Positions 1-64,000 of a stretch of DNA of 64,000 nt are shown in pieces. This DNA comes from Polytrichum commune (taxonomy: Eukaryota > Streptophyta > Polytrichopsida > Polytrichales > Polytrichaceae): the NCBI GenBank assembly GCA_950295325.1, contig OX485806.1:58769169-58833168 (forward strand). The letters are read 5' to 3'. The position numbers and the translations under genes were made by a program. Within the stretch, counting starts at the first letter, position 1; every line of letters begins with the position of its first letter. Below the pieces are notes generated by a model, which saw only the letters and a list, made by a program, of their open reading frames with translations, was not told the origin of the DNA and searched no databases.

Positions 1-1224
1 TACATTCAATTTTATAGATAAGCTGCTACAGTACATTCAATTTTATTGAGGAGCTACTACAGTACACTCAATTCATTGAAATGTTGTAGAATTAGCCATT
101 CAAGTTACGACTACCTTTAGTCATGTAGTTCCAAATCTTACTACCTTTAGTCATACAGTCACAAGTCTGACCAAAAATAGACATGGATGTACAGTCAGGT
201 ACAACATGCTTACGAATTTTTTGGCCCAGAAATTTCAGCCTAGTATGTAGGAACTTTGAGGAGCTCTAGAAGTTGCACTAATGGTTCGCTAAAAGGTTCA
301 CTAATGTGCACTAATGGTTCACTAGAAGGTTCGCTAATGTGTCACTTTTACCCAACAATATAAATCACTATTTCTTCCCCAAAGAAGTGCTTTCCAAGAC
401 TTGTAAAGCATCAATAAAGGATCTGCAACAAGCAACTCACTCCAGCTAAGCCAAGATACAAGAATGTGAGCAACCAAATCACAACCAACCTGTTCAAAGT
501 CTGACCACCATGATCCTTAAAATTACTTATTGAAATTGTCTTGTTGGTTCTCTTGTCAAAATCTTACAGAAGATATTAACTTGAGATGCATAAAAGAATT
601 TGTTGTGCATTTTGATGACACTCCAAATAAGTATCCACAACCATACCTGAAGATGTTAGTATGAGTTTGGCTAGATATGAAAACCCTTGAGCATCACACT
701 ACCTAAGCATACTTATTCTAATAACTACAGTAAAGTGCGAATCTCTCAGTAACACAAATATAATCTCATTTCTTGAAAAATACCCACGAAGACTCTTACG
801 CGAGAAAGTAATGCACCTTCAAAACAACAATTCAAAGTTATGTTTTGAGGATTGGACCTCAAACTTTGAGCAGCGACAATGTCAGACAACACTAACATGA
901 CAAGAACCTCTGTAACCTTCACGCACCTTACAAGCAGTCAACCTCTGATAACTTGTATACATGTCCTTGAAGCTCCCTACCCTCATCATTAAGGTCAAAT
1001 AGGAGGAACCCCAAAATGTGAAATCTCTACTTCACCTCCAGAATTCTTGCCATGTGAATTGCAATAAAATGCAACTCTCAATTGACACATATTAGGGTTA
1101 GTTTGAGAGATGTATCATAGGCTATTGGAATCAAAGCAGCAAAAGTTGGCTTCATTGAGAATGCTTACCGTCAAACCTTCCACAGTGCTTACCCTCAAAC
1201 AGAGCATGTGAAGGGAAGTCGACT
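1..1224. other. Non-coding AT-rich DNA with two GACTA/TAGTC motifs
   Basis: No convincing coding sequence is visible. Two copies of a short motif (CTACCTTTAGTCAT) end at 124 and 154. They match the GACTA-N4-TAGTC palindromes that mark the CACTA element to the right, so this could be part of that element. A short direct repeat built on CAATTTTAT and GCTACTACAGTACA lies at 1-75. No CACTA terminal repeat was found here, so the element's left end may lie outside the window. Confidence 0.4.
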
Positions 1225-1585
1225 GTGGTTGAGTATCTCGATTTATTGGTCGCAGCAAAGCAGGATGAAGAGACTCTCAAGAACAGCTTAAGAGACTTGA
1301 AGAAGAATCACGAATGTGACAAAGATGATGTAAGGTGTCAACGTGAACCATCCTCTCAATGTCTTGCAACGCGGCTGCTGGAAATTCTAAATGTGAAACC
1401 CTCGGACATAGCCATCGACTCGAGTGGCTTGACCCCCTCACCTCTCATCTTCTGGGTGAGCCCCAAAGATTTGTCCGAAGGCGAAGAACTCGGCAGGGGA
1501 GGGTTCGGAGTGGTCCGAGAAACTACATGGTTAGGGATGAGATTTGCAAAGAAAGAGTTCAGGTGCGAGACAACAAATTCTTCAG
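1225..1585 (+). pseudogene. Protein-kinase gene fragment (N-lobe start only)
   Basis: The translation contains a segment reading [19 protein letters not shown] followed by [13 protein letters not shown]. This is a glycine-rich nucleotide-binding loop (GxGxxGxV) and the following strand with the AxK-like lysine, as at the start of a Ser/Thr kinase domain. About 90 residues of non-kinase sequence precede it. Everything after the second strand is missing: no HRD or DFG motif follows, and the frame runs straight into an 18S rRNA fragment. It is a captured or relocated gene fragment, not a working kinase. Its position beside rDNA pieces and a CACTA gene suggests capture by that transposon, which is inference. 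Confidence 0.6.
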
Positions 1586-1612
1586 GCAAGAAATCAAAGT
1601 ATTTGGGTTCCA

Positions 1613-1653
<41 letters not shown>

Positions 1654-1704
1654 AGAAGGGCACCACCAGGAGTGGAGCCTGCGGCTTAATTTGACTCAAC
1701 ACAG

Positions 1705-1739
<35 letters not shown>

Positions 1740-1835
1740 TAGATTGAGAGCATGGCCGTTCTTAGTTGGTGGAGTGATTTGTCTGGTTAATTCCGTTATC
1801 GAACGAGACCTCAGCCTGCTAACTAGAATCCTCTC
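1586..1835 (+). pseudogene. 18S rRNA fragment (decayed)
   Basis: The stretch from AGAAATCAAAGTATTTGGG to GACCTCAGCCTGCTAACTAG follows the conserved 3'-half of nuclear 18S rRNA, including GGAATTGACAGAAGGGCACC and the TTAATTTGACTCAACAC segment. It carries scattered substitutions (for example ACACAGGG where ACACGGGG is expected). About 28 bases are missing between GATTGAGAGC and ATGGCCGTTC, the variable stem present in normal 18S. The fragment covers only about 250 nt and is joined to unrelated DNA on both sides, so it is a pseudogene fragment and not part of an rDNA unit. Confidence 0.88.
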
Positions 1836-2029
1836 CGCTAACTTAGAATTCAAGTGCAGCTTATTATCGGTATTATTCAAGTACAAGCATCATTCACCAC
1901 TTCCTCTTGGTTTACAACAATAGGTCCTTGATGCACAAACTAGGGAAGGAGGGAAGTACGGGCTGTCCCCAATGTCCCATAGGCGTTGGAGGCGACGGAA
2001 CCACGAGGACGCTGGCAGGTATAACCCCC

Positions 2030-2190
2030 CCCCCCTGACCGACCGACCGACCGAGACCTTCTGTGGAAGGTTTGAGGGTAAGTACACCTGCTAGGACCCG
2101 AAAAGTGGTGAACTATGCCTCAGCAGGGCGAAGCCACAGGAAACTCTGGTGGAGGCTTGTAGCGATACTGACGTGCAAATCGTTTGAACA
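2030..2190 (+). pseudogene. 25S/28S rRNA fragment (decayed)
   Basis: CTTCTGTGGAAGGTTTGAGG, then CTAGGACCCGAAAAGTGGTG, AACTATGCCT, GGCGAAGCCA, GGAAACTCTGGTGGAGG and CGATACTGACGTGCAAATCG reproduce a conserved block of nuclear large-subunit rRNA with several substitutions. A short CCGA tetranucleotide expansion sits at about 2039-2055. Homology stops near 2190. With the 18S piece 200 bp upstream and in the same orientation, this may derive from one degraded rDNA insertion; the DNA between (1836-2029) is too diverged for me to assign. Confidence 0.85.
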
Positions 2191-2352
2191 GCAATTGGAC
2201 ATGGGACATTAATTATGAAACCCTAATTCGTTGTTGTTATTGCGATTTTGTAGGTCTTACCTTATAGCAGCAGGGAGGCGGAGAAATGGCGACGTCCACG
2301 GCCGACCTCCTACTCGCACGTCGTCTTCGCGCCAAGGGGTTGTGTTGTCGCC

Positions 2353-2523
2353 ATGGCCAAGTCAAAGCAGTCCACAGAGAGCAAGAGGTCAAGCTCGAAG
2401 AGTACTAAGTCGGCGAGGTCCTCTTCGCAGGAGACGTCCGACGCGGAGCAGTCGAGCGGGGAGTGGGCGAGCAGCAACGGCGGCTGCGACACCGACACCG
2501 ACACCGACGGCAACACCAACAGT
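2353..2523 (+). pseudogene. Candidate first exon of the CACTA gene (Ser/Lys-rich)
   Basis: An ATG in good context (GCCATGG) opens a 57-codon Ser/Lys-rich stretch (MAKSKQSTESKRSSSK and onward) that turns into an Asp-Thr repeat (CDTDTDTDGNTNS) and meets a GTGAGC donor-like site. Low-complexity starts of this kind are usual in Ptta-type genes, but there is no diagnostic motif, so the link to the downstream exons rests on position and strand. Confidence 0.4.
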
Positions 2524-4228
2524 GTGAGCCCAAAATGGTGCCCACATGTGGTGATTAACTCTTTGAAACCAATTTAGTTAAGACTTTGAAGTGTTATGAT
2601 TGTTCACAAAAATATAAAAAGAGTGAAGTGTGGTGTGGATGGAAGTTTAGAGGTTAGGGAGTGTTGTGTGATTGTTTCAAGGTTAAGTTCAATAAGTAAT
2701 GCCTTGACTAGGTGAGTAGGGAGTAAGGTGAGCCAAGGTGAGCTCCGCGGGTTAAATGCCCACATTAGGATCCACCTTGTTGATTTAGGAATGTAAGAGC
2801 TTTGTGGATGGGGTGAGTCCCTACTTAGGAGGAAGGGATTAAAGGATTAAGGCATTGTGATTGGGGGTGCTAATCCTCTCATCCTATCCTTCCCTCATGT
2901 GCTCTCTTCCTCTCTCCTCTTATCTTCCCCTCTCTCATTTTTTTTTTTTTTTTTTTTTTTTGTTTGGTTTCTTCACCTCTCCACTCTCCTCTTAAGAAGA
3001 TGGGGAGTATGTGAGAGTGTGTGGGTGAGCTTGTGTATGTGTGGAGTAATAGAGATGCACGTGTGTGTGCAAGGTTTTTAGCCAAGACCAATTAGTCTTG
3101 AAAATTAGCCTTACATTATTAAATGTGGTTTAGACTCAAGGCATTTATAAACAAGTGCCTAACTCTAGTGTTTAGATTTTTAGTATTGGACTTATAGTAT
3201 TTAGTATTCACTCTTCTAGTTAGACTTATGAGGCTTAGATTTGTAGTGTGGAATTTATGATTGAATAGAAGCACTTGATGGTGCTTAATATTTGGAGGGG
3301 GCTAAGGGTAAGGCCGAAGGAGCTGGACATCTGAGCTGGGCAAGGCCGAAGGCGCTGGACATCTGAGCTAAGTAAGGCCGAAGGAGCTGGACATCTGAGC
3401 TGGGCAAGGCCGAAGGCGTTGGACATCTGAGCTGGGTAAAGCCGAAGGCAGCTGGACATCTGAGCTGGGTAAGACCGAAGGCGCTGGACATCTAAGCTGG
3501 GTAAGGCGAAGGCGCTCGACATCTAAGCTGGGCGAGGCCGAAGGCGCTGGATATCTGAGCTAGATAAAGCCGAAGGCGCTGGACATCTGAGCTGGGTTAG
3601 GGCCGAAGGCAGTTGGAGCTGGGGTTAACCCGGGTGTGAGCCTAGGTTAGCTAGATTAACTTTTAATTAGTTATACTAGCTAACTAGGTTGTGGGTTAGG
3701 CTAAGCCTTTGAGATATTGCAACTTATCAATCAAGGTCTAGCAACTTAGTGGCTTCGCAAAACTTAATCTAGACCATACTAGAATTATTTTAGGCCATCT
3801 TAGTTTTTAGGTAAGTGTTGGATTCATTAGGAAGAAGGTGTGTGTATGACTTTTGAATGTATTGGTGATTAACCATTGAGGGAGTGTTTTTCAACACTTA
3901 CATCCTCTCTGGTAAAAATCAATCACTTATATAACAATGGAGAAAGAGGAGGACTCTAGCAGTGGGAAAGTGAAGAAGAGGATAATCAAGAATGCAAGGA
4001 GAATATCCTTGAGAGCTTGTGTTGCCAAGGCCGCCGGTTGGACCCTTGAGAAGGCCAATTTGGTCCCAAGCCAAGAGGCGACTACTAATAAACAAAGTGG
4101 TTCAAAATGACATGAAGGCCTTGGGATGTGAAGAGAGCATCTTTCAAGATACATACAATACATGTGATTCTCAAAACCATCACCCGGACTAGGACGCTTA
4201 AGGGTGGTGGGTTTGGCCTCACAAACAG
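2524..4228. other. Long intron of the CACTA gene with foreign repeats
   Basis: No coding signal. It holds a run of about 22 T at 2939-2960, a 32-33 bp minisatellite at 3301-3620 (listed separately), and near 4179-4210 a short match (CACCCGGACTAGGACGC) to the 3' part of dispersed repeat family A at 57.7 kb. The intron therefore seems to have grown by insertion of other elements. Confidence 0.45.
3301..3620 (+). repeat. Minisatellite, 32-33 bp unit, about nine copies
   Basis: Tandem copies of a unit built from GGCCGAAGGCGCTGG, ACATCTGAGCTGGG and TAA. Copies differ by a few substitutions or one-base indels (for example AGCTGG versus GCTGG, CGACATCT, GGATATCT). Open reading frames on the minus strand here are by-products of the repeat. 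Confidence 0.9.
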
Positions 4229-4968
4229 CGAGGACTCCGAGGTGGAGGCGGAGGCGGTGAAGTTCAGGGCAACTGCGGCTAAGCCGGGATCGGCAAACGC
4301 GTACGAGGCGCAGAGGCGGGCGAACATTGAGCGCAATCTCGCTCGATTTCGGGAGTTGGGCATCAACAACCTGGCTGCAGGGGTGGCGGGCGCAAACCTC
4401 TCCAAGCCTCCGAAGGCATCTGAGAGAGGGAAAAAACGGCGCAGCTCCACCTCTTCTGAGTGCGTACGTGGGCCTATGTGCTTGTGGTATTAAACCCTAA
4501 TTTCGTTTATTAGCTCCTCCTCTAGCTCCAGTGTGTTTTGTTAATGGAGCCAATGCATAATCCCTATAAGTCCTCTGTAGAGGAAATAATGATGTTGGTG
4601 GCGAACTTGCCGGACGAACGTGTGGAAGAAGTATTCCAGGGAGTTGTTAGATTGCCACATATATCGAGTCATGTCTTGAATTGCATGGCAAATGTGATGT
4701 CTGACATATTTGCAGACTCCAGGGAGGCTCCCATTCCACAGAACCGGAGGTCCACTCGGCAATCTGTGCGGTGTACACAGCCTTCCAGCCAACCTTCAAG
4801 TACGAGGAGATCCGCGAGGATAAGTAGGTCAAACTCAAAATCGAAGAAGAGTGTTGACGATTCAGAGCCTTCTGAAGACAACGAGGACACGGAGTCGGAG
4901 GAGAGGGCATCGGAGGAGGAGGAGGAGGAGGAGCCAGCCTCGCTTGTGCATCTGCACCCTAACCCAAA
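4229..4968 (+). pseudogene. Exons 2 and 3 of the CACTA TNP1-like gene
   Basis: The first exon (about 4229-4460) encodes SEDSEVEAEAVKFRATAAK and then YEAQRRANIERNLARFRELG, a signature of proteins coded by plant CACTA elements, and ends at a GTACGTG donor. A second exon (about 4521-4968) follows a CTCCTCTAG acceptor. It encodes a helical block (VEEIMMLVANLPDERVEEVF), then an Arg/Ser-rich stretch and a run of acidic residues (EDTESEERASEEEEEEE), and ends at AAGGTAACG. Both are in one orientation with the later exons. There is no intrinsic catalytic motif; a DNA-binding or accessory role is inferred from the family. Confidence 0.6.
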
Positions 4969-5392
4969 GGTAACGCATTATCAGGACAATTCTTGACATA
5001 CAATGTTTTTGTAGTCATTCTAGTCGTAGCTTCAGAAAGTATGACTATGACTCTCATTACCTTTAGTCACATCTGCCCTCAACTATGACTAGCTGTAGTC
5101 ACCTAGTCCAAAAATCTGACTACATTTAGTCAAGTAGTTGTAATTGCAATGATCCATTCCAATTAGGTCACCTCTGAGCTAATTGGTAATAAAAATAGAT
5201 GATGCATCTCGAATTCGTTTGGTTTAGGGAGTGAAATGAACTGCAACTCAGTTCATTTATGAACTGAAAGGATTGAGGGTTATGCTCCTAATTTACCTTA
5301 AAATCCCCTACTGTCTGTTGCTGCTATGCTCTTATGTGGAAAGCAAAAATCCGAACCGAAGAAGTCGACATTTCACAAACAAATTTGTGAGG
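4969..5392. repeat. Intron with GACTA-N4-TAGTC palindrome cluster
   Basis: Short palindromic sites cluster at 5020-5140, for example GACTAGCTGTAGTC and GACTACATTTAGTC, plus half sites such as CATTACCTTTAGTCAC. The same motif fills the 3' subterminal zone at 11.2-12.07 kb and another intron at 10.18-10.26 kb. Nothing coding is seen. Confidence 0.7.
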
Positions 5393-8300
5393 CAGGGCGC
5401 ACTGTAGTGGCCATGTGAACCCTTTGAGTGGTCCACCACTCTGCGGGATCACTTTTAGTTAGAATGTTAGCATTAAAAGTTAGAATTGATAGGGAATTTA
5501 TGGAAAATTAGTTCATTTAGCATTTAGCCTAGAAGAAGGAAGGTCAAAATGAAACTAAGTAGTGCTAGAAGATAGCAAAGTAGAAAAAATGTGCTAGCTA
5601 GTAAAAACAACTAGCTAAGCAAATATTAGTAGATGCTAGTTATTAAGCAAATGTTAGTAGATGCTAGCTAAGCAAGTGTTAGTTTATTAGTTAGTGTGAG
5701 GCACACAAGACTATTGGAGGTGTTTTACGTAAGAAGACAAAACCGGCTTGAAGACTTTTGAAGAAAATTAGAAAGAGAGCAAGGGGGCTACTTGCCCACT
5801 TGCCCCCTTGCCAACTCGATGGCGGAAAAATTAGAAAGATTTCTAAAGGTTTTTTGTCGGAGCCACCTCGGCGAGAGGATGGCAACCTCAACCGGGAAAA
5901 CCCCCGAGCCAAAATTTCGAGAAAGGCTTTGAAAAATGGATCCGGTGGAGGAGGGGTCCAACCCTTTTGTCAGAGGGTTTAAAAACCCCTCCTTCCACCT
6001 TATAGCTCTCTTTCTTCCTCTAATGCTTGGGCGAAGCCCTGCTTCAATGTAGTTAGGAAAAAATCCTTTAGCATGCATTCTCAATGGCCTAAAAGAAAGG
6101 CTTGAGAATCTCCTCTACTCTCTCTCCTAGTTAGGTTGTGTGTTTATTAATACACCAACAAAATTATTTCTTCTTTTGTAGAGGTAGGTTGGATGGTAGA
6201 GTTTTGAGTGGAGGCATTCTAGACCTCATCTGCCAATGCCCTGAAGGCTTAGTTCAGAAGCTAGAACAAGATACTTATCATTTTTCTCTTAGAGAGATTT
6301 CATATAGCTATCCATAGCCGTTTCCCATTTGTGATTTGGTTAAGATGACAATTAGTTATGGATTTTCAAAGATGGAGTAGAAAAACTGGGTGGTCTTGTG
6401 GGTAGCGGCTGCTGGATCAGACCTTCAAGCCCAATAGGAATTTTAATTCCAAGAAGTTATATTTTTCCCAAGTATAACTTTTGTGTAGCTTTCCAAAATG
6501 GCTTAGAAAATTTGAATTGAGCATGATTTGAATTAGATATGAATTGTGCAAGATGGGACACATAGTTTGAGAACTTTTGGTTGACTGCTGCATTACAGAG
6601 GATCTGCTGGGTTCACTTCGGCTTACCTTTCTAATCACATATTTTTATCAAATACATCTTTTCAATATCTCTCCAGGGTCATATAGAACGTTTGATTTGA
6701 ATAAGATTTGAATTAGATATGAATTGTTGAAGGTGAGATACATAGTTTAAGTCTTCTTGATTGACTACTGTGTTACAAGGAGTCTGCTGAATTTTTATTA
6801 GCTTAACCTGCTAATGTCATAATTTTCCTAGTTAGAGCTTGTTCATAGCTTTCCAATGGTATAAGGAAAGCCTAGATCCAAGTAGTAAAGAATGTGCTAT
6901 GAATTTTTGAAGTTAGAAGGTAGATAGGTGGGTTGGAAGGGTCGGTTGAATCGACCTCACACTTCCAACCCTCATAACTTTTGCAATTCTTATCCGATTT
7001 AAGTGATTTTTAGATCATTGGAAAGATAATTAGGTGCACTAAGTATAAATATTATGCTTAGGATTAAATTACAATGCAGAATAAATACTTTATATTTTAA
7101 TTGTTAGTTAAGGTACGCTTACTACCAAACTAGTTACAAAGAAGAGGCAAGGGCGACGCTCGGGAAGTGGAGCAAGGAAGGAGGTAGCGGCTCGGCCTAC
7201 ATCGAGCCCAAATCAACCGAGGAGAATTGAGGTAAATTTACTAACGCTAGCCTTCCATTTAGGGTTGGAGGGAGCGCGGCTAAGGTACGCATCTCTAAAC
7301 CCACTCACCTATCTCGTAAGGTCAAGTGGCTTGACCACTTGACCGCCAAGGGAATTCCCAACTCCATTGTTTTCAGGGCCCTTGGTATGTTTTGTGATAG
7401 TAGCTTCATTTATTAGCAAGTTTCGTGTGTGGTAAGTCGGATTAATCACCGACATAACCACTCTTAATGTTGTTGGTGGAAAGGTGGGATTAATGACCCG
7501 CGAATCCACTAATTATGTTGTTGGCCCCATAGATTGGGAGTAATGGCCCCAATTTATGAAGATTGCGCAACAGGTTGAACCTACAGGTCGTCCGTCACCC
7601 TGGTCCCATTGAGTTGCATTTCGTGGTCTATCCAGTGTAAACACATTTAACAATCAAAACATACAAAATAAATCGTTAACCTTTGTTGGCAAGAGACCCG
7701 AATCGGAAACTTAACTCGGTAGAGTGATACCACCCTTCGAACCATTGATTTTCGAATGGGTTTGAGATGTCATTCAACCTTCAAAGGACTTGCACGAGGC
7801 CTTAGAAGGTTCCGAGGTAAGAGGTGCACCAACCAGGTAAGGGGTGATGCCAAATATGTGAATGTAGTGAAGTAGGAGGTGCAAACGAAAGTAAGGAATT
7901 AAGAAGGAATTTGTGTGAAGGGTGGGACTTAGGCCAAGTTCCCCCGCTTAGAAAACTAAATAGAACTAAATAAAGAAATAGGAAGAATTGAATGGTCCAT
8001 CAAATTGTCGTTATTCCGTTCGTTGAGTTAGGGTGGTATGAGTCACACCCGGTTGGGTGTATCAAAACCATCCCAAATTCACAAATTAGGATTGCCTTGG
8101 TTTCAAGGCTGGTACGTCTGCGCGTAGAATAGGTTGTAGGTTAAGGTTAGAACTAGATATGAAATTGGTTAGTGGAGTTTAAAGCCACACTAGTAAAAAA
8201 CTAAGGCCCAACCTCCGGAGATACTACGACGCATATTTAATCTCCCTTAAAAATCTAACTACTCACGTTATACACCTATCATCCGGGTTCGGCTTGGGCG

Positions 8301-8453
8301 CCTGCAAATGCAAGCCACCTTCACCGAAGGGCTTGTGTGATAACTTTTAGGCTCCCTCGAAAGGGGGTGGCCCAAAAGTACCACAGGCCACGGATACTCT
8401 GTTGGAGGAGGATGCGCCACCACAACCGCTGAGCTCGCTGCGAAGAGGAAAGG
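5393..8453 (+). pseudogene. CACTA-gene exon split by a solo LTR
   Basis: An exon that appears to begin after the acceptor at about 5392 and end at the GTAAGC donor after 8453 is interrupted at 5414 by a 2972-bp LTR. One copy of the target GGCCA lies on each side (5409-5413 and 8386-8390). Read across the insertion with one target copy, the flanks give an open stretch ending ELAAKRK just before the donor. The following exon (8594) continues in the same basic style. Confidence 0.5.
5414..8385. mobile_element. Solo LTR, family S (2972 bp)
   Basis: It starts TGTGAACCCTTTGAGTGG and ends AAAAGTACCACA, so it has TG...CA termini, with the 5-bp target duplication GGCCA at 5409-5413 and 8386-8390. A nearly identical sequence with its own duplication lies at 38680-41519, and a third begins at 63618. 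There is no internal retroviral coding region or second terminal copy, so this is most simply a solitary LTR left by LTR-LTR recombination. A TATA-like, promoter-type stretch is possible near 5977-6020. The small reading frames inside (5691-6084, 6417-6638, 7309-7509, 8268-8510) recur in the second copy and carry no recognised domain. Confidence 0.9.
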
Positions 8454-8593
8454 TAAGCACTTTGTCAGTTCATCATAATGCACGTGAAGCAAATTTATGT
8501 TTGTTTCCATAATTATAGCAACAAATCCCTACCCTTTGTTGTGAAGTCCTTCAATACTGCTGCATGATTTCTGTTTTTCATGTCATGTGTAGG

Positions 8594-9566
8594 AGCTGAA
8601 GACGTCAAAACCAGTACAGTGGGCAGTAAAAAGACGTCGTTCTCTATCCACCCCCGAGTTCAGGGTTCCGAAGTACGTGACCCAAGGTTTGCCACGCCTC
8701 ACGAGTGCACCCGCCGTGAAGATGTCGCAGGCATCATGGTCCGCCATTTCAATGGAGCATGATTTCTATGAAGAGGAACCTCCACTGGACGATGTGGCGA
8801 TTCCATCTTCAAATATCGATGATCGCGCTCCTGATTCAGAAGGTGATGAGGACGAGGATGCAGCCATGTCACTGGACCTGGAGATCAAGAAATTGAAGTT
8901 GCAAAAGTTGGAGTTGTTAAGTTCACAACGTCGACGACAAGATGGACAACACGTGCAGGCACAATACTCTGGAGGCAGTGCGCAGCATGGGCAAGGACAT
9001 GGGAGCGATAGGCTGGAGCGAGACACGGTGATGCGGAAGGAGGACTTAGAGCTCCGCAGTCGCAGATGAAAGGTAGAGCTGCAGCAGCAAATGGAAGTTC
9101 GGGAAAGAGAGCACCGTGGCAAGAAGAGGTACACAGTGGAGGTTGACATGAAGGGCCATCCCTGCGGTCAAAACAAACCATTGTGGATAACATGCCTGTG
9201 GGGCCATGCCCAGGATGTGGACTTCAACGTCGACAACTACCACAGGCACAACACAACGATGTTGCTTTCGATCAAGCAACGTGTCGACAACACCTTTGAT
9301 TACGAGGGGGGAATTGGGCGAGTCACCGAGGAAGCCTTCCACTCGTTGTTGACCAGTTGAAGACTAAGAGATATTAGCTGAAGAAGGCATTACTAGCTGG
9401 GAGGACGAAGCCTAAGCACATTCGTCAAGACCATTGGGTGAGCCTCTCAAAGCTGATTGTGGAAGAGAGGAAGATAAAAGAGGTGGAGAAGCTAAAAGAG
9501 AACCGGGCACAGTTGAAGAGGCCATCGATATCGGCTCGGGACTCAGATGAGATTGCAGCAAATCTG
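8594..9566 (+). pseudogene. Main exon of the CACTA TNP1-like gene (Transposase_24-like)
   Basis: The exon follows TGTAG and starts ELKTSKPVQWAVKRRRSLST. It continues through an acidic region and a helical, Gln-rich stretch to the segment WITCLWGHAQDVDFNVDNYH, an RVDNTFDYEGG block, then DHWVSLSKLIVEERK and LKENRAQLKRP. The last two segments match the conserved core of the plant Ptta/En-Spm family. Lesions: TGA at 9067-9069 in frame, a one-base frame change near 9355 and TAG at 9373. The donor is AATCTG|GTAAGT. The exon is recognisable but cannot give a full protein. Confidence 0.7.
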
Positions 9567-9629
9567 GTAAGTTTTGGAAAACCAGCCACTGTTTGAGGCA
9601 GTCAATATTACATTAATCTTTCATGATAG

Positions 9630-10718
9630 GATTCAATGATCCACTTTGCAAGGGAAGACTATGTTGGTGCAGGCCATTGAATTGGAGAGGACTCTAACAC
9701 AGCAAGAACTTGACTTGTCCATGCGAAAGGAAAAGGAGGCCGTAAGTAGGAAGGCAGGTGGCAGCCATGTCTCATCCATGTCTCCAGGAGGAAGTAGATT
9801 TGATCACAGCTCGCCGTCCAGCATGCATTCAAAAATAGTGCCGGATAGAGACATACACAGACGCATGGATGGATTAGAGGAGAGCATGAAGTTGATATTA
9901 GCTGCCTTGAAGATTCCACAGGTAGACGTCGTACCTCCTCCAAATGTACAACTGGAAGGCAGAGCTGCAAGCTGCTCAGCAGAGAACCTGGACAAAAATA
10001 ACATTGTCACAGAACCTGGAAGTGACAGCGGAGGGGAGAAAATGAAGAATGGTTTGAAAATTGGCGATATTGTCTACAGGGGAAAGGTATGTTGCAACAG
10101 TTTGAGACGCATAATCATTATCTTGTTTAAGTTGTGGTGTTTTTGTGCTCGTTGCCTATGAACCTTAAAGTTCCGAATTGCTTATGACTAGTGCTAGTAA
10201 AGTTTATGGAGTCTATGACTAAAGTTAGTCATGTTCTTGACTATTTTTGACTAGGTTTAGTCAAACAATGCCCTTTACCCTGACTGTGACTGTGACTGAC
10301 TCTGGTTGTTCTAAGGGGTCCAAACAAACCTCTGATGGAAGAGAGGACGTGCAGATGGAAGAAGTCAGCAAAGGGAAGGAAGAGGTGGACGACGCTGCAT
10401 TGACGTCCCTGCCGAAGCCTCGTCCATCTGCTGAGAAGAAGAAGAGGATCACTAAGATACAGAAGCTGGAAATCATCGGGGGTGAGCAGAAAATACCCCG
10501 GACGGAGAAGGGTACCACCGGCAAGCAGAGGAGGAAAAACAAGGGGTCCTTGGACGAGGGGGAGCAGAGCCGGTCAGAGAAGGGATCCCCTGTTGTTGAG
10601 CAGAGGAAGACACGGGAACAAGCTGCGAAACAGAAGCAATCAAGCAATCATGTTGTCTTGGCAATAGATAGGAAAGAAGACAAAATGGGGGCTTACCAAG
10701 AGAAGAGCACATCAAAGG
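9630..10718 (+). pseudogene. Two further exons of the CACTA gene (9630-10087 and 10261-10718)
   Basis: The first follows a TGATAG acceptor. In one frame it begins DSMIHFARED and stops soon after; a shifted frame continues LVQAIELERTLTQQELDLSM and later MDGLEESMKLILAALKIPQ, so a frameshift lies near 9650-9680. Its donor is AAAG|GTATG. The second exon (about 10261-10718) is Lys/Glu-rich with no motif and ends at AAAG|GTAAGG. The order and content fit the variable C-terminal half of Ptta-type proteins. Confidence 0.5.
10180..10265. repeat. Intron cluster of GACTA-N4-TAGTC palindromes
   Basis: GACTAGTGCTAG, GACTAAAGTTAGTC and GACTAGGTTTAGTC lie within 85 bp in the intron between the two preceding exons. 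The spacing and arms equal those at 5.0 kb and 11.2-12.07 kb. Confidence 0.7.
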
Positions 10719-10822
10719 TAAGGGTACCCAACGCACTGCACATTTGGTGTTTTTTTAAACTGCATGAATAGTCTTAGTAGCAGTCCTCATTCCCTTCTTT
10801 ACAAGTGTTTGTGTTATTGCAG

Positions 10823-11146
10823 ATAAGTGGACAAAAGGATGAAGGTTCATCGACCTTGAAATTTTGCAAAGGTGATGTTGTGGAGATCATGGGTGTTGCA
10901 GATGGGGAAGAAGAAGAGGTGGCTGGTATTGGAAAAGTGGTTAACTTGGAAGGGGGCAAATTGCATGGGGTCACCATTCCAGAAAGGTGCGTCTCCGTGG
11001 AGGTGCAGAAGAGCAACCTCGACGAGTACCTTCTCTATTGCAGCGTAGATTTGGACGACCCTCCCATCACGAAGATGGGACAAGCAGTAGGGAGCTTTAT
11101 ATTGTGGCCCACCCAATTCCTAAAGCATCCATGTGCACTTAATTAG
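10823..11146 (+). pseudogene. Last exon of the CACTA TNP1-like gene
   Basis: It begins after TTATTGCAG and encodes ISGQKDEGSSTLKFCKGDVV and then VAGIGKVVNLEGGKLHGVTI. It ends with a block around VEVQKSNLDEYLLY and PPITKMGQAVGSFILWPTQF followed by LKH, then a stop. A small beta-rich unit followed by G-x-A-x-G-x-x-I-x-WP is typical of the C-terminus of plant CACTA TNP1/Ptta proteins. This is the best preserved exon of the gene. Confidence 0.7.
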
Positions 11147-12086
11147 GCTAAAATAGGGCACTATTCAATTTGGTTAGAACAATATGGATATTAGAGCTTG
11201 ACGTTGATTGTAGTGATCGATTTCTATGAGCGGACTATATGTAGTCATTTAGTGTTTAGTGAATTTTTTGGATCTGATGAATATGTTATGTGACCCAAGC
11301 TGACTATATGTAGTCATTAGCTCTAGTCACATGTTTGAAAGCAATGACTATATAAACAAAGGTTGATTTTTCACTATTTTTCTCAACGTTGTTCTCATAT
11401 ATCGCATCTATATCGCCATATCATTGGGCGTGATCTTGAATGTTTCTAAAGTTCTGACTACAGTTTCACATACAAAGTAGTAACGTAACTGGAAATGATG
11501 ACTACCAGTGATCAGGAAGCATACGCAATTTTTTTAAGTGCATGACTATGATTAGTCGTTTTTCTGGAGAATCAGTCAGAAACCAATATTTTGTTTTTAA
11601 ATGTGACTAATTGTAGTCCCCCGACACTGGATATAGTCACGACATCTCGAATGTTTACCAACACATGTGAATGGCTGACAAGCTTTAAGAATATCAAAAA
11701 CGAAAGAATGACTAATTGTAGTCATCACGATCATATTCTGCAACCACTGGCAGTCATGTTATGAGAACCCTAAATCATGACATTTTAGTCATTGAGTTGA
11801 AGAAGCTAACTAAATGCAGTCAAATAATTATGACTAATCCGAGTCACATATTCATGATTAGCAATAGTCACATTTCACGGGCTGCCAAAAATCGAGAAGC
11901 CAAAAATCTTTCGGGAACGCGCCATTGGGAACGTATGCCTGTAGATATGACTGTAGTCATATTTCAAAATTTGACTTGTCCGTTATGACTGGGTTGATGA
12001 CTAAAATGGGTAGTAATCATAAGGTCACTTTATGCCCATTTTCAGTCACAAAACCCAGTCATATTTAGACTGTTTTCCTAGTAGTG
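11147..12086 (+). mobile_element. 3' subterminal zone and right terminus of the CACTA element
   Basis: At least six GACTA-N4-TAGTC palindromes or close variants are spread over 11.2-12.0 kb (GACTATATGTAGTCAT twice, GACTATGATTAGTC, GACTAATTGTAGTC twice, GACTAATCCGAGTC) among many single TAGTCA or TGACT half sites. The zone ends TTTTCCTAGTAGTG at 12073-12086. Its reverse complement, CACTACTAGGAAAA, is a classic CACTA terminal repeat. Dense subterminal motif arrays are a family trait, and in En/Spm they bind TNPA. The likely 3-bp target copy is CTC at 12087-12089; the left partner is not in view. Confidence 0.82.
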
Positions 12087-12096
12087 CTCTAAAAAA

Positions 12097-12327
12097 CACT
12101 TAACCTTGACATTAGGATTTAGGGGAACATTAACTTGAAAACCTAGGGCACTTAATCCATCAGGAGTTCATCAAAAACTAACATCATATTGAATATGAGA
12201 ATGAAAATACATATGACCAACTTCATAAAAAAAACATTGTAAGAGCATTCTAATTTAGTAGAATTAATGTCTATGTAAACCGGTCAGTAACCGTCTAAAG
12301 GCTGAGGGTTGAAGGTGACCTCGACAC
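12097..12327 (+). repeat. Dispersed repeat family A, copy 1
   Basis: It begins near ACACTTAACCTTGACATTAGG and ATTTAGGGGAACAT and ends near GGCTGAGGGTTGAAGGTGACC. The same two blocks occur in the same order at 56941-57183 and, reverse-complemented, at 33099-33328. Looser copies of the distal block lie at 60.50 and 61.91 kb. It is probably part of an LTR retrotransposon; no coding sequence is seen. Confidence 0.7.
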
Positions 12328-12463
12328 ATTTTGTCATCATTCTTCATATTATAATGATAATTGAACCTAAATTATTGTGATTGATTGCCTAAAGAAATCA
12401 ATTGCAACAAGTGGTGTGAATTTAAAACGTGTTATGACGTAATTTTTATTATGGTGACATTGA

Positions 12464-12700
12464 ATATAACACTATATTCGTTAAATTGAGACTTTCTCTA
12501 GTCTCAAATTAATATAAGGATCAAACAACATGAAGATGCCTGAAACTATATTGTCAACAATCTCAAATATATTAAATGTTCTAATATCCCACACCTATGA
12601 TGTGCGGACATAAGCACATATGGTAGAGCACTCAACACCAATTTCATCAACAAAAACACATTGGGTAGAGCACTCCAAACAAGTTTCACCCAAAAATATA
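12464..12700. repeat. Left terminal region of the large element
   Basis: CACTATATTCGTTAAATTGA then GACTTTCTCTAGTCTCAAAT and AATATAAGGATCAAACAACA match the left end of the miniature element at 42.9 kb. A small hairpin, GAGAC-N7-GTCTC, sits inside. A worn palindrome, TTGGGTAGAGCACTCCAAAC, is at about 12661-12681 and echoes the internal 22-bp sites. Confidence 0.7.
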
Positions 12701-13000
12701 TATATAATGATTTCTATTATTAGCATGCTCCATAGAATATAGACATTGCAACATACAAAGTGCATGTAATAAATGCACATTTTTTCAATGGACAATTTAG
12801 TCCCAAACTTAATAAAAAAATGAACTTCACATTTGTATTGAAATATAGTAAATGGATATTCATCCAACTCCAAAACAATATAGTATTCGTAAGTTCTACC
12901 CAAATTCTGCCCCAATTTTGAAGAGCACACATATGAGTAATATATGTTCGTAGAATTATTTTTTACACTATAATCATGCTAACACAATCCTACCAATTTC
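12701..13000. other. AT-rich 3' flank of the minus-strand gene
   Basis: No coding sequence. This is presumably the 3' untranslated region of the transposase-like gene ending at 13001. Confidence 0.4.
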
Positions 13001-14485
13001 TCATTCAACGTGGGTTGCTTCTTCTGCGATCCGAGCAAGGTTGTCTTTTGCAAAAGTTATGTACTTTTGAGGGATGGACACTGATCCACTATGATTTTTC
13101 CGTGGTTTCCATGCTATGAATATGGAATCTGTCTCTACCCAAGATGGACCGTGCTCAGAATCCACCTTCCACCGAAAGTTAGGGTTTGTATCCCAGCCTG
13201 TATAATGCCGAATCACATCTTCATTCATTGCCGTCGGTCGGTAGTACTCCACTTGTATTTGTCGAAAATGAGGGCTGGAAGTTACAAAATTGGGTTTGGA
13301 CAAAGCTCTTGCCACCCACACTGGCTTCACATATGTCTCGTCTCCAGGACGCAAAATGAGCATATATCCTTCATGACAATCCACTGCAATGCGGAAAGAT
13401 GGTGGCGGACGACTACTAGCAGGCCCCACGTAATGGTCGTCCACATCAAACTCCTCTCGAACCTCTCCATTTCCCAAAAGACTAGCCTCTGAAGCTTGTA
13501 CATCGACTCGTGTTTGTGGCCAAAATCCATGCCTCAAAGTATGAGGGCTATCTTGGTGGAGGTCTACCAAGGCGGCACGAACACGTGTCCAATAATGTAT
13601 CCAACTCCCATAACGATGCCAACATGATCCGCCAACATCCGCTATCTTCAAACTCTCCCAATATTGTATGAAGCCTGATATACCTTTCAAAATATCCTCC
13701 AAATTCTTCATGGCTATTGGCTTACAAGGACTAGGCTCCCCATCTGGTAACATGGTCTTCCCATCCGCATCCACGCGCCACACAAGAAGACCCTCCGGCG
13801 GGCTCCAGTCTTGTGTCGTGCACAACAACTTGTATTGCATGGCCGGGACACCATCGTCACGCATGTAGAACCGGAATTGTTGTGCCTTCGTATGGCCAAT
13901 CAATCGATGAGCTCCACTTCGAATATAAGGTTCTATAAATGCCTTGAAGTCTGGCACCTCCTCAATCATATGGGGGATGACGGGAACGTTCTCCAAATCC
14001 ATGTACGACTTCATCAATAATGGGATTGTAGGAAAATCCTCCTCCCGCAACTTCATGCTCCACCGCCCAAAAGATGCATCAATATCATCGTGCGTGTGGC
14101 CTACCAATAGGAAGGACACAAAAACCTCCTTGAAAATGCCTTTCGCAACCAACAACGACCAATATGCAAATACATATCTGCTTTTATTGTCCTTGGCACA
14201 ATTGTCCAATTGGACACGCAAAGTTGGAGGCAACTTCTTGGCAATCACGGGTTCATTGGGTGGCTCGGGCAACGAATGCAAGCATACATCTTTTCCATCC
14301 AACACCGCTTCATATAAAGGTGTTGAACCCGTGTTCTCAAATAACAATCCTGAAGAATAGGCTGGTGGTTTCTCTAAATCACGTAAAAGCCTTGCAAATG
14401 ATCCTATCGTGTGGTTTGAATCCGCTGGATACAAATCAAGAGCATAATGAGCAAACTTGACATCACCGTGTCCATGTGCAATCAT
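13001..14485 (-). CDS. Transposase-like protein, C-terminal part (DUF7869-like, QLDN...GHTHDDID)
   Basis: A 494-codon frame encodes the second half of a transposase-like protein. Near residues 91-105 is VQLDNCAKDNKSRYVFAYWS and at 129-143 VGHTHDDIDASFGRWS. This is the pattern of a large group of uncharacterised proteins (DUF7869-type) from plants, algae and invertebrates in which the first acidic residue lies upstream, here in the adjoining frame. An RNase H-like DDE/D fold is inferred from the D...D...H-x-x-D-D spacing, not proven. A C-terminal region of about 340 residues includes WSPPEGLLVW and a terminal basic tail. The frame opens with ATG at 14485, whose ATGA overlaps the stop of the upstream frame, so the full protein needs a frameshift, re-initiation or sequence correction. 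Confidence 0.68.
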   Translation of the reverse strand: MIAHGHGDVKFAHYALDLYPADSNHTIGSFARLLRDLEKPPAYSSGLLFENTGSTPLYEAVLDGKDVCLHSLPEPPNEPVIAKKLPPTLRVQLDNCAKDNKSRYVFAYWSLLVAKGIFKEVFVSFLLVGHTHDDIDASFGRWSMKLREEDFPTIPLLMKSYMDLENVPVIPHMIEEVPDFKAFIEPYIRSGAHRLIGHTKAQQFRFYMRDDGVPAMQYKLLCTTQDWSPPEGLLVWRVDADGKTMLPDGEPSPCKPIAMKNLEDILKGISGFIQYWESLKIADVGGSCWHRYGSWIHYWTRVRAALVDLHQDSPHTLRHGFWPQTRVDVQASEASLLGNGEVREEFDVDDHYVGPASSRPPPSFRIAVDCHEGYMLILRPGDETYVKPVWVARALSKPNFVTSSPHFRQIQVEYYRPTAMNEDVIRHYTGWDTNPNFRWKVDSEHGPSWVETDSIFIAWKPRKNHSGSVSIPQKYITFAKDNLARIAEEATHVE

Positions 14486-16070
14486 TCCTGCAATGCCAAC
14501 CCAACGTGATTAGCATCTATGTATGAATAAACCATTATGAAGGAATCCATGTTCTCCAGTACATCACGGAATAAAAAACCACAACATTTAGGGTATGTCA
14601 TGACATTGTTTCGAAGTTCACCTGTAACCGATACAGGCAACTTAAAAAACCCATCCGTGGCCTTGATTCGATTTGCAAAACATGGGGAGGCTGTTTTGGC
14701 ATGGTCCATTTTGTCATGGATGACCGTAAGAACCTCCAAGGGCCTGGAGATGGACAAAGCTCTATTTGTGTAGTAATCATTACGGTGTGCCTCTTGCATG
14801 TTTACGTGCTTGAAATAGTTCAATTGATGCGCTGCATATGACTCGGTACCCATCGTGTGTGCATCCCGGAGGCGCTTCAACTTCTCGCAATTAGAGCACC
14901 TGGCAAATTTGTCCCCTCGTCTTTTTGTAATGTATTCGCTAAAGTTTTGTTTCTTGATTGCACTTAATTTTGACAATGAAATTGGCTCCAACCCAATCTT
15001 CTCGCCAACTGCATTAACGTCCAACAATATGTCTTTCCATTTTGTGCCTGTGGGAAGAACTTTCTCCACAACCTTTTCACCGGTTGTGAGTGTGCGTGTT
15101 TTGTGCGGCATTGCATCAGCAAGGGGGACAATGATGGTTGCTAGAGTTGCCGTTGCTTGCCTTGTTGCTTCCCTAGGTTTCTTTAAACCCACGTTCCCAT
15201 GGTGACGGGACCGGCGGCCTTCCTTGGCATAAGCAGCTTGTCTATAGAAGTCCGCCTTCGACACACCGTAAATGGTGTACCATGCCTTACAACACACGTC
15301 TATGCTTTCAATGGTGATTACCTTGCGACCCGTCCCATTCACATGTATTGCCCTATGGACATCAAGTTTTTTTGTGGATCTTAGACGAAAATCTCCAAGC
15401 CACATTTCTTCACGGATGGCCTTCAATTTATCCCTTGGAAACAATTGGCAACAACAATGCACACAACAATCCTTTGTGGCAACTTCTCTTATGGACTCCT
15501 CCCCAAGCAGCCTTTGACGTTTACAATCAGTTGCAGATGGAGAAGGACGTGCCACAGTATTGTACTTTCTTTGACCCTTGCGTGGCCGCATGTTTGATTG
15601 CATTTCCTTTTCGAGTTGCATGTGTCGTTGCTCATGTTCACGCAAGCTAACTCCATCAGTCGTGACATTCCTCAATGGCCACCTGCGGAGGGTGAACCTA
15701 TGAGTGGGATCCACCTCAGAAGGAACGAGTGACTCCAATATGACAATCCCAACGTCCTCGGTGCCAAGCGGATTTTGATCAATGCAATCTTGTGGATGGG
15801 TGTTACGACAGATACCCTCCGCCACAACAACCCCATTGTCATTAAGAAGTAACACATCCAAATTCACCCATGAAGCTCTTGAAAGCACGGCACACTCTGG
15901 AATGGGACAGTCCGGTACGGAACGCGAAGGTATATCGAAATGCTCTTCATCTGAACTCTCATCCATAGTAGCCTCCCCGACAATGTCTAGCTCTTCCTCA
16001 GATGCAGATGGCCAAGTGGCCATGTCTTCTCCAGACGAATACCCTCTTCCAGTATACCCATCCATTTTGC
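14482..16070 (-). CDS. Transposase-like protein, N-terminal and central part (exon 2)
   Basis: The exon starts after the TGTGTAG acceptor at 16071 (minus strand). An acidic N-terminus (MDGYTGRGYSSGED...) is followed by a Cys cluster (KDCCVHCCCQLF), a basic region, a second Cys pair (FARCSNCEKLKRLRD) and HDKMDHAKTASPCF, which holds the likely first catalytic Asp. It ends at ANHVGLALQE then stop. The sequence after the stop continues the protein in the +1 frame as GMIAHGHGDVKF. A local TTGGCATTGCAGG looks like a 5-bp duplication that caused the shift. Exon 1 (17230-17380) joins this exon in phase. Confidence 0.65.
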
Positions 16071-17229
16071 CTACACACATGAACATGGAACCTTGTAAAG
16101 AATTGACAAAAGCTATAGGGTCCAATAGAAAAACACAGAAACCTTATCAATTTCGATATCCAGAAAATACTCAACAATTTGTTGTATGAATATTATATCG
16201 ATGGGTTCCAAAAAGATGGAGCGCACAACAGTTTATTCAGGATCCGTCTATGCACATCCCCATTGTGTGCATGAGGGTGGGTTTGGGTCGAGCAACCCAA
16301 ACCTCGTGATAGGATGGGCCTGCTAATCCAGGCCCAACCCGTGACAGGGGTGGGTTTGGGTCGCTCGACCCAAACCTCACAATGGAGGTGTGTTTGGGTC
16401 GAGCGACCCAAACCTCGTGACAGGATGGGCCTGGTAATCCAGACCCAGCCCTTGATAGGGGTGGGTTTGGGTTGCTCGACCCAAACCTCGTGACAGGATG
16501 GGCCTGGTAATCCAGACCCAGCCCTTGATAGGGGTGGGTTTGGGTCGCTCGCCCCAAACCTCACAATGGAGGTGTGTTTGGGTCGTGCGACCCAAACCTC
16601 ATGACAGGATGGGCCTGGCAATCCAGGCCCAGCGCGTGATAGCGGTGGGTTTGGGTCGCTCGACCCAAACCTCATAATGGAGGTGGGTTTGGGTCGAGCG
16701 ACCCAAACCTCGTGACAGGATGGGCCTGCTAATCCAGGCCCAACCCGTGACAGGGGTGGGTTTGGGTCGCTCGACCCAAACCTCACAATGGAGGTGTGTT
16801 TGGGTCGAGCGACCCAAACCTCGTTACAGGATGGGCCTGCTAATCCAGGCCCAACCCGTGAGAGGGGGTGGGTTTGGGTCGAGCGACCCAAACCTCGTGA
16901 CAGGATGGGCTTGCTAATCCAGGCCCAGCCCGTGATAGGGGTGGGTTTGGGTCGCTCGACCCAAACCTCACTATGGGGGTGGGTTTGGGTCGAGCGACCC
17001 AAACATTCCGCAAATTCCGCCTTAAATTGCGGTAATCTTCCATATTCAGCTACGTGGATACTCATTGGAAGAATTCAGGCCGTGCATGGCTGTTGTAATT
17101 AGCTACTCATCAACGGATGCATACACGAACCTTGCACTCCACCACTACTTGAGAGAGCTTGCAACCATTTCAGAATGGAGAGATGAGAAAAAATGAGCAA
17201 AGTTTGGGGGGTTTGGTACTTTATACTAC
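16071..17229 (-). other. Intron of the transposase-like gene holding a palindrome array
   Basis: The donor is at 17229 (minus-strand GTAGTA) and the acceptor TGTGTAG at 16071. The splice joins G|GC to give Gly and keeps frame. Most of the intron is the array at 16262-17010. The long minus-strand reading frame through it (16193-17065) encodes only repeated GRSTQT and PGPSCHEVWV units, a by-product of the array. Confidence 0.6.
16262..17010. repeat. Composite array of two interleaved palindromes (13 copies of the 22-bp site)
   Basis: Thirteen copies of the 22-bp palindrome occur at about 16270, 16344, 16391, 16465, 16538, 16574, 16648, 16686, 16759, 16797, 16872, 16945 and 16982. Most have exact arms; a few have one change. 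The central dinucleotide is mostly CT or AG, so neighbouring copies often face opposite ways. Between pairs lies a second inverted repeat, GGGCCTG-N6-CAGGCCC, often as GATGGGCCTGCTAATCCAGG. Pairs of 22-bp sites are 37-47 bp apart and the larger unit is about 110-118 bp. Confidence 0.92.
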
Positions 17230-17380
17230 CCGCCTCCGCCTTGGCCTTCCTCTTTGGATCCCTTTCCCGCTCGAACGTAAACCCTAAACCTAAGTTCAAA
17301 CCTTCTGACAGAATTTCCCGCTTCTTGTTGGTAATAGAGCATCCATATTTAGCTTGCCTCTTCGTGGCGCCAACCATCAA
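17230..17380 (-). CDS. Exon 1 of the transposase-like gene
   Basis: ATG at 17380 opens a basic 50-codon exon (MMVGATKRQAKYGCSITNKK and onward to KRKAKAEAG) that ends at a GTAGTA donor. The split Gly codon is completed by GC at the 5' end of exon 2, so the join is in frame. The short Lys/Arg-rich start could serve nuclear entry or DNA contact; that is inference. Confidence 0.55.
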
Positions 17381-17698
17381 ATGACCTTGGACAACTAACC
17401 TCCTAATTCCGCTATTAAATAACTACACAAAATATGATGTGTGGATTTGATTATATGTAGTGTTGTTACCACCAGTGTCCGAAAAGTTTTTGAAGTTATT
17501 GAGGTTAATTGCCTACCTCTTTAAAAGGGCATAGGCTATTTCCCTCATGGCATAGGTTGCATCCTACAATATCAAATTTTTGTAAGTTGAAAACCTTTTG
17601 AGTTTTTAAGTTACCTGCCAATTGCCTTTAAAACTAATTTTTAGTAGGTTAAAATCCTTCATATCTTTTAATGTTGTAGGCTTTAAATTCAAAATTTG

Positions 17699-18034
17699 AG
17701 TACCGTAACACCATAGCAGGTTCGTTCTTAAATAATTCCAAAAAAAAAAACGAAAAAAATCAGAAATTCCAGGCCATGAAGAACGAAATTATGGAAAATT
17801 ATATTATGAAAAGAACGAAAATCCAGAAAGTTGGGTGAAGCAGACTCTGTTGAAAAAATCAATTTAAGTTGTCATCCCGGTACATCTACTCTGTTCCAGG
17901 ACGAATTATTATTTTTCCTCAAAATAGAAGAACGAATTTCAAAAAAATCTATTTTTAGCAAACAAACCTTATTTTTTCAAAATAAATAAATATTCGTTCG
18001 CCAGGTGATGAACCTGCTATGGTGTTACGGTACT
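17699..18034. mobile_element. MITE-like element with 25-bp perfect inverted repeats
   Basis: AGTACCGTAACACCATAGCA then GGTTC at 17699-17723 is exactly mirrored at 18010-18034. The 336-bp unit is A-rich inside, with no coding frame. TA dinucleotides next to CCGTAACACC on both sides would fit a Tc1/mariner-type target, but the GTAC symmetry makes the true boundary uncertain. It splits a tRNA-like sequence that lies directly to its right. Confidence 0.8.
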
Positions 18035-18035
18035 A

Positions 18036-18125
18036 AGTGGTATCCTTGGCAGGAATTGAACCTGGCTAAGCCCTTCACCACGTTTGAAGGCCAAGGATTA
18101 ACCAACTCCTTTTTAAAGAGTTGAT
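18036..18125 (-). repeat. tRNA-derived SINE head (minus strand)
   Basis: On the minus strand, AGTTGGTTAATCCTTGGCC resembles a tRNA D-arm (A box) and, about 30 nt on, AGGTTCAATTCCTGCC fits the B box (GGTTCRANYCC). The distance fits a tRNA gene, but the arms do not form a full cloverleaf I can write out, so a SINE promoter or tRNA remnant is more likely. The adjoining MITE probably interrupted its body. Confidence 0.45.
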
Positions 18126-18594
18126 TATAAGTTATGAAAGGTTGCTAAAATTCAAATGAGTTTAAGGGTGAAAGTCCTCACCATCTTCTGATTCAACCTC
18201 TATGCGGTGATGGGGCTTGGGCTGTGGTATTTGTAAAGATCGACGGGGAGGGAGTCAGGGCTATTATTGATATCCGCCTATGTGCCACTCAAGAGCCCCG
18301 AGTATTAGCCTAAAGATATGTACTTAGGCCAACTAATTTCCCAATTTGAAGAAGGATGAATGGCTAAAATCCGCTCTTTTAAAAACTTTGTAGGCAAAAT
18401 TTCCTACATGTTTTTTACCACATAGGTTGATATCCTATGTTTTAAAATTGTCCATAGGCTCTTTGTCCTACACTTTCAAAATTTTATAGGCTAAGTCACA
18501 AATTTTGTAGGCTGCATTTACACTAGCCTTAGGCTCTTGGCGGACTATGGTTACCACCCTTACATGCTCAACATTAATTTTCAATCCTATGACA

Positions 18595-19025
18595 GTTAGT
18601 GTTAGAAGTAAATGTGTTGCTACCTTCTACTCTCACGTATATTTCTTCTTTTCACATCCTTACTAACACTAAATTCAAACATGTCAATGCCACATATTAC
18701 TATAGCTTATATTTAATGTTTATTACTTTCATATGGTTATTGATATATTGTGTATTCACTTGTATTTAGTGTATCAAACACTAAATATCATACTTATTGT
18801 AGTTGTGTTTTGTACCTATAGTTTTTATTGATTTGGCTTGCCAAAAAAAATGTAATCAACTTTATTTGTTTTAACAAATGTTTGATGAAAAATCTAAACA
18901 TATATAGTTGTATCTATTCAATGCAAGTTGAGCAGAACATGTCCTTAAATACATGTTGGTGTGTTCTAGTGTCACTACACTAAATAAGATATTTAGAGAT
19001 TTATACACTAAATATGAACGCATCT
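18595..19025. repeat. CACTAAATA dyads
   Basis: ACACTAAAT occurs near 18668, 18777, 18975 and 19002. At about 18758-18782 it forms a palindrome with TATTTAGTGT as the other arm. Function unknown; it may be a separate set of protein-binding sites. Confidence 0.5.
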
Positions 19026-19207
19026 ACGACGTAACATAACATACATAACAAACATAACATGAAATGTAACCAACGTTCATGTTCATGAATTAGACTATTG
19101 TGATATCTATATACATTTGTTTTTAGAACCACAAGCGACTTGGCCCCCTCATTTGACCTATGCGCCATTCATTTATGGCTTCGAGTGCAACAAGACACAT
19201 TTATATA

Positions 19208-19239
19208 CCCTAAACCCTAAACCCTACACCCTACACCCT
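19208..19239. repeat. Short interstitial telomere-like run
   Basis: Two perfect CCCTAAA units followed by CCCTACA variants. This is the plant-type telomere repeat. It is too short to mark a chromosome end; a similar run of three units lies at 37163-37183. Confidence 0.7.
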
Positions 19240-20002
19240 CGTAGTTGTTCAGGGTTGCTTCCCACGGGTAGGTCACTTAGTGCATTTTAAAAACGACGTG
19301 CGGCATAATATAGAGAGGATTGAAATCATTTGAAATAAAAATTATAAAGGAATTCCAAATAATGAAGGGGCCATTAAATGTAGACAATCCCATTATAAGT
19401 AAGTTAGATGGACATAAAATGTGGGCCATTATTTTTTTGTAAAATTAATATAGGGGCTGAAGATAAGGTTCCTAGAAGGTATGTTTAGTATAATGTTTGC
19501 TATGGTCTCCTATGTGTTTTCTTCATAACTTTGTTTGCAATGATATTATTGTTTGCACCCTTCTTTGTTTCCATGGTTTCCCTTAACAGGAAGTAGATTA
19601 GCTTTTATTACTTAAAAGGAATATAGAGTACAAAAAATTGCAGTGACTTGGACAATATAAGTAATGGAAGGGTGCAAACAAATGGGCCATTTTTGAAATT
19701 CAAGTAATTATAGGGAGGCTTTAATTCAACCCTTGAAGGTAAATAGCCCCAAAACAAAAAACCCTGAGCCGCACGTGGTGCACAAAAATGCCTTAGAGTG
19801 ACCTACCCGTGTGGCTTCCATATAGAACACCATCTACTGTAATTTGTGCCTCATTTCCTAATAAGATATGTTGTTTAATATATGTGGAGGGATCATCCAA
19901 CAACAAAGTGATTGCTTAAATGGCTTCATATAATGTTGAACTCCACATATTAGTATTTGATAGCTTCATATTTGTATACATGGTGCTTCTCTCATTTACT
20001 AT

Positions 20003-20175
20003 CACTATATTCAATATTTGTAGACTTTATCTTGTCTCAACTAAATATATGAACAACAACAACATTGTCTAATGTTTGGGTCGTCCTACCTAAACCATCT
20101 TCATATGAGTTCTTAATTGGGTTCTTCAGCAAAAACACCCGCTTCAATATATTTGTATCTCATAAATATGTAAAC
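20003..20175 (+). repeat. Second left-end-like sequence of the large-element family
   Basis: CACTATATTC begins at 20003. The following AGACTTTATCTTGTCTCAAC and CAACAACAACATTGTCTAATG, TTTGGGTCGTCCTACCTAAA, TATGAGTTCTTAATTGGGTTC and ACACCCGCTTCAA run parallel to the 42.9 kb miniature element for about 170 bp. It is either an embedded remnant or the true left end of a separate plus-strand element ending at 31251. Confidence 0.65.
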
Positions 20176-20640
20176 TTGTAAATAAGTATGTTAATGTTCC
20201 ATCATGCTATAAATCAAACAACATCTTTGTTGCTTTTCGCAAACAACAATGATATTAAGTTGTCAACACTTAATATTGCATAATTCCATATTATAATGAA
20301 TGACACTACATAAACTTGTATAATTAGATTTAGTTCATTGGTATGTGTTAACGGATCCATCGTAGGCTATAGCATTGTCCTTTACCAACAACCTTCATAG
20401 ATAATTACAATATATAACTCGAAACCATTCATTGTGTAAATGGTTACCATAGTTATATTATTCCATTATGTAATTGCCTACGAGGATTGCAATATAATTA
20501 TTAAATACTCCTCTTAGTCTAGTATCTATCATTCTCGATTCATGCATATGTGTAGATTACTAAAATTACAAAACCAATACAGTTTCATTATTTGATATTA
20601 GCAAATCCATCGGGGGACCATTAAATTAAAAACCTTAGGC
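20176..20640. other. AT-rich upstream DNA
   Basis: No coding sequence or clear motif is seen. It lies just upstream of the putative promoter of the fusion gene. Confidence 0.4.
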
Positions 20641-20648
20641 TATAAAGG
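20641..20648 (+). promoter_or_regulatory. Candidate TATA box of the fusion gene
   Basis: TATAAAGG stands at the edge of an AT-rich tract. Downstream the composition switches to a GC- and CT-rich leader (20.7-21.07 kb), as expected for a plant promoter and 5' leader. No transcript start can be proved from sequence. Confidence 0.4.
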
Positions 20649-20699
20649 TTTTTTAGTATCCTCAAGGATGGTATGGGATAGGTGGCTAAAGGATACCCA

Positions 20700-21120
20700 C
20701 CTGCGAGGCCTATCGACCGTCGATGGGCCTGGGGCTCTCCAATGGCTCAGATTGTGTATTCGTTTGGGCCATGGAGCGCCCCGTGACACGTGGCGGCCAT
20801 GAGCCGAACGGACACGAAAGGCGCCGGCCCGAATGGGTCCCGCCCTTTAGTGACCTTCCCCCTTTCACTCTCCCCTCCGCACTTTCTCCTTCTCTCTCCT
20901 CCGCTCCAAGCTCCTCCTCCTTTGTACGTTCCTCATACTTTCTGGAGGCGCCGCCGCTCTTGAAAGCGCCGCCTCCTCCCTTGCATTCTCTCTCTCCTTG
21001 TCGAACTCGCATTCCCTCTCTCCTTCCCTCTTCATCATTATCTCATTCTCTCTTTCACTCCTCCTCTTCTTTTGATCTATTTTGTTGTTCATTGAGTGCG
21101 CATTGACCGAGTTCTGAGTG
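20700..21120 (+). other. Pyrimidine-rich leader of the fusion gene
   Basis: It begins with a GC-rich stretch, then CTCTCC/CTTCTC-rich DNA from about 20860 to 21060. Open frames on both strands (20710-21106) are low-complexity Ser/Pro/Leu or Arg/Glu and look accidental. It is best read as a 5' untranslated exon because the first coding ATG at 22445 directly follows a splice acceptor. Confidence 0.45.
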
Positions 21121-21362
21121 TAGTATGAGTTTAGGGTTTGTTTTTGTATTAAAGTCTATACATTTTAGCCATTTCAGAACGTCTTTGTTGTTTTGGAGTG
21201 TGAGTGTTGTTTCAAAGTGGTTGTGTCAGTTCCTCCTGGTCTTAGAAACATTCATGTGTGAGTGTAGAGTGATTTCGGAATTAGAATGATTATTCGAAAA
21301 TCAGGATGCATGTGTGGCCTTCAGATAGCTTCTTTGTTCATGTTTGTAAACACTTGTTACAT

Positions 21363-21485
21363 TCAGAGTGAATGTTTGTGAGGGATTGTTTAATTCTAAG
21401 TGAATGTTTGTGAGGGATTGTTTAATTCTGAGTGAATGTTTGTGAAAGCTTCTTCAATTCAGAGTGAATGTTTGTGAGGCGTTCT
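21363..21485 (+). repeat. Four tandem copies of an about 36-41 bp unit
   Basis: The core GAGTGAATGTTTGTGAGG (or AAGTGAATG... and GTGAAAG variants) is repeated four times with GATTGTTTAATTC-like spacers in the presumed leader intron. No coding role. Confidence 0.8.
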
Positions 21486-21699
21486 TAGTTTTCTGATATC
21501 CAATCCTTTCTAGAATCAGCTTCCAAGACTAGCTTGTTAGAACTGCTTCCAACAGCAGCTTGTTGTGTAGTTTGCAAAGCAAGGTGATTTCTTCAACTTC
21601 TTTATGTGTGTCAATTTCTTTAGAGTTTCGCAGCATCTACAATGCATAAGCATTGTATATGCTGCGTAAACACATTATAAAGGTCTCTGGAATCAAAAG

Positions 21700-22420
21700 T
21701 GTTTCGAGAGACGACCCAAACTTCAGTTTGAAACCCTAAAACACTAAACTCTGCAGCTGGTTTGGGTAGAGCGACCCAAACTCTCCAGCTGGTTTGGATC
21801 GTTCGACCCAAACTAGCAGATGCTCTGGGTCGTGGGCGCCAATCCATCTGCAGAGTTTGGGTCGCTCGACCCAAACCATAAGCATTGTTTGGGTCTAGGG
21901 TTTAGCCAAACTCCGCATCAAATGTTCATTTATAATTAATTTAATCATCATCTTGGGTGAATATCTAACCCTATCGACCCAATCCATCTGCAGAGTTTGG
22001 GTCGTTCGACCCAAACAGCGCATGAAATGGTAATTCATAATTTAGGTAATCATCATCTTGGGTATGATCTAAGGCCATAGCCGATCATTCCATACCGCTA
22101 CAAAGTTTGGGTCGAACGACCCAAACTTTGCGTAAATTTTTACTGCTTACGAACAATACTTACACTTATAAACAACAACTCAAACACCCAAGCAATAATG
22201 AAATGACCCACAACTAGAATAGTAGCTCGTGATGATTGTTGTATCCATGAACTTAAAGATTGGTTTTCGTAGCCAAATAATATATTATTCATTAGCCATT
22301 GTAGGCACAGGTTTGGGTCGTTCGACCCAAACCTGTGAAAAGTAACCCCATATATAAATGTTACTAAACCCAGACATAAGCCTATATGATTTGAAAGAGT
22401 TTGGGTCGCCCGACCGAAAC
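21700..22420. repeat. Leader-intron set of 22-bp palindromes (seven sites)
   Basis: Sites lie at 21760-21781, 21792-21813, 21855-21876, 21995-22016, 22105-22126, 22311-22332 and 22399-22420; a lone half site is near 21710. Centres are AG, TT, CT, TT, AA, TT and CC. Four have perfect arms; the rest differ by one or two bases. The last ends 24 bp before the first coding ATG. Confidence 0.9.
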
Positions 22421-22444
22421 TAACATATGTATTTCTACTTGCAG

Positions 22445-23773
22445 ATGCCCCCCAAGAAAAGACCTGGAGAACGATGGTTCAAGCCGGCACCAGACGCGAT
22501 CTGGCAGGAGCACGAAACTCCTAAAAACCAATCCTACGTAGCAAAAGAAGACCTTGTAATTGCATGGTCCTTTCTTGTAGTAAAGGCAGCTCAATTCAAA
22601 ATCCTCCTTGTTTTGAAGGTTGGCACGGAGGAGCAACACACATGGGATGCTTTGACGGGATGGGAGGTGGCATCAGTTCATGCTCTAGGAGAGCACGTTG
22701 ACGTCATCCTGGAAAACTCTTCTCTGGAAAATGTGCACATGTTCATGCATGAGCAAGCCGAGCCATTCGATCCGGTATACGTGAAGGAATCCTGCGCTGA
22801 GCCAGACATTGTTAAACCGGATACAATCTTCATAGATGCGATCATTTCAAACACGAAGGTTGCAACCAGGTTCACTAAACTTAAGCAGGCAATCAACGCA
22901 ATAAACAAGACCCAGCAAAGCAAGTCAAAATCTCAACAAGCTGTGAGGCGCAAGGCGACTGCTGAAGAGGGCGCAGGGTCGTCAAGACCTCAAACAGTGA
23001 GGAAGCCCCGACCGGTTCCAACTGACTCGAGGAGAACAACACCTACGGCAACTCCTGCTGATAGTGAAACACCGACGCCATCACAAAGCCGGCAGACGAC
23101 ACCATCTAAGAGGCCGAGAGAGTCAGTATCTGCCATGACAGATGAGCCTGTTTCACCGGAGCTACGTATGCCCAAGCCCGGGGAAGGAGTGGAGCCATCG
23201 GAGATCCAGAAAATACTCAACAATTTCGACACCAAGTGTTTACATTTTTTTTTCATGGGCAGAGAATTCAAGTTTGATGTCAACATCGCACAATGCCACC
23301 TAGCGCCACCAGAGAAGTGCGTTCGGGCAAAGGAAGATGCGTATGTTGATTGGTTAATCGCCCAGATGGTGAGCGACCAGTTTAAACATGATAGGCAGAC
23401 TATTGTTGTCATGCCTCAGGGACACAAAAGAATGCCTACACCGGATATGTGGCCTTCTATAGAGAAAGGCAATTTTTGGCTGATTGACGGTCAGCACAGT
23501 GTTGAAGCTTCAAAGAAACTTCAACTGATGACGGAGTGGAATGATCCTAATGGTCTAAAGGAAAAATTGAAGGTATGGAAGGCATTGGTCGTGTGGTCGG
23601 ACGACGAAACCCGGCTGAGCGATATCTCCCGCTATTTCAACATGAATAACAAGAAGCGGGCATATCAAGCTTCTTGGATTAGGAACATCATGGCATCGCG
23701 GGATGTGTGGGAGTTCTACGGCCGGCCTCCCAAGGAAAGGGAGAATGCAAAAGACAAGAATCCAAAGTGGGAG
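22445..23773 (+). CDS. Fusion gene exon: basic N-terminus, linker and ParB/DGQHR-like domain
   Basis: ATG at 22445 follows a CTTGCAG acceptor, so an untranslated exon lies upstream. The exon has 443 codons. Residues 1-130 form an unrecognised domain (AWSFLVVKAAQFKILLVLK), 150-245 a Lys/Arg/Thr/Pro-rich linker, and 265-425 a ParB/DGQHR-like domain with FWLIDGQHSVEASKKL at 344-359. ParB-type domains carry I-DGQHR-x-x-A; here Ser replaces Arg. Later come WKALVVWSDD and ISRYFNMNNKKRAYQASWI, matching the helical second half of such domains. In phages and bacteria this domain is often fused to DNA adenine/cytosine methyltransferases. The donor GAG|GTGAGC is at 23774, phase 0. Confidence 0.7.
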
Positions 23774-24086
23774 GTGAGCATTGTTTCTCAAACAGAGTTT
23801 GGGTCGCTCGACCCAAACTTTGGGTTTCTTCATACAGTTTGGGTCGCTCGACCCAAACTTTGCGTTTCTTCATACAGTTTGGGTCGCTCGACCCAAACTT
23901 TGCGTTTCTTCATACAGTTTGGGTCGCTCGACCCAAACCTTGTGTTTCTTCATACAGTTTGGGTCGCTCGACCCAAACCTTGTGTTTTAGTTTGTGTTTG
24001 TCTACGCAGTTTGTTGTTCATCATTTTTCTTCTTTGTTTGGAAACAACATATTGAGAATTAACACGCATTCTATGCTCTTGTGCAG
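23774..24086 (+). repeat. Intron with five exact 40-bp palindrome repeats
   Basis: The 22-bp palindrome (centre CT) starts at 23797, 23837, 23877, 23917 and 23957, a period of exactly 40 bp, separated by near-identical TTTGCGTTTCTTCATA spacers. The intron runs from GTGAGC to TTGTGCAG and both neighbours are in phase 0. The repeat reads through as an open frame, giving a false C-terminal extension of the exon. Confidence 0.93.
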
Positions 24087-25418
24087 CTTTTCAAATACCA
24101 AATGATAAACAAGTTCTCCTCAATTGACAATTCAAGTCACAAGCAAAAGAAGTACAATGAGCTAAGAGGAGAGATCTACTTGATTACATCATCCGACATG
24201 GTTTGGCAGAAGTGGAAGACAGTGTTTGAGAAACACGAGACAGGGGATCTCATGGATCCTGACACATGCAACCTCTTCAACTCGTCCTCTCGATTCAAGG
24301 CGATGAAGCCTCTCATGAGAGAATTCTTTAGAAGTCTGCAGGGTCTTTCGGAGGCGGAAATGGGGAAGGCGGCAACGCACATCTTGCACAACAACCCAAC
24401 CCCTAAGAGATTTTGGGTGTACCCCAAAATAGTCTTCACCAAGCCGAAATCCTTTGTTCCTTCATGCTACACAATGAAGGAATGGGCGGAGAATAGGAAG
24501 AAAAAAACAACGATCGTCCAGGAGCTGCAGAAGCTAATCCCGGAAAAGAACATTTTTGTCGATGACGAGGTGAACGAGGTGAACTGGAGAGTGTTCAAGG
24601 CTGAATACAACTTCACCAGTGCATCCATGGCAGCTCTGATCAGGGAGGCAGGAGAAGACTTCCTAAAGTCAAAACTGGTGAAGGGTGGGAAGAACCTGGC
24701 TCTTCCAGAACACTCGACGCGTGCCTTCTCAAACTTTATAAAGGAGAAGAAGATTGTAAGTTTTGAGGGGGATGCGCATTTCAACCTTGTCGCTTTTGAC
24801 CCTATTAAAATCCAGGGATGGCCCGGCCTTGATTCCAGGAAAGAAATACGAGTAAGAGCAGCGGACCGGTTCCCCTTTGGTATAATAGACTTCCGGAGCA
24901 TTCCTGGGAGTACGTTTGAGGGCACAATGGGTACACCCTTCTACGAGCCCTTCATGTCGAAGTTCGTGGAGTATGCAAGCCCTAAGCTTAGGGAGGTCGA
25001 TATGTGGCTGTGGATAGTAGAGGATAGGAGAGCAGAGCAGGTGTATGAAATTGTGAGGAAATTGCAGCCTGAGTATGCGGTGTCTAAGTCTCACTACATT
25101 GCTGCACCGGCGGAGGGGGTGTACACGACACTAAAGGACAAGAAAACCAAAGTCATGAATTTGTTGTGCTTGTACTTTGTGTTCAAAGCAACCTTGCTGA
25201 AGGTGGAGAACCACCCCATAACCCGGATGCAGAAACTATTCCAAGTTCCAGAAGGCCTGGGCGCAAGTAAGTCCCTCTACGACGAGGCAAAATATGCCAT
25301 ATACCATTCGGACGAGTTGCGGATGGAATTCTATCTCCGAATAATGAGGGCCTTGACGAGAAGAGGGGACTGTATATTCAACGTCTTCGGCGGCACCAAG
25401 CCCGTCTTCGCTGGCATG
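24087..25418 (+). CDS. Fusion gene exon: methyltransferase-like domain up to motif I
   Basis: A 444-codon exon (LFKYQMINKFSSIDN onward), phase 0 at both ends. A Lys-rich helical first half leads to a region with FNLVAFDP and, further on, FPFGIIDFRSIPG (possible but unclear DPPY-like motif IV positions). REVDMWLWIVEDRRAEQVYE and KVENHPITRMQKLF follow, then DELRMEFYLRIMRALTRRGD and CIFNVFGGTKPVFAGM. The last stretch aligns with motif I of class-beta N4/N6 DNA methyltransferases (V-D-x-F-x-G-x-G-T), where the cofactor loop lies near the C-terminus. Lys stands where the second Gly is usual, so activity is uncertain. Domain identity is by pattern, not by search. Confidence 0.62.
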
Positions 25419-25640
25419 GTAAGCTCCTTACCATAATAAAGGTCATAGTTTGGGTCGAGCGACCCAAACTAACACCGATGCTAGTTTGGGTCGAGCGACC
25501 CAAACTAACACCGATGCTAGTTTGGGTCGCTCGACCCAAACTATGACCTTTGCAATTGATATTAGGTCTTGTATGTACTTCCCCTTTTCGGTGGAATCAC
25601 ATGTTATGCCATATAATAACATCTGGTGGGATTTCTGCAG
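25419..25640 (+). repeat. Intron with three 36-bp palindrome repeats
   Basis: Palindromes start at 25448, 25484 and 25520 (period exactly 36 bp; centres AG, AG, CT) with an AACACCGATGCTA spacer. Donor ATG|GTAAGC, acceptor TTTCTGCAG at 25640, phase 0 on both sides. The intron falls exactly within the methyltransferase motif I region. Confidence 0.93.
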
Positions 25641-28468
25641 ATGCTGGGGCTGAACGTGTACAGCTATGTAGACCTTAATGACATCCAATTCTACAAGGCC
25701 CAAAAATCATTGGCGAAGAAGATGGATATACTAGACTGGATCCCTGGGAGCTACGCCGAGGAGACTGTTGAAGGGGGTGAGAGCCCGCTGGATAAGGCGA
25801 GGCGTGTCAACCCTAAAGAATTGGCCATAAAGGTTCCAGTTGCTGTACCAGAGCCTCTGGTCCAAGTGCATCCAGGCACATCCTCTCGGCGACCGCGTAA
25901 CGAGGAGGGGGAGGAGGATGAGGAGGTGGAAGAGGAGGAAGAAGAGGCTAAAGTGGAGGGCGAGGTCGAAGAAGGGGGAACAGGCTTCACTCAGGAATCT
26001 GAAGCCCCTCAACGAAAGAAGGCAATGCGGGTAGCAACTCCACAAAGTAAGTTGGTGCCCGTCCTGACGGTTGATGATGCCCGCGACATGTACTCCAGGG
26101 ATGCGACTGCCGCGTTCAGGGAAAGGAGGAAACTAAAAGGCAAGAAACTCTATGGCGACTATGCCATCGAGGAGACAATTGCCATTACACTACTAGAAAA
26201 TCATGACCAAATCAACAAAAAATCAACAGATCTTTGTCGATCCGGGCACTGCAATGACCGATTTCACTGATTTTTGAATTTTTGTAAAAATCAACTGTTT
26301 ATTGCCTACATTTTTGTTGATTAGAATAGTACAATGACCAAATCAACAAAATTTTAGTAAATGTGAAATCTTTTTGGAATATTCTAGGATCTATTGGAAT
26401 ATTGTAAAATCTTTTTAATTTTTTGCAATTTATGGACTTGTAAGTGTATGGGTATGGAAATAATTACGAATTCAAAGGTGTGTAAATATTATAAATATTA
26501 TATTAGTTGATTGTTAATATTATATATTATATATTATATATATATATATATGTATATGAATTAATATGTATATGTATAATATGTATATAATATATGTAAC
26601 ATATAATATATATATGTATATGTATATATGTATATAATATGTATGTATATAATATATATGTACATAATATATATGTATATAATATATATGTATATAATAT
26701 ATATGTATATAATATGTATGTATATAATATATATATAATATATGTAACATATATGTATATAATATATGTAACATGTATGTATATAATATATGTAACATAT
26801 ATGTATATAATATATGTAACATATATGTATACAATATATGTAACATGTATGTATATAATATATATATGTATATAATATATAATATATAAATATGTATACA
26901 TTTACAGTAAATATATACACTATATATTTATTGTAATTATATACAGTATATATTTACTGTAATTATATACTATATATACACTATATATATTTACTGTAAT
27001 TATATACTGTATATATACTGTATATATTTACTGTAAATATATACATCAAGTAGGTAGTAAAGAGAAAATAGTGGCCTTATTCTAGAAAGGTTTAAAACAC
27101 TCCATTTATATCATGTGGGATGTGATGACCTAGTGGTTAAGGCACATGTGTGGATGTCACTAGGTGCAAGGTTCGATTCTCGTGGCCGACACCTTCGGCT
27201 TGGGCCTTGCCACCTAGGTGAGTGGTAGGTAGTCTATACTTTGTAGGTGAGGTATAGGTTGAGGGTTACTTGGGAGGTGTTAGGAAATGCAGATTTTTTA
27301 TTATTATTATTTTTATTATTTAATGTAATATATATATATATATTTAAAAATAAAAAAATAAAAAATAAAAAATAAGTTTTTTTAAAAAAATCTTTTTGTG
27401 ACCATATCAACAGAAAAAAATCAACAAAATTGTGTTACATCATGTCCAGGTCAACGCGTCCTAAGTAACAACCGCGACCAACGCCTTTCTGTTGATCCGG
27501 ACGTAGAATTTTCTACTAGTGTTAGCAGCGAAGACGAGGACGACATGGAGCTCGCGAAACGGCTCAGGTCGGACCCTCCCTCTCCAGGTGCCTTCGCAGG
27601 GATGGTGAAGGTGAAGCCGGAAGTCCTCACCGTGCAAGAAGCCAACGAGAAGATGTTAAGGGACGAAGAACAACGCGTCCGCTTGCAAAAGGCCGCTGCT
27701 GAAGAACCCTCAGTGCGGAACGAAGTGGCAGAGCTAAGGGCTCTCTTATTGGAGCAAGAGCGACTGCGGGCATTGGCGCAACCTCCAACTAGTGCGGACT
27801 TGATCACGCAAGTGATTCGAGGCATGTGGGCGCAGGGTTTGGTGGTGGCTCCCCCGGGCTCATTTCCACACTTGCCCCCCGGCTTCCCTCCCCAGAACAT
27901 TCCTCCGCAGCCCGTGCCGCAATCCTCCTTCAGCTTTCAGCACATGGTTCCCCCCCACGTCCGTCCGTATCCGCCGGTTCAACAAGCGGATGACCCCAAT
28001 ATATGGCGCCTTCCCGGGTCTTCTAGACCTGTGACCCCCCCACCACTTCGGCCGCCCCTGGTGATCCCCCCGCCCCATCAGCAGGACGACCCCCACATGT
28101 TTGGGTCGTCCGACCCAAACCCGCCCCCCTTTACAGTGCAACAAGGCCAATCTCATGATGCACGAGAGTTTGGGTCGGCCGACCCAAACCCCGTTACCGC
28201 TCAGTCTTCAATGGACCAGCATGGGTCTGAAAGAGACACACCCATGCCTGATGTTGAAGGTCCTCGAGGGCCTGGTGATACCTCTACTCCTATCCCAATC
28301 GATGAACCTATGCATGATGCACATGCGGAGGTTGGGTTAGGAGAAGGTCCTGACACTGAACGCTTGCAGGAGAAGGGTGCTGACATCGTCGGAGAAGGCG
28401 GTGGCAAGAGAGAACGACAAGCGGAGGCGGTGGAGGCTTCCATGGCGTCCAGGCATGACCAGGGAGAG
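25641..28468 (+). CDS. Fusion gene exon 4: end of methyltransferase fold and acidic/proline-rich linker, split by a CACTA insertion
   Basis: The exon starts MLGLNVYSYVDLNDIQFYKAQ, which follows motif I like the G-x-x-x-x-G-x-D/E-x-x-x-x-x-x-x-A segment of DNA methyltransferases. A very acidic stretch (EEGEEDEEVEEEEEEAKVEG) comes next. The coding sequence is broken at 26187/26188 by a 1334-bp CACTA-ended insertion and resumes at 27525 with SSEDEDDMELAKRL. With one TTA target copy kept, the two halves join in the same frame and give 497 codons. The rest is a helical Glu/Arg-rich part, then a Pro-rich part holding two 22-bp palindromes in frame as FGSSDPN and FGSADPN. Donor GAG|GTAATA, phase 0. 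Confidence 0.66.
26520..27045. repeat. AT-rich microsatellite (TATATG/TATAAT type)
   Basis: Over 500 bp of imperfect alternating TA, TATATGTA and TAACATATAATATG units, continuing as ATATATTTACTGTAAT units at 26.9-27.05 kb. The long Tyr/Ile frames on both strands here are meaningless by-products. Confidence 0.95.
27118..27300 (+). mobile_element. tRNA-derived SINE
   Basis: TGACCTAGTGGTTAAGGC (A box) and GGTTCGATTCTCGTGG (B box) are 33 nt apart, as in a tRNA gene, followed by a non-tRNA body (GGCTTGGGCCTTGCCACC...) and an AT-rich tail. It lies within the CACTA-type insertion, so it landed there later or was carried along. Confidence 0.7.
28099..28189 (+). repeat. Two 22-bp palindromes inside the coding sequence
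   Basis: Perfect-arm copies at 28099-28120 (centre TC) and 28168-28189 (centre GC), 69 bp apart and therefore in the same reading frame, both translated as TTT GGG TCG NCC GAC CCA AAC. The surrounding protein is a Pro-rich linker that can tolerate them. Confidence 0.93.
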
Positions 28469-28959
28469 GTAATACACTGAGACCTCCTCAGTTTGGGTCG
28501 CTCGACCCAAACTCCTGGTCTATTGTCTTGTTGCCGTGGTCGTGTCCCCCCTAGCTAGGAGGAACTGCCCCCACCCCGTCCATCCGCTCTCGCATCCCTT
28601 CAGCCCCCCCCCCCCCGACGATCATTAACGTCGCCCGTCCCACGATTTTACTCGAACTTGGAGGCGTGCACACAATTTTGTAGATGTTGAATTAGGATAG
28701 TTTGAAAGGATCGTTCAACGCGGCTTCACACCCCTAGGCATTTTGTACATAGAGCATTGCAAACAATAAAATTATTATTTTGTGCCCTTATGTTTGTTTT
28801 CGTGTTCAAATGTATATTTTTTCCTCTTGCCCCCTCTTGCATTTGTATGGCCGCCTATGCATAGTGGTTCTTGTATTTTTCACAGAAAATATTGTATTCA
28901 CTTTAAGTGGACATAGCATGACATAGTCTTCCCCCGCCTTATGTCGCTCGTCTCCACAG
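28469..28959 (+). other. Intron of the fusion gene
   Basis: From GAG|GTAATA to TCTCCACAG. It carries one perfect 22-bp palindrome at 28491-28512 (centre CT), a C-rich run near 28607-28617 and no coding frame. Phase 0 on both sides. Confidence 0.65.
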
Positions 28960-29772
28960 GGATCGGAGCATAGCGTCGCGGCTCCCCGCCGGGCCTCTCC
29001 AAGAAGCGAGGAAGGTAGCGCGATGGTCCCCCCCATTTTACCCGTTCCACCTTTGCCGCCTAAGACCCGGTTCCTGGTGTTAGACCTCAACGGGGTCCTC
29101 GTCCAATGCGTTCATTGCCCGAGGACCCCCACGGTGGCCTTTTGCAAACCCGAGGACGCGAATTACGACGGGCCGCCCACGTTCATAAAGAGCAAGCTAG
29201 TTCACCTCTGCCCGTGGCTTCGGACCTTCCTCCAGATCGCCCAACAACGATGGTGGGTGGTCGTGTGGAACTCCATGAAGGCCGAGAACACCAATGCAGT
29301 CGTGGAGTTCATCTTCAAGGGCATCGAGCCCCCCTGCATGGTCCTAGCACAGGAAGCCTGTAGAATATTGTACACACCGGACGGCAAAGTCGTCAAAAAA
29401 CCAAACAACCCCGCTTCCCCCCAATACCTCAAGGTCTTGAAGCCCATTTTTTGGGACCAGCGTCCGTCATTGATAGGTGTCCCCTACGACGTCCGTCCCA
29501 CCCGGGAGAACACGCTCATGGTGGACGACAGCGCCGCAAAGAACATGTTGAACCCGACGGCCAACTTAATAGTTTGCCCTACGTGGACGGTCGAGAAGGT
29601 CCGGGACCGATTTTTGTTAGACCTTAGTAAATACCTCCAGGCGCTCAGGGGAAGCGGACTACCTGTAAACAATTTTGTTAGGAATAATCCGATAGGCGAG
29701 AGATACTTGGATCCACGAGACCATTTGTACAGAGAGTTGTTCTCTCACGCGAAATTTAACAAGCTCATTTGA
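28960..29772 (+). CDS. Fusion gene exon 5: FCP1/NIF-like HAD phosphatase domain
   Basis: The exon begins GSEHSVAAPRRASPRSEEGS in the frame set by exon 4 and encodes PKTRFLVLDLNGVLVQC, WWVVVWNSMKAENTNAVVEF and TLMVDDSAAKNMLNPTANLI, then a stop at 29770. These are the HAD/FCP1 motifs: motif I D-x-N/D-G (the DLNG form is common in plant relatives), the W-[ST]-x2-x3-N region, and motif III DDS with a downstream Lys/Asn. The second motif I Asp, the general acid in active phosphatases, is Asn here, so it may bind phospho-protein or be inactive. Being in frame with the methyltransferase part, it looks like one protein of about 1654 residues. Less likely, a separate gene starts at ATG 29023. Confidence 0.7.
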   Translation, partial: GSEHSVAAPRRASPRSEEGSAMVPPILPVPPLPPKTRFLVLDLNGVLVQCVHCPRTPTVAFCKPEDANYDGPPTFIKSKLVHLCPWLRTFLQIAQQRWWVVVWNSMKAENTNAVVEFIFKGIEPPCMVLAQEACRILYTPDGKVVKKPNNPASPQYLKVLKPIFWDQRPSLIGVPYDVRPTRENTLMVDDSAAKNMLNPTANLIVCPTWTVEKVRDRFLLDLSKYLQALRGSGLPVNNFVRNNPIGERYLDPRDHLYRELFSHAKFNKLI

Positions 29773-29779
29773 GGCAGCA

Positions 29780-29805
29780 CGTGTGTGTGTGTGTGTGTGT
29801 GTGTA
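29780..29805 (+). repeat. GT microsatellite
   Basis: About eleven GT units right after the exon 5 stop. The array could supply splice donors. Confidence 0.9.
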
Positions 29806-29913
29806 TGCGCCCGCCCACTTTGTGTAATATATGCTTCATATGTATCTTGATTTTCACGCGCTCTAGCAAACCCTCTTCCTTTGGGTTTTGTTTCGTTTCC
29901 TTTTTTGCGCCAG

Positions 29914-30705
29914 CGTTTGGAGCCCTCGATTGACATCGTCAGCGAGTCAGAGTTGGGGAGCTTCTTCTACGAGACCGTTTACGACGCTGCGTCAACCATT
30001 GACTACTCCAAGGAGCCTATTGACGCCGGCGTCGTCGATAGCCCCCCACCCAAGCAAATCTTACGGCGATCTCCGTCCCCGTCGCCGCTCAAGGGCATAA
30101 ATCGCAAATGCGTCCGGACATCCCCCTCTCGGCCCGGCGGAAGTATTACACCTCAACGGCGGCTGCGGATGGACGCACGGCCAACGAAGAGTGGAACCCT
30201 TCCTATTCCTTTGCGGGACGCCTTGCCCCTCCTTGCCAACTCCGATGGGAACGCCCCCGGTGACAAGGTGAACCCCCCCCCCCTCTCTAAAACATGGTTA
30301 ACCGCGCATTACAATCATTTTGCACTTAAAAAATGATCGTGTGACACGTTTGGGTCTTCCTCCCTAAACTAACACATGTGGTCTTGCAATGACGCGTTGC
30401 AGGTTGCTCCCACCCGTAAACCTATGCGGTCTAGTGCGTCCATCGAGTTCGAGCGTATGTACGCCATGACCAGAAATGCGAGACAATCCACTTCATCGTA
30501 TTCGAATTCTTCGACGTATATTTCGGGCGGCCGACGGACTCCAAAATGTCTTATGGATGGCGGTCACCCCAAGAATGGCTATAGTCGCGGGGCGGAGATT
30601 TTCAGGAATGTTGAAGCAATGCGAGCAAAAGAAGCCGCAGCAAAAGAAAAAGAGGCAAAAGATAAAAAAGCAAAAGAAAAAGAGACAATCTCCGAGGCTA
30701 GATAG
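29914..30705 (+). CDS. Downstream exons (29914-30267 and 30403-30705), possible alternative C-terminus
   Basis: The first exon follows a TTTTTTGCGCCAG acceptor and reads RLEPSIDIVSESELGSFFYE and a Pro/Ser/Arg-rich stretch; its donor is AAG|GTGAAC. The second follows GCGTTGCAG and reads VAPTRKPMRSSASIEFERMY, ending in a charged helix (EAMRAKEAAAKEKEAKDKK...) and a stop at 30703. Together they give 218 codons, all phase 0. They could attach to exon 5 through a GTAAAC donor at 29665, also phase 0, skipping the stop at 29770. No domain is recognised. The intron between them has a worn palindrome near 30349. Confidence 0.5.
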
Positions 30706-31227
30706 GCCATAGTAGGCGTAGGGTTTTGGGCCATAGGCAACATCATTTTGGGTCGCACTATCCAATGTATGTGTGGTGTTAGCATGCTATGCATTTTACA
30801 TGCCATACTTTGTATGTTTTTTTTGCAATAATATAAGTGTCACATGATTTCCCCTTCAATATGGTCCAAGGTTTGGATTGCCCTAACTAAACCATCACAA
30901 ATATGAGTTTGGAATATTTTGTATGTTATATTATATTGGTTCACATAGTTCCCCTTCAATATGGTCTAAGGGTTTGGAGTGCCCTACCTAAAACATATTC
31001 ATACAAGATCTCATATTTTGTGTGCGATAATATGAATGTTTTAAGATTTCCCCTTCAATTTGGCCTAAGGTTTGGATTGCGCATCCTAAACAATCCCAAA
31101 TATGAGTTATTAATGGGGTTCTTGTTCTAAATACCCGACACAAAGTGTTCGCATCTTACAACTTTCTCCAATATGTGTTCCATTTATCCTTGTTCTTATT
31201 TATGTGAATGTCTCAAAATGCCCAAAA
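30706..31227. repeat. Right subterminal zone with three tandem about 100-bp units
   Basis: TTCCCCTTCAATATGGTC-like starts at about 30848, 30949 and 31047 are each followed by a worn palindrome (GGTTTGGATTGCCCTAACTAAACC, its GGAGTGCCCTACC and GGATTGCGCATCC variants) and TATGAG or TCATAC words. The last part, GCATCTTACAACTTTCTCCAATATG, is shared with the 43.1 kb miniature element. Confidence 0.8.
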
Positions 31228-31257
31228 AGTCTCAATTTAACGAATATAGTGTTATAT
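31228..31257. repeat. Right terminal inverted repeat of the large element
   Basis: AGTCTCAATTTAACGAATAT then AGTGTTATAT is the exact reverse complement of 12464-12493. The element end is placed at G31251 (CACTATA on the minus strand). Confidence 0.75.
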
Positions 31258-32688
31258 ATGATTATATTTGTATAGTTGCTTATTGTAATCATAGATTGTG
31301 GCTATTACACTTGAAACTTCATAGAATAAAAAGCTACACAAAGAATATACGATAATCTAGATACAATAGTTATTTATTGCTGAATTATCATAAATTAAGA
31401 AGCCACAAAAAGAGTAGAATTTAATCCATTTATAATTGAGATTGTAATACAATTGATGGGATTTTACTAAAAATAGACTATAACACATATAATTGCAATT
31501 CTAAAATACTAATTATCAATAGTATTTGGAGGAATCTATTTTATAAGGATTGGAAATCAAGAGAAAGTTTTATGTTTGAGATAATGACTTGAAGATACCT
31601 CTTGAAGAGTTGATAACAAAAAATTGACATTAATAAATTGATTTCCACATATGTTTCATTGGAAAGAAGTTCAGGTAACAAAGATACACAATTAGGATAC
31701 AAACAAAAAGAGTTGAAACAAAAAAATTGAAACAAAAGGTTACCAAGTTATTGGGCTACTTGGACATTTAGTTATTTGCCACCAAGAAAAAATGTTACTC
31801 GATCAATTGGTTAACTTGATACTCAAAGAAAAGATATTTAGTTACTTGGAATATTAATAATTTACTACAAAAGAGACATTTTTTTTCTACTTGGGAGAGA
31901 AAAAGGAACTTGGCAACTTGGTTACTTAAGATACTTAGCTACTTAGAAAAAAAGAAAACATGAAATTTGTTAATTGGCTATTGGGTTACTATACTACTTG
32001 AAGGAAAAATTAACTAGCTACTTGAGAAGAAGAAAATCTTGTTACTTGCCTACTAAAATACTTGGTGGAAGATAAGTAACTACTTAGAGAGAGAAAAACT
32101 ACAGCACATAAAGATGTTACAACACTACGACGCACAAGGGGAAATTAACAAAATTTAGATCAATGCTTAGAAATAACATTTGAGCTTAAAGTGATAATTG
32201 CGACACATGAAGATGTTACAACACCACGACGCATGAGGGGCTATTAACGAGTTCTACATAGTTGCTTAGAAATAATACTTGAGTTTAAACAAACAATTGC
32301 GGCACATGAAGAAAATTCAACATTACAAAAATGATACAAACAATCAAATTAATAGATTATGAATCACATTTAGTTGGATGTAATTACTTGAAGAGTTCAT
32401 TACAATAGAAGTATTTTTAAGGGAAATTTAAAAACCTATCATAATGAATACAAAGGAGTTTTTCAAGGAAAAACTAAGACACCATAGTGAAGGAAACCAT
32501 TTTTGGAACCAAAAGAAGAGAACAACAAATGACAAGGAGATTTGGTAGTTTAGCTGTCATAATCCAAATGACACTCTAAATCACTACGATACGGTCAACC
32601 ATAGAAACAAATGGAGATAATTGAGCTCTACACCTTCCTAAAGCATTTGGCAACTTGCTTGATGCTCACAAAATTCCAAACATCATTG
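31258..32688. other. AT-rich non-coding DNA
   Basis: No gene supported. A loose repeat of ACTTGG and TTACTTGG words fills 31.75-32.1 kb. Two related segments near 32.1 and 32.21 kb (GATGTTACAACACYACGACGCA) form a degenerate direct repeat about 105 bp apart. Confidence 0.6.
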
Positions 32689-33328
32689 TGAGCCCCAATC
32701 ACCCCCACCCTTCAATTGCGTCCTAGTCCGGGTGGGAGATCATGTGCCACATTCAAGCATACCATTCACATGTGCAAGTATAATCAAGGGAAGTGGGAGA
32801 AGTGGTGTGTATAACACCTTTTTTTTTTTTTTTTTCATTAAGATGTCCAAGCACTTATGAATGCTGGCCTTACACTTAAGAAAACCACCCCATCAATTAA
32901 CTACAACATCTCCCAACCTCTTAAACCTGCATACCACCCAATTGTGCTATATAAGTGCTCCCTTTTATTGGTATTAACTTGAAAGTTCGTGTGTGACGGC
33001 CCTTAGCTGACCCTGGTCGCTCTTTAGTCCTACTCTGCCTCCTGGAGGCAACTAATTAGCCATACTTAGCCACACAGCTCCTGTTGCCAATTGCATTGTG
33101 TCGAGGTCACCTTCAACCCTCAGCCTTAGACGGTGTAACCCGTTGCTGACCGGTTTATACAAACACTACACCTATCCAAATTAGCATGTTTACAAATTTT
33201 TAAACTTGAAGGTGGTCTGATGCGTAACGTTTCTAATATGATGTTTCTTCTTAGTGAATCTCCAAGGAGAAAGTGCTCTAAGTTTCCAAGGTTATGTTCC
33301 CCTAAATCCTAATGTTGAGGTTAAGGGT
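32689..33328 (-). repeat. Dispersed repeat family A, copy 2 (inverted)
   Basis: 32689-32840 and 33099-33328 reverse-complement the two blocks at 57600-57752 and 56941-57183, in the same order. Shared words include GAGCCCCAATCACCCCCACC and CAGCCTTAGACGGTGTAACC. A T run of 19 lies at 32818-32836. No coding sequence. Confidence 0.75.
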
Positions 33329-34298
33329 ACTTAGAGGAATTTCATTTTTGTATACAATATCTTTTATGGTTTGAATGATTAAAACCTTCCTTACTCTCTC
33401 AAAGTAATTCACGAATGTTCCTTTGAGAGAGTTTATAGTTTTCAAGCATACTCTCTCACTAAAGGGATCTCATGAGAATTCTCTAGTTCCTCCAATGTTC
33501 CTTTGAGGATCCTTGCCTAAGCGCTTATTACTAGGCAAGCATGCTTCCCCGCTAATTCAAAGCTACCTAGCATGTGGAATATACTTGACATCATAAAATC
33601 CCTATTCATTCCATTATTCATAAGTGTGTATCATCCCGATCAAGAATCTCCAAAGGCTTGATCCATAATGATCTCCTCTTCTAAGGGTATTCCGAAGTAT
33701 TCTCCTTAGGCCCCAAATTCCTTGGGTGGGGAAAAGGTTATGATAAGAGATTTGATGATGAGGCCGCAACTTAGCCTCCTTCAACCAATTCCCTTTGCTT
33801 ACCTACCATTTGATAGAACCCATCGATTAGATTTTACCCATCCTTTCGAGTAGGTTAATCTAGGTATCTCCAATCCGATAGTGTGGAAGGTAATTATAAG
33901 TGCCTTTACCTAGGTGTCAACTTCGGTCGAGGGCATCGTACCCCTCTTTCCAATGAGCACTATCTAAGTGATTTGATGTCCTCCACTTAGCTCCTCTCAC
34001 ATTCTCTTACCTTAACAATTTGCCAACTTTGGGTAGCTTTGTTTTATGACATAATTAATCCGAGTTGCTACGTGATAACCTCAAGTTGGCCGTAAATGCG
34101 GTTGCTTCTCCTTAGATAACTTATATGAATTCACAAAGCAATTATCGGAGTTCCCTTGTGTAGTGTTTTTATAATGCCAATAAGCCGCATGTATGGCCTT
34201 CAATTGATTCCTTTCCCAAAGCTTGCTCGTCTCATGTTTCAAATAATCGCCTAGTCCTTCGTGATAACTTTGCACGTTGATTGCCAAATTATACCTTA
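33329..34298. other. Non-coding DNA
   Basis: No gene, RNA or strong repeat is recognised. It contains CTTTGAGAGAG and CCTCCAATGTTCCTTTGAGG words that repeat loosely. Confidence 0.5.
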
Positions 34299-34605
34299 CC
34301 ACACCGAGGGTGCCAATTTTGACTTTTAATGCTCTAATGCTCTAATGCACCGAGGGTGCCGATTTGAAGTCTAATGCTCTAATGCACCGAGGGTGCCGAT
34401 TTGAACCCTAATGTTCTAGTGCACTGAGGGTGCCGATTTGAACCCTAATGCTCTAATGCACCGAGGGTGCCGATTTGAACCCTAATGTTCTAGTGCACCA
34501 AGGGTGCCAATTTTGACTTCAAAGCTCTAATGCACCGAGGGTGCCGATTTGAACCCTAATGTTCTAGTGCACCGAAGGTGCCGATTTTGACTTCAAATGC
34601 AATGC
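34299..34605. repeat. Minisatellite, 36-39 bp unit, eight copies
   Basis: The unit is built on CTAATGCACCGAGGGTGCC and GATTTGAACCCTAATGTT. Two alternating subtypes (GCTCTAATGCACC and GTTCTAGTGCACC) suggest a higher-order dimer. Confidence 0.9.
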
Positions 34606-37600
34606 TCGGGAGCTTGGACACTCACGTATGATCTTCGGGCAAAATGATGTGTATTAGGGCCCTTAAGTTGGCCTCTTATATAGTCTTCCACATCTATGTT
34701 TTTGTAAGATTTTAATAAATGTCAGTTTTAGCTAAATTTAGAAATGTATATGTTTATAGCCTGATTTCAAAGTCTTAATTCAAAGTTTCTAAATCTACCT
34801 TGCCTAACATGTACTTCCTACCTACATATCCCTTCGTATCCCCTAGTTGGATTATCATCCATCCATCCTTCAATTACCCACATGTTAAAAAGGGGGGTCG
34901 GCTTGTGCCTCTTCAGTTCTCGAGCTGGCCTTGTTCCCATTCGCTCTCAGAGTCCCGGATCCGTCGTTCCTGTTGGCTGTTCACTTCCCAACCGGCCTCG
35001 CCTCGCCGGTCCCGTTTACACTGGCTCCTTGCCAGCTCTGCCTCTTCGTCTTCGCTGGTCCCGTTTACACCGGCTCTTTGCCAGTTCTACTCTCTTCGTC
35101 TTTGCTGGCTGTCCTCGTCTCGCCGTTGGCCGTCCTTCGTCTTGTCTCCAGAGCTCCCTTGCCTGCTGGGTCGATGCCTCTACACATTGCTTCGAGAAGA
35201 GTGGGAGCAGGGCTTGTAGTAACACCTGACCTCCTCCCCTCCTCAGTTCAACCTCTGGATCTGTGCCGCAACCCCCAATGGCCCCCAGCCGGAGTGATTA
35301 TTCATCACGTGACTTCCCTTTTGGGGTTGCTTGCACCAATGTGAATCGTGGTGCATCTACGGTAGTTTCCCTTCACCAAAGTCTTGTGTCATGGAGGCGA
35401 AGTTTTCCGTGGATTATGATGTCCTTAGCCTGCAGCTGCCAACCCCCACATCTTCAATTTCCCAAATGGGCAGCAACTTCCATGTGCACAGGGGAAAAAA
35501 AACAAACAAAGAAGGAATTTCCCGGACGCCTTCCGATATCAGGTAATCACCGCTTCCCGTACTTGCCACCTGATGGAAGCTAATCAATTTTCGAAGTCCA
35601 CCGCACCCCATCTCGAGTGCAGCTCATTGCCTTAGTTGTTCCCAACTGGCAACCAATAGCATTGAGTTTTCAATCGTCAAAGGACACTACTAAGTTTTGG
35701 ATCGAAGCAAAGGCTCGAAGCGGGATGACTGCTCCGATTGAAGTGACCACTTTAGGAGTCTTGCAAGAGTCGGGTGAGAATGGAAGACGATGAGGTTGCA
35801 GCCATAGAACAATTCAAATCTCGTGTCCGCGCTTGAATCGTCTTTGAATCTCCTGGCGGCTGATGCGTGGCGTGTGGGCAATTAGCCCACATTAACTACA
35901 ATGTCGACACCTTCGTAAAAAGATCATTTGGCTGTGTAGGCTAAGCTTCGAATGGTTTTCTCCAAATCATATTCGGTGATACTTAGTTCGCCGCCCTTTT
36001 CTCCTCCTCCAATATGTTGCCATCAGAAGCCAAGCATTGTTGTCTCTTCCCCTTCTATGGCGATCACCCCTTCTTCGCTGACCTAATCATTCTTCCATCT
36101 TGGCACCTCGGGCCTTATTATCTTCCTTGCTCCTTCTCTGATTCCTCCTCCCAACAAGTGATTTACTCAATCTCAAGTGATCAGGCAACTTGGCTCTTTA
36201 ACCTCCTCATTCCCCAGGGCTACACTCTCTTCCAATGACTCACTGCTCCTCCCCCGCCCATGATTTAATCTACCTTAAGTCTTGGGTCCTTACCTTCCTC
36301 GAGGGCTTCGACTCTCCCTCCCCACCAGGGCTAGGAATGCTCGTGCTTCCCTCAACTGATCTGAGCTAATCTAGTGGCTTGAGTCCGGAATGAGACGGGA
36401 TGGAATGGGTGTTTAGCCCCCTCTAAACTCATTTGCCTCCACTGCAAGTCTTAGTTCAATGGTTGGAGGTACTTACAGTTTCTTGTTCTTTTCTGTCCTC
36501 TTCCCTTCTGCCTCCGCATCCTTCTTCCGCCTTGCCCGGTGCACCGACAACCGCAAGTCCCTTCAGCATCTAAACTCCTTTGATTTCCTCCAGACCTCGC
36601 CCTGAACCTCACCATTCCTCTTTCTGGTTGATCCTCCAACCCCCAATCCATTAGCCACCACTCACCGACCAATTGCAAAGAGTTGTTGAATCACCACCAT
36701 CCTTTCCGAAACTCTTTTCCAGAGCGGCAAGGCTTCCGTCTAATCCCCATGGCCCCTCTTCCCTCCTTGCATCCAACCCCAATGAGGTAGGGCTTCGCCC
36801 CTTCTCCTCCTCCTCTCTCTACTACATGCATAATGTGGCTCCTATCCCTTGCCTCCCAAGACCCCTCCAAGCTTCTCCCTTTTTTCTCACGTTGCCCGGC
36901 ATCTTTCGGGCCGCCTAAAAAGAAAAACGGGTTTAGGCCTCTTTCCTTGGCCCTTTTCTTCTAAGACCCCACTTGACACACCCTTTAATTGTACTTAACT
37001 TTTTTCTTTTTGTTTAATTTACCTTACCCCTTCCCGAAGGTAAAGTTGACCTTATTAAACTTGTTTTCCATCTCTCACCTTTACGGTGAAGTTAACAACC
37101 ATGTGAGCACAACTTTTAGGGCTCACAATCATGAAACCAACTCTTGGAGATTAGGTGTTTACAGGGTTTAGGGTTTAGGGTTTGCAAAACAAACAAAGTC
37201 CTTAATGATTATTCTCTAAAGTTGGTTGAATTATGCTTGAGCCATATCTTGAGATGCAAGAGCCAAAATGAGATGAATTTGTTGCACTTGCGAAATAAGG
37301 CAGAAAATGTGACCTTGTATTAATATGTTGACAGTTCAAAAAAAAAATTTGAAAAATATATATTTGTACTTATATATATTGTGATATTTTTATTCCTTAA
37401 ATAATCACCTAATTGTCAACTCCAATCCAAAATAGTGTAAAGCAAATTTATATTAACTGTCGATATACTTATTTCTGACACCTAGACATTACAACATACT
37501 GCATCAAAAATAAGATCAACTCTAGTAAAAAAAGGAATTGCAAGCCACACTGGAGGAAGTAAGAGCTGCAACAACGAAATTAGTCACGGAAGAATGTGTT

Positions 37601-38582
37601 GCTAAGGAAGACAACATTTTGATCGATGTGAAGAACAATCTAGCCTTAGCCATGTCAAGAAGACATGTATATCAAGCCACCGGAGGTATTACCTCAAAAA
37701 TATTTTTTACCAAATCTTTATATAAGGGTACAAATTTTTCAAAATCAATGAGCTGATCCATGGGGGAAAAACACTTCAACAACCAGTGAAACCTTTGTGT
37801 TCATGTAGGTATTAGGTGATTTGAGGTTACCATCAGGATTAATGGAATTGCATGTGGTGAACCCATCATTATGCATTGCAAGATATTGACTCTACACAAT
37901 CACCCAAAAATAAACCCATCACAAAAGGTTTTTATACAAACAAAGCCTTAATTAACCTTTGCCAACAATGAGATCATACTTGATCTCTAAACTAGCTCAC
38001 ATTGCATAATTGATCAGACATTATGAAGAGGAGTTTAAGCAAGCAATTCAAAGGTTGGTAGGAGAAAACTTATCAATGTTTAAAGAGGTGCCGGAAAGCC
38101 ACTAACAGTTAAGCGAACACCATTTTAATTCCACTAGATTTCATTTTTTAACCAAATTGCAAGAAATGACAACTCTAGATATTTTCCACAACCTTATTCA
38201 GAGGCATGATTTCTATACACATGGAGAGAATACCATATTTTCCGTGCCCAAACAACAATTAACTCATACGAGGATGATCCATAGACCCTAAAGGCAAGGT
38301 CTAAACAAAAGGGGTGACTAAAATGTTGCACATTGTACTAGGCCCGGTTGGGACAAATCAAGAAGCACCAAGATGAAGAAATTGAGCTTGAAAAATATAT
38401 ATTGGAAGCACAAAAATGAAGATAAGAATTACAACAAAGGGACACCAATGAAAACTATTAGGAAAAACAAAAAAAAAAAATCAACAAAATATTAACAACC
38501 ACCAAAATAGGAATATGAAGCAAGAGGGACAACTATAATGGTGGAACCCATTGAAGTTGGTCACCATGACTAGCGGCCTAAG
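34606..38582. other. Non-coding region without a supported gene
   Basis: 34.88-36.9 kb is CT-rich with many small overlapping frames and no recognised domain. A 51-bp tandem pair (CGGTCCCGTTTACACTGGC and onward) lies at about 35010-35105. A telomere-like run is at 37163-37183. A 72-codon frame at 37538-37756 (LEEVRAATTKLVTEECVAKE) is not recognised and could be a relic. 37.8-38.5 kb is AT-rich with scattered in-frame fragments but nothing I can name. Confidence 0.45.
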
Positions 38583-41500
38583 TGTCGCAACCCTTGCTAG
38601 CTCCCGTTAACTATCTTGGTTATTTTTCAATTCTAGCAAGGGTCACGAACACTAACCCTTCACATTCTGCCATGCTAATTGTGAACCCTTTGAGTGGTCC
38701 ACCACTCTGCGGGATCACTTTTAGTTAGAATGTTAGCATTAAAAGTTAGAATTGATAGGGAATTTAGGAAAAATTAGTTCATTTAGCATTTAGCTTAGAA
38801 GAAGGAAGGTCAAAATGAAACTAAGTAGTGCTAGAAGATAGCAAAGTAGAAAAAATGTGCTAGCTAGTAAAAACAACTAGCTAAGCAAATATTAGTAGAT
38901 GCTAGTTATTAAGCAAATGTTAGTAGATGCTAGCTAAGCAAGTGTTAGTTTATTAGTTAGTGTGAGGCACACAAGACTATTGGAGGTGTTTTACGTAAGA
39001 AGATAAAATCGGCGTGAAGAATTTTGAAGACAAAAAAAAAAAAAAAGCAAGGGGGATACTTGCCCACTTGCCCCCTTGCCAACTCGATGGCGGAAAAATT
39101 AGAAAGATTTCTAAAGGTTTTTTGTCGGAGCCACCTCGGCGAGAGGGTGGCAACCTCAACCGGGAAAACCCCCGAGCCAAAATTTCGGGAAAGGGTTTGA
39201 AAAATGGATCCGGTGGAGGAGGGGTCCAACCCTTTTGTGAGAGGGTTTAAAAACCCCTCCTTCCACCTTGTAGCTCTCTCTCTTTCTCTAGTTTTTGGGC
39301 GAAGCCCTGCTTCAATGTAGTTAGGAAAAAATCCTTTAGCATGTATTCTCAATGGTCTAAAAGAAAGGCTTGAGAACCTCCTCTACTCTCTCTCTCCTAG
39401 TTAGGTTGTGTGTTTATTAACACACCAACAAAATTATTCCTTCTTTTGTAGAGGTAGGTTGGATGGTAGAGTTTTGAGTAGAGGCATTATAGACCTCATC
39501 TGCCAATGCCCTGAAGGCTTAGTTCAAAAGCTAGAACAAGATACTTATCATTTTTCTCTTAGAGAGATTTTATATAGCTATCCATAGCCGTTTCCCATTT
39601 GTGATTTGGTTGAGATGACAATTAGTTATGGATTTTCAAAGATGGAGTAGAAAAACTGGGTGGTCTTGTGGGTAGCGGCTGCTGGATCAGACCTGCAAGC
39701 CCAATAGGAATTTTAATTCCAAGAAATTATATTTTTTCCAAGTAGAACTTTTGTGTAGCTTTCCAAAATGGCTTAGAACATTTGATTTGAGCATGATTTG
39801 AATTAGATATGAATTGTGCAAGATGGGACACATAGTTTGAGAACTTTTGGTTGACTGCTGCATTACAGAGGACCTGCTGGGTTCACTTCGGCTTACCTTT
39901 CTAATCACATATTTTTATCAAATACATATTTTTAATATCTCTCCAGGGTCATATAGAACGTTTGATTTGACTAAGATTTGAATTAGATATGAATTGTTGA
40001 AGGCGAGATACATAGTTTAAGCCTTCTTGATTGACTGCTGTGTTACAAGGAGTCCGCTGAATTTCTATTAGCTTAACCTGCTGATGTCATAATTTTTCTA
40101 GTTAGAGCTTGTTCATAGCTTTCCAATGGTATAAGGAAAGCCTAGATCCAAGTAGTAAGGAATGTGCTATGAATTTTTGAAGTTAGAAGGTAGATAGGTG
40201 GGTTGGAAGGGTCGGTTGAATCGACCTCACACTTCCAACCCTCATAACTTTTGCATTTCTTATCCGATTAGAGTGATTTTTAGATCATTGGAAAGATAAT
40301 TTGGTGCACTAAGTATAAATATTATGCTTAGGATTAAATTACAGGGCAAAATAACACTTTATATTTTAATTGTTAACTAAGGTACGCTTACTACCAAACT
40401 AGTTACAAAGAAGGAGGCAAGGTCGACGCTCGGAAAGTGGAGCAAGGAAGGAGGTAGCGGCTCGGCCTACATCAAGCCCAAATCAACCGAGGAAAATTGA
40501 GGTAAATTAACTAACCTTAAGCCTTCCATTTAGGATTGGAGGGAGCACGGCTAAGGTACGCATCTCTAAACCCACTCACCTATCTCGTAAGGTCAAGTGG
40601 CTTGACCACTTGACCGCCAAGGGAGTACCCAATTCCATTGTTTTCGGGGCCCTTGGTATGTTTTGTGGTAGTAGCTTCATTTATTAGCAAGTTTCGTGTG
40701 TGGTAAGTCGGATTAATCACCGACACGACCACTCTGAATGTTGTTGGTGGAAAGGTGGGGTTAATGACCCGCGAATCCACTATTATGTTGTTGGCCCCAT
40801 AAATTGGGAGTAATGGCCCCAATTTATGAAGATTGCGCAACAGGTTGAACCTACAGGTCGCCCGTCACCCTGGTCCCATTGAGTTGCATTTCGTGGTCTA
40901 TCCAGTGTAAACACATTTAACAATCAAAACATACAAAATAAATCGTAAACCCTTGTTGGCAAGAGACCCGAGGTAAGGGGTGATGCCTAATATGTTAATG
41001 TAGTAAGTTAGGACGTGCAAACAAAAGTAAGTAATTAAGAAGGAATTTGTGTGAAGGGTGGGACTTAGGCCAAGTTCCCCCGCTTAGAAAACTAAATAGA
41101 ACTAAATAAAGAAATAGGAAGAATTGAATGGTCCATCAAATTGTCGTTATTCCGTTCGTTGAGTTAGGGTGGTATGAGTCACACCCGGTTGGGTGTATCA
41201 GAACCATCCCAATTCACAAATTAGGATTGCCTTGGTTTCAAGGCTGGTGCGTCTGCGCGTAGAATAGGTTGTAGGTTAAGGTTAGAACTAGATATGAAAT
41301 TGGTTAGTGGAGTTTAAAGCCACACTAGTAAAAAACTAAGGCCTAACCTCCGGAGGTATTACGACGCATATTTAATCTCCCTTAAAAATCTAACTACTCA
41401 CGTTATACACCTATCATCCGGGTTCGGCTTGGGCGCCTGCAAATGCAGGCCACCTTCACCGAAGGGCTTGTGTAATACTTTTAGGCTCCCTCGAAAGGGG

Positions 41501-42325
41501 GTGGCCCAAAAGTACCACACTAATGGTTAGCTCCCAATATTGGGGACCAACCCTCCTATATTCGCATTTGGGACTCACTTCTTTATCGGTGACCAATGGT
41601 AAGATTTGGACTTCCATTCATGAAAATCCAATTTTAAGTTATTCATCGTGTTGCCGAAATAACACTACAACAACCCGAACCATACTAGGCAACTATGCCT
41701 CCACAATGGGCCAATGCCCGTGGAGGCCGTGCCAGTCGGCCTCGCGTGGGTTTAGCGGCCACACTGCCTCACCCATATAAGCCTCTAGGATTTTAGGCAG
41801 TACCCCTATCCCACCATAAAAAAACCTTTTGTCTCTCTACCAAGAGTTGGGGCCAAATGGACATATACCCTTAGCCGTTGGGGCTAGAAGCCCCCAACAA
41901 CTTTAGAACAACTTAACTTCCTTGCATTATTTTGATGCTCACATGCAACCACTCCAATATCATTTAAATTTCACGTAGGTGCCAATGGAATCCTCACATG
42001 CCCCATTTGGCCAATTATTGAGGAAGTTTTGGTTGTTCAAACCTTGGCAGTCCTCGGAGACATTCCCATGCCACTATTGTACCAGGGCACTATTGTACCA
42101 AGGCGTTGTTCCGGGAAAACGCCCCACTCGAATTGCCATATCTCCTAGCTTAAACCTCCGATTGAGGTGTTTTTGGGCATTCTAGAATCCACACGCCATG
42201 AGCTACGCATAGCTTATGGCCTTACCTTCATGACTACTAATCTTTGTGGATGGGATGCGTTCCCAACGTCCGGAACCCTCACTCACATTAGGATTACTTG
42301 GGCACTCTCACCAATGGCGCATGTA
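38583..42325 (-). mobile_element. LTR family B copy interrupted by a solo LTR
   Basis: TGTCGCAACCCTTGCTAG starts at 38583 and is the reverse complement of the right end of the LTR at 53227-54178. It continues to 38679, is cut by the family S LTR, and resumes at 41520 with GGTTAGCTCCC, CCTCACCCATATAAGCCTCT and TGTCTCTCTACCAAGAGTTGG, all matched in reverse at 53.76-53.99 and 58.27-58.51 kb. Homology fades at about 42325. Small frames in it are not meaningful. Confidence 0.8.
38680..41519. mobile_element. Solo LTR, family S (2840 bp)
   Basis: It starts TGTGAACCCTTTGAGTGG and ends AGTACCACA, with the target CTAAT at 38675-38679 and 41520-41524. It is very close to 5414-8385 in the same orientation. 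The main difference is an about 135-bp gap: the segment at about 7693-7835 of the first copy, lying between short AGGTAAG matches, is absent here. Confidence 0.9.
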
Positions 42326-42897
42326 GTTAGGTTTTTGGTTAGAAACAAAACCCAGGGAAACAATCAGGGAAAACTTAAAAGGTGATTTGTACAACATCTA
42401 GGTGTCTTAGATAAGATTTATGAGGGAAAACACAAGGTTATATCACTTCATTTTGGATTAGGCTGACAATTGGATTACGGGTAAGGGATAAAAACTCTAA
42501 AAACCACTCCATGTCAGTACATGCAAATGTGACAATCTCACACCTCACTCTACTTCCCCCAAGCAATAGTCTGGCAGTGGGTTCATTTCAATTAAACAAT
42601 AGTGCGGGGCACAAGCATAGGCACAGCCATAGACCATTGTCATGAATAGAGTACCACAGTTTGGTCTAATTCCAGAGGCAAGGGCCCTTTGGAGAAACCC
42701 ATAGTCTTTTCCTTCATTAATCCTTTTAATATAACTTGAAATGTCAGTCAGTAATCCTTACAAGGTTCTTCGGTGTTTATTAATTAAATAATCCTCTTAA
42801 TGTGGCAGTCTGACAATTGTCTTTTTGATTAGTACCTGGCCACCACCAGAATTAATATCATTGCACCTGTTGCTTGTAATACATTTCTCACATATAT
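42326..42897. other. Non-coding DNA
   Basis: Nothing recognised: no gene-like frame and no clear repeat. Confidence 0.5.
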
Positions 42898-43149
42898 CAT
42901 TATATTCATTAATTTGAGACTTTCTCTTGTCTCAAAGTAATATATGGACCACAACAACATGGTCTAATGTTTGGGTTGTCTACCTAAACCACCTTGGTAT
43001 GAGTTCTTAATTGGGTTCTTAATATGAACACCCGCTTCAAAGTATTTACATCTTACAACATTCTCCAATATTTGAGTGATTTTATCCATGTTCTTATAGG
43101 TGTAACTATCTCAAAATGCCAAAAAAGTCCCAAATTAATAAAGATAGTG
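42898..43149. mobile_element. Miniature (252 bp) relative of the large element
   Basis: The left end CATTATATTCATTAATTTGA is mirrored by the right end TAATAAAGATAGTG preceded by AGTCCCAAAT. The left 90 bp match 12470-12540 and 20003-20100. The right 120 bp match 31130-31251. A worn palindrome, GTTTGGGTTGTCTACCTAAAC, sits between. ATATAT flanks both sides (target copy or AT symmetry). It is a MITE made of just the two ends of the 12.47-31.25 kb element. Confidence 0.78.
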
Positions 43150-44728
43150 ATATATTCCTCTGCTTTAATTAAAGGATTTCATGCGGATCACTAAATTCAA
43201 CAAGTGAGTATTTAATTCTTCTTGCAACAATTCTGTGAGTAAATTTAATTCACTTGTCCATTTACTTAATCCATAAAATACACATACATGGATAGGAAGG
43301 CTATGGCAATTCGGCTGCTTCAATGCCTGGCTCCAGTCTCCATTACAGACAATGGACTTTTTATCTCGTCCTTTCACCTCCCGAGTAAAATCCTCCAAAG
43401 GTCGCCAAATAGAGTTTTCACCAGATCACATTGAACAGTTAGGCTGGCTCCACCGGGACTGTTCGAGGACAACTGCTGACACTTGGGATTCCACCCTTTA
43501 CTATTCTACATCAAACTACTGCCTCGCCCATATACAGGAAGATTACTCAACCTCCCCTGCGTCCACATACACTCCTATGATCGGGGAAAACCGGCAGTTG
43601 GTGACAAATGAACCGGTTGAGTTTGAGAAATAACCGGTTGAAGCTCAAGACTGCAGGAAATTTGCCGATCATTTTCGAGGAATTTGTAGAATATACCCCA
43701 ATTTAATAAAGGAAAACCGGAGGATGTCGACATGTAACTGGTTGGACTTGAAAACACTAGGATCTCAGTCGGTTGTGCCCAAAAATCTCCCCGATCACTG
43801 ATACACTCATCTCCAGATACAGCCCCAAACAATTGCTTCTCACAAGGACAGGTACCATTTATAAGTTGATTTCTCGATTATGGATTTGAATTTAATTAAT
43901 CAGGAATCAGCTATATGGAAGAGCAAGTCAGATGTTACTTAATTTGGTGACACTTGCAACTTCTCAAACATCGGCACAAGCTCTCCGATTCAGTTAATCC
44001 GACTTAGAAATACTTTCACTCTTACACTCGATGCTATGACAGATTCACGAGGACTGCACACAACTTGTTCTCTATCACAGATTATTGCTCAACCAGAATG
44101 ACTCTCAAGATAGATACAGGAATATGGACAGATTCTACTTAACGCTGACGTAAATCGATAATTCAATCTGTCACTATCGTAGAAAGCGAACAGAGATCTC
44201 ACAATTCGGCCACTTGTTACTTTCTTGAACTTCACACACACCACAAGTAATAGTTATTTCTTAATCGCAAATCAAATCCAAAAGCAATTACACAGAGATC
44301 ACTCAAGAGAATCAGACAATGGCCGCTCCTACGGACCTCAACACTTTCACAGACAACTGAAGAATGGTTATTCACGATAAGGCTAAAAATGGCCCCCTGG
44401 CCATAAAACTTTATATATTCAACTAATACAGATTATCGCCAAAAGAAGAAGAGAGAGTTTCTTTTCTTTTCTTGTCAGGCTATATACCTCCGTACTGAAT
44501 CCCCTTTGAAAGAGAATCCAGTGACTACACTCCTTTGGATCAGACTGTAGCTCTTCCAATCAATAATTCCTGGAATCTCGAGATATTAACCTCACTTTTG
44601 TGTTCTAGTTCAATAACATCATGCTATTATTCTACCATGTTCACATTTTCTTTTGAAATGGTCAACAAAATCAAAAAAATACGTACGACATAGCCCCCTA
44701 CTAAAACTGTTGCTAGTCCCTCAGCAAC
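43150..44728. other. Non-coding flank of the gag-like gene
   Basis: Small frames only (43165-43832), with no recognised domain. It may be the 3' untranslated or LTR region of the minus-strand gene next to it. Confidence 0.4.
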
Positions 44729-47451
44729 CTATCTACGGAGTAATTTTGAAGCAGGTCCGAATTGATAAGCCGACTCAACTGCAATTCTCTTGAGCTCGCG
44801 GTGCTCCATCTTTTCGATCGCCTTTTGGAGATCCTCATCTCTCGCCACCAACTCAGGAGCGTTCGTCCTCTGCCACCGCAAGAATCTCTCCAATGGCCCT
44901 GCCCTTGTGTTTGGGAACTCGTTAATAAGGCATTTGTGAGCTCCGGCGATGAAATGAGTAATGGCCATCGCCTCTACAATTCGCACCCATCGTGTTGGTC
45001 TGTACTGCAGCTTGAGCAGCAACAGAAATTCGTGGTGACTCTCGTGATACTGGTTCACGTCAATTGACATATTCCACTGCCCGCACCAATTCAAGAGCAC
45101 ATTCGCAAAAACTGCAGCTTGAAAGCAAACAGGGTCCTTGTGATGAGCATGCATTTGAAAGAATTGCCTGTAAGTAGCTTGACACTCAGCTGCAGTCGAT
45201 TTGGGCCCATAAATGATCGGCCAATTGTACTCCACACTCGCCAATGTAGCTGTTGGATTCCACTTTTGTCTTCGAGGGCAAGGGCAATAGTGTGGGTGGC
45301 TTTTTATAGCCGCTGGTGGGATTGTAGGCCATTGCCTTGAAATCCTCCGATACTGGATATCGGCAGGTACCTCCTCTGTCCTTGAAAGCCCATAGTCTTC
45401 TAACAGCCAGGCAATTGCCGACCAGGTCGGAACTGGTTCTTCCTCGGGTTTGTCGAACAAAAGAGCATATTGTCCTAAGTACTTAAGGGTAAGGGGAGCC
45501 TATCACAGGTAAATCTATGGTCGGATAAACAGACACGTAATGCTTAGGGGGAAGGTCAAAATTGCCTTGACCTTGTAAATTCAACAATGGTCTCTTTTGG
45601 ACTGAGACATCCGCTATATAACGCTCAAGTCTATTGACCACCCTGTCGAACTGGTAAATGTAATGTGACCCTGAAAAATCTACACTCGGACAAAAAGAAA
45701 GACGCTGATTGTTTGCAACTAGGACATCTGACACAAAATCGGGATACCTCAACTGGCCCAGCAATTTTTTCAGTTTTTCATTCCATGGCCTTAAATTATC
45801 CCAGGCTTGACTATAGAACTGGGAATTGACTTGAATCCCGTACTCAAATACTGACACCTCTCTTCTCTCGGCCTGAACAGGAAACTGGTGTCTTAATACC
45901 CACTGATGTTCTAAGGCAGCGTAATAAAGCAAGACTCTTGCCCCGACATCCCCAATAATAACAAAAGCTGAATAGGGGTCGGAAAGGTTAAGTATTTTCC
46001 TAACCAAAATTTCTACAAACAAATTTTCTACCTCCCAGTCTACACTTTGTTGCCACAATTTTCTGAAAACGACTATGGTCTAACCATTCTTTTCCTTTCA
46101 GTCCTGTGACCACAAAAAACAATTGACACTGAATTTCGAACATTTGCCACAAACTCTTGGGAGCGGGTCCTCTTGATTCCCAATTCCACAACGCAACCAC
46201 ACAATCTGAAGGTAAAGATGGTGAATTGACAAGATTTGATACCGTCGAGGTCATGGAAGGCTGCACGGTACTTGGTTGAGTAACCAAAGTCGCTTGTCGC
46301 GCCAATTCGCCGTCCTGCTCCTGCAATTTCTCCTTCAGCTGTGTATTCTCCAAATTAAGTTGCTTCAAAGCAGCTTGGCAATCTGCTAGCTGCTCGTGCT
46401 CGCCCTTGTATTCGCTAAGTTGCTTTAGCACTACAACTTTCTCCTCTTCTGCCGCTGCCAACCGCTTCACAAAAATGTCTATGGCCTTCTTGTTCTCCTT
46501 CAATTTAGCTTGCTGGTCCATCTGCTCTTTAAGCGCCTCGGCCAGGTCCAAAATATGTTTCGCTGCTATTGTCTGACAAGTTACCAAAGCCACTCTCTTT
46601 TCCTGCAGGTGTTCTCTCAACTTCAGTAGCTTCACTCTCAGATGATGGTTCTCCTTGTGTAAACTGTCAGAGTCTCCAGGGCTAGTCGATGAACTCGGAG
46701 TTGGATTGGAAGTCGATGGTGTACACGCTACCACTGGTGCAGGTAGTTCTTGACACAAAATTGAAATATAAAAAGCTGAAAAAATCTCTAGTGTCTTGGG
46801 AGCACCTTGTTGCCGAATTCGGATCTCCTCTCCCATTTTCTCCTGCACTCCTCGGGCCCAATTCACCTTCTTACCCTCCCAAGTGGACAAGGCTGCCATA
46901 ATAATCTTCTGGGTCATCACCTCCTTCTGAGGACGAAAAACGAGGTAATCGTTCACAAATTTGAGCCACGGCCTCCAATGGTGCTTGGCCTTGTCCAGTG
47001 GACACCCCCTCGGTGTACGAATGAATTCGCCCTCAAACAAATTTTTGTGTTGCTTTTTAGTGAGCCCAGGCATCGAATCCAGTAACAGTCCTTCCTTTGG
47101 CAGCCACAAAAGTCTGGCTATAGCATCGATCCCCACGTCTATGGTCCTACCATCTACTTGCGCAGTAGCTGTGTTCGAATCATAAGTCTTGATGAATTGC
47201 TTGACCTTCTCCACATAGGCCACCCTTGTCACATTTTGAATCCAACAAAAATAATCGAACATCCTTGCTTTCTCCAATTTGTCCCTGTTATTTTTCCAGG
47301 CTACCTTCAGCGGCATGGAAACCACCGGTAACACCAAGGGCTTGAGTGGGAGGGTGGGCTCTGCCTCCTCCACTTTCTTTTCCTCTCTCGTGGCATAGCT
47401 AAAGATCGTCATGTCTTCCCCTAATGGGTGAACTTGGTGTCCGTGACTCAA
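44729..47451 (-). pseudogene. Gag-like coiled-coil reading frame, two frameshifts
   Basis: Three consecutive minus-strand frames (47451-46000, 46058-45483, 45460-44729) look like one ancestral frame of about 900 codons. The first has VDGRTIDVGIDAIARLLWLP and a KVNWARGVQEKMGEEIRIRQ helix, then a Ser/Pro linker and a long coiled coil (about residues 270-390: LHKENHHLRVKLLKLREHLQ... LKQLNLENTQLKEKLQEQD). One base too many in an A run near 46045 shifts it to LWQQSVDWEVENLFVEILV. A second shift near 45495 leads to KYLGQYALLFDKPEEEP. The N-terminal part resembles plant transposon-borne domains of unknown function. I cannot name a family; a retroelement gag-type or plant-mobile-domain protein is my best guess. 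Confidence 0.5.
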
Positions 47452-49939
47452 TGTAGCCTATAGTCTGTAAGAGTTGTTACCAGTCCCAGTAAATGTCTGT
47501 CAATGGTTTGAGGAGCAGTAAAACTACCAGTCCATGAAACTATTCTATAAGCTACTCTCAGATTCTCTCTTAGTAGATTTCTCTTTTTCTGAGGGAGTCT
47601 CTCATCAATGACTTGACCTCGCAAGAGAGTTTAACTGTTTTTATCTCTCAGGACTGAATTATCATTTCTCTCGGGACTTCCTAGGTAGTATTTACCCCTA
47701 CAGACCATTGACCGAGTAGATTTTTCCAAGATAAATACTCATGTTAGACTGTGGCTACATAAGAATAGACATCCTTCTACTTTTACATGGTAACAATTGC
47801 TCTTTTTACACATTCTTCTCCTAACTGTTCTTATTTTAGATTATGGACCATTGAGATTACCATGACTTTGTTTCTAGATTCACTATATAGAGAGGAAAGG
47901 GATAAGAGATTATGGACGAAGATCTAATTAACTTCACTATAGAGAAGAATGAACTCTTTTCAACCAGATTATTGACCTTTCTATCTTTGAGTTCCTGTTG
48001 CGACACTTAAAAATTCCTAAGTTCTGAAATAATTCCATTTTCTTCATTGATGTTCCTTTTCAGATTTCGCCATCTTCTTCCAAATTTGGGTTATCCTCGA
48101 CCTTTCAGCGGCATCTGTTCTCTTATTTTTTACTTTTCTCTCCTTTTGGACTCACTACTTTGCTTCTGATTTAGAGCTTCTTCCCTCAGATGATAATCTT
48201 CTCTTATAATAACAACTCTCTGAAGATTATTGCTCAGCCTATGGTCACTCAAACTATCATATTTGCTCTTAAATCAGTGTATGAGAGATAATTTTCTACC
48301 GAATCTTTCATTTACACTCCAAACTGCCAATGGCCTAATCTTCATTCACTCGTCATTTTCTTTCTTTCTTTCTTTCTCATATCTCACATGATTTCCACTC
48401 GGCATCTGCTAATCACTTTGCTCTCTTGATAAATCTGTCTGCTCATTTTCTCTTTTGCTTACTTAAATCAACACTTCTTCGAACTGTTTCTGTTTCAACT
48501 GAGAGCCACCTCTTACTACAATTCTGAATCACTCTTGACTGCAATCTATGGCTTCACATGCTCTCTTCTAATGCTTGAGCTATTCTCACTATCACCATCA
48601 GTCCATAGCCTTGGTTGCTATCAATCCATTACTTACAAGAGACAACAGTCTGATGCAAACTGAATTCGATTCCATTAACAGCAAAGCATATATTTATATT
48701 GACAGCAAAAATTTCACAGAGGTTGCCACTTACCTGTTGCACGCGCGCACTTTGCTGCAAACAACTTTTCATAATTGCTCTCCTAGCAGACTCCCCACAC
48801 AGCAACCCCTCCTCTTCCTTGCCCACTTGAACAGTTTATTGCCTGATTTCTTCGTGAATCTGTTCGCGTGGTGTAACTGCCAATTGCTTGGCCTCCTTGG
48901 CGGCTCGTGGTAAGAATAATAATAGCCTTTAGTGGTTAGGCTGGTACTAATTACACTTACCTGCCCTCCGCCGTCCTTAAACCTCCTTTTGGTTAGCTTA
49001 TTTATCTCACTAAGGGGGGCCACACACGGGGTGTCCAGCCCGGTAATGGGGCTGGCACCGGTGCCAAAGCGCTAACTGGCCCCGCACATGGGGCTCCCAA
49101 GACGGAGCGGGTAAGAGGCATGTCAGAGGTTGTCCCCCCTCCTTCCTGTCGGAAACGGGTCCAAGGCATGCCCAGAGCCACACAACCTCACCGGCGAGAA
49201 AATGCAACGTTCTGGTGCAGGCCGTGGATGACGAGAATGAAAACTTTTTCTCCAGATGAAAAACACCCATGTATGCGGACGCCTCCCGCACAATTGCTAG
49301 ACCGGGTTTCGGTTCCACTGTGCGGAGTAACGTGCCTTGCCATTTCACCGCGAAGAACAGGCGACGACGGACGGAGCGGCACCAATGTGAGAGACGAGAT
49401 GCGATCGTGAACCTGCGCGCGGACTCGCGACACATCCAGCCTACAGGCTCTCGCGCAGGCGATACAGGTGATAGAGGTGTGGAACCATGGGCTGGGGTTT
49501 AAGAGTGTGGGAGCTACGGCGTTTTCTTCTGCCGGTGTTGACCCCGGTGTCTATGAAGGAGTTCGAGCAATCGCGATTTGAGCTTCTGTTTTAGTTTGCA
49601 TTTTTGCAGGTCAAAAAAGGCCACCGCGAGCCTGCTTGCTGCACCTTTTTTGTGTGCGCAACAGCAACACCCACCAGCTGCCTGTGGAGCTCCGGATGAG
49701 GGTTACTGCACATGCCGATTGCTCCTGTGTGCAAACCCTGATTGCTCCTGTATGGAAACCTTGATTGCTCATTTGTGGAAACCATGATTGCCGCCGTGGC
49801 CCCCCTCTTTGCAGGTTTGCTTCGGAGCCGGCGCTGGAGTTTTGTGACTGTCGGACCGCGGGCCTGCTGCCTTCCGTGTTCGGCGCCACCGAACATACGC
49901 CGTTTGTTGCTGTTCAGCCGCGGGATGCGACCCCCATTG
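47452..49939. other. Non-coding region
   Basis: 47.45-48.95 kb is T-rich with no gene (possible LTR or 5' region of the gag-like element). 49.0-49.5 kb is GC-rich (CCCGGTAATGGGGCTGGCACC) with overlapping frames on both strands and no domain. At about 49718-49796 a 22-24 bp motif, GATTGCTCCTGTGTG-GAAACC-like, repeats three to four times. Confidence 0.45.
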
Positions 49940-51293
49940 GACCGACTTAAGCTCACTAAAGGCCGATATCACATTTGGTCAATTATTAGAAATTTCACCA
50001 GTAGCTAGGAAGACTTTGAAGGACGGAATGCCTGTGAATAGGAGGGTTAAGAGGCCAAAGATTAGAGTGTCGGCGAGGGTCCAAATGCAAGGGAGAACTC
50101 GGGAAGTCAAGGCGGTGGAGATTGAAGTAACGATAGTGGACAAGGTGGTTCCTCATGTATTGGTGGATGGTGGAAGTAGTCTCAATATTCTACCCGAGCA
50201 CACTATGAGGAAATTGGGATTAAGTTTGACCAGTCCGTCGCCATTCGTCATCAATATGGCTAACCAAAGTCTGGTGGTTCCGGTGGGGATTATTAAGGAT
50301 TGTCGACTTAGCACGGGAGGTGAAGAATACATTGTGACCTTTCAAGTGATTAAGATGCATGACAATAAGGATGCATTTCCCATCTTGTTAGGACGACCTT
50401 GGTTAAGGATGTCTAACGCCGTAGTAGATTGGGGAGGACAAAAACCTTCTATCACTTATGGTCCCGTAGATAATAGGGTCAAGGTCTCAATAGCACCTTT
50501 AAGTGGTTGGGTTAAGGAGGAGATTGATCCAATGTCGGATGAAGAGGAGAATGGCGGAAGTAATGAGAAATTTGAGGATACATTGGTGGGGGTTGTTCAA
50601 AACAAGGAGAAGGCTAAAATGTATTCCTCTGACGGGTTCTTAGGTCCTAGCTTTTACAATCAAGATGTTGATAGAGATTTTACACATTGGCTAAGACAAT
50701 ACCTGGAGTCCATTAGCGATGTCATGATGATGACTCATAGTTGTATCCTCCAAGATGATGTGTCTAGAGAATATTATTTGTCCTTAGAGCCATGTGAGGT
50801 TCTCACGGAAGAGGAATGGGTAAAGGGAGGACTCACTCCATGGTTAGATGATATTGAGTTAAGTGATGTGAGTTTGGTACATGTAGATGGGACTCAAGAT
50901 GAGGAGGCCATGTTAGAACTGTCAAAATTAGAGCCTGCTTTGCATTTTAAAACTACTTCTACGGGCATTATAGCGGGTCATGATATCAAGGATTATCCTA
51001 ATGTCCCCAACGATTGGTATAGAGATACCGAGGAGCAAACACGAGTGGTCGAAGAAGATTGGAAGTTTGTGGATGTCAAAATGAAGAATGGCAAGGTTAG
51101 ACCAATGAAGATGGGTTCTAAACTCGATGATGAGGAGATCGAAGAGTATAGCGATTTGATAGATGAGTTTAGTGATACCTTTGCATGGTCATACGATGAA
51201 CTCAAGGGAATTCCTAGAGAGATGGTTGAGCATCGTATTCCGTTAGTTCCGGGCTATGAACCGGTGAGACAAAAAAAAAATGATGAATCTTAG
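49940..51293 (+). pseudogene. Ty3/gypsy polyprotein, protease region
   Basis: Homology-like coding begins before the annotated start (ADITFGQLLEISPVARKTLK at about 49960). The frame then has the aspartic protease signature VLVDGGSSLNILPE (active Asp about residue 51 from 50016) and ILLGRPWL. A long, poorly conserved linker leads to IPLVPGYEPVRQKK, the run-in to reverse transcriptase, where a run of ten A (51268-51277) throws the frame and TAG follows. No gag or zinc knuckle is seen upstream, so the 5' part is lost. Confidence 0.82.
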
Positions 51294-53130
51294 ATTGCAA
51301 TTATTAATCAAAGCAGAATTAGAGAGGTTGTTGCAGGCTGGGTTTATAAAGCCGGTAGAGATTACGGATTGGGTTTTTCCCATGGTGTTAGTGAAAAAGA
51401 AAAATGGGAAGCTTAGAGTTTGTGTAGACTATAGGAAGCTCAATGATTGTACGCAAAAGGATCACTTTCCTTTGCCGTTCATTACCTTGTTGTTAGAGGA
51501 GGTAGGGGGTCATGAGCGGTATACATTCATGGATGGATACGTCGGCTACAACCAAGTAGCCATAGCATTAGCGGATTTACACAAGACGACATTTATAACA
51601 CCTTGGGGGACTTTCATATGGGTGGTGATGCCATTTGGTTTATACAACGCACCGGCTACATTTCAACGACTAGTCATGTATATCTTCAGCGACTTGCTCT
51701 TCAAATCCATGATAGTTTATATTGATGATTTTAGTATCCAATCTAGCACTAAGGAGCATGTGCATTGTGTGAGAGAGACCTTAGTTAGGTGTAGGCAAAT
51801 GCGGTTGGCATTAAATCCGGACAAGACATTCCTAGGGGTACAAAGGGGAGTTTTGTTGGGTTATGTTGTGAGCAAAAATGGAAGAGAACCGGGTCCCGAC
51901 AAGATAGCCGTCATTGACGGGTTAGAAACTCCGAAAAATGCCAAGGGAATCTCTAAGTTGTTAGGACATGTGGGATGGTATAGAGAGTTGATTCCGGATT
52001 TTGCAAAGATAGCGGTCCCTATCACTCAATTGCTCAAGAAGGATGTCAAATTTGTTTGGACGGATGAGTGCCAAAAAGCCTTTATAGAGTTGAGATCAAA
52101 ATTGAGCACTTATCCCGTCTTAAGGCCACCGGATTGGGAAAAGCCTTTTCATGTGTATTGTGATGCTAGCAACGTAGCGGTGGGTAGTGCCTTGTGTCAA
52201 TGCATGGGAGAGAAGGGGAAGGATCTACCCGTAGCTTATGCTAGTAAGCAATTGACTTCCGCGGAGAGGAATTACTCCACTACGGAGAGAGAGTGTCTAG
52301 CCATGGCATTTTCGGTCAAGAAGTTTAGGCACTATCTTATTTGTAATCCGGTAGTATTTTTTGTGGATCACATGGCCATTAAATATTTGGTCAACAAGCC
52401 GGAGTTGAGTGGAAGGTTGGCTAGGTGGGTCTTGTTACTCGAAGAGTTTGATTACACGGTGGAATATAAACCGGGCCGTATGCATTTACAAGCCGACCAC
52501 TTGTCTAGATTGTCGGAGGAGATGGACACTACGCCAATAGATGATAGCCTCATGGATGATAGATTGTTTGTAGTCACGTCCACACCGGATTGGTATGCCG
52601 GAATTGTAGAGTTCTTGACCACTCAACAATTACCAACCGAATGGACGAAAGAGGAGAAAAGAAAGGTTAGAGTCAATAGTAGGCACTTTGCAGTGATAGG
52701 CAATAGATTGTTCAGGAGAGGAACGGACACCATCTTGAGAAGATGTGTATCGCAAGTAGAGGTTCCGGATATTCTAGAGGCTTGTCATGATAGTGCTTGT
52801 GGAGGGCATTTTTCTGGTCAACTTACCGGCCAGAAAATCCTTAGAGCATGTTACTTTTGGCCTACATTGTTTCAGGATTCACACGACTATGTTAGAAGGT
52901 GTGATGCTTGCCAAAGGTACGCTAGAAATGACCTTAGGATGGAGATGTCATTGCACATTTCATTACCACTAGTTCCCTTTGAGAAATGGGGAATAGATTA
53001 TGTAAGGGAGGTCCATCCCCACTCTTCGAGAGGGATGGCATACATTGTTGTAGCTACCGAGTACTTGACTAAATGGGCGGAAGCCAAGACGGTCAAAACC
53101 GACACGGCCGCCCCATCAAGGACAACTCGC
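51280..53130 (+). pseudogene. Ty3/gypsy reverse transcriptase, RNase H and truncated integrase
   Basis: In the +1 frame after the A run: RT with VCVDYRKLND (about residue 50), FMDGYVGYNQV, FGLYNAPATFQR and the catalytic YIDD at about 147-150; RNase H with HVYCDASNVAVGSALCQ, a TERECLAM segment and a DHLSRL end; integrase zinc region (HDSACGGHF ... RRCDACQRYAR); and the first catalytic Asp in KWGIDYVRE. The core ends soon after ATEYLTKWAEAKTVKTDTA, so the second Asp/Glu part is missing and the frame runs on into non-homologous sequence to 53217. It is non-functional by truncation, and possibly by the upstream shift. Confidence 0.88.
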
Positions 53131-53202
53131 TGGTGCACCTTAATCCTGCTGGAAGCTTTGCACGGCCGAAGCGGAGGATCACATCTCTCAGTGACTAGAG
53201 CA

Positions 53203-53222
53203 TTGGTGGAGGGATGAGGGGC
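53203..53222 (+). promoter_or_regulatory. Candidate polypurine tract
   Basis: GGTGGAGGGATGAGGGG lies just before TGTGGTGG, the proposed LTR start. A purine tract in this place primes plus-strand synthesis in LTR elements. Confidence 0.5.
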
Positions 53223-53226
53223 GCGC

Positions 53227-54178
53227 TGTGGTGGTGACACTGTCGCGCACCTCTCCATGAGGAGTGCCCGCAACACCATGGGCACAAGGGGGACCCCAGA
53301 GTGACACCCGGGACTTGTGGCGCCATTGGTGAGAGGGCCCAAGTATTCTTGGTGTGGGTGAGGGCCCCGGGCGTTGAGAACGCCTCTCACCCACGGGGAC
53401 TAAGAGTCATGAGGGTAAGGCCATAAGTTTTGAAGAGCTTATGGCGGTGGAATTCTAGAATGCTAAGGAACACCTCAATCGGAGGTGCTAGCTAGGAGAT
53501 ATGGCCATTTGAGTGGGGCGCTGTCCCGGGACAGCACCCTGGGACAGCAGTGACCTGGGAGTGGTGCCCGGGACTGCCAAGGTTTGAAGAGCCATAACTT
53601 CATCAATACTTGCCCGAATGAGGCAAGAAAGGGGTCCATTGGCATCTACGGAAAGAGTAGGTGACAATAGAGTGGTCGCTTGAGAGCATCAGACATCATA
53701 TGTAGAAGTTATTGTGGTCTGAAGCTGCTGGGGGGGTTCTAGCCCCAGCGGCTAAGGGAAAATGTCCACTTGGCCCCAACCCTTGTAGAGAGACAAAAGG
53801 ATACTTGATGGTGGGGTAGGGGCCCCGCCCAAAGTCCTAGAGGCTTATATGGGTGAGGCAGCTTAGCCGACCGACCCCCCCGGAGCATACTTGGCAATGT
53901 GCTCCGGGTAGTTGTAGTGTTGTTTTGGCAACACGATGATCAACTTAAGAGTGGACTTCCATGGATGGAAGTCCACCTTAGCCATTGGCTACCTACGAAG
54001 GGGAGAGTCCCGAATGCATGTGTAGGAGGGTTTGGTGACCTAGCCATGAGCTTGAAGGTCCGCGGTTTTGGGAGCTAACCATGCATGTGCGTGGGATGTG
54101 CAGGTTAGCGCTCGTGGCACTTGCTAGGTTGGAAAGGTGGTCAAGCTAGGTGAAGGAAAACTAGCAAGGGTTGCGACA
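53227..54178 (+). mobile_element. LTR, family B (about 952 bp)
   Basis: TG at 53227 to GCGACA at 54178. It matches 57762-58702 over most of its length (CACCTCT/TTTCATGAAGAGTG start, ATGGGTGAGG, CAAGGGTTGCGACA end) and reverse-complements the copy at 38583-42325. It contains CCTGGGACAGCAGTGACCTGG and a CATTGGCTACCTAC stretch. It is probably the 3' LTR of the gypsy element upstream; the pairing is by position only. Confidence 0.7.
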
Positions 54179-55700
54179 GACACGGCGGGGAAGCCTAGTG
54201 GGGTACTGAGTGGGTGGAGGAAAGGAAGGGAGTGATGAGCAAACCCACGCCTAAGCACCGCTTGACCGCAAATCGAGGAGCATACAACATTCAAGATCGT
54301 CCTCAAGGTGGGTCGCCCTAGACCAATGTAGCATCCACGGATCTATTCCAAGCAACTTCCCTCTACGTTCGATTCGGCAGCCCAGTCCAGCCAGCAGCTC
54401 AGCTGTGGTGTTTGGGGGTCATCCCTGGCGGCAACCACCTCCAAGTTCGGGCATGAACTTGAATCACGGAGGGAACGTGTGCCACCGGAGGTGAATACAC
54501 AAGCAGGATGGCGACAGAGGCTTGGGAACAAGAGTAAGAAGAAGAACGGGAGGCTGGTGCGTAGGGAATCTGGGTACGTCCGTCGCAGGGAATTGCTTCA
54601 AGGTTAGGGGGTGATCACCATTGTGTTGTGGTGTCATGGGAGAGGCGACATTGGTAGTCGCCGAGGTGCATGGCGACATTCACAAAGGCGAATGTTGGAT
54701 TGTTGATGGGGAGGCAATGCTGGAGTTGGAGGAAAGGGGGAATTAGGTAGTTCATACCTTGATAAAAGCGTGAGCGTCATCACAAGGGGAAACACCTGCT
54801 GCAGCAGCCATTACATGTAGCAATGGGGATGGCAGAACTCAATGGAACAGACTGGGCTTGTGGGAGGAGGCAGACGGACAACTAGCTCGGGTGATGGGAA
54901 GATGTACACCCTATGCACCCAACAAGGTAGCAGCAAAAAGCAGCCAGCCAGCTGCGGGTACAGAGTGCCGAAGACGAGGGCGAGAGGGTGAGCCAAAGAC
55001 ACGGGCGTGAAGGCGAGCCGAGGAGAGACGACGAGCAGCCGGAGGGGAGGAAACGAGAGCAGGGACCGGGAGCCGGGTATCTGGCAATGGCGAGAGCGAG
55101 GAGACAGGTTAAGACCCGGGACTGACAACCCGGGTAACTGGGGAGGAGCCGACCGGGCAACTGAAGGATAATGAGCGAGGACTGAGCTTTTGAAGGGGAG
55201 CAGGTCCAACCATAAAATGCCACGTGGGTCGGGAATGGATGTTAGGCCGGCGGTAATAGACGTTAGGTCGGCGGGAATGGACATAGTTACTAGTGAACTA
55301 AGATTAGGTAGTAACCAGTGAATACCTAGTCACCCGTTAAGGTAGCTTAGTTACTAACGATGATGTCTTTAATGGAAGTAGATGAAAGGACATGGCCAGG
55401 AGATGAGAATCCCTTGGATGAATATAACTACCTCAACCACCATCAATGAATGGGGAACATTTTGGATGAACTAAGGCCATGGATGTAACCGAATTTCCTA
55501 GGCACATCTAGGAAAGGGAAGAATTACCTTATATGCATGCCACATGTACATTTAATTAGAGCATGTGCTTATTACTGAAAATAGATCTAGATGTGCTAAA
55601 ATTAGACTACATGTATATACAAGGATAAAAATAGCCGATTCCTACATGTGGCAATAGGGGAATAGGGTCAAACCGCCTAATTAAGGAAATAATAGATCTT
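54179..55700. other. Non-coding DNA
   Basis: 54.2-55.25 kb is purine-rich on the plus strand, with long minus-strand frames (54811-55284, 54882-55223) of low-complexity Pro/Ser/Leu. No domain. 55.25-55.7 kb shows nothing recognisable. Confidence 0.45.
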
Positions 55701-55710
55701 AGGTCCTATA

Positions 55711-55719
55711 TAAAGGGGC
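55711..55719 (+). promoter_or_regulatory. Candidate TATA box
   Basis: CCTATATAAAGGGGCAC sits about 60 bp upstream of a GA-rich transcribed-looking stretch. It could be the promoter of an LTR or a non-coding transcript. Confidence 0.4.
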
Positions 55720-55775
55720 ACTAAGAGGCACTAAAACACCTCATTCTCAAATACGACTATTCAACGTGAGCGTCA

Positions 55776-56540
55776 TTGGAGTTTATCGGGAGTGAAATCG
55801 AAGACTTGAAGAACCTTTTGAAGAACTTGAAGATTGGAAGTCCTCGAAACCTAAGGACCGCAAAGCGAGAAGACTTGAAGACTTTTAAAGGACTCAAAGT
55901 CCGGAGAGCTTCGAGACTGAAGGTCCACGGGACTGAAGGACCGCGAGACCGAAGGCGGGAAGACTCGAAGACTCAAAGACCTTTTGAAGAAATCGAAGAC
56001 CGGAAGGCTTCAACCGCAAGGCGAGAAGACTTGAAGACTTTTTGAAGGACTGAGACTGAAGGCCCGCGAGATCAAGACTGGAGGCCCGCGAGACCAAGAC
56101 TGGAGGCCCGTGTGTCCAAGACCGGAGGTCGCAAGAATGAAGACACTTTGAAGACCGAAGACTAAGAAGATTTTGTAGGCCGAAGACTAAGAAGATTTTA
56201 TAGGCCAAAGGCTAAGGAGATTTTCAAGACCAAACTCTAAGAAGGTTTCTTTTCAAGACTAAAGGCATTTTTGGAAACTAAAGGATTTCTTTTCAAGACT
56301 AAGGAGTTTCTTTCACGACGAAGGCATTTCAAAGAGATTGAAAATTCCTTCAAGATTAAGGGAAAAAAGAACTTGAAGAAGAATCGCTTGAAGAATGAAG
56401 ACCAGAGGAACCTTTCAAGACCGGAGGATTGAAACTCCCAATTAGAGAAGTCAAAGGGAAACTAGACAAAAGAAACTCTAGTAATTGAAGACATTAAGAA
56501 GGCTTTAAGCCATCATTCGAGAATAAGAGAATTCGAAGAC
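55776..56540 (+). repeat. GA-rich degenerate tandem repeat
   Basis: Repeats of GAAGACTTGAAGAC, ACTGAAGG/CCCGCGAGAC and AGACTAAGAAGATTTT words with irregular 15-40 bp spacing. An 89-codon Lys/Arg/Leu frame at 55776 is a by-product of the repeat. Confidence 0.7.
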
Positions 56541-56940
56541 CATCAAGTAGTCAAATCTTACATTGAAGTTATTACATCATACCAATATAGATGGATTGTT
56601 AAATATGATTAATAAACACTCAAAAGTAAAAGATTGTGAACTTGATTGAGGATGATGGAATTCTAAATGAGGGCAAAAAGATTTAGAGGAATGAGAATTT
56701 GAATAGGAACTGGAACAAACTCTTTGATGAAAGAATTCTTGATGAATGAATAGGGAAATTCTTATACTTGAATACTATCTAAGTGAATGAACTTGCATTA
56801 GTGAGGAAGTATGCTTGAGACCTATGAAAGCTACATTCTTTTTTAATATAACATTCTTGGAATATTTGGAAGAATAGAAATGGTCTTAAGCATTCAAACC
56901 ATGAAAGACATTGTATACAAGAATGAAGTTCTTTTAAATA
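56541..56940. other. AT-rich non-coding DNA
   Basis: No gene or clear repeat. Confidence 0.5.
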
Positions 56941-57752
56941 CACTTAACCTTGACATTAGGATTTAGGGGAACATAAACTTGCAAACCTAGGTCATCTGCT
57001 CCTTGAGAGTTCAAAAGAGCACGGAAGCAAAATGTCACGAATCTAAATAATAGTATACAAGCAACCACCTTCATAGAAATGGAAACCTAAAAAGGTCTAA
57101 TTTTGGTGGGAGTGACTTCCATGTAAACCGGTTCAGCAGCGGGTTACACCGTCTAAGGCTGAGGGTTCAAGGTGGCCTCGACAGAAGCAAGGGCTACTGA
57201 AGTCTCATCACAAATGCCTACATTGCCGTGGCAAGGGAATTCCCCATTGCTAGCCCACCAGTGTAAGCGGAGGGGATGGTCTCGGTTGGCTGCGGAGAGA
57301 AAGTGACATCAGACTAACCCAACGCGGAAGCCATGAGGGAGCTACAGGTTACTTAGAAGACTGCGACGCCGACAATTCAAGAGAGGGATGGAGGTTACTA
57401 GGCTGCAGCGCATCGTTGTTGCAAGGGTCGCCCCAACCGGGTGCTCACACTGTGGGGGTAGCGGATATATCCGAGGGTGAGTAAGAGCAACTTAGGTAGG
57501 CAGAGGGTCTAGAGGATTGGACAATCAAACTTAGGGGTTCCGAAATGTTGTGTGGGATCCAAGGAACCTTGTGAGTTGTAAGAGCATTTATGAATGCTTG
57601 AAGAGTTTTAATAATAATAAAAAAGGTGTTATACACACCACTTCTCCCAATTCTTTGATTATGCTTGCACACGTGAATGATATGCTTGAATGTGGCACAT
57701 GATCCCTCACCCGGACTAGGACGCAATTGAAAGGTGGGGGTGATTGGGGCTC
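56941..57752 (+). repeat. Dispersed repeat family A, copy 3
   Basis: The two diagnostic blocks are at 56941-57183 and 57600-57752, in the same order as the inverted copy at 33328-32689. The DNA between (57184-57599) has no gene. The distal block ends AGGTGGGGGTGATTGGGGC, purine-rich and directly before an LTR B copy, so family A may be the 3' internal part of an LTR B element. Confidence 0.65.
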
Positions 57753-57761
57753 ACACCAACA

Positions 57762-58702
57762 ATATCGTGCACCTTTTCATGAAGAGTGCGTGCAACACCA
57801 TGGGCAAAAGGAGGATTCCTTAGTGATACCTAGGACTTGTGGCATTATTGGTGAGAAGGCCCAAGTGATTGTAGAGTGGGTGAAGGCCCCATGCGTTGAG
57901 AATGCCTCCCACCTATAGAGACTAGGAGTCACGAGGGTAAGGCCATGACTTATGAGTAGCTTATGGTGTCCGAATTCTACAATGCTTAAAACCACCTCAA
58001 CTAAAGGTGTGAGCTAAGAGATATGGCAATTTGAGTGGGGCACTGTCCTAGGACAGTGCCCTGGGACAGCAGTGACCTGGGAATGGCGCCCGCGACTGCC
58101 TAGGTTTGCACAACTATAACTTCCTCAATACTTGCCTCAATGGAGCAAATGAGGGGTCCTTCCACATCTACGCAAAACATGAATTTTAATAAAGTGGTTT
58201 CTTGATAGCATCAAAAATCATAAGAAGAAGTTATGGTGGTCTGAAGCTCTTTGGGGCTTCTAGCCCGAGCGGCTAAGGGAAAATGTCTACTTGGCCCCAA
58301 ACCTTTTAGAGAGACAAAATGATACATAACGGTGGGGTAAGGGCCCTACCCAAAGTCTTGGAGGTTTATATGGGTGAGGTGGTTTTGTCGACCGACCCAA
58401 CCCGGAGCATATTTGGTAACTATGCTTCGGGTTGTTATAATGTTGTTTTGGCAACATGATGATCAACTCCAAAGTGGACTTCCATGGATGAAAGTCCACA
58501 TCTCACCATTAGCCACCTACTAAGGGGAAAGTCTTGAATGTATGTGTAAAAGGGTTTGATGACCAAACCATGAGGTTGGAGGTCCACGGTATGGGGAGCT
58601 AACCATGCATGTACGTGGGATGTGCAAGTTAGCGCTCGTGGCACTTCCTGGAGTTGGATTCTGATGAAAATAAATTAAGGAAAGCTAGCAAGGGCTGCAA
58701 CA
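57762..58702 (+). mobile_element. LTR family B, second plus-strand copy
   Basis: It runs alongside 53227-54178 from ATCGTGCACCTTTTCATGAAG to GCAAGGGCTGCAACA. More diverged; no coding frames of note. Confidence 0.7.
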
Positions 58703-60497
58703 AATAATACAAAAGAAGAACATCCATGTAAGCTTGAAGATGATTGGTAAGAAATTGACTAAGAGAATTGGTAGTTTAGTTATCTCAATTTGGATGACAT
58801 TCTCAATCACTACAATACGGTCAGTCCTACAAACAAGTAGAGGTAGTGGAATTTTACAAATTTAAGCAAACCAAAGTGTCCTTATTTTGGTATTACATTG
58901 TAATTTCTACAACTCATTGGGAGGTTATAATTAATTTTACACTCAATCGTCCTTACATCATATAAATTAGGATTCATGTATATGATATAATGTTAATACC
59001 ATAAAATATAAAGTTTTTTTTCTAAATGTTTAAAACATATAGGGAATTTTTGTTTACATATATATGGACATATTCTTTTCAAATTTTGTAATAAAAATAT
59101 AATATATAAAAATTCAAAATTTATGAATATAGTATGGATTATATAAATGATGTTTGTAGATAATTTTGAAGATATATTTGAAGGTTTATGATTTTTCAAA
59201 CACCCACTAACCACATACAATGATGAAATCCTAAATAACCTCATGTGTGCAAGGATGGTAAAATGGACCAAAAATTTCTCAAGTATAAATAATAGCAAAC
59301 TATTGTTTAGGTTGGATGTTTCTTCATGGTAATCCTTTATTAGTGTATTAAATACTCAAATGTGGATTACCAAGTTGAGATCGTAAAGATTTATCAATAA
59401 AATTAATGCTAATAAATAAAGAGAAACATTTGAATTTGGATGTAAATTTGAAGATCTTAATTATAATGATTTTCTAATATTCTTTGAATTCAGTATTACA
59501 TGAGGTCAATATCAAATAATTTTGTAAGAAATCATCATTTCAATTTATTTTATCATATTTTAAATAAAATTAAAACATCTATTTGTTAAATATCACCATT
59601 TGCACACCAATTGCTCCATCTTCTAGAATATGTAATTTTTTTGGAATTTGTTTTTCATCATAAGTACTAAGTTATGTCGATCAATCATTTTGCAAAATTC
59701 GATTAGTTTATTTTTACAAAAATAAAAGTTAATGTATTTTTTTGAATTAGTCTCACTTGCATCTTCATAAATATGTCATTGCATGTATTTTTCTATTAGA
59801 ATTATATCATATGATGCAAAACATGGTTTTAAATATTTACCTTTTAAAAATAAATAAGTTAACTATACTTAATGTATGCAATGATGATGTTAACACTATG
59901 GCGCACATGGTGAAAAAGGTATTCATAATGAATAAGGTTTTGGTGTTGAATATGCGGTGGATAGGATTTTGGCCATGCATAGGGTTCATCCACCTACATG
60001 CTTAAACCCTAGAAGTACTTAGAAGGATTCTCAAATTTCCCAAAAAAATAACACTCTAGCTTCCTTCATTTTTATAATCAACTAATTATGGAGGGTGTAC
60101 ATTGCCACCCTAATTATGTTTATCTTGTTAAGACCTTGTTACATTAAACAAATTCTCCTAACCAAAGGTTTCATTTGTTTTGAAGTCAATAAGTTCTTGT
60201 TCTCGTGCTTCTCAAACACCTTATTCTATACAACATTGGAGAAAATAATAAAATAAATTTCTTGCACAAGGTCAGCGAATGTTTTTTTACAAGCATTGTT
60301 GATAGAGTTGAACTTGTTAATTGTATGGTACTTGAAGTTTTGTGTGCAACATAAGAAACCTAGCCACGAACATTTAGGTGGTAGAATTGGGATATTAAAT
60401 GTTCGTACCTCCAACTTGTAGTTTTTGTCCTTTATATTGTAGAACTCCCATACATCTCAAAGAAACCATGATTTTCTTAATTTAAGACGCATGGTAT
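58703..60497. other. AT-rich non-coding DNA
   Basis: Very AT-rich; frames at 58993-59298, 59757-60005 and 60226-60414 are low-complexity. Nothing recognised. Confidence 0.5.
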
Positions 60498-62115
60498 GTA
60501 TGTTGAGGTCACCTCTCGGTCCTGTAGGTTTCCTCAGCCTTAGACGATCTAACCCATTATTGACCGCTTTGCCCAATCCTATAACTTAGGATATTAGGCT
60601 AGTTTATAAGCCTTTGACTCCATTTTATTTTCATTATTTTATATAGATCCGCCAATTACTAAGACCTCAAAATTTTAGGCCAATAGAGTGTTTTTAGGAT
60701 TTAATGGTATGGGAACCTACTAAAGGTAGTTCAAGAGCATTTTTTATTTCTTCATTTCATTTGGTTTTTTGTCGAATATGTCTGTCATGCCTTTTATTTT
60801 TTTATTTTTTTGTTGTTCAGTTCAACCTTCCAAATCATCTTGGGATTGCATGCGTTTGACATGCTTTTGTTTTTTTTTTGCTCTCTATGTGTTGGTGATG
60901 TATTTTTTGTACTAGATTTCTCTTCACAATCAACCATGTATGCTATTTAGAGTGTTTTGAGATCATTGTCTTGGCCGGTTTCCTTAGCTCTGATGCCTCA
61001 CATGCACTTGATTGCTTATGGTTCATTGTTTCAAAACCTTGATCTTTTTGGTCTTGTGTATGTTGTTTTTCTCTTACCTAGTTTTCCATACCACCGATCA
61101 AACTTTCTTTGTCAATCTAAAGTCATCGTTCTTGGATAATTATGACTTTGTTAGTCCTCTATAAAGTGGTAACCAAACTCTCTGAACGTATAACACGTAC
61201 AACCAACTTTTTTGTAAATAATAATAACCTCAATGTTTGGTAGCGCTAGGGTCACATGACCCTATCATTTTTATTTTTATTTGTTCCAAAATTTGGAAAT
61301 TATCAAAGCTTATAATGCTTTTGGTAATTCCAAATTTTGTTTCTCAAAACCTATATGTAACATCCCATTTGTTTCCCTTCAAAAACTCTCAAAGTCTCAT
61401 CTTCATATGTCATTTGCATTTACCACATCAAGTTGTAGAATCTTCTAGGTCTTTCCCATATCATTTGATCATACTGGTTGTTTCCATACTTTGGGTAGAG
61501 CCACGACCAAATATTTGTGGTCATTTGATTTCTTTATTTTAGTTTTTTCTTGCTTACCTTGATGTTTCTTAAATTTTGGTCAACCCTTTGAGATCAATTC
61601 TCTCAAATTAGTTTTGAATGGCATTTTTTGCACCTGTTTTTTTTCACATACTTGTTTCCTAGGGAGATGGTGTTCTTCATCTATGTATTGTTGCAATCGG
61701 GTTCCCCAAGTTTGATACATGTTCATGTTGTCTATTTTAGTTCCAAGTGTTCGTTTATCATTTCTTTGCTTTTCAAAATATACAACGCATTGTTTAATTC
61801 ATATCATGTCACTTGAAACCCTTCTTAATGGCAATCAAACATTTACCTAGCCTTAATTTTCCTTAGTCATAAAATTGTGTGGCAGTTTCCAACATGGTCG
61901 CCAAAATGTTGAGGTCGCCTCTTGGTCTTGTAGGTTTCCTTAGCCTTAGATGGTCTAACTCGTTATTGATTGGTTTATATAATCTTATAACTTAGGAAAT
62001 TAGGTGAGCTCATAAGCCTTTGACTAGTTTTTATTTCCATAATTTTATGAAGATATGCCAATTACTTAAACCTTTACATTTTAGCCTAATAATGTGTCTT
62101 TAGGATTTCATAACT
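60498..62115. repeat. Pair of about 215-bp direct repeats 1.4 kb apart
   Basis: 60498-60715 and 61908-62115 both start TTGAGGTC and share GTAGGTTTCC, CTTAGCCTTAGA or CTCAGCCTTAGA, AAGCCTTTGACT, CCAATTACT and TTTTAGGATTT or CTTTAGGATTT words at about 75-80 percent similarity. The distal family A block is related. The arrangement resembles short LTRs of a small non-autonomous element, but no primer-binding site or target copy was confirmed. The DNA between has only low-complexity frames (60957-61816). Confidence 0.5.
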
Positions 62116-63617
62116 TATATATTTATGAGTAATAAACCCCTTAGAAATTGAGCCAATGGAAGCCTTAATTTCTAAGAGTGAGGAGGAATATCCTTAATTT
62201 CATGTCTTTTGGCCGCTTGCAAGCTTGAATTCACATTATTGAGTCGTGAAGAATCATTCTTGATTCTAATTCAAGTACAAATTCATTAAAAAAAATTATA
62301 AAAAAGGAGAGGAGGAGGCTTCAAGAGCCAGAGCCCCAGGTCGTTTCCAACAGCGCATGTCTACGGCAGCCGTCTGGCGGCATGTTGGCTGCTTGGGCTC
62401 GCAGCCCCTCCCCCGGCCCTCTCGTTTCCCATCCTTCTCCTCCCCCCATTCCTCCTCCCTTTACCTTTCTCTCCCCCCAGCCTACCGTCCCCCCTAGGTA
62501 GGCCCCCTATCTACCTTCCCGCCCCCCCCCCAGCCTACCCTATCCCTTATCTATGGGGGGTCTCCCCCCCTCCTACCCCCACCCCCTAGCCTAGGGACGC
62601 TCCCCGGCCCCCCTGCCAGCAGCCGACAGGTGGGGGGCCTTTTGAAAAAAAAACAAATTTAATTTTTGAAATTTTAGTTTCTTAACCAAATTTGAAATCT
62701 GGTGACAATAACTTGTCCAATAATAAGAATAAGAATAAGAATAATTAACATCCATTTAGAAGGGGATACATTCACAACCTTAGTGGTAGAAGGTAACATT
62801 CTTGAATCATCAAGATACATATTGGCAAAAGTATTTGCCAAGATTGTTTTGATCAATCAAGAATGGAAAGTGGGGGTTTAGGACATTGGATGCCATCATC
62901 CACAAATACCTTATCATCATTTAAGGTATTTTGGTTTTCGGAAGAAGAAGAATTCGCGAGAAGAGTTCGTGGGAGCATCCGGGAATACGCGGAGGGCGTG
63001 AGATTGTAGCGAATGTGCGGTTGGCTTATTAATCATTCGCAACAATTTGGGAGAGGTATTTGGAATAGGGGTGTTTTCATTTTCTTTTGATTAAAAAGAA
63101 AAATAAGGGGAAGACATTTAACCATCACATACTTGAATTATTGGGGGCAAGTTGTAAGCATTGGAATTCATTTGGGGATATATGTGTGGAATTGCTGAGG
63201 GATTGGAAGACTTGGCATGTAGAATCACCATTCAACTTAACAACCTAACTGTTAAGGGTGAATTGTATTTCGAAACACATATTTCGAAGATTTTTGGAAT
63301 TATAGAGGATTTTTTACGTTGTAGCGGAAGATAAGAGATGTGCTTATATGCAATTTTTTTTCCAAGACAACATGGATGTTTCATATTTGACTACCAACTG
63401 CAGGCGATTGCCGATTGTGTGTGGTCAATTTTCATTTTTACTTAAGTGTTGTTTGGGAAAGAGGATCAAGTGTTGTAATTGCATTGTTTTTTTGTATTTC
63501 GTCGTGGCACCTTCCCCCATGGCGGGCTGTGTTGTTGGCAATTGCCAACTTGCCCCAATTTGTGTTGTACAAGTTTGTGATAAGGTATTGTGGAAGTAAG
63601 ATCGGAGTGATGACCGA
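62116..63617. other. Non-coding DNA with a C-rich tract
   Basis: 62390-62640 is extremely C-rich on the plus strand (runs of 4-10 C), so the minus strand could form G-quadruplexes. The flanks are AT-rich. Small frames at 63348-63666 are not recognised. Confidence 0.5.
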
Positions 63618-64000
63618 TGTGAACCCTTACAGTGGTCCACCACTCTGCGGGATCACTTTTTATTAGGATGCTAGCATTAAATTTTAGAATTGATAGTGAA
63701 TTTAGATAAAATTAGTTCATTTAGCATTTAGCCTTGAAGAAGGAATGTGAATTACCGAGGACTTCGGGCCTTCAACCAGACGAAACAAAAATCTAGTGAA
63801 TGGTAAGGTTGGCCAAAATGAAAACTAAGTAATGCTAGAAAATAGCGAAGTGGAAAAAATATGCTAGCTAGTAAAAACAACTAGGTAAGATTTAAGTTAG
63901 TAGATCCTACCTAAGAAAATATTAGTTTATTAGTTAATATAGGCCACATAAGATAATTGGAGGTGTTTGGCGTAAGAAGGCAAAATCGACATGAAATTTT
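63618..64000. mobile_element. Third copy of LTR family S, cut by the window end
   Basis: TGTGAACCCTTACAGTGGTC, CACCACTCTGCGGGATCAC and the AGTTCATTTAGCATTTAGCC, CTAGCTAGTAAAAACAACTA and GGAGGTGTTTGGCGTAAGAA words follow 5414-5760 in order. There is an about 65-bp extra segment (GAATTACCGAGGACTTCGGG onward). More diverged than the other two copies. Confidence 0.85.

Follow-up and report, generated by a model that had tools for sequence, protein, structure and literature searches.

The window, i.e. the whole stretch of 64,000 nucleotides of Polytrichum commune contig OX485806.1 that was analysed, contains a DNA transposon that carries a putative transposase gene and, on the opposite strand, an accessory gene with putative ParB-like and methyltransferase-like parts followed by a phosphatase-like one (Table 1). 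The preliminary description had rightly placed the accessory gene in a plant transposon, but it gave neither the limits of the element nor its second gene. Sola elements make 4-bp target duplications, and a duplication of this length, ATAT, flanks the window element at 12464-12467 and 31254-31257. Among the four copies of which both ends were seen, three show such duplications (ATAT in the window, CTTG and GTAA) and one has none.

Table 1. Features of the element, in positions of the window.
Feature	Position	Strand	Remarks
DNA transposon	12468..31253	.	18,786 bp with nested insertions; based on similarity limits among near-identical copies and on end sequence
Left terminal inverted repeat	12468..12495	+	28 bp, AACACTATATTCGTTAAATTGAGACTTT
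Putative transposase gene, DUF7869 (PF25273)	13001..16143	-	Open frames 13001-14509 and 14482-16143 overlap
Palindrome array	16282..17003	.	Just upstream of transposase frame; 10 exact TTTGGGTCGNNCGACCCAAA and 3 near-matches
Palindrome array	21761..22419	.	Upstream of accessory gene; 4 exact and 3 near-matches
Exon 1	22445..23773	+	443 codons; ParB/DGQHR-like part with LIDGQHSVEASKK
Intron 1 palindrome array	23798..23977	.	5 copies, 40-bp spacing
Exon 2	24087..25418	+	444 codons; methyltransferase-like part
Intron 2 palindromes	25449..25540	.	3 copies
Exon 3, first part	25641..26187	+	LNVYSYVDLND, similar to motif II, followed by an acidic stretch of low complexity
Nested CACTA-type insertion	26188..27521	.	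1,334 bp; breaks exon 3; TTA duplicated, second copy at 27522-27524
Exon 3, second part	27525..28468	+	Two palindromes (28100, 28169) within coding sequence
Intron 3 palindrome	28492..28511	.	Conserved within diverged intron
Last exon	28960..29772	+	270 codons plus stop; phosphatase-like domain of NIF/FCP1 type
Two more open, conserved stretches resembling exons	29914-30268 and 30403-30705	+	Candidate alternative 3' end or separate gene
Right terminal inverted repeat	31226..31253	-	28 bp

Copies of the element genome-wide fall into two identity classes. Indeed, exon 2 was found at 95 scored places including the window, the best scored of 1,230 candidates, with 34 places at 97-100% and 61 at 79-81% identity. 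Neither exon 2 nor the DUF7869 alignment found relatives in scans of viral contigs. AUX/IAA matches, a mark of land plants, occur at one place in the genome. The nested CACTA-type insertion, whose ends read CACTA[C/G]TAGAAAAT, is missing from all four near-identical copies compared, and the copy at C4:43.05 Mb displays the empty insertion site GCCATTA/GCAGC in exon 3.

The transposase frame 13001-14509 matches Pfam PF25273 at 1.2e-42 and no Pfam match was obtained for the frame 14482-16143; a 45-base intron considered for joining the two gives no open frame. By eye, HDKMD, QLDNC and GHTHDDID can be picked out as candidate acids of a Sola-type DDD transposase, and the divergent DUF7869 gene is regarded as a putative DDE transposase gene. 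A scored DUF7869 place lies head-to-head within 25 kb at 39 of the 95 exon-2 places against 0.46 expected, the length of C5 being assumed for the random draw.

For the accessory gene, translation bore out the chain of coding segments joined in phase 0 at GT-AG sites: the exons are stop-free, all three junctions are in phase 0, and together they make 1,654 codons. These segments had been counted as five, which holds if the two parts of exon 3 (497 codons together, interrupted in the window copy) are taken separately, and are otherwise four exons. The motifs quoted earlier from the frame (LIDGQHSVEA, NVFGGTKPVFAGM, GLNVYSYVDLN, LVLDLNGVLV and VDDSAAK) are all present. Between the two subfamilies dN is 0.127 for exon 1 and 0.114 for exon 2, with dS too high to compute, and this divergence indicates purifying selection on the accessory protein. 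For the transposase frame 14482-16143 the values obtained (dN 0.29, dS 0.48) have little meaning, its C2 copy being broken by 7 stops, and they do not enter into this reading; two misaligned exon-3 rows were likewise left out of the alignment. The recurrence of exon 2, the phosphatase exon following it in the same orientation at 69 of the 95 places, and the low dN relative to dS together exclude a chance origin of the frames.

That one single gene encodes all these parts, as had been proposed, is confirmed by comparing the subfamilies. The donor and acceptor of the junction between exon 3 and the last exon are kept in both of them, and in subfamily 2 the C2 copy lacks any in-frame start codon ahead of the phosphatase motif; on these grounds the phosphatase part and exons 1-3 form a real fusion. 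The other possibility, that the phosphatase-like exon belongs to a gene of its own beside the ParB-like one, draws on an AATAAA-like stretch seen by eye in the preceding intron and on an in-frame ATG at 29023 in the last exon of the window. However, the 63 bases from the acceptor to this ATG align without gaps and, given the start codon missing from the C2 copy, we consider a separate gene very improbable.

The last exon matches Pfam PF03031 at 6.4e-13 (49.1 bits against a cut-off of 21.8) and shares with this family the VDDS motif, so that the FCP1-like domain first recognised by motif can be assigned with certainty from the profile match; against PDB sequences the exon gave no match at 0.01. 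The nucleophile motif of NIF/FCP1 phosphatases is DxDx(T/V). At this position the window and the C2 copy read DLNGV and the second Asp is missing; this, and the fusion to transposon domains, set the domain apart from its family. It looks as if it was taken from a eukaryotic host gene.

Exons 1 and 2 gave no match in Pfam, PHROGs or PDB sequence searches. For exon 1, the Pfam ParB/DGQHR models (PF02195, PF14072) found nothing in the accessory protein, but the best ParB profile alignment falls on FWLIDGQHSVEASKKL, at the motif on which a ParB/DGQHR relationship had been based. In this comparison, made with PF02195 proteins only (ParB_N), the score is equalled by 8 of 120 shuffles, and support for the relationship is weak. 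The genome holds four PF02195 matches, none of them outside the small contigs C10, C12 and C23, which are probably bacterial contamination. A distant DUF7869 element (L035; 39% identical over 149 residues) also has, on the other strand, a relative of exon 1 in which DGQH is present. This relative matches exon 1 of the C7 copy at 28 of 100 residues (BLASTP 2e-5, in a comparison with three sequences) and that of the window with phmmer at 0.0005 and hhalign at P 0.002, and shows no match to ParB. In the subfamily 2 copy L030, the DGQH motif reads DGHH.

The methyltransferase relationship is likewise weakly supported. The N6_N4 DNA methyltransferase model PF01555 gave no Pfam match in the accessory protein, but profile alignments place motif X/I, in permuted order, at RIMRALTRRGDCIFNVFGGTKPVFAGM in exon 2. 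The score is reached by 1 of 120 shuffles with the bacterial methyltransferase set and by 3 of 120 with a mixed set of 77 ParB-methyltransferases, mostly from phages, and 13 other proteins; with 5 templates only, P was 0.17, or 0.48 in global mode. In local mode, the best match fell on the motif stated beforehand with every set, and a second, weak match is collinear with the motif order. Alignments of motif IV taken alone are not significant (P 0.2-0.4). The catalytic motif (D/N/S)PP(Y/F/W) was not found at the aligned position: exon 2 reads FNLVAFDPIK there, and DPIK in the window and EPLR in subfamily 2 stand against DPPY/SPPY, the alignment being weak at this place. DFRSIPG, placed by eye as motif IV, was superseded by this profile alignment. 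Motif I reads FGGTK/FGGSK, without the last G of FGGSG. The AlphaFold models reached a pLDDT of no more than 32.4 for exon 1 (4 rows) and 31.8 for exon 2, intron 2 and the start of exon 3 (stops as Q, 5 rows), and neither served for fold searches. The check by profile and structure gave weak profile matches on the expected spots and no usable model. A chromosomal high-copy family matching PF01555 was considered as a missing link; of its 83 places, 3 on small contigs were left out, and 5 of the remaining 80 lie within 30 kb of one of 150 scored DUF7869 places, and it is accordingly treated as another family.

The 20-bp palindrome TTTGGGTCGNNCGACCCAAA occurs in 25 exact copies in the element and in none elsewhere in the window, and all 33 window sites with up to 3 mismatches fall within the element. 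Genome-wide there are 9,731 copies against 0 for the same sequence written backwards; specificity to the element is read from the window and, genome-wide, from the clusters listed. Some further copies of the element show up as palindrome clusters only, for instance at C1:1180628-1190811. The palindrome is unchanged in the C2 copy though exons 1-3 are only 69-81% identical, and the intron 1 array of this subfamily 2 copy has another unit, of 57 bp. Third positions in the coding palindromes are kept in 12/12 cases versus 119/200 outside them in this part of the exon (p = 0.004, two sequences), and core bases of the intron 3 palindrome in 18/18 versus 291/459 (p = 0.0006, two sequences). By sequence comparison, the palindromes are under constraint. 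Within the window they are element-specific, conserved palindromic sites, as in a ParB-parS system.

We propose, with about even confidence, that the accessory gene of this large two-gene TIR transposon encodes a protein that binds the element's own palindromes and acts on host proteins through its NIF/FCP1-type domain. By analogy with bacterial ParB on parS, the 1,654-residue product would probably bind TTTGGGTCGNNCGACCCAAA, sited before both genes and in introns; the unchanged palindrome in the diverged C2 copy fits such binding without proving it. The idea that the protein reads its palindromes was thus sound as to the palindromes themselves, but the binding, and whatever follows from it, is inferred. 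The C-terminal domain may act on the RNA polymerase II tail or on chromatin, which could keep the element expressed or control transposition. Given the missing DPPY and the missing second Asp of DxDx(T/V), the methyltransferase-like and phosphatase-like parts would more likely bind than catalyse. A bolder version is rather doubtful: in a eukaryotic ParB-parS-like system, a ParB-derived protein, fused to a methyltransferase fold that has lost its enzymatic role and to a NIF/FCP1-type domain captured by the element, would coat the thousands of conserved palindromes that the element has spread and control transcription or silencing of all copies together.

Alternatively, the palindromes may be bound by the transposase or by a host factor. 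Transposase-related proteins of other plant elements (En/Spm TnpA) bind repeated internal motifs, and an array lies just upstream of the transposase frame. However, no exact palindrome lies within 2.7 kb of either element end, where a single 3-mismatch site was seen (30747), and 15 of the 25 exact copies are in or just ahead of the accessory gene. We consider it unlikely that the sites serve the DUF7869 transposase or a partner, in transposition or self-repression, while the accessory protein does something else. Exons 1-3 might also be neither ParB-like nor methyltransferase-like, and owe their motifs to chance likeness in a lineage-specific transposon protein, as the missing Pfam and PHROGs matches, the weak profile scores and the low pLDDT would suggest. 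Against this stand the methyltransferase match on the pre-stated motif with its collinear second match, the DGQH retained in L035 and a brown-algal analogue described with the same domain pair in the same place (PMC12477816); chance likeness seems rather unlikely to us.

It had also been suggested that the protein is an active DNA-modification enzyme. Such an N4C/N6A DNA methyltransferase, guided by the ParB-like part, would mark the element's own copies. The motif X/I alignment speaks for it, as does the role proposed for the Ectocarpus protein and its algal relatives in the description available (PMC12477816), and the bdelloid N4CMT, a captured bacterial amino-methyltransferase, is described as able to write 4mC in a eukaryote (PMC8885841). 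However, with DPIK or EPLR at the motif IV position and not DPPY, DNA methylation by the accessory protein is unlikely, and motif I also lacks its last G; we regard an active enzyme as improbable.

A ParB and methyltransferase pair in a eukaryotic element has already been published, and uniqueness is not supported. In Ectocarpus, the 21.5-kb Sola1-1_Ec32 has its transposase on one strand and, on the other, a ParB-like and N4C/N6A-methyltransferase gene of 1,104 residues (PMC12477816). Compared by description only, both are giant DNA transposons with a ParB-like and methyltransferase-like gene opposite the transposase, but the window element belongs to a land plant and has a phosphatase-like domain, which the description of the brown-algal element does not mention. 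Similar ParB-methyltransferases with the same domain pair are cited there for green and red algal transposons (Iyer et al. 2011; Petroll et al., Bostrychia), the red algal giant elements being described as EnSpm (PMC12477816). The phage and bacterial ParB-N6_N4_Mtase fusions (L170, 425 aa; L180-L259) have the same order, ParB then permuted methyltransferase, and their motif I region aligns weakly with the accessory protein; in contrast to the latter, L170 has intact DPPY and FGGSG and lacks the phosphatase-like exon and introns.

With the present element, this kind of transposon would reach into the land plants. The element also suggests that what is conserved in its lineage is a function other than DNA methylation. 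For the transposon-encoded algal proteins, the account in PMC12477816 proposes a role and names no target; the constrained 20-bp palindrome beside the gene is a directly testable candidate target for such proteins. Moreover, the added phosphatase-like domain points to host transcription or chromatin and, given the nearly ten thousand palindromes in the genome, the accessory protein could be a genome-wide regulator.

Comparison of the window with four near-identical copies places the element at 12468-31253, with sharp limits and 28-bp inverted ends (AACACTATATTCGTTAAATTGAGACTTT). Both ends were examined in four copies, the window copy counted among them, and 4-bp target duplications were found in three of these (ATAT in the window, CTTG and GTAA) and none in the copy at C6:40.38 Mb. 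When the genome was searched with exon 2 of the accessory gene, the best 95 of 1,230 candidates were scored: 34 places are at 97-100% identity (window included) and 61 at 79-81%. The element carries a second gene, in which acids of HDKMD, QLDNC and GHTHDDID, picked out by eye, are likely the DDE residues of a transposase. A scored DUF7869 match lies head-to-head within 25 kb of 39 of the 95 exon-2 places (random expectation 0.46), one place shows another arrangement and 55 have no partner among the best 150 of 1,491 DUF7869 candidates scored. In a distant DUF7869 family (L035-L038), three of the four best-scoring copies have an in-frame TGA.

Features of the window
Feature	Position	Strand	Remarks
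Second gene	13001-16143	minus	DUF7869 (PF25273) match, 1.2e-42
Accessory gene, exon 1	22445-23773		443 codons
Accessory gene, exon 2	24087-25418		444 codons
Accessory gene, exon 3	25641-28468		497 codons
CACTA-type insertion	26188-27521		splits exon 3 in window copy; TTA duplication, AT-rich interior
Accessory gene, last exon	28960-29772		270 codons
Two open, conserved, spliced-looking stretches	29914-30268, 30403-30705		3' of accessory gene stop codon
Gypsy-like retroelement frames	49848-53217		aspartic protease, reverse transcriptase, integrase-like; recognised by eye
Another repeat family	41734-42320, 53320-53891, 57847-58399		diverged inverted copies

The preliminary description had proposed that one reading frame fuses ParB/DGQHR-like, methyltransferase-like and phosphatase-like parts, here assigned to exon 1, exon 2 and the last exon. 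Translation confirms that every segment of the gene is an open frame and that the exon junctions are GT-AG, in phase 0. The insertion in exon 3 is specific to the window copy among the five compared, being absent from all four near-identical copies, and the copy at C4:43.05 Mb displays the empty site. At the junction between exon 3 and the phosphatase exon, donor and acceptor are kept between the window and its ~80%-identity relatives, subfamily 2 (C2 and C7 copies, L029-L034), and no gap interrupts the alignment over the 63 bases from the acceptor to the ATG at 29023. In the C2 copy, no ATG was found at the equivalent of 29023 or upstream of the phosphatase motif. The kept junction sites and the lack of a separate ATG in this copy argue for a single gene joining the phosphatase part to exons 1-3. 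Furthermore, in 69 of the 95 scored places exon 2 has the phosphatase exon (best 142 of 1,266 candidates) downstream of it on its own strand. The two stretches beyond the stop codon, the first of which has no Met at its start, could belong to a third gene or form another 3' end of the accessory gene.

The last exon is of NIF/FCP1 type as predicted (Pfam PF03031, 6.4e-13), but its nucleophile motif reads DLNGV in place of DxDx(T/V). Exons 1 and 2 gave no sequence match in Pfam, PHROGs or PDB. In profile-profile alignments against methyltransferases gathered in this analysis, RIMRALTRRGDCIFNVFGGTKPV aligned to motif X/I (P 0.013; 0.074 and 0.033 in other runs; 0.17 with only 5 templates), and FNLVAFDPIK to motif IV, collinear with the former and not significant alone. 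With 120 column shuffles per set, the best score was attained once for the bacterial set and 3 times for a mixed set of mostly phage ParB-methyltransferases. In the weak motif IV alignment the position reads DPIK in the window and EPLR in subfamily 2, not DPPY. The best ParB_N alignment falls on the DGQH motif (P 0.12; score attained by 8 of 120 shuffles). AlphaFold, run on alignments of 5 and of 4 rows, gave no confident fold (pLDDT ~ 32). For both proposed parts the alignments fall on the expected motifs, with weak scores. A stretch with WEPVDGQHVEHA, beside the distant DUF7869 gene L035 and on the opposite strand, shares 28 of 100 residues with exon 1 of the C7 copy, the L035 DUF7869 protein being 39% identical over 149 residues. 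This relative has no ParB match in Pfam and its sequence lends independent support to an old DGQH domain.

Between the subfamilies dN is 0.127 for exon 1, 0.114 for exon 2, 0.179 and 0.187 for the exon 3 parts and 0.026 for the last exon; dS is saturated and not computable for exons 1 and 2, 2.6 and 0.99 for the exon 3 parts and 0.25 for the last exon. Judged from these sequence comparisons, the accessory protein is under selection. The DUF7869-bearing transposase frame, 13001-14509, is far less diverged (dN 0.009, dS 0.05). Protein identity reaches 98% for this frame, 93-95% for the last exon, 65-82% for exons 1-3 and 79-90% over most of the other transposase frame. Since the DUF7869-bearing frame and the last exon are much closer between subfamilies than exons 1-3, the subfamilies look like mosaics, as though modules had been swapped (13001-16143 and 28960-31253 against L029-L034).

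All 25 exact sites of the palindrome TTTGGGTCGNNCGACCCAAA in the window fall within the element. Ten precede the transposase frame and 4 the accessory gene; introns 1, 2 and 3 hold 5, 3 and 1, and the other 2 are in the coding sequence of exon 3. Allowing up to 3 mismatches raises the number to 33, all of them still within the element. Genome-wide there are 9,731 exact matches to the palindrome, and the backwards control has none. Among the first 100 listed, several clusters share the element's layout (spacings 69 and ~ 300-323 bp), and some lie outside the 95 scored exon-2 copies, which makes further subfamilies likely. Between subfamilies, third positions are kept at 12 of 12 places within the coding palindromes, compared with 119 of 200 in the rest of that exon part, the intron 3 palindrome keeps 18 of 18 bases against 291 of 459 around it, and in the intron 1 arrays the palindrome is kept despite a different repeat unit (40 bp vs 57 bp). 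Arms unchanged amid changing surroundings look like the pattern of putative binding sites. The palindromes put forward earlier are real, confined to the element in the window and constrained. Encoded by the same element, the accessory protein with its ParB-like part would be the natural candidate for their binder. As the sites precede both genes and sit in introns, control of the element's own transcription is suggested, and the NIF/FCP1-like part may contact host transcription or chromatin machinery. The degenerate motifs of both enzyme-like parts would speak for binding rather than catalysis.

Transposon genes of ParB-methyltransferase kind are known from algae: in Ectocarpus such a gene faces, on the other strand, the transposase of a Sola1 element of 21.5 kb, and comparable proteins of green and red algae are cited there (PMC12477816). 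The present element extends this kind to a land plant, as AUX/IAA matches in the genome indicate, and combines it with the phosphatase fusion and the palindromes. A partial literature search of main texts gave no report of such a fusion or palindromes, and no paper on DUF7869. The bdelloid N4CMT, a captured and active enzyme, is different from the moss protein (PMC8885841).

Another high-copy chromosomal family matches PF01555 (C1:9662150, C4:44111740 and C5:16865322 of the same genome), with many frames near 119 codons and no link to DUF7869 among the scored places. ParB_N matches were also seen on the small contigs C10, C12 and C23; on C10 and C12 the frames that match PF01555 are as long as those with ParB_N (722 and 501 codons) and are probably identical with them, and the three contigs are probably bacterial contamination of the assembly.
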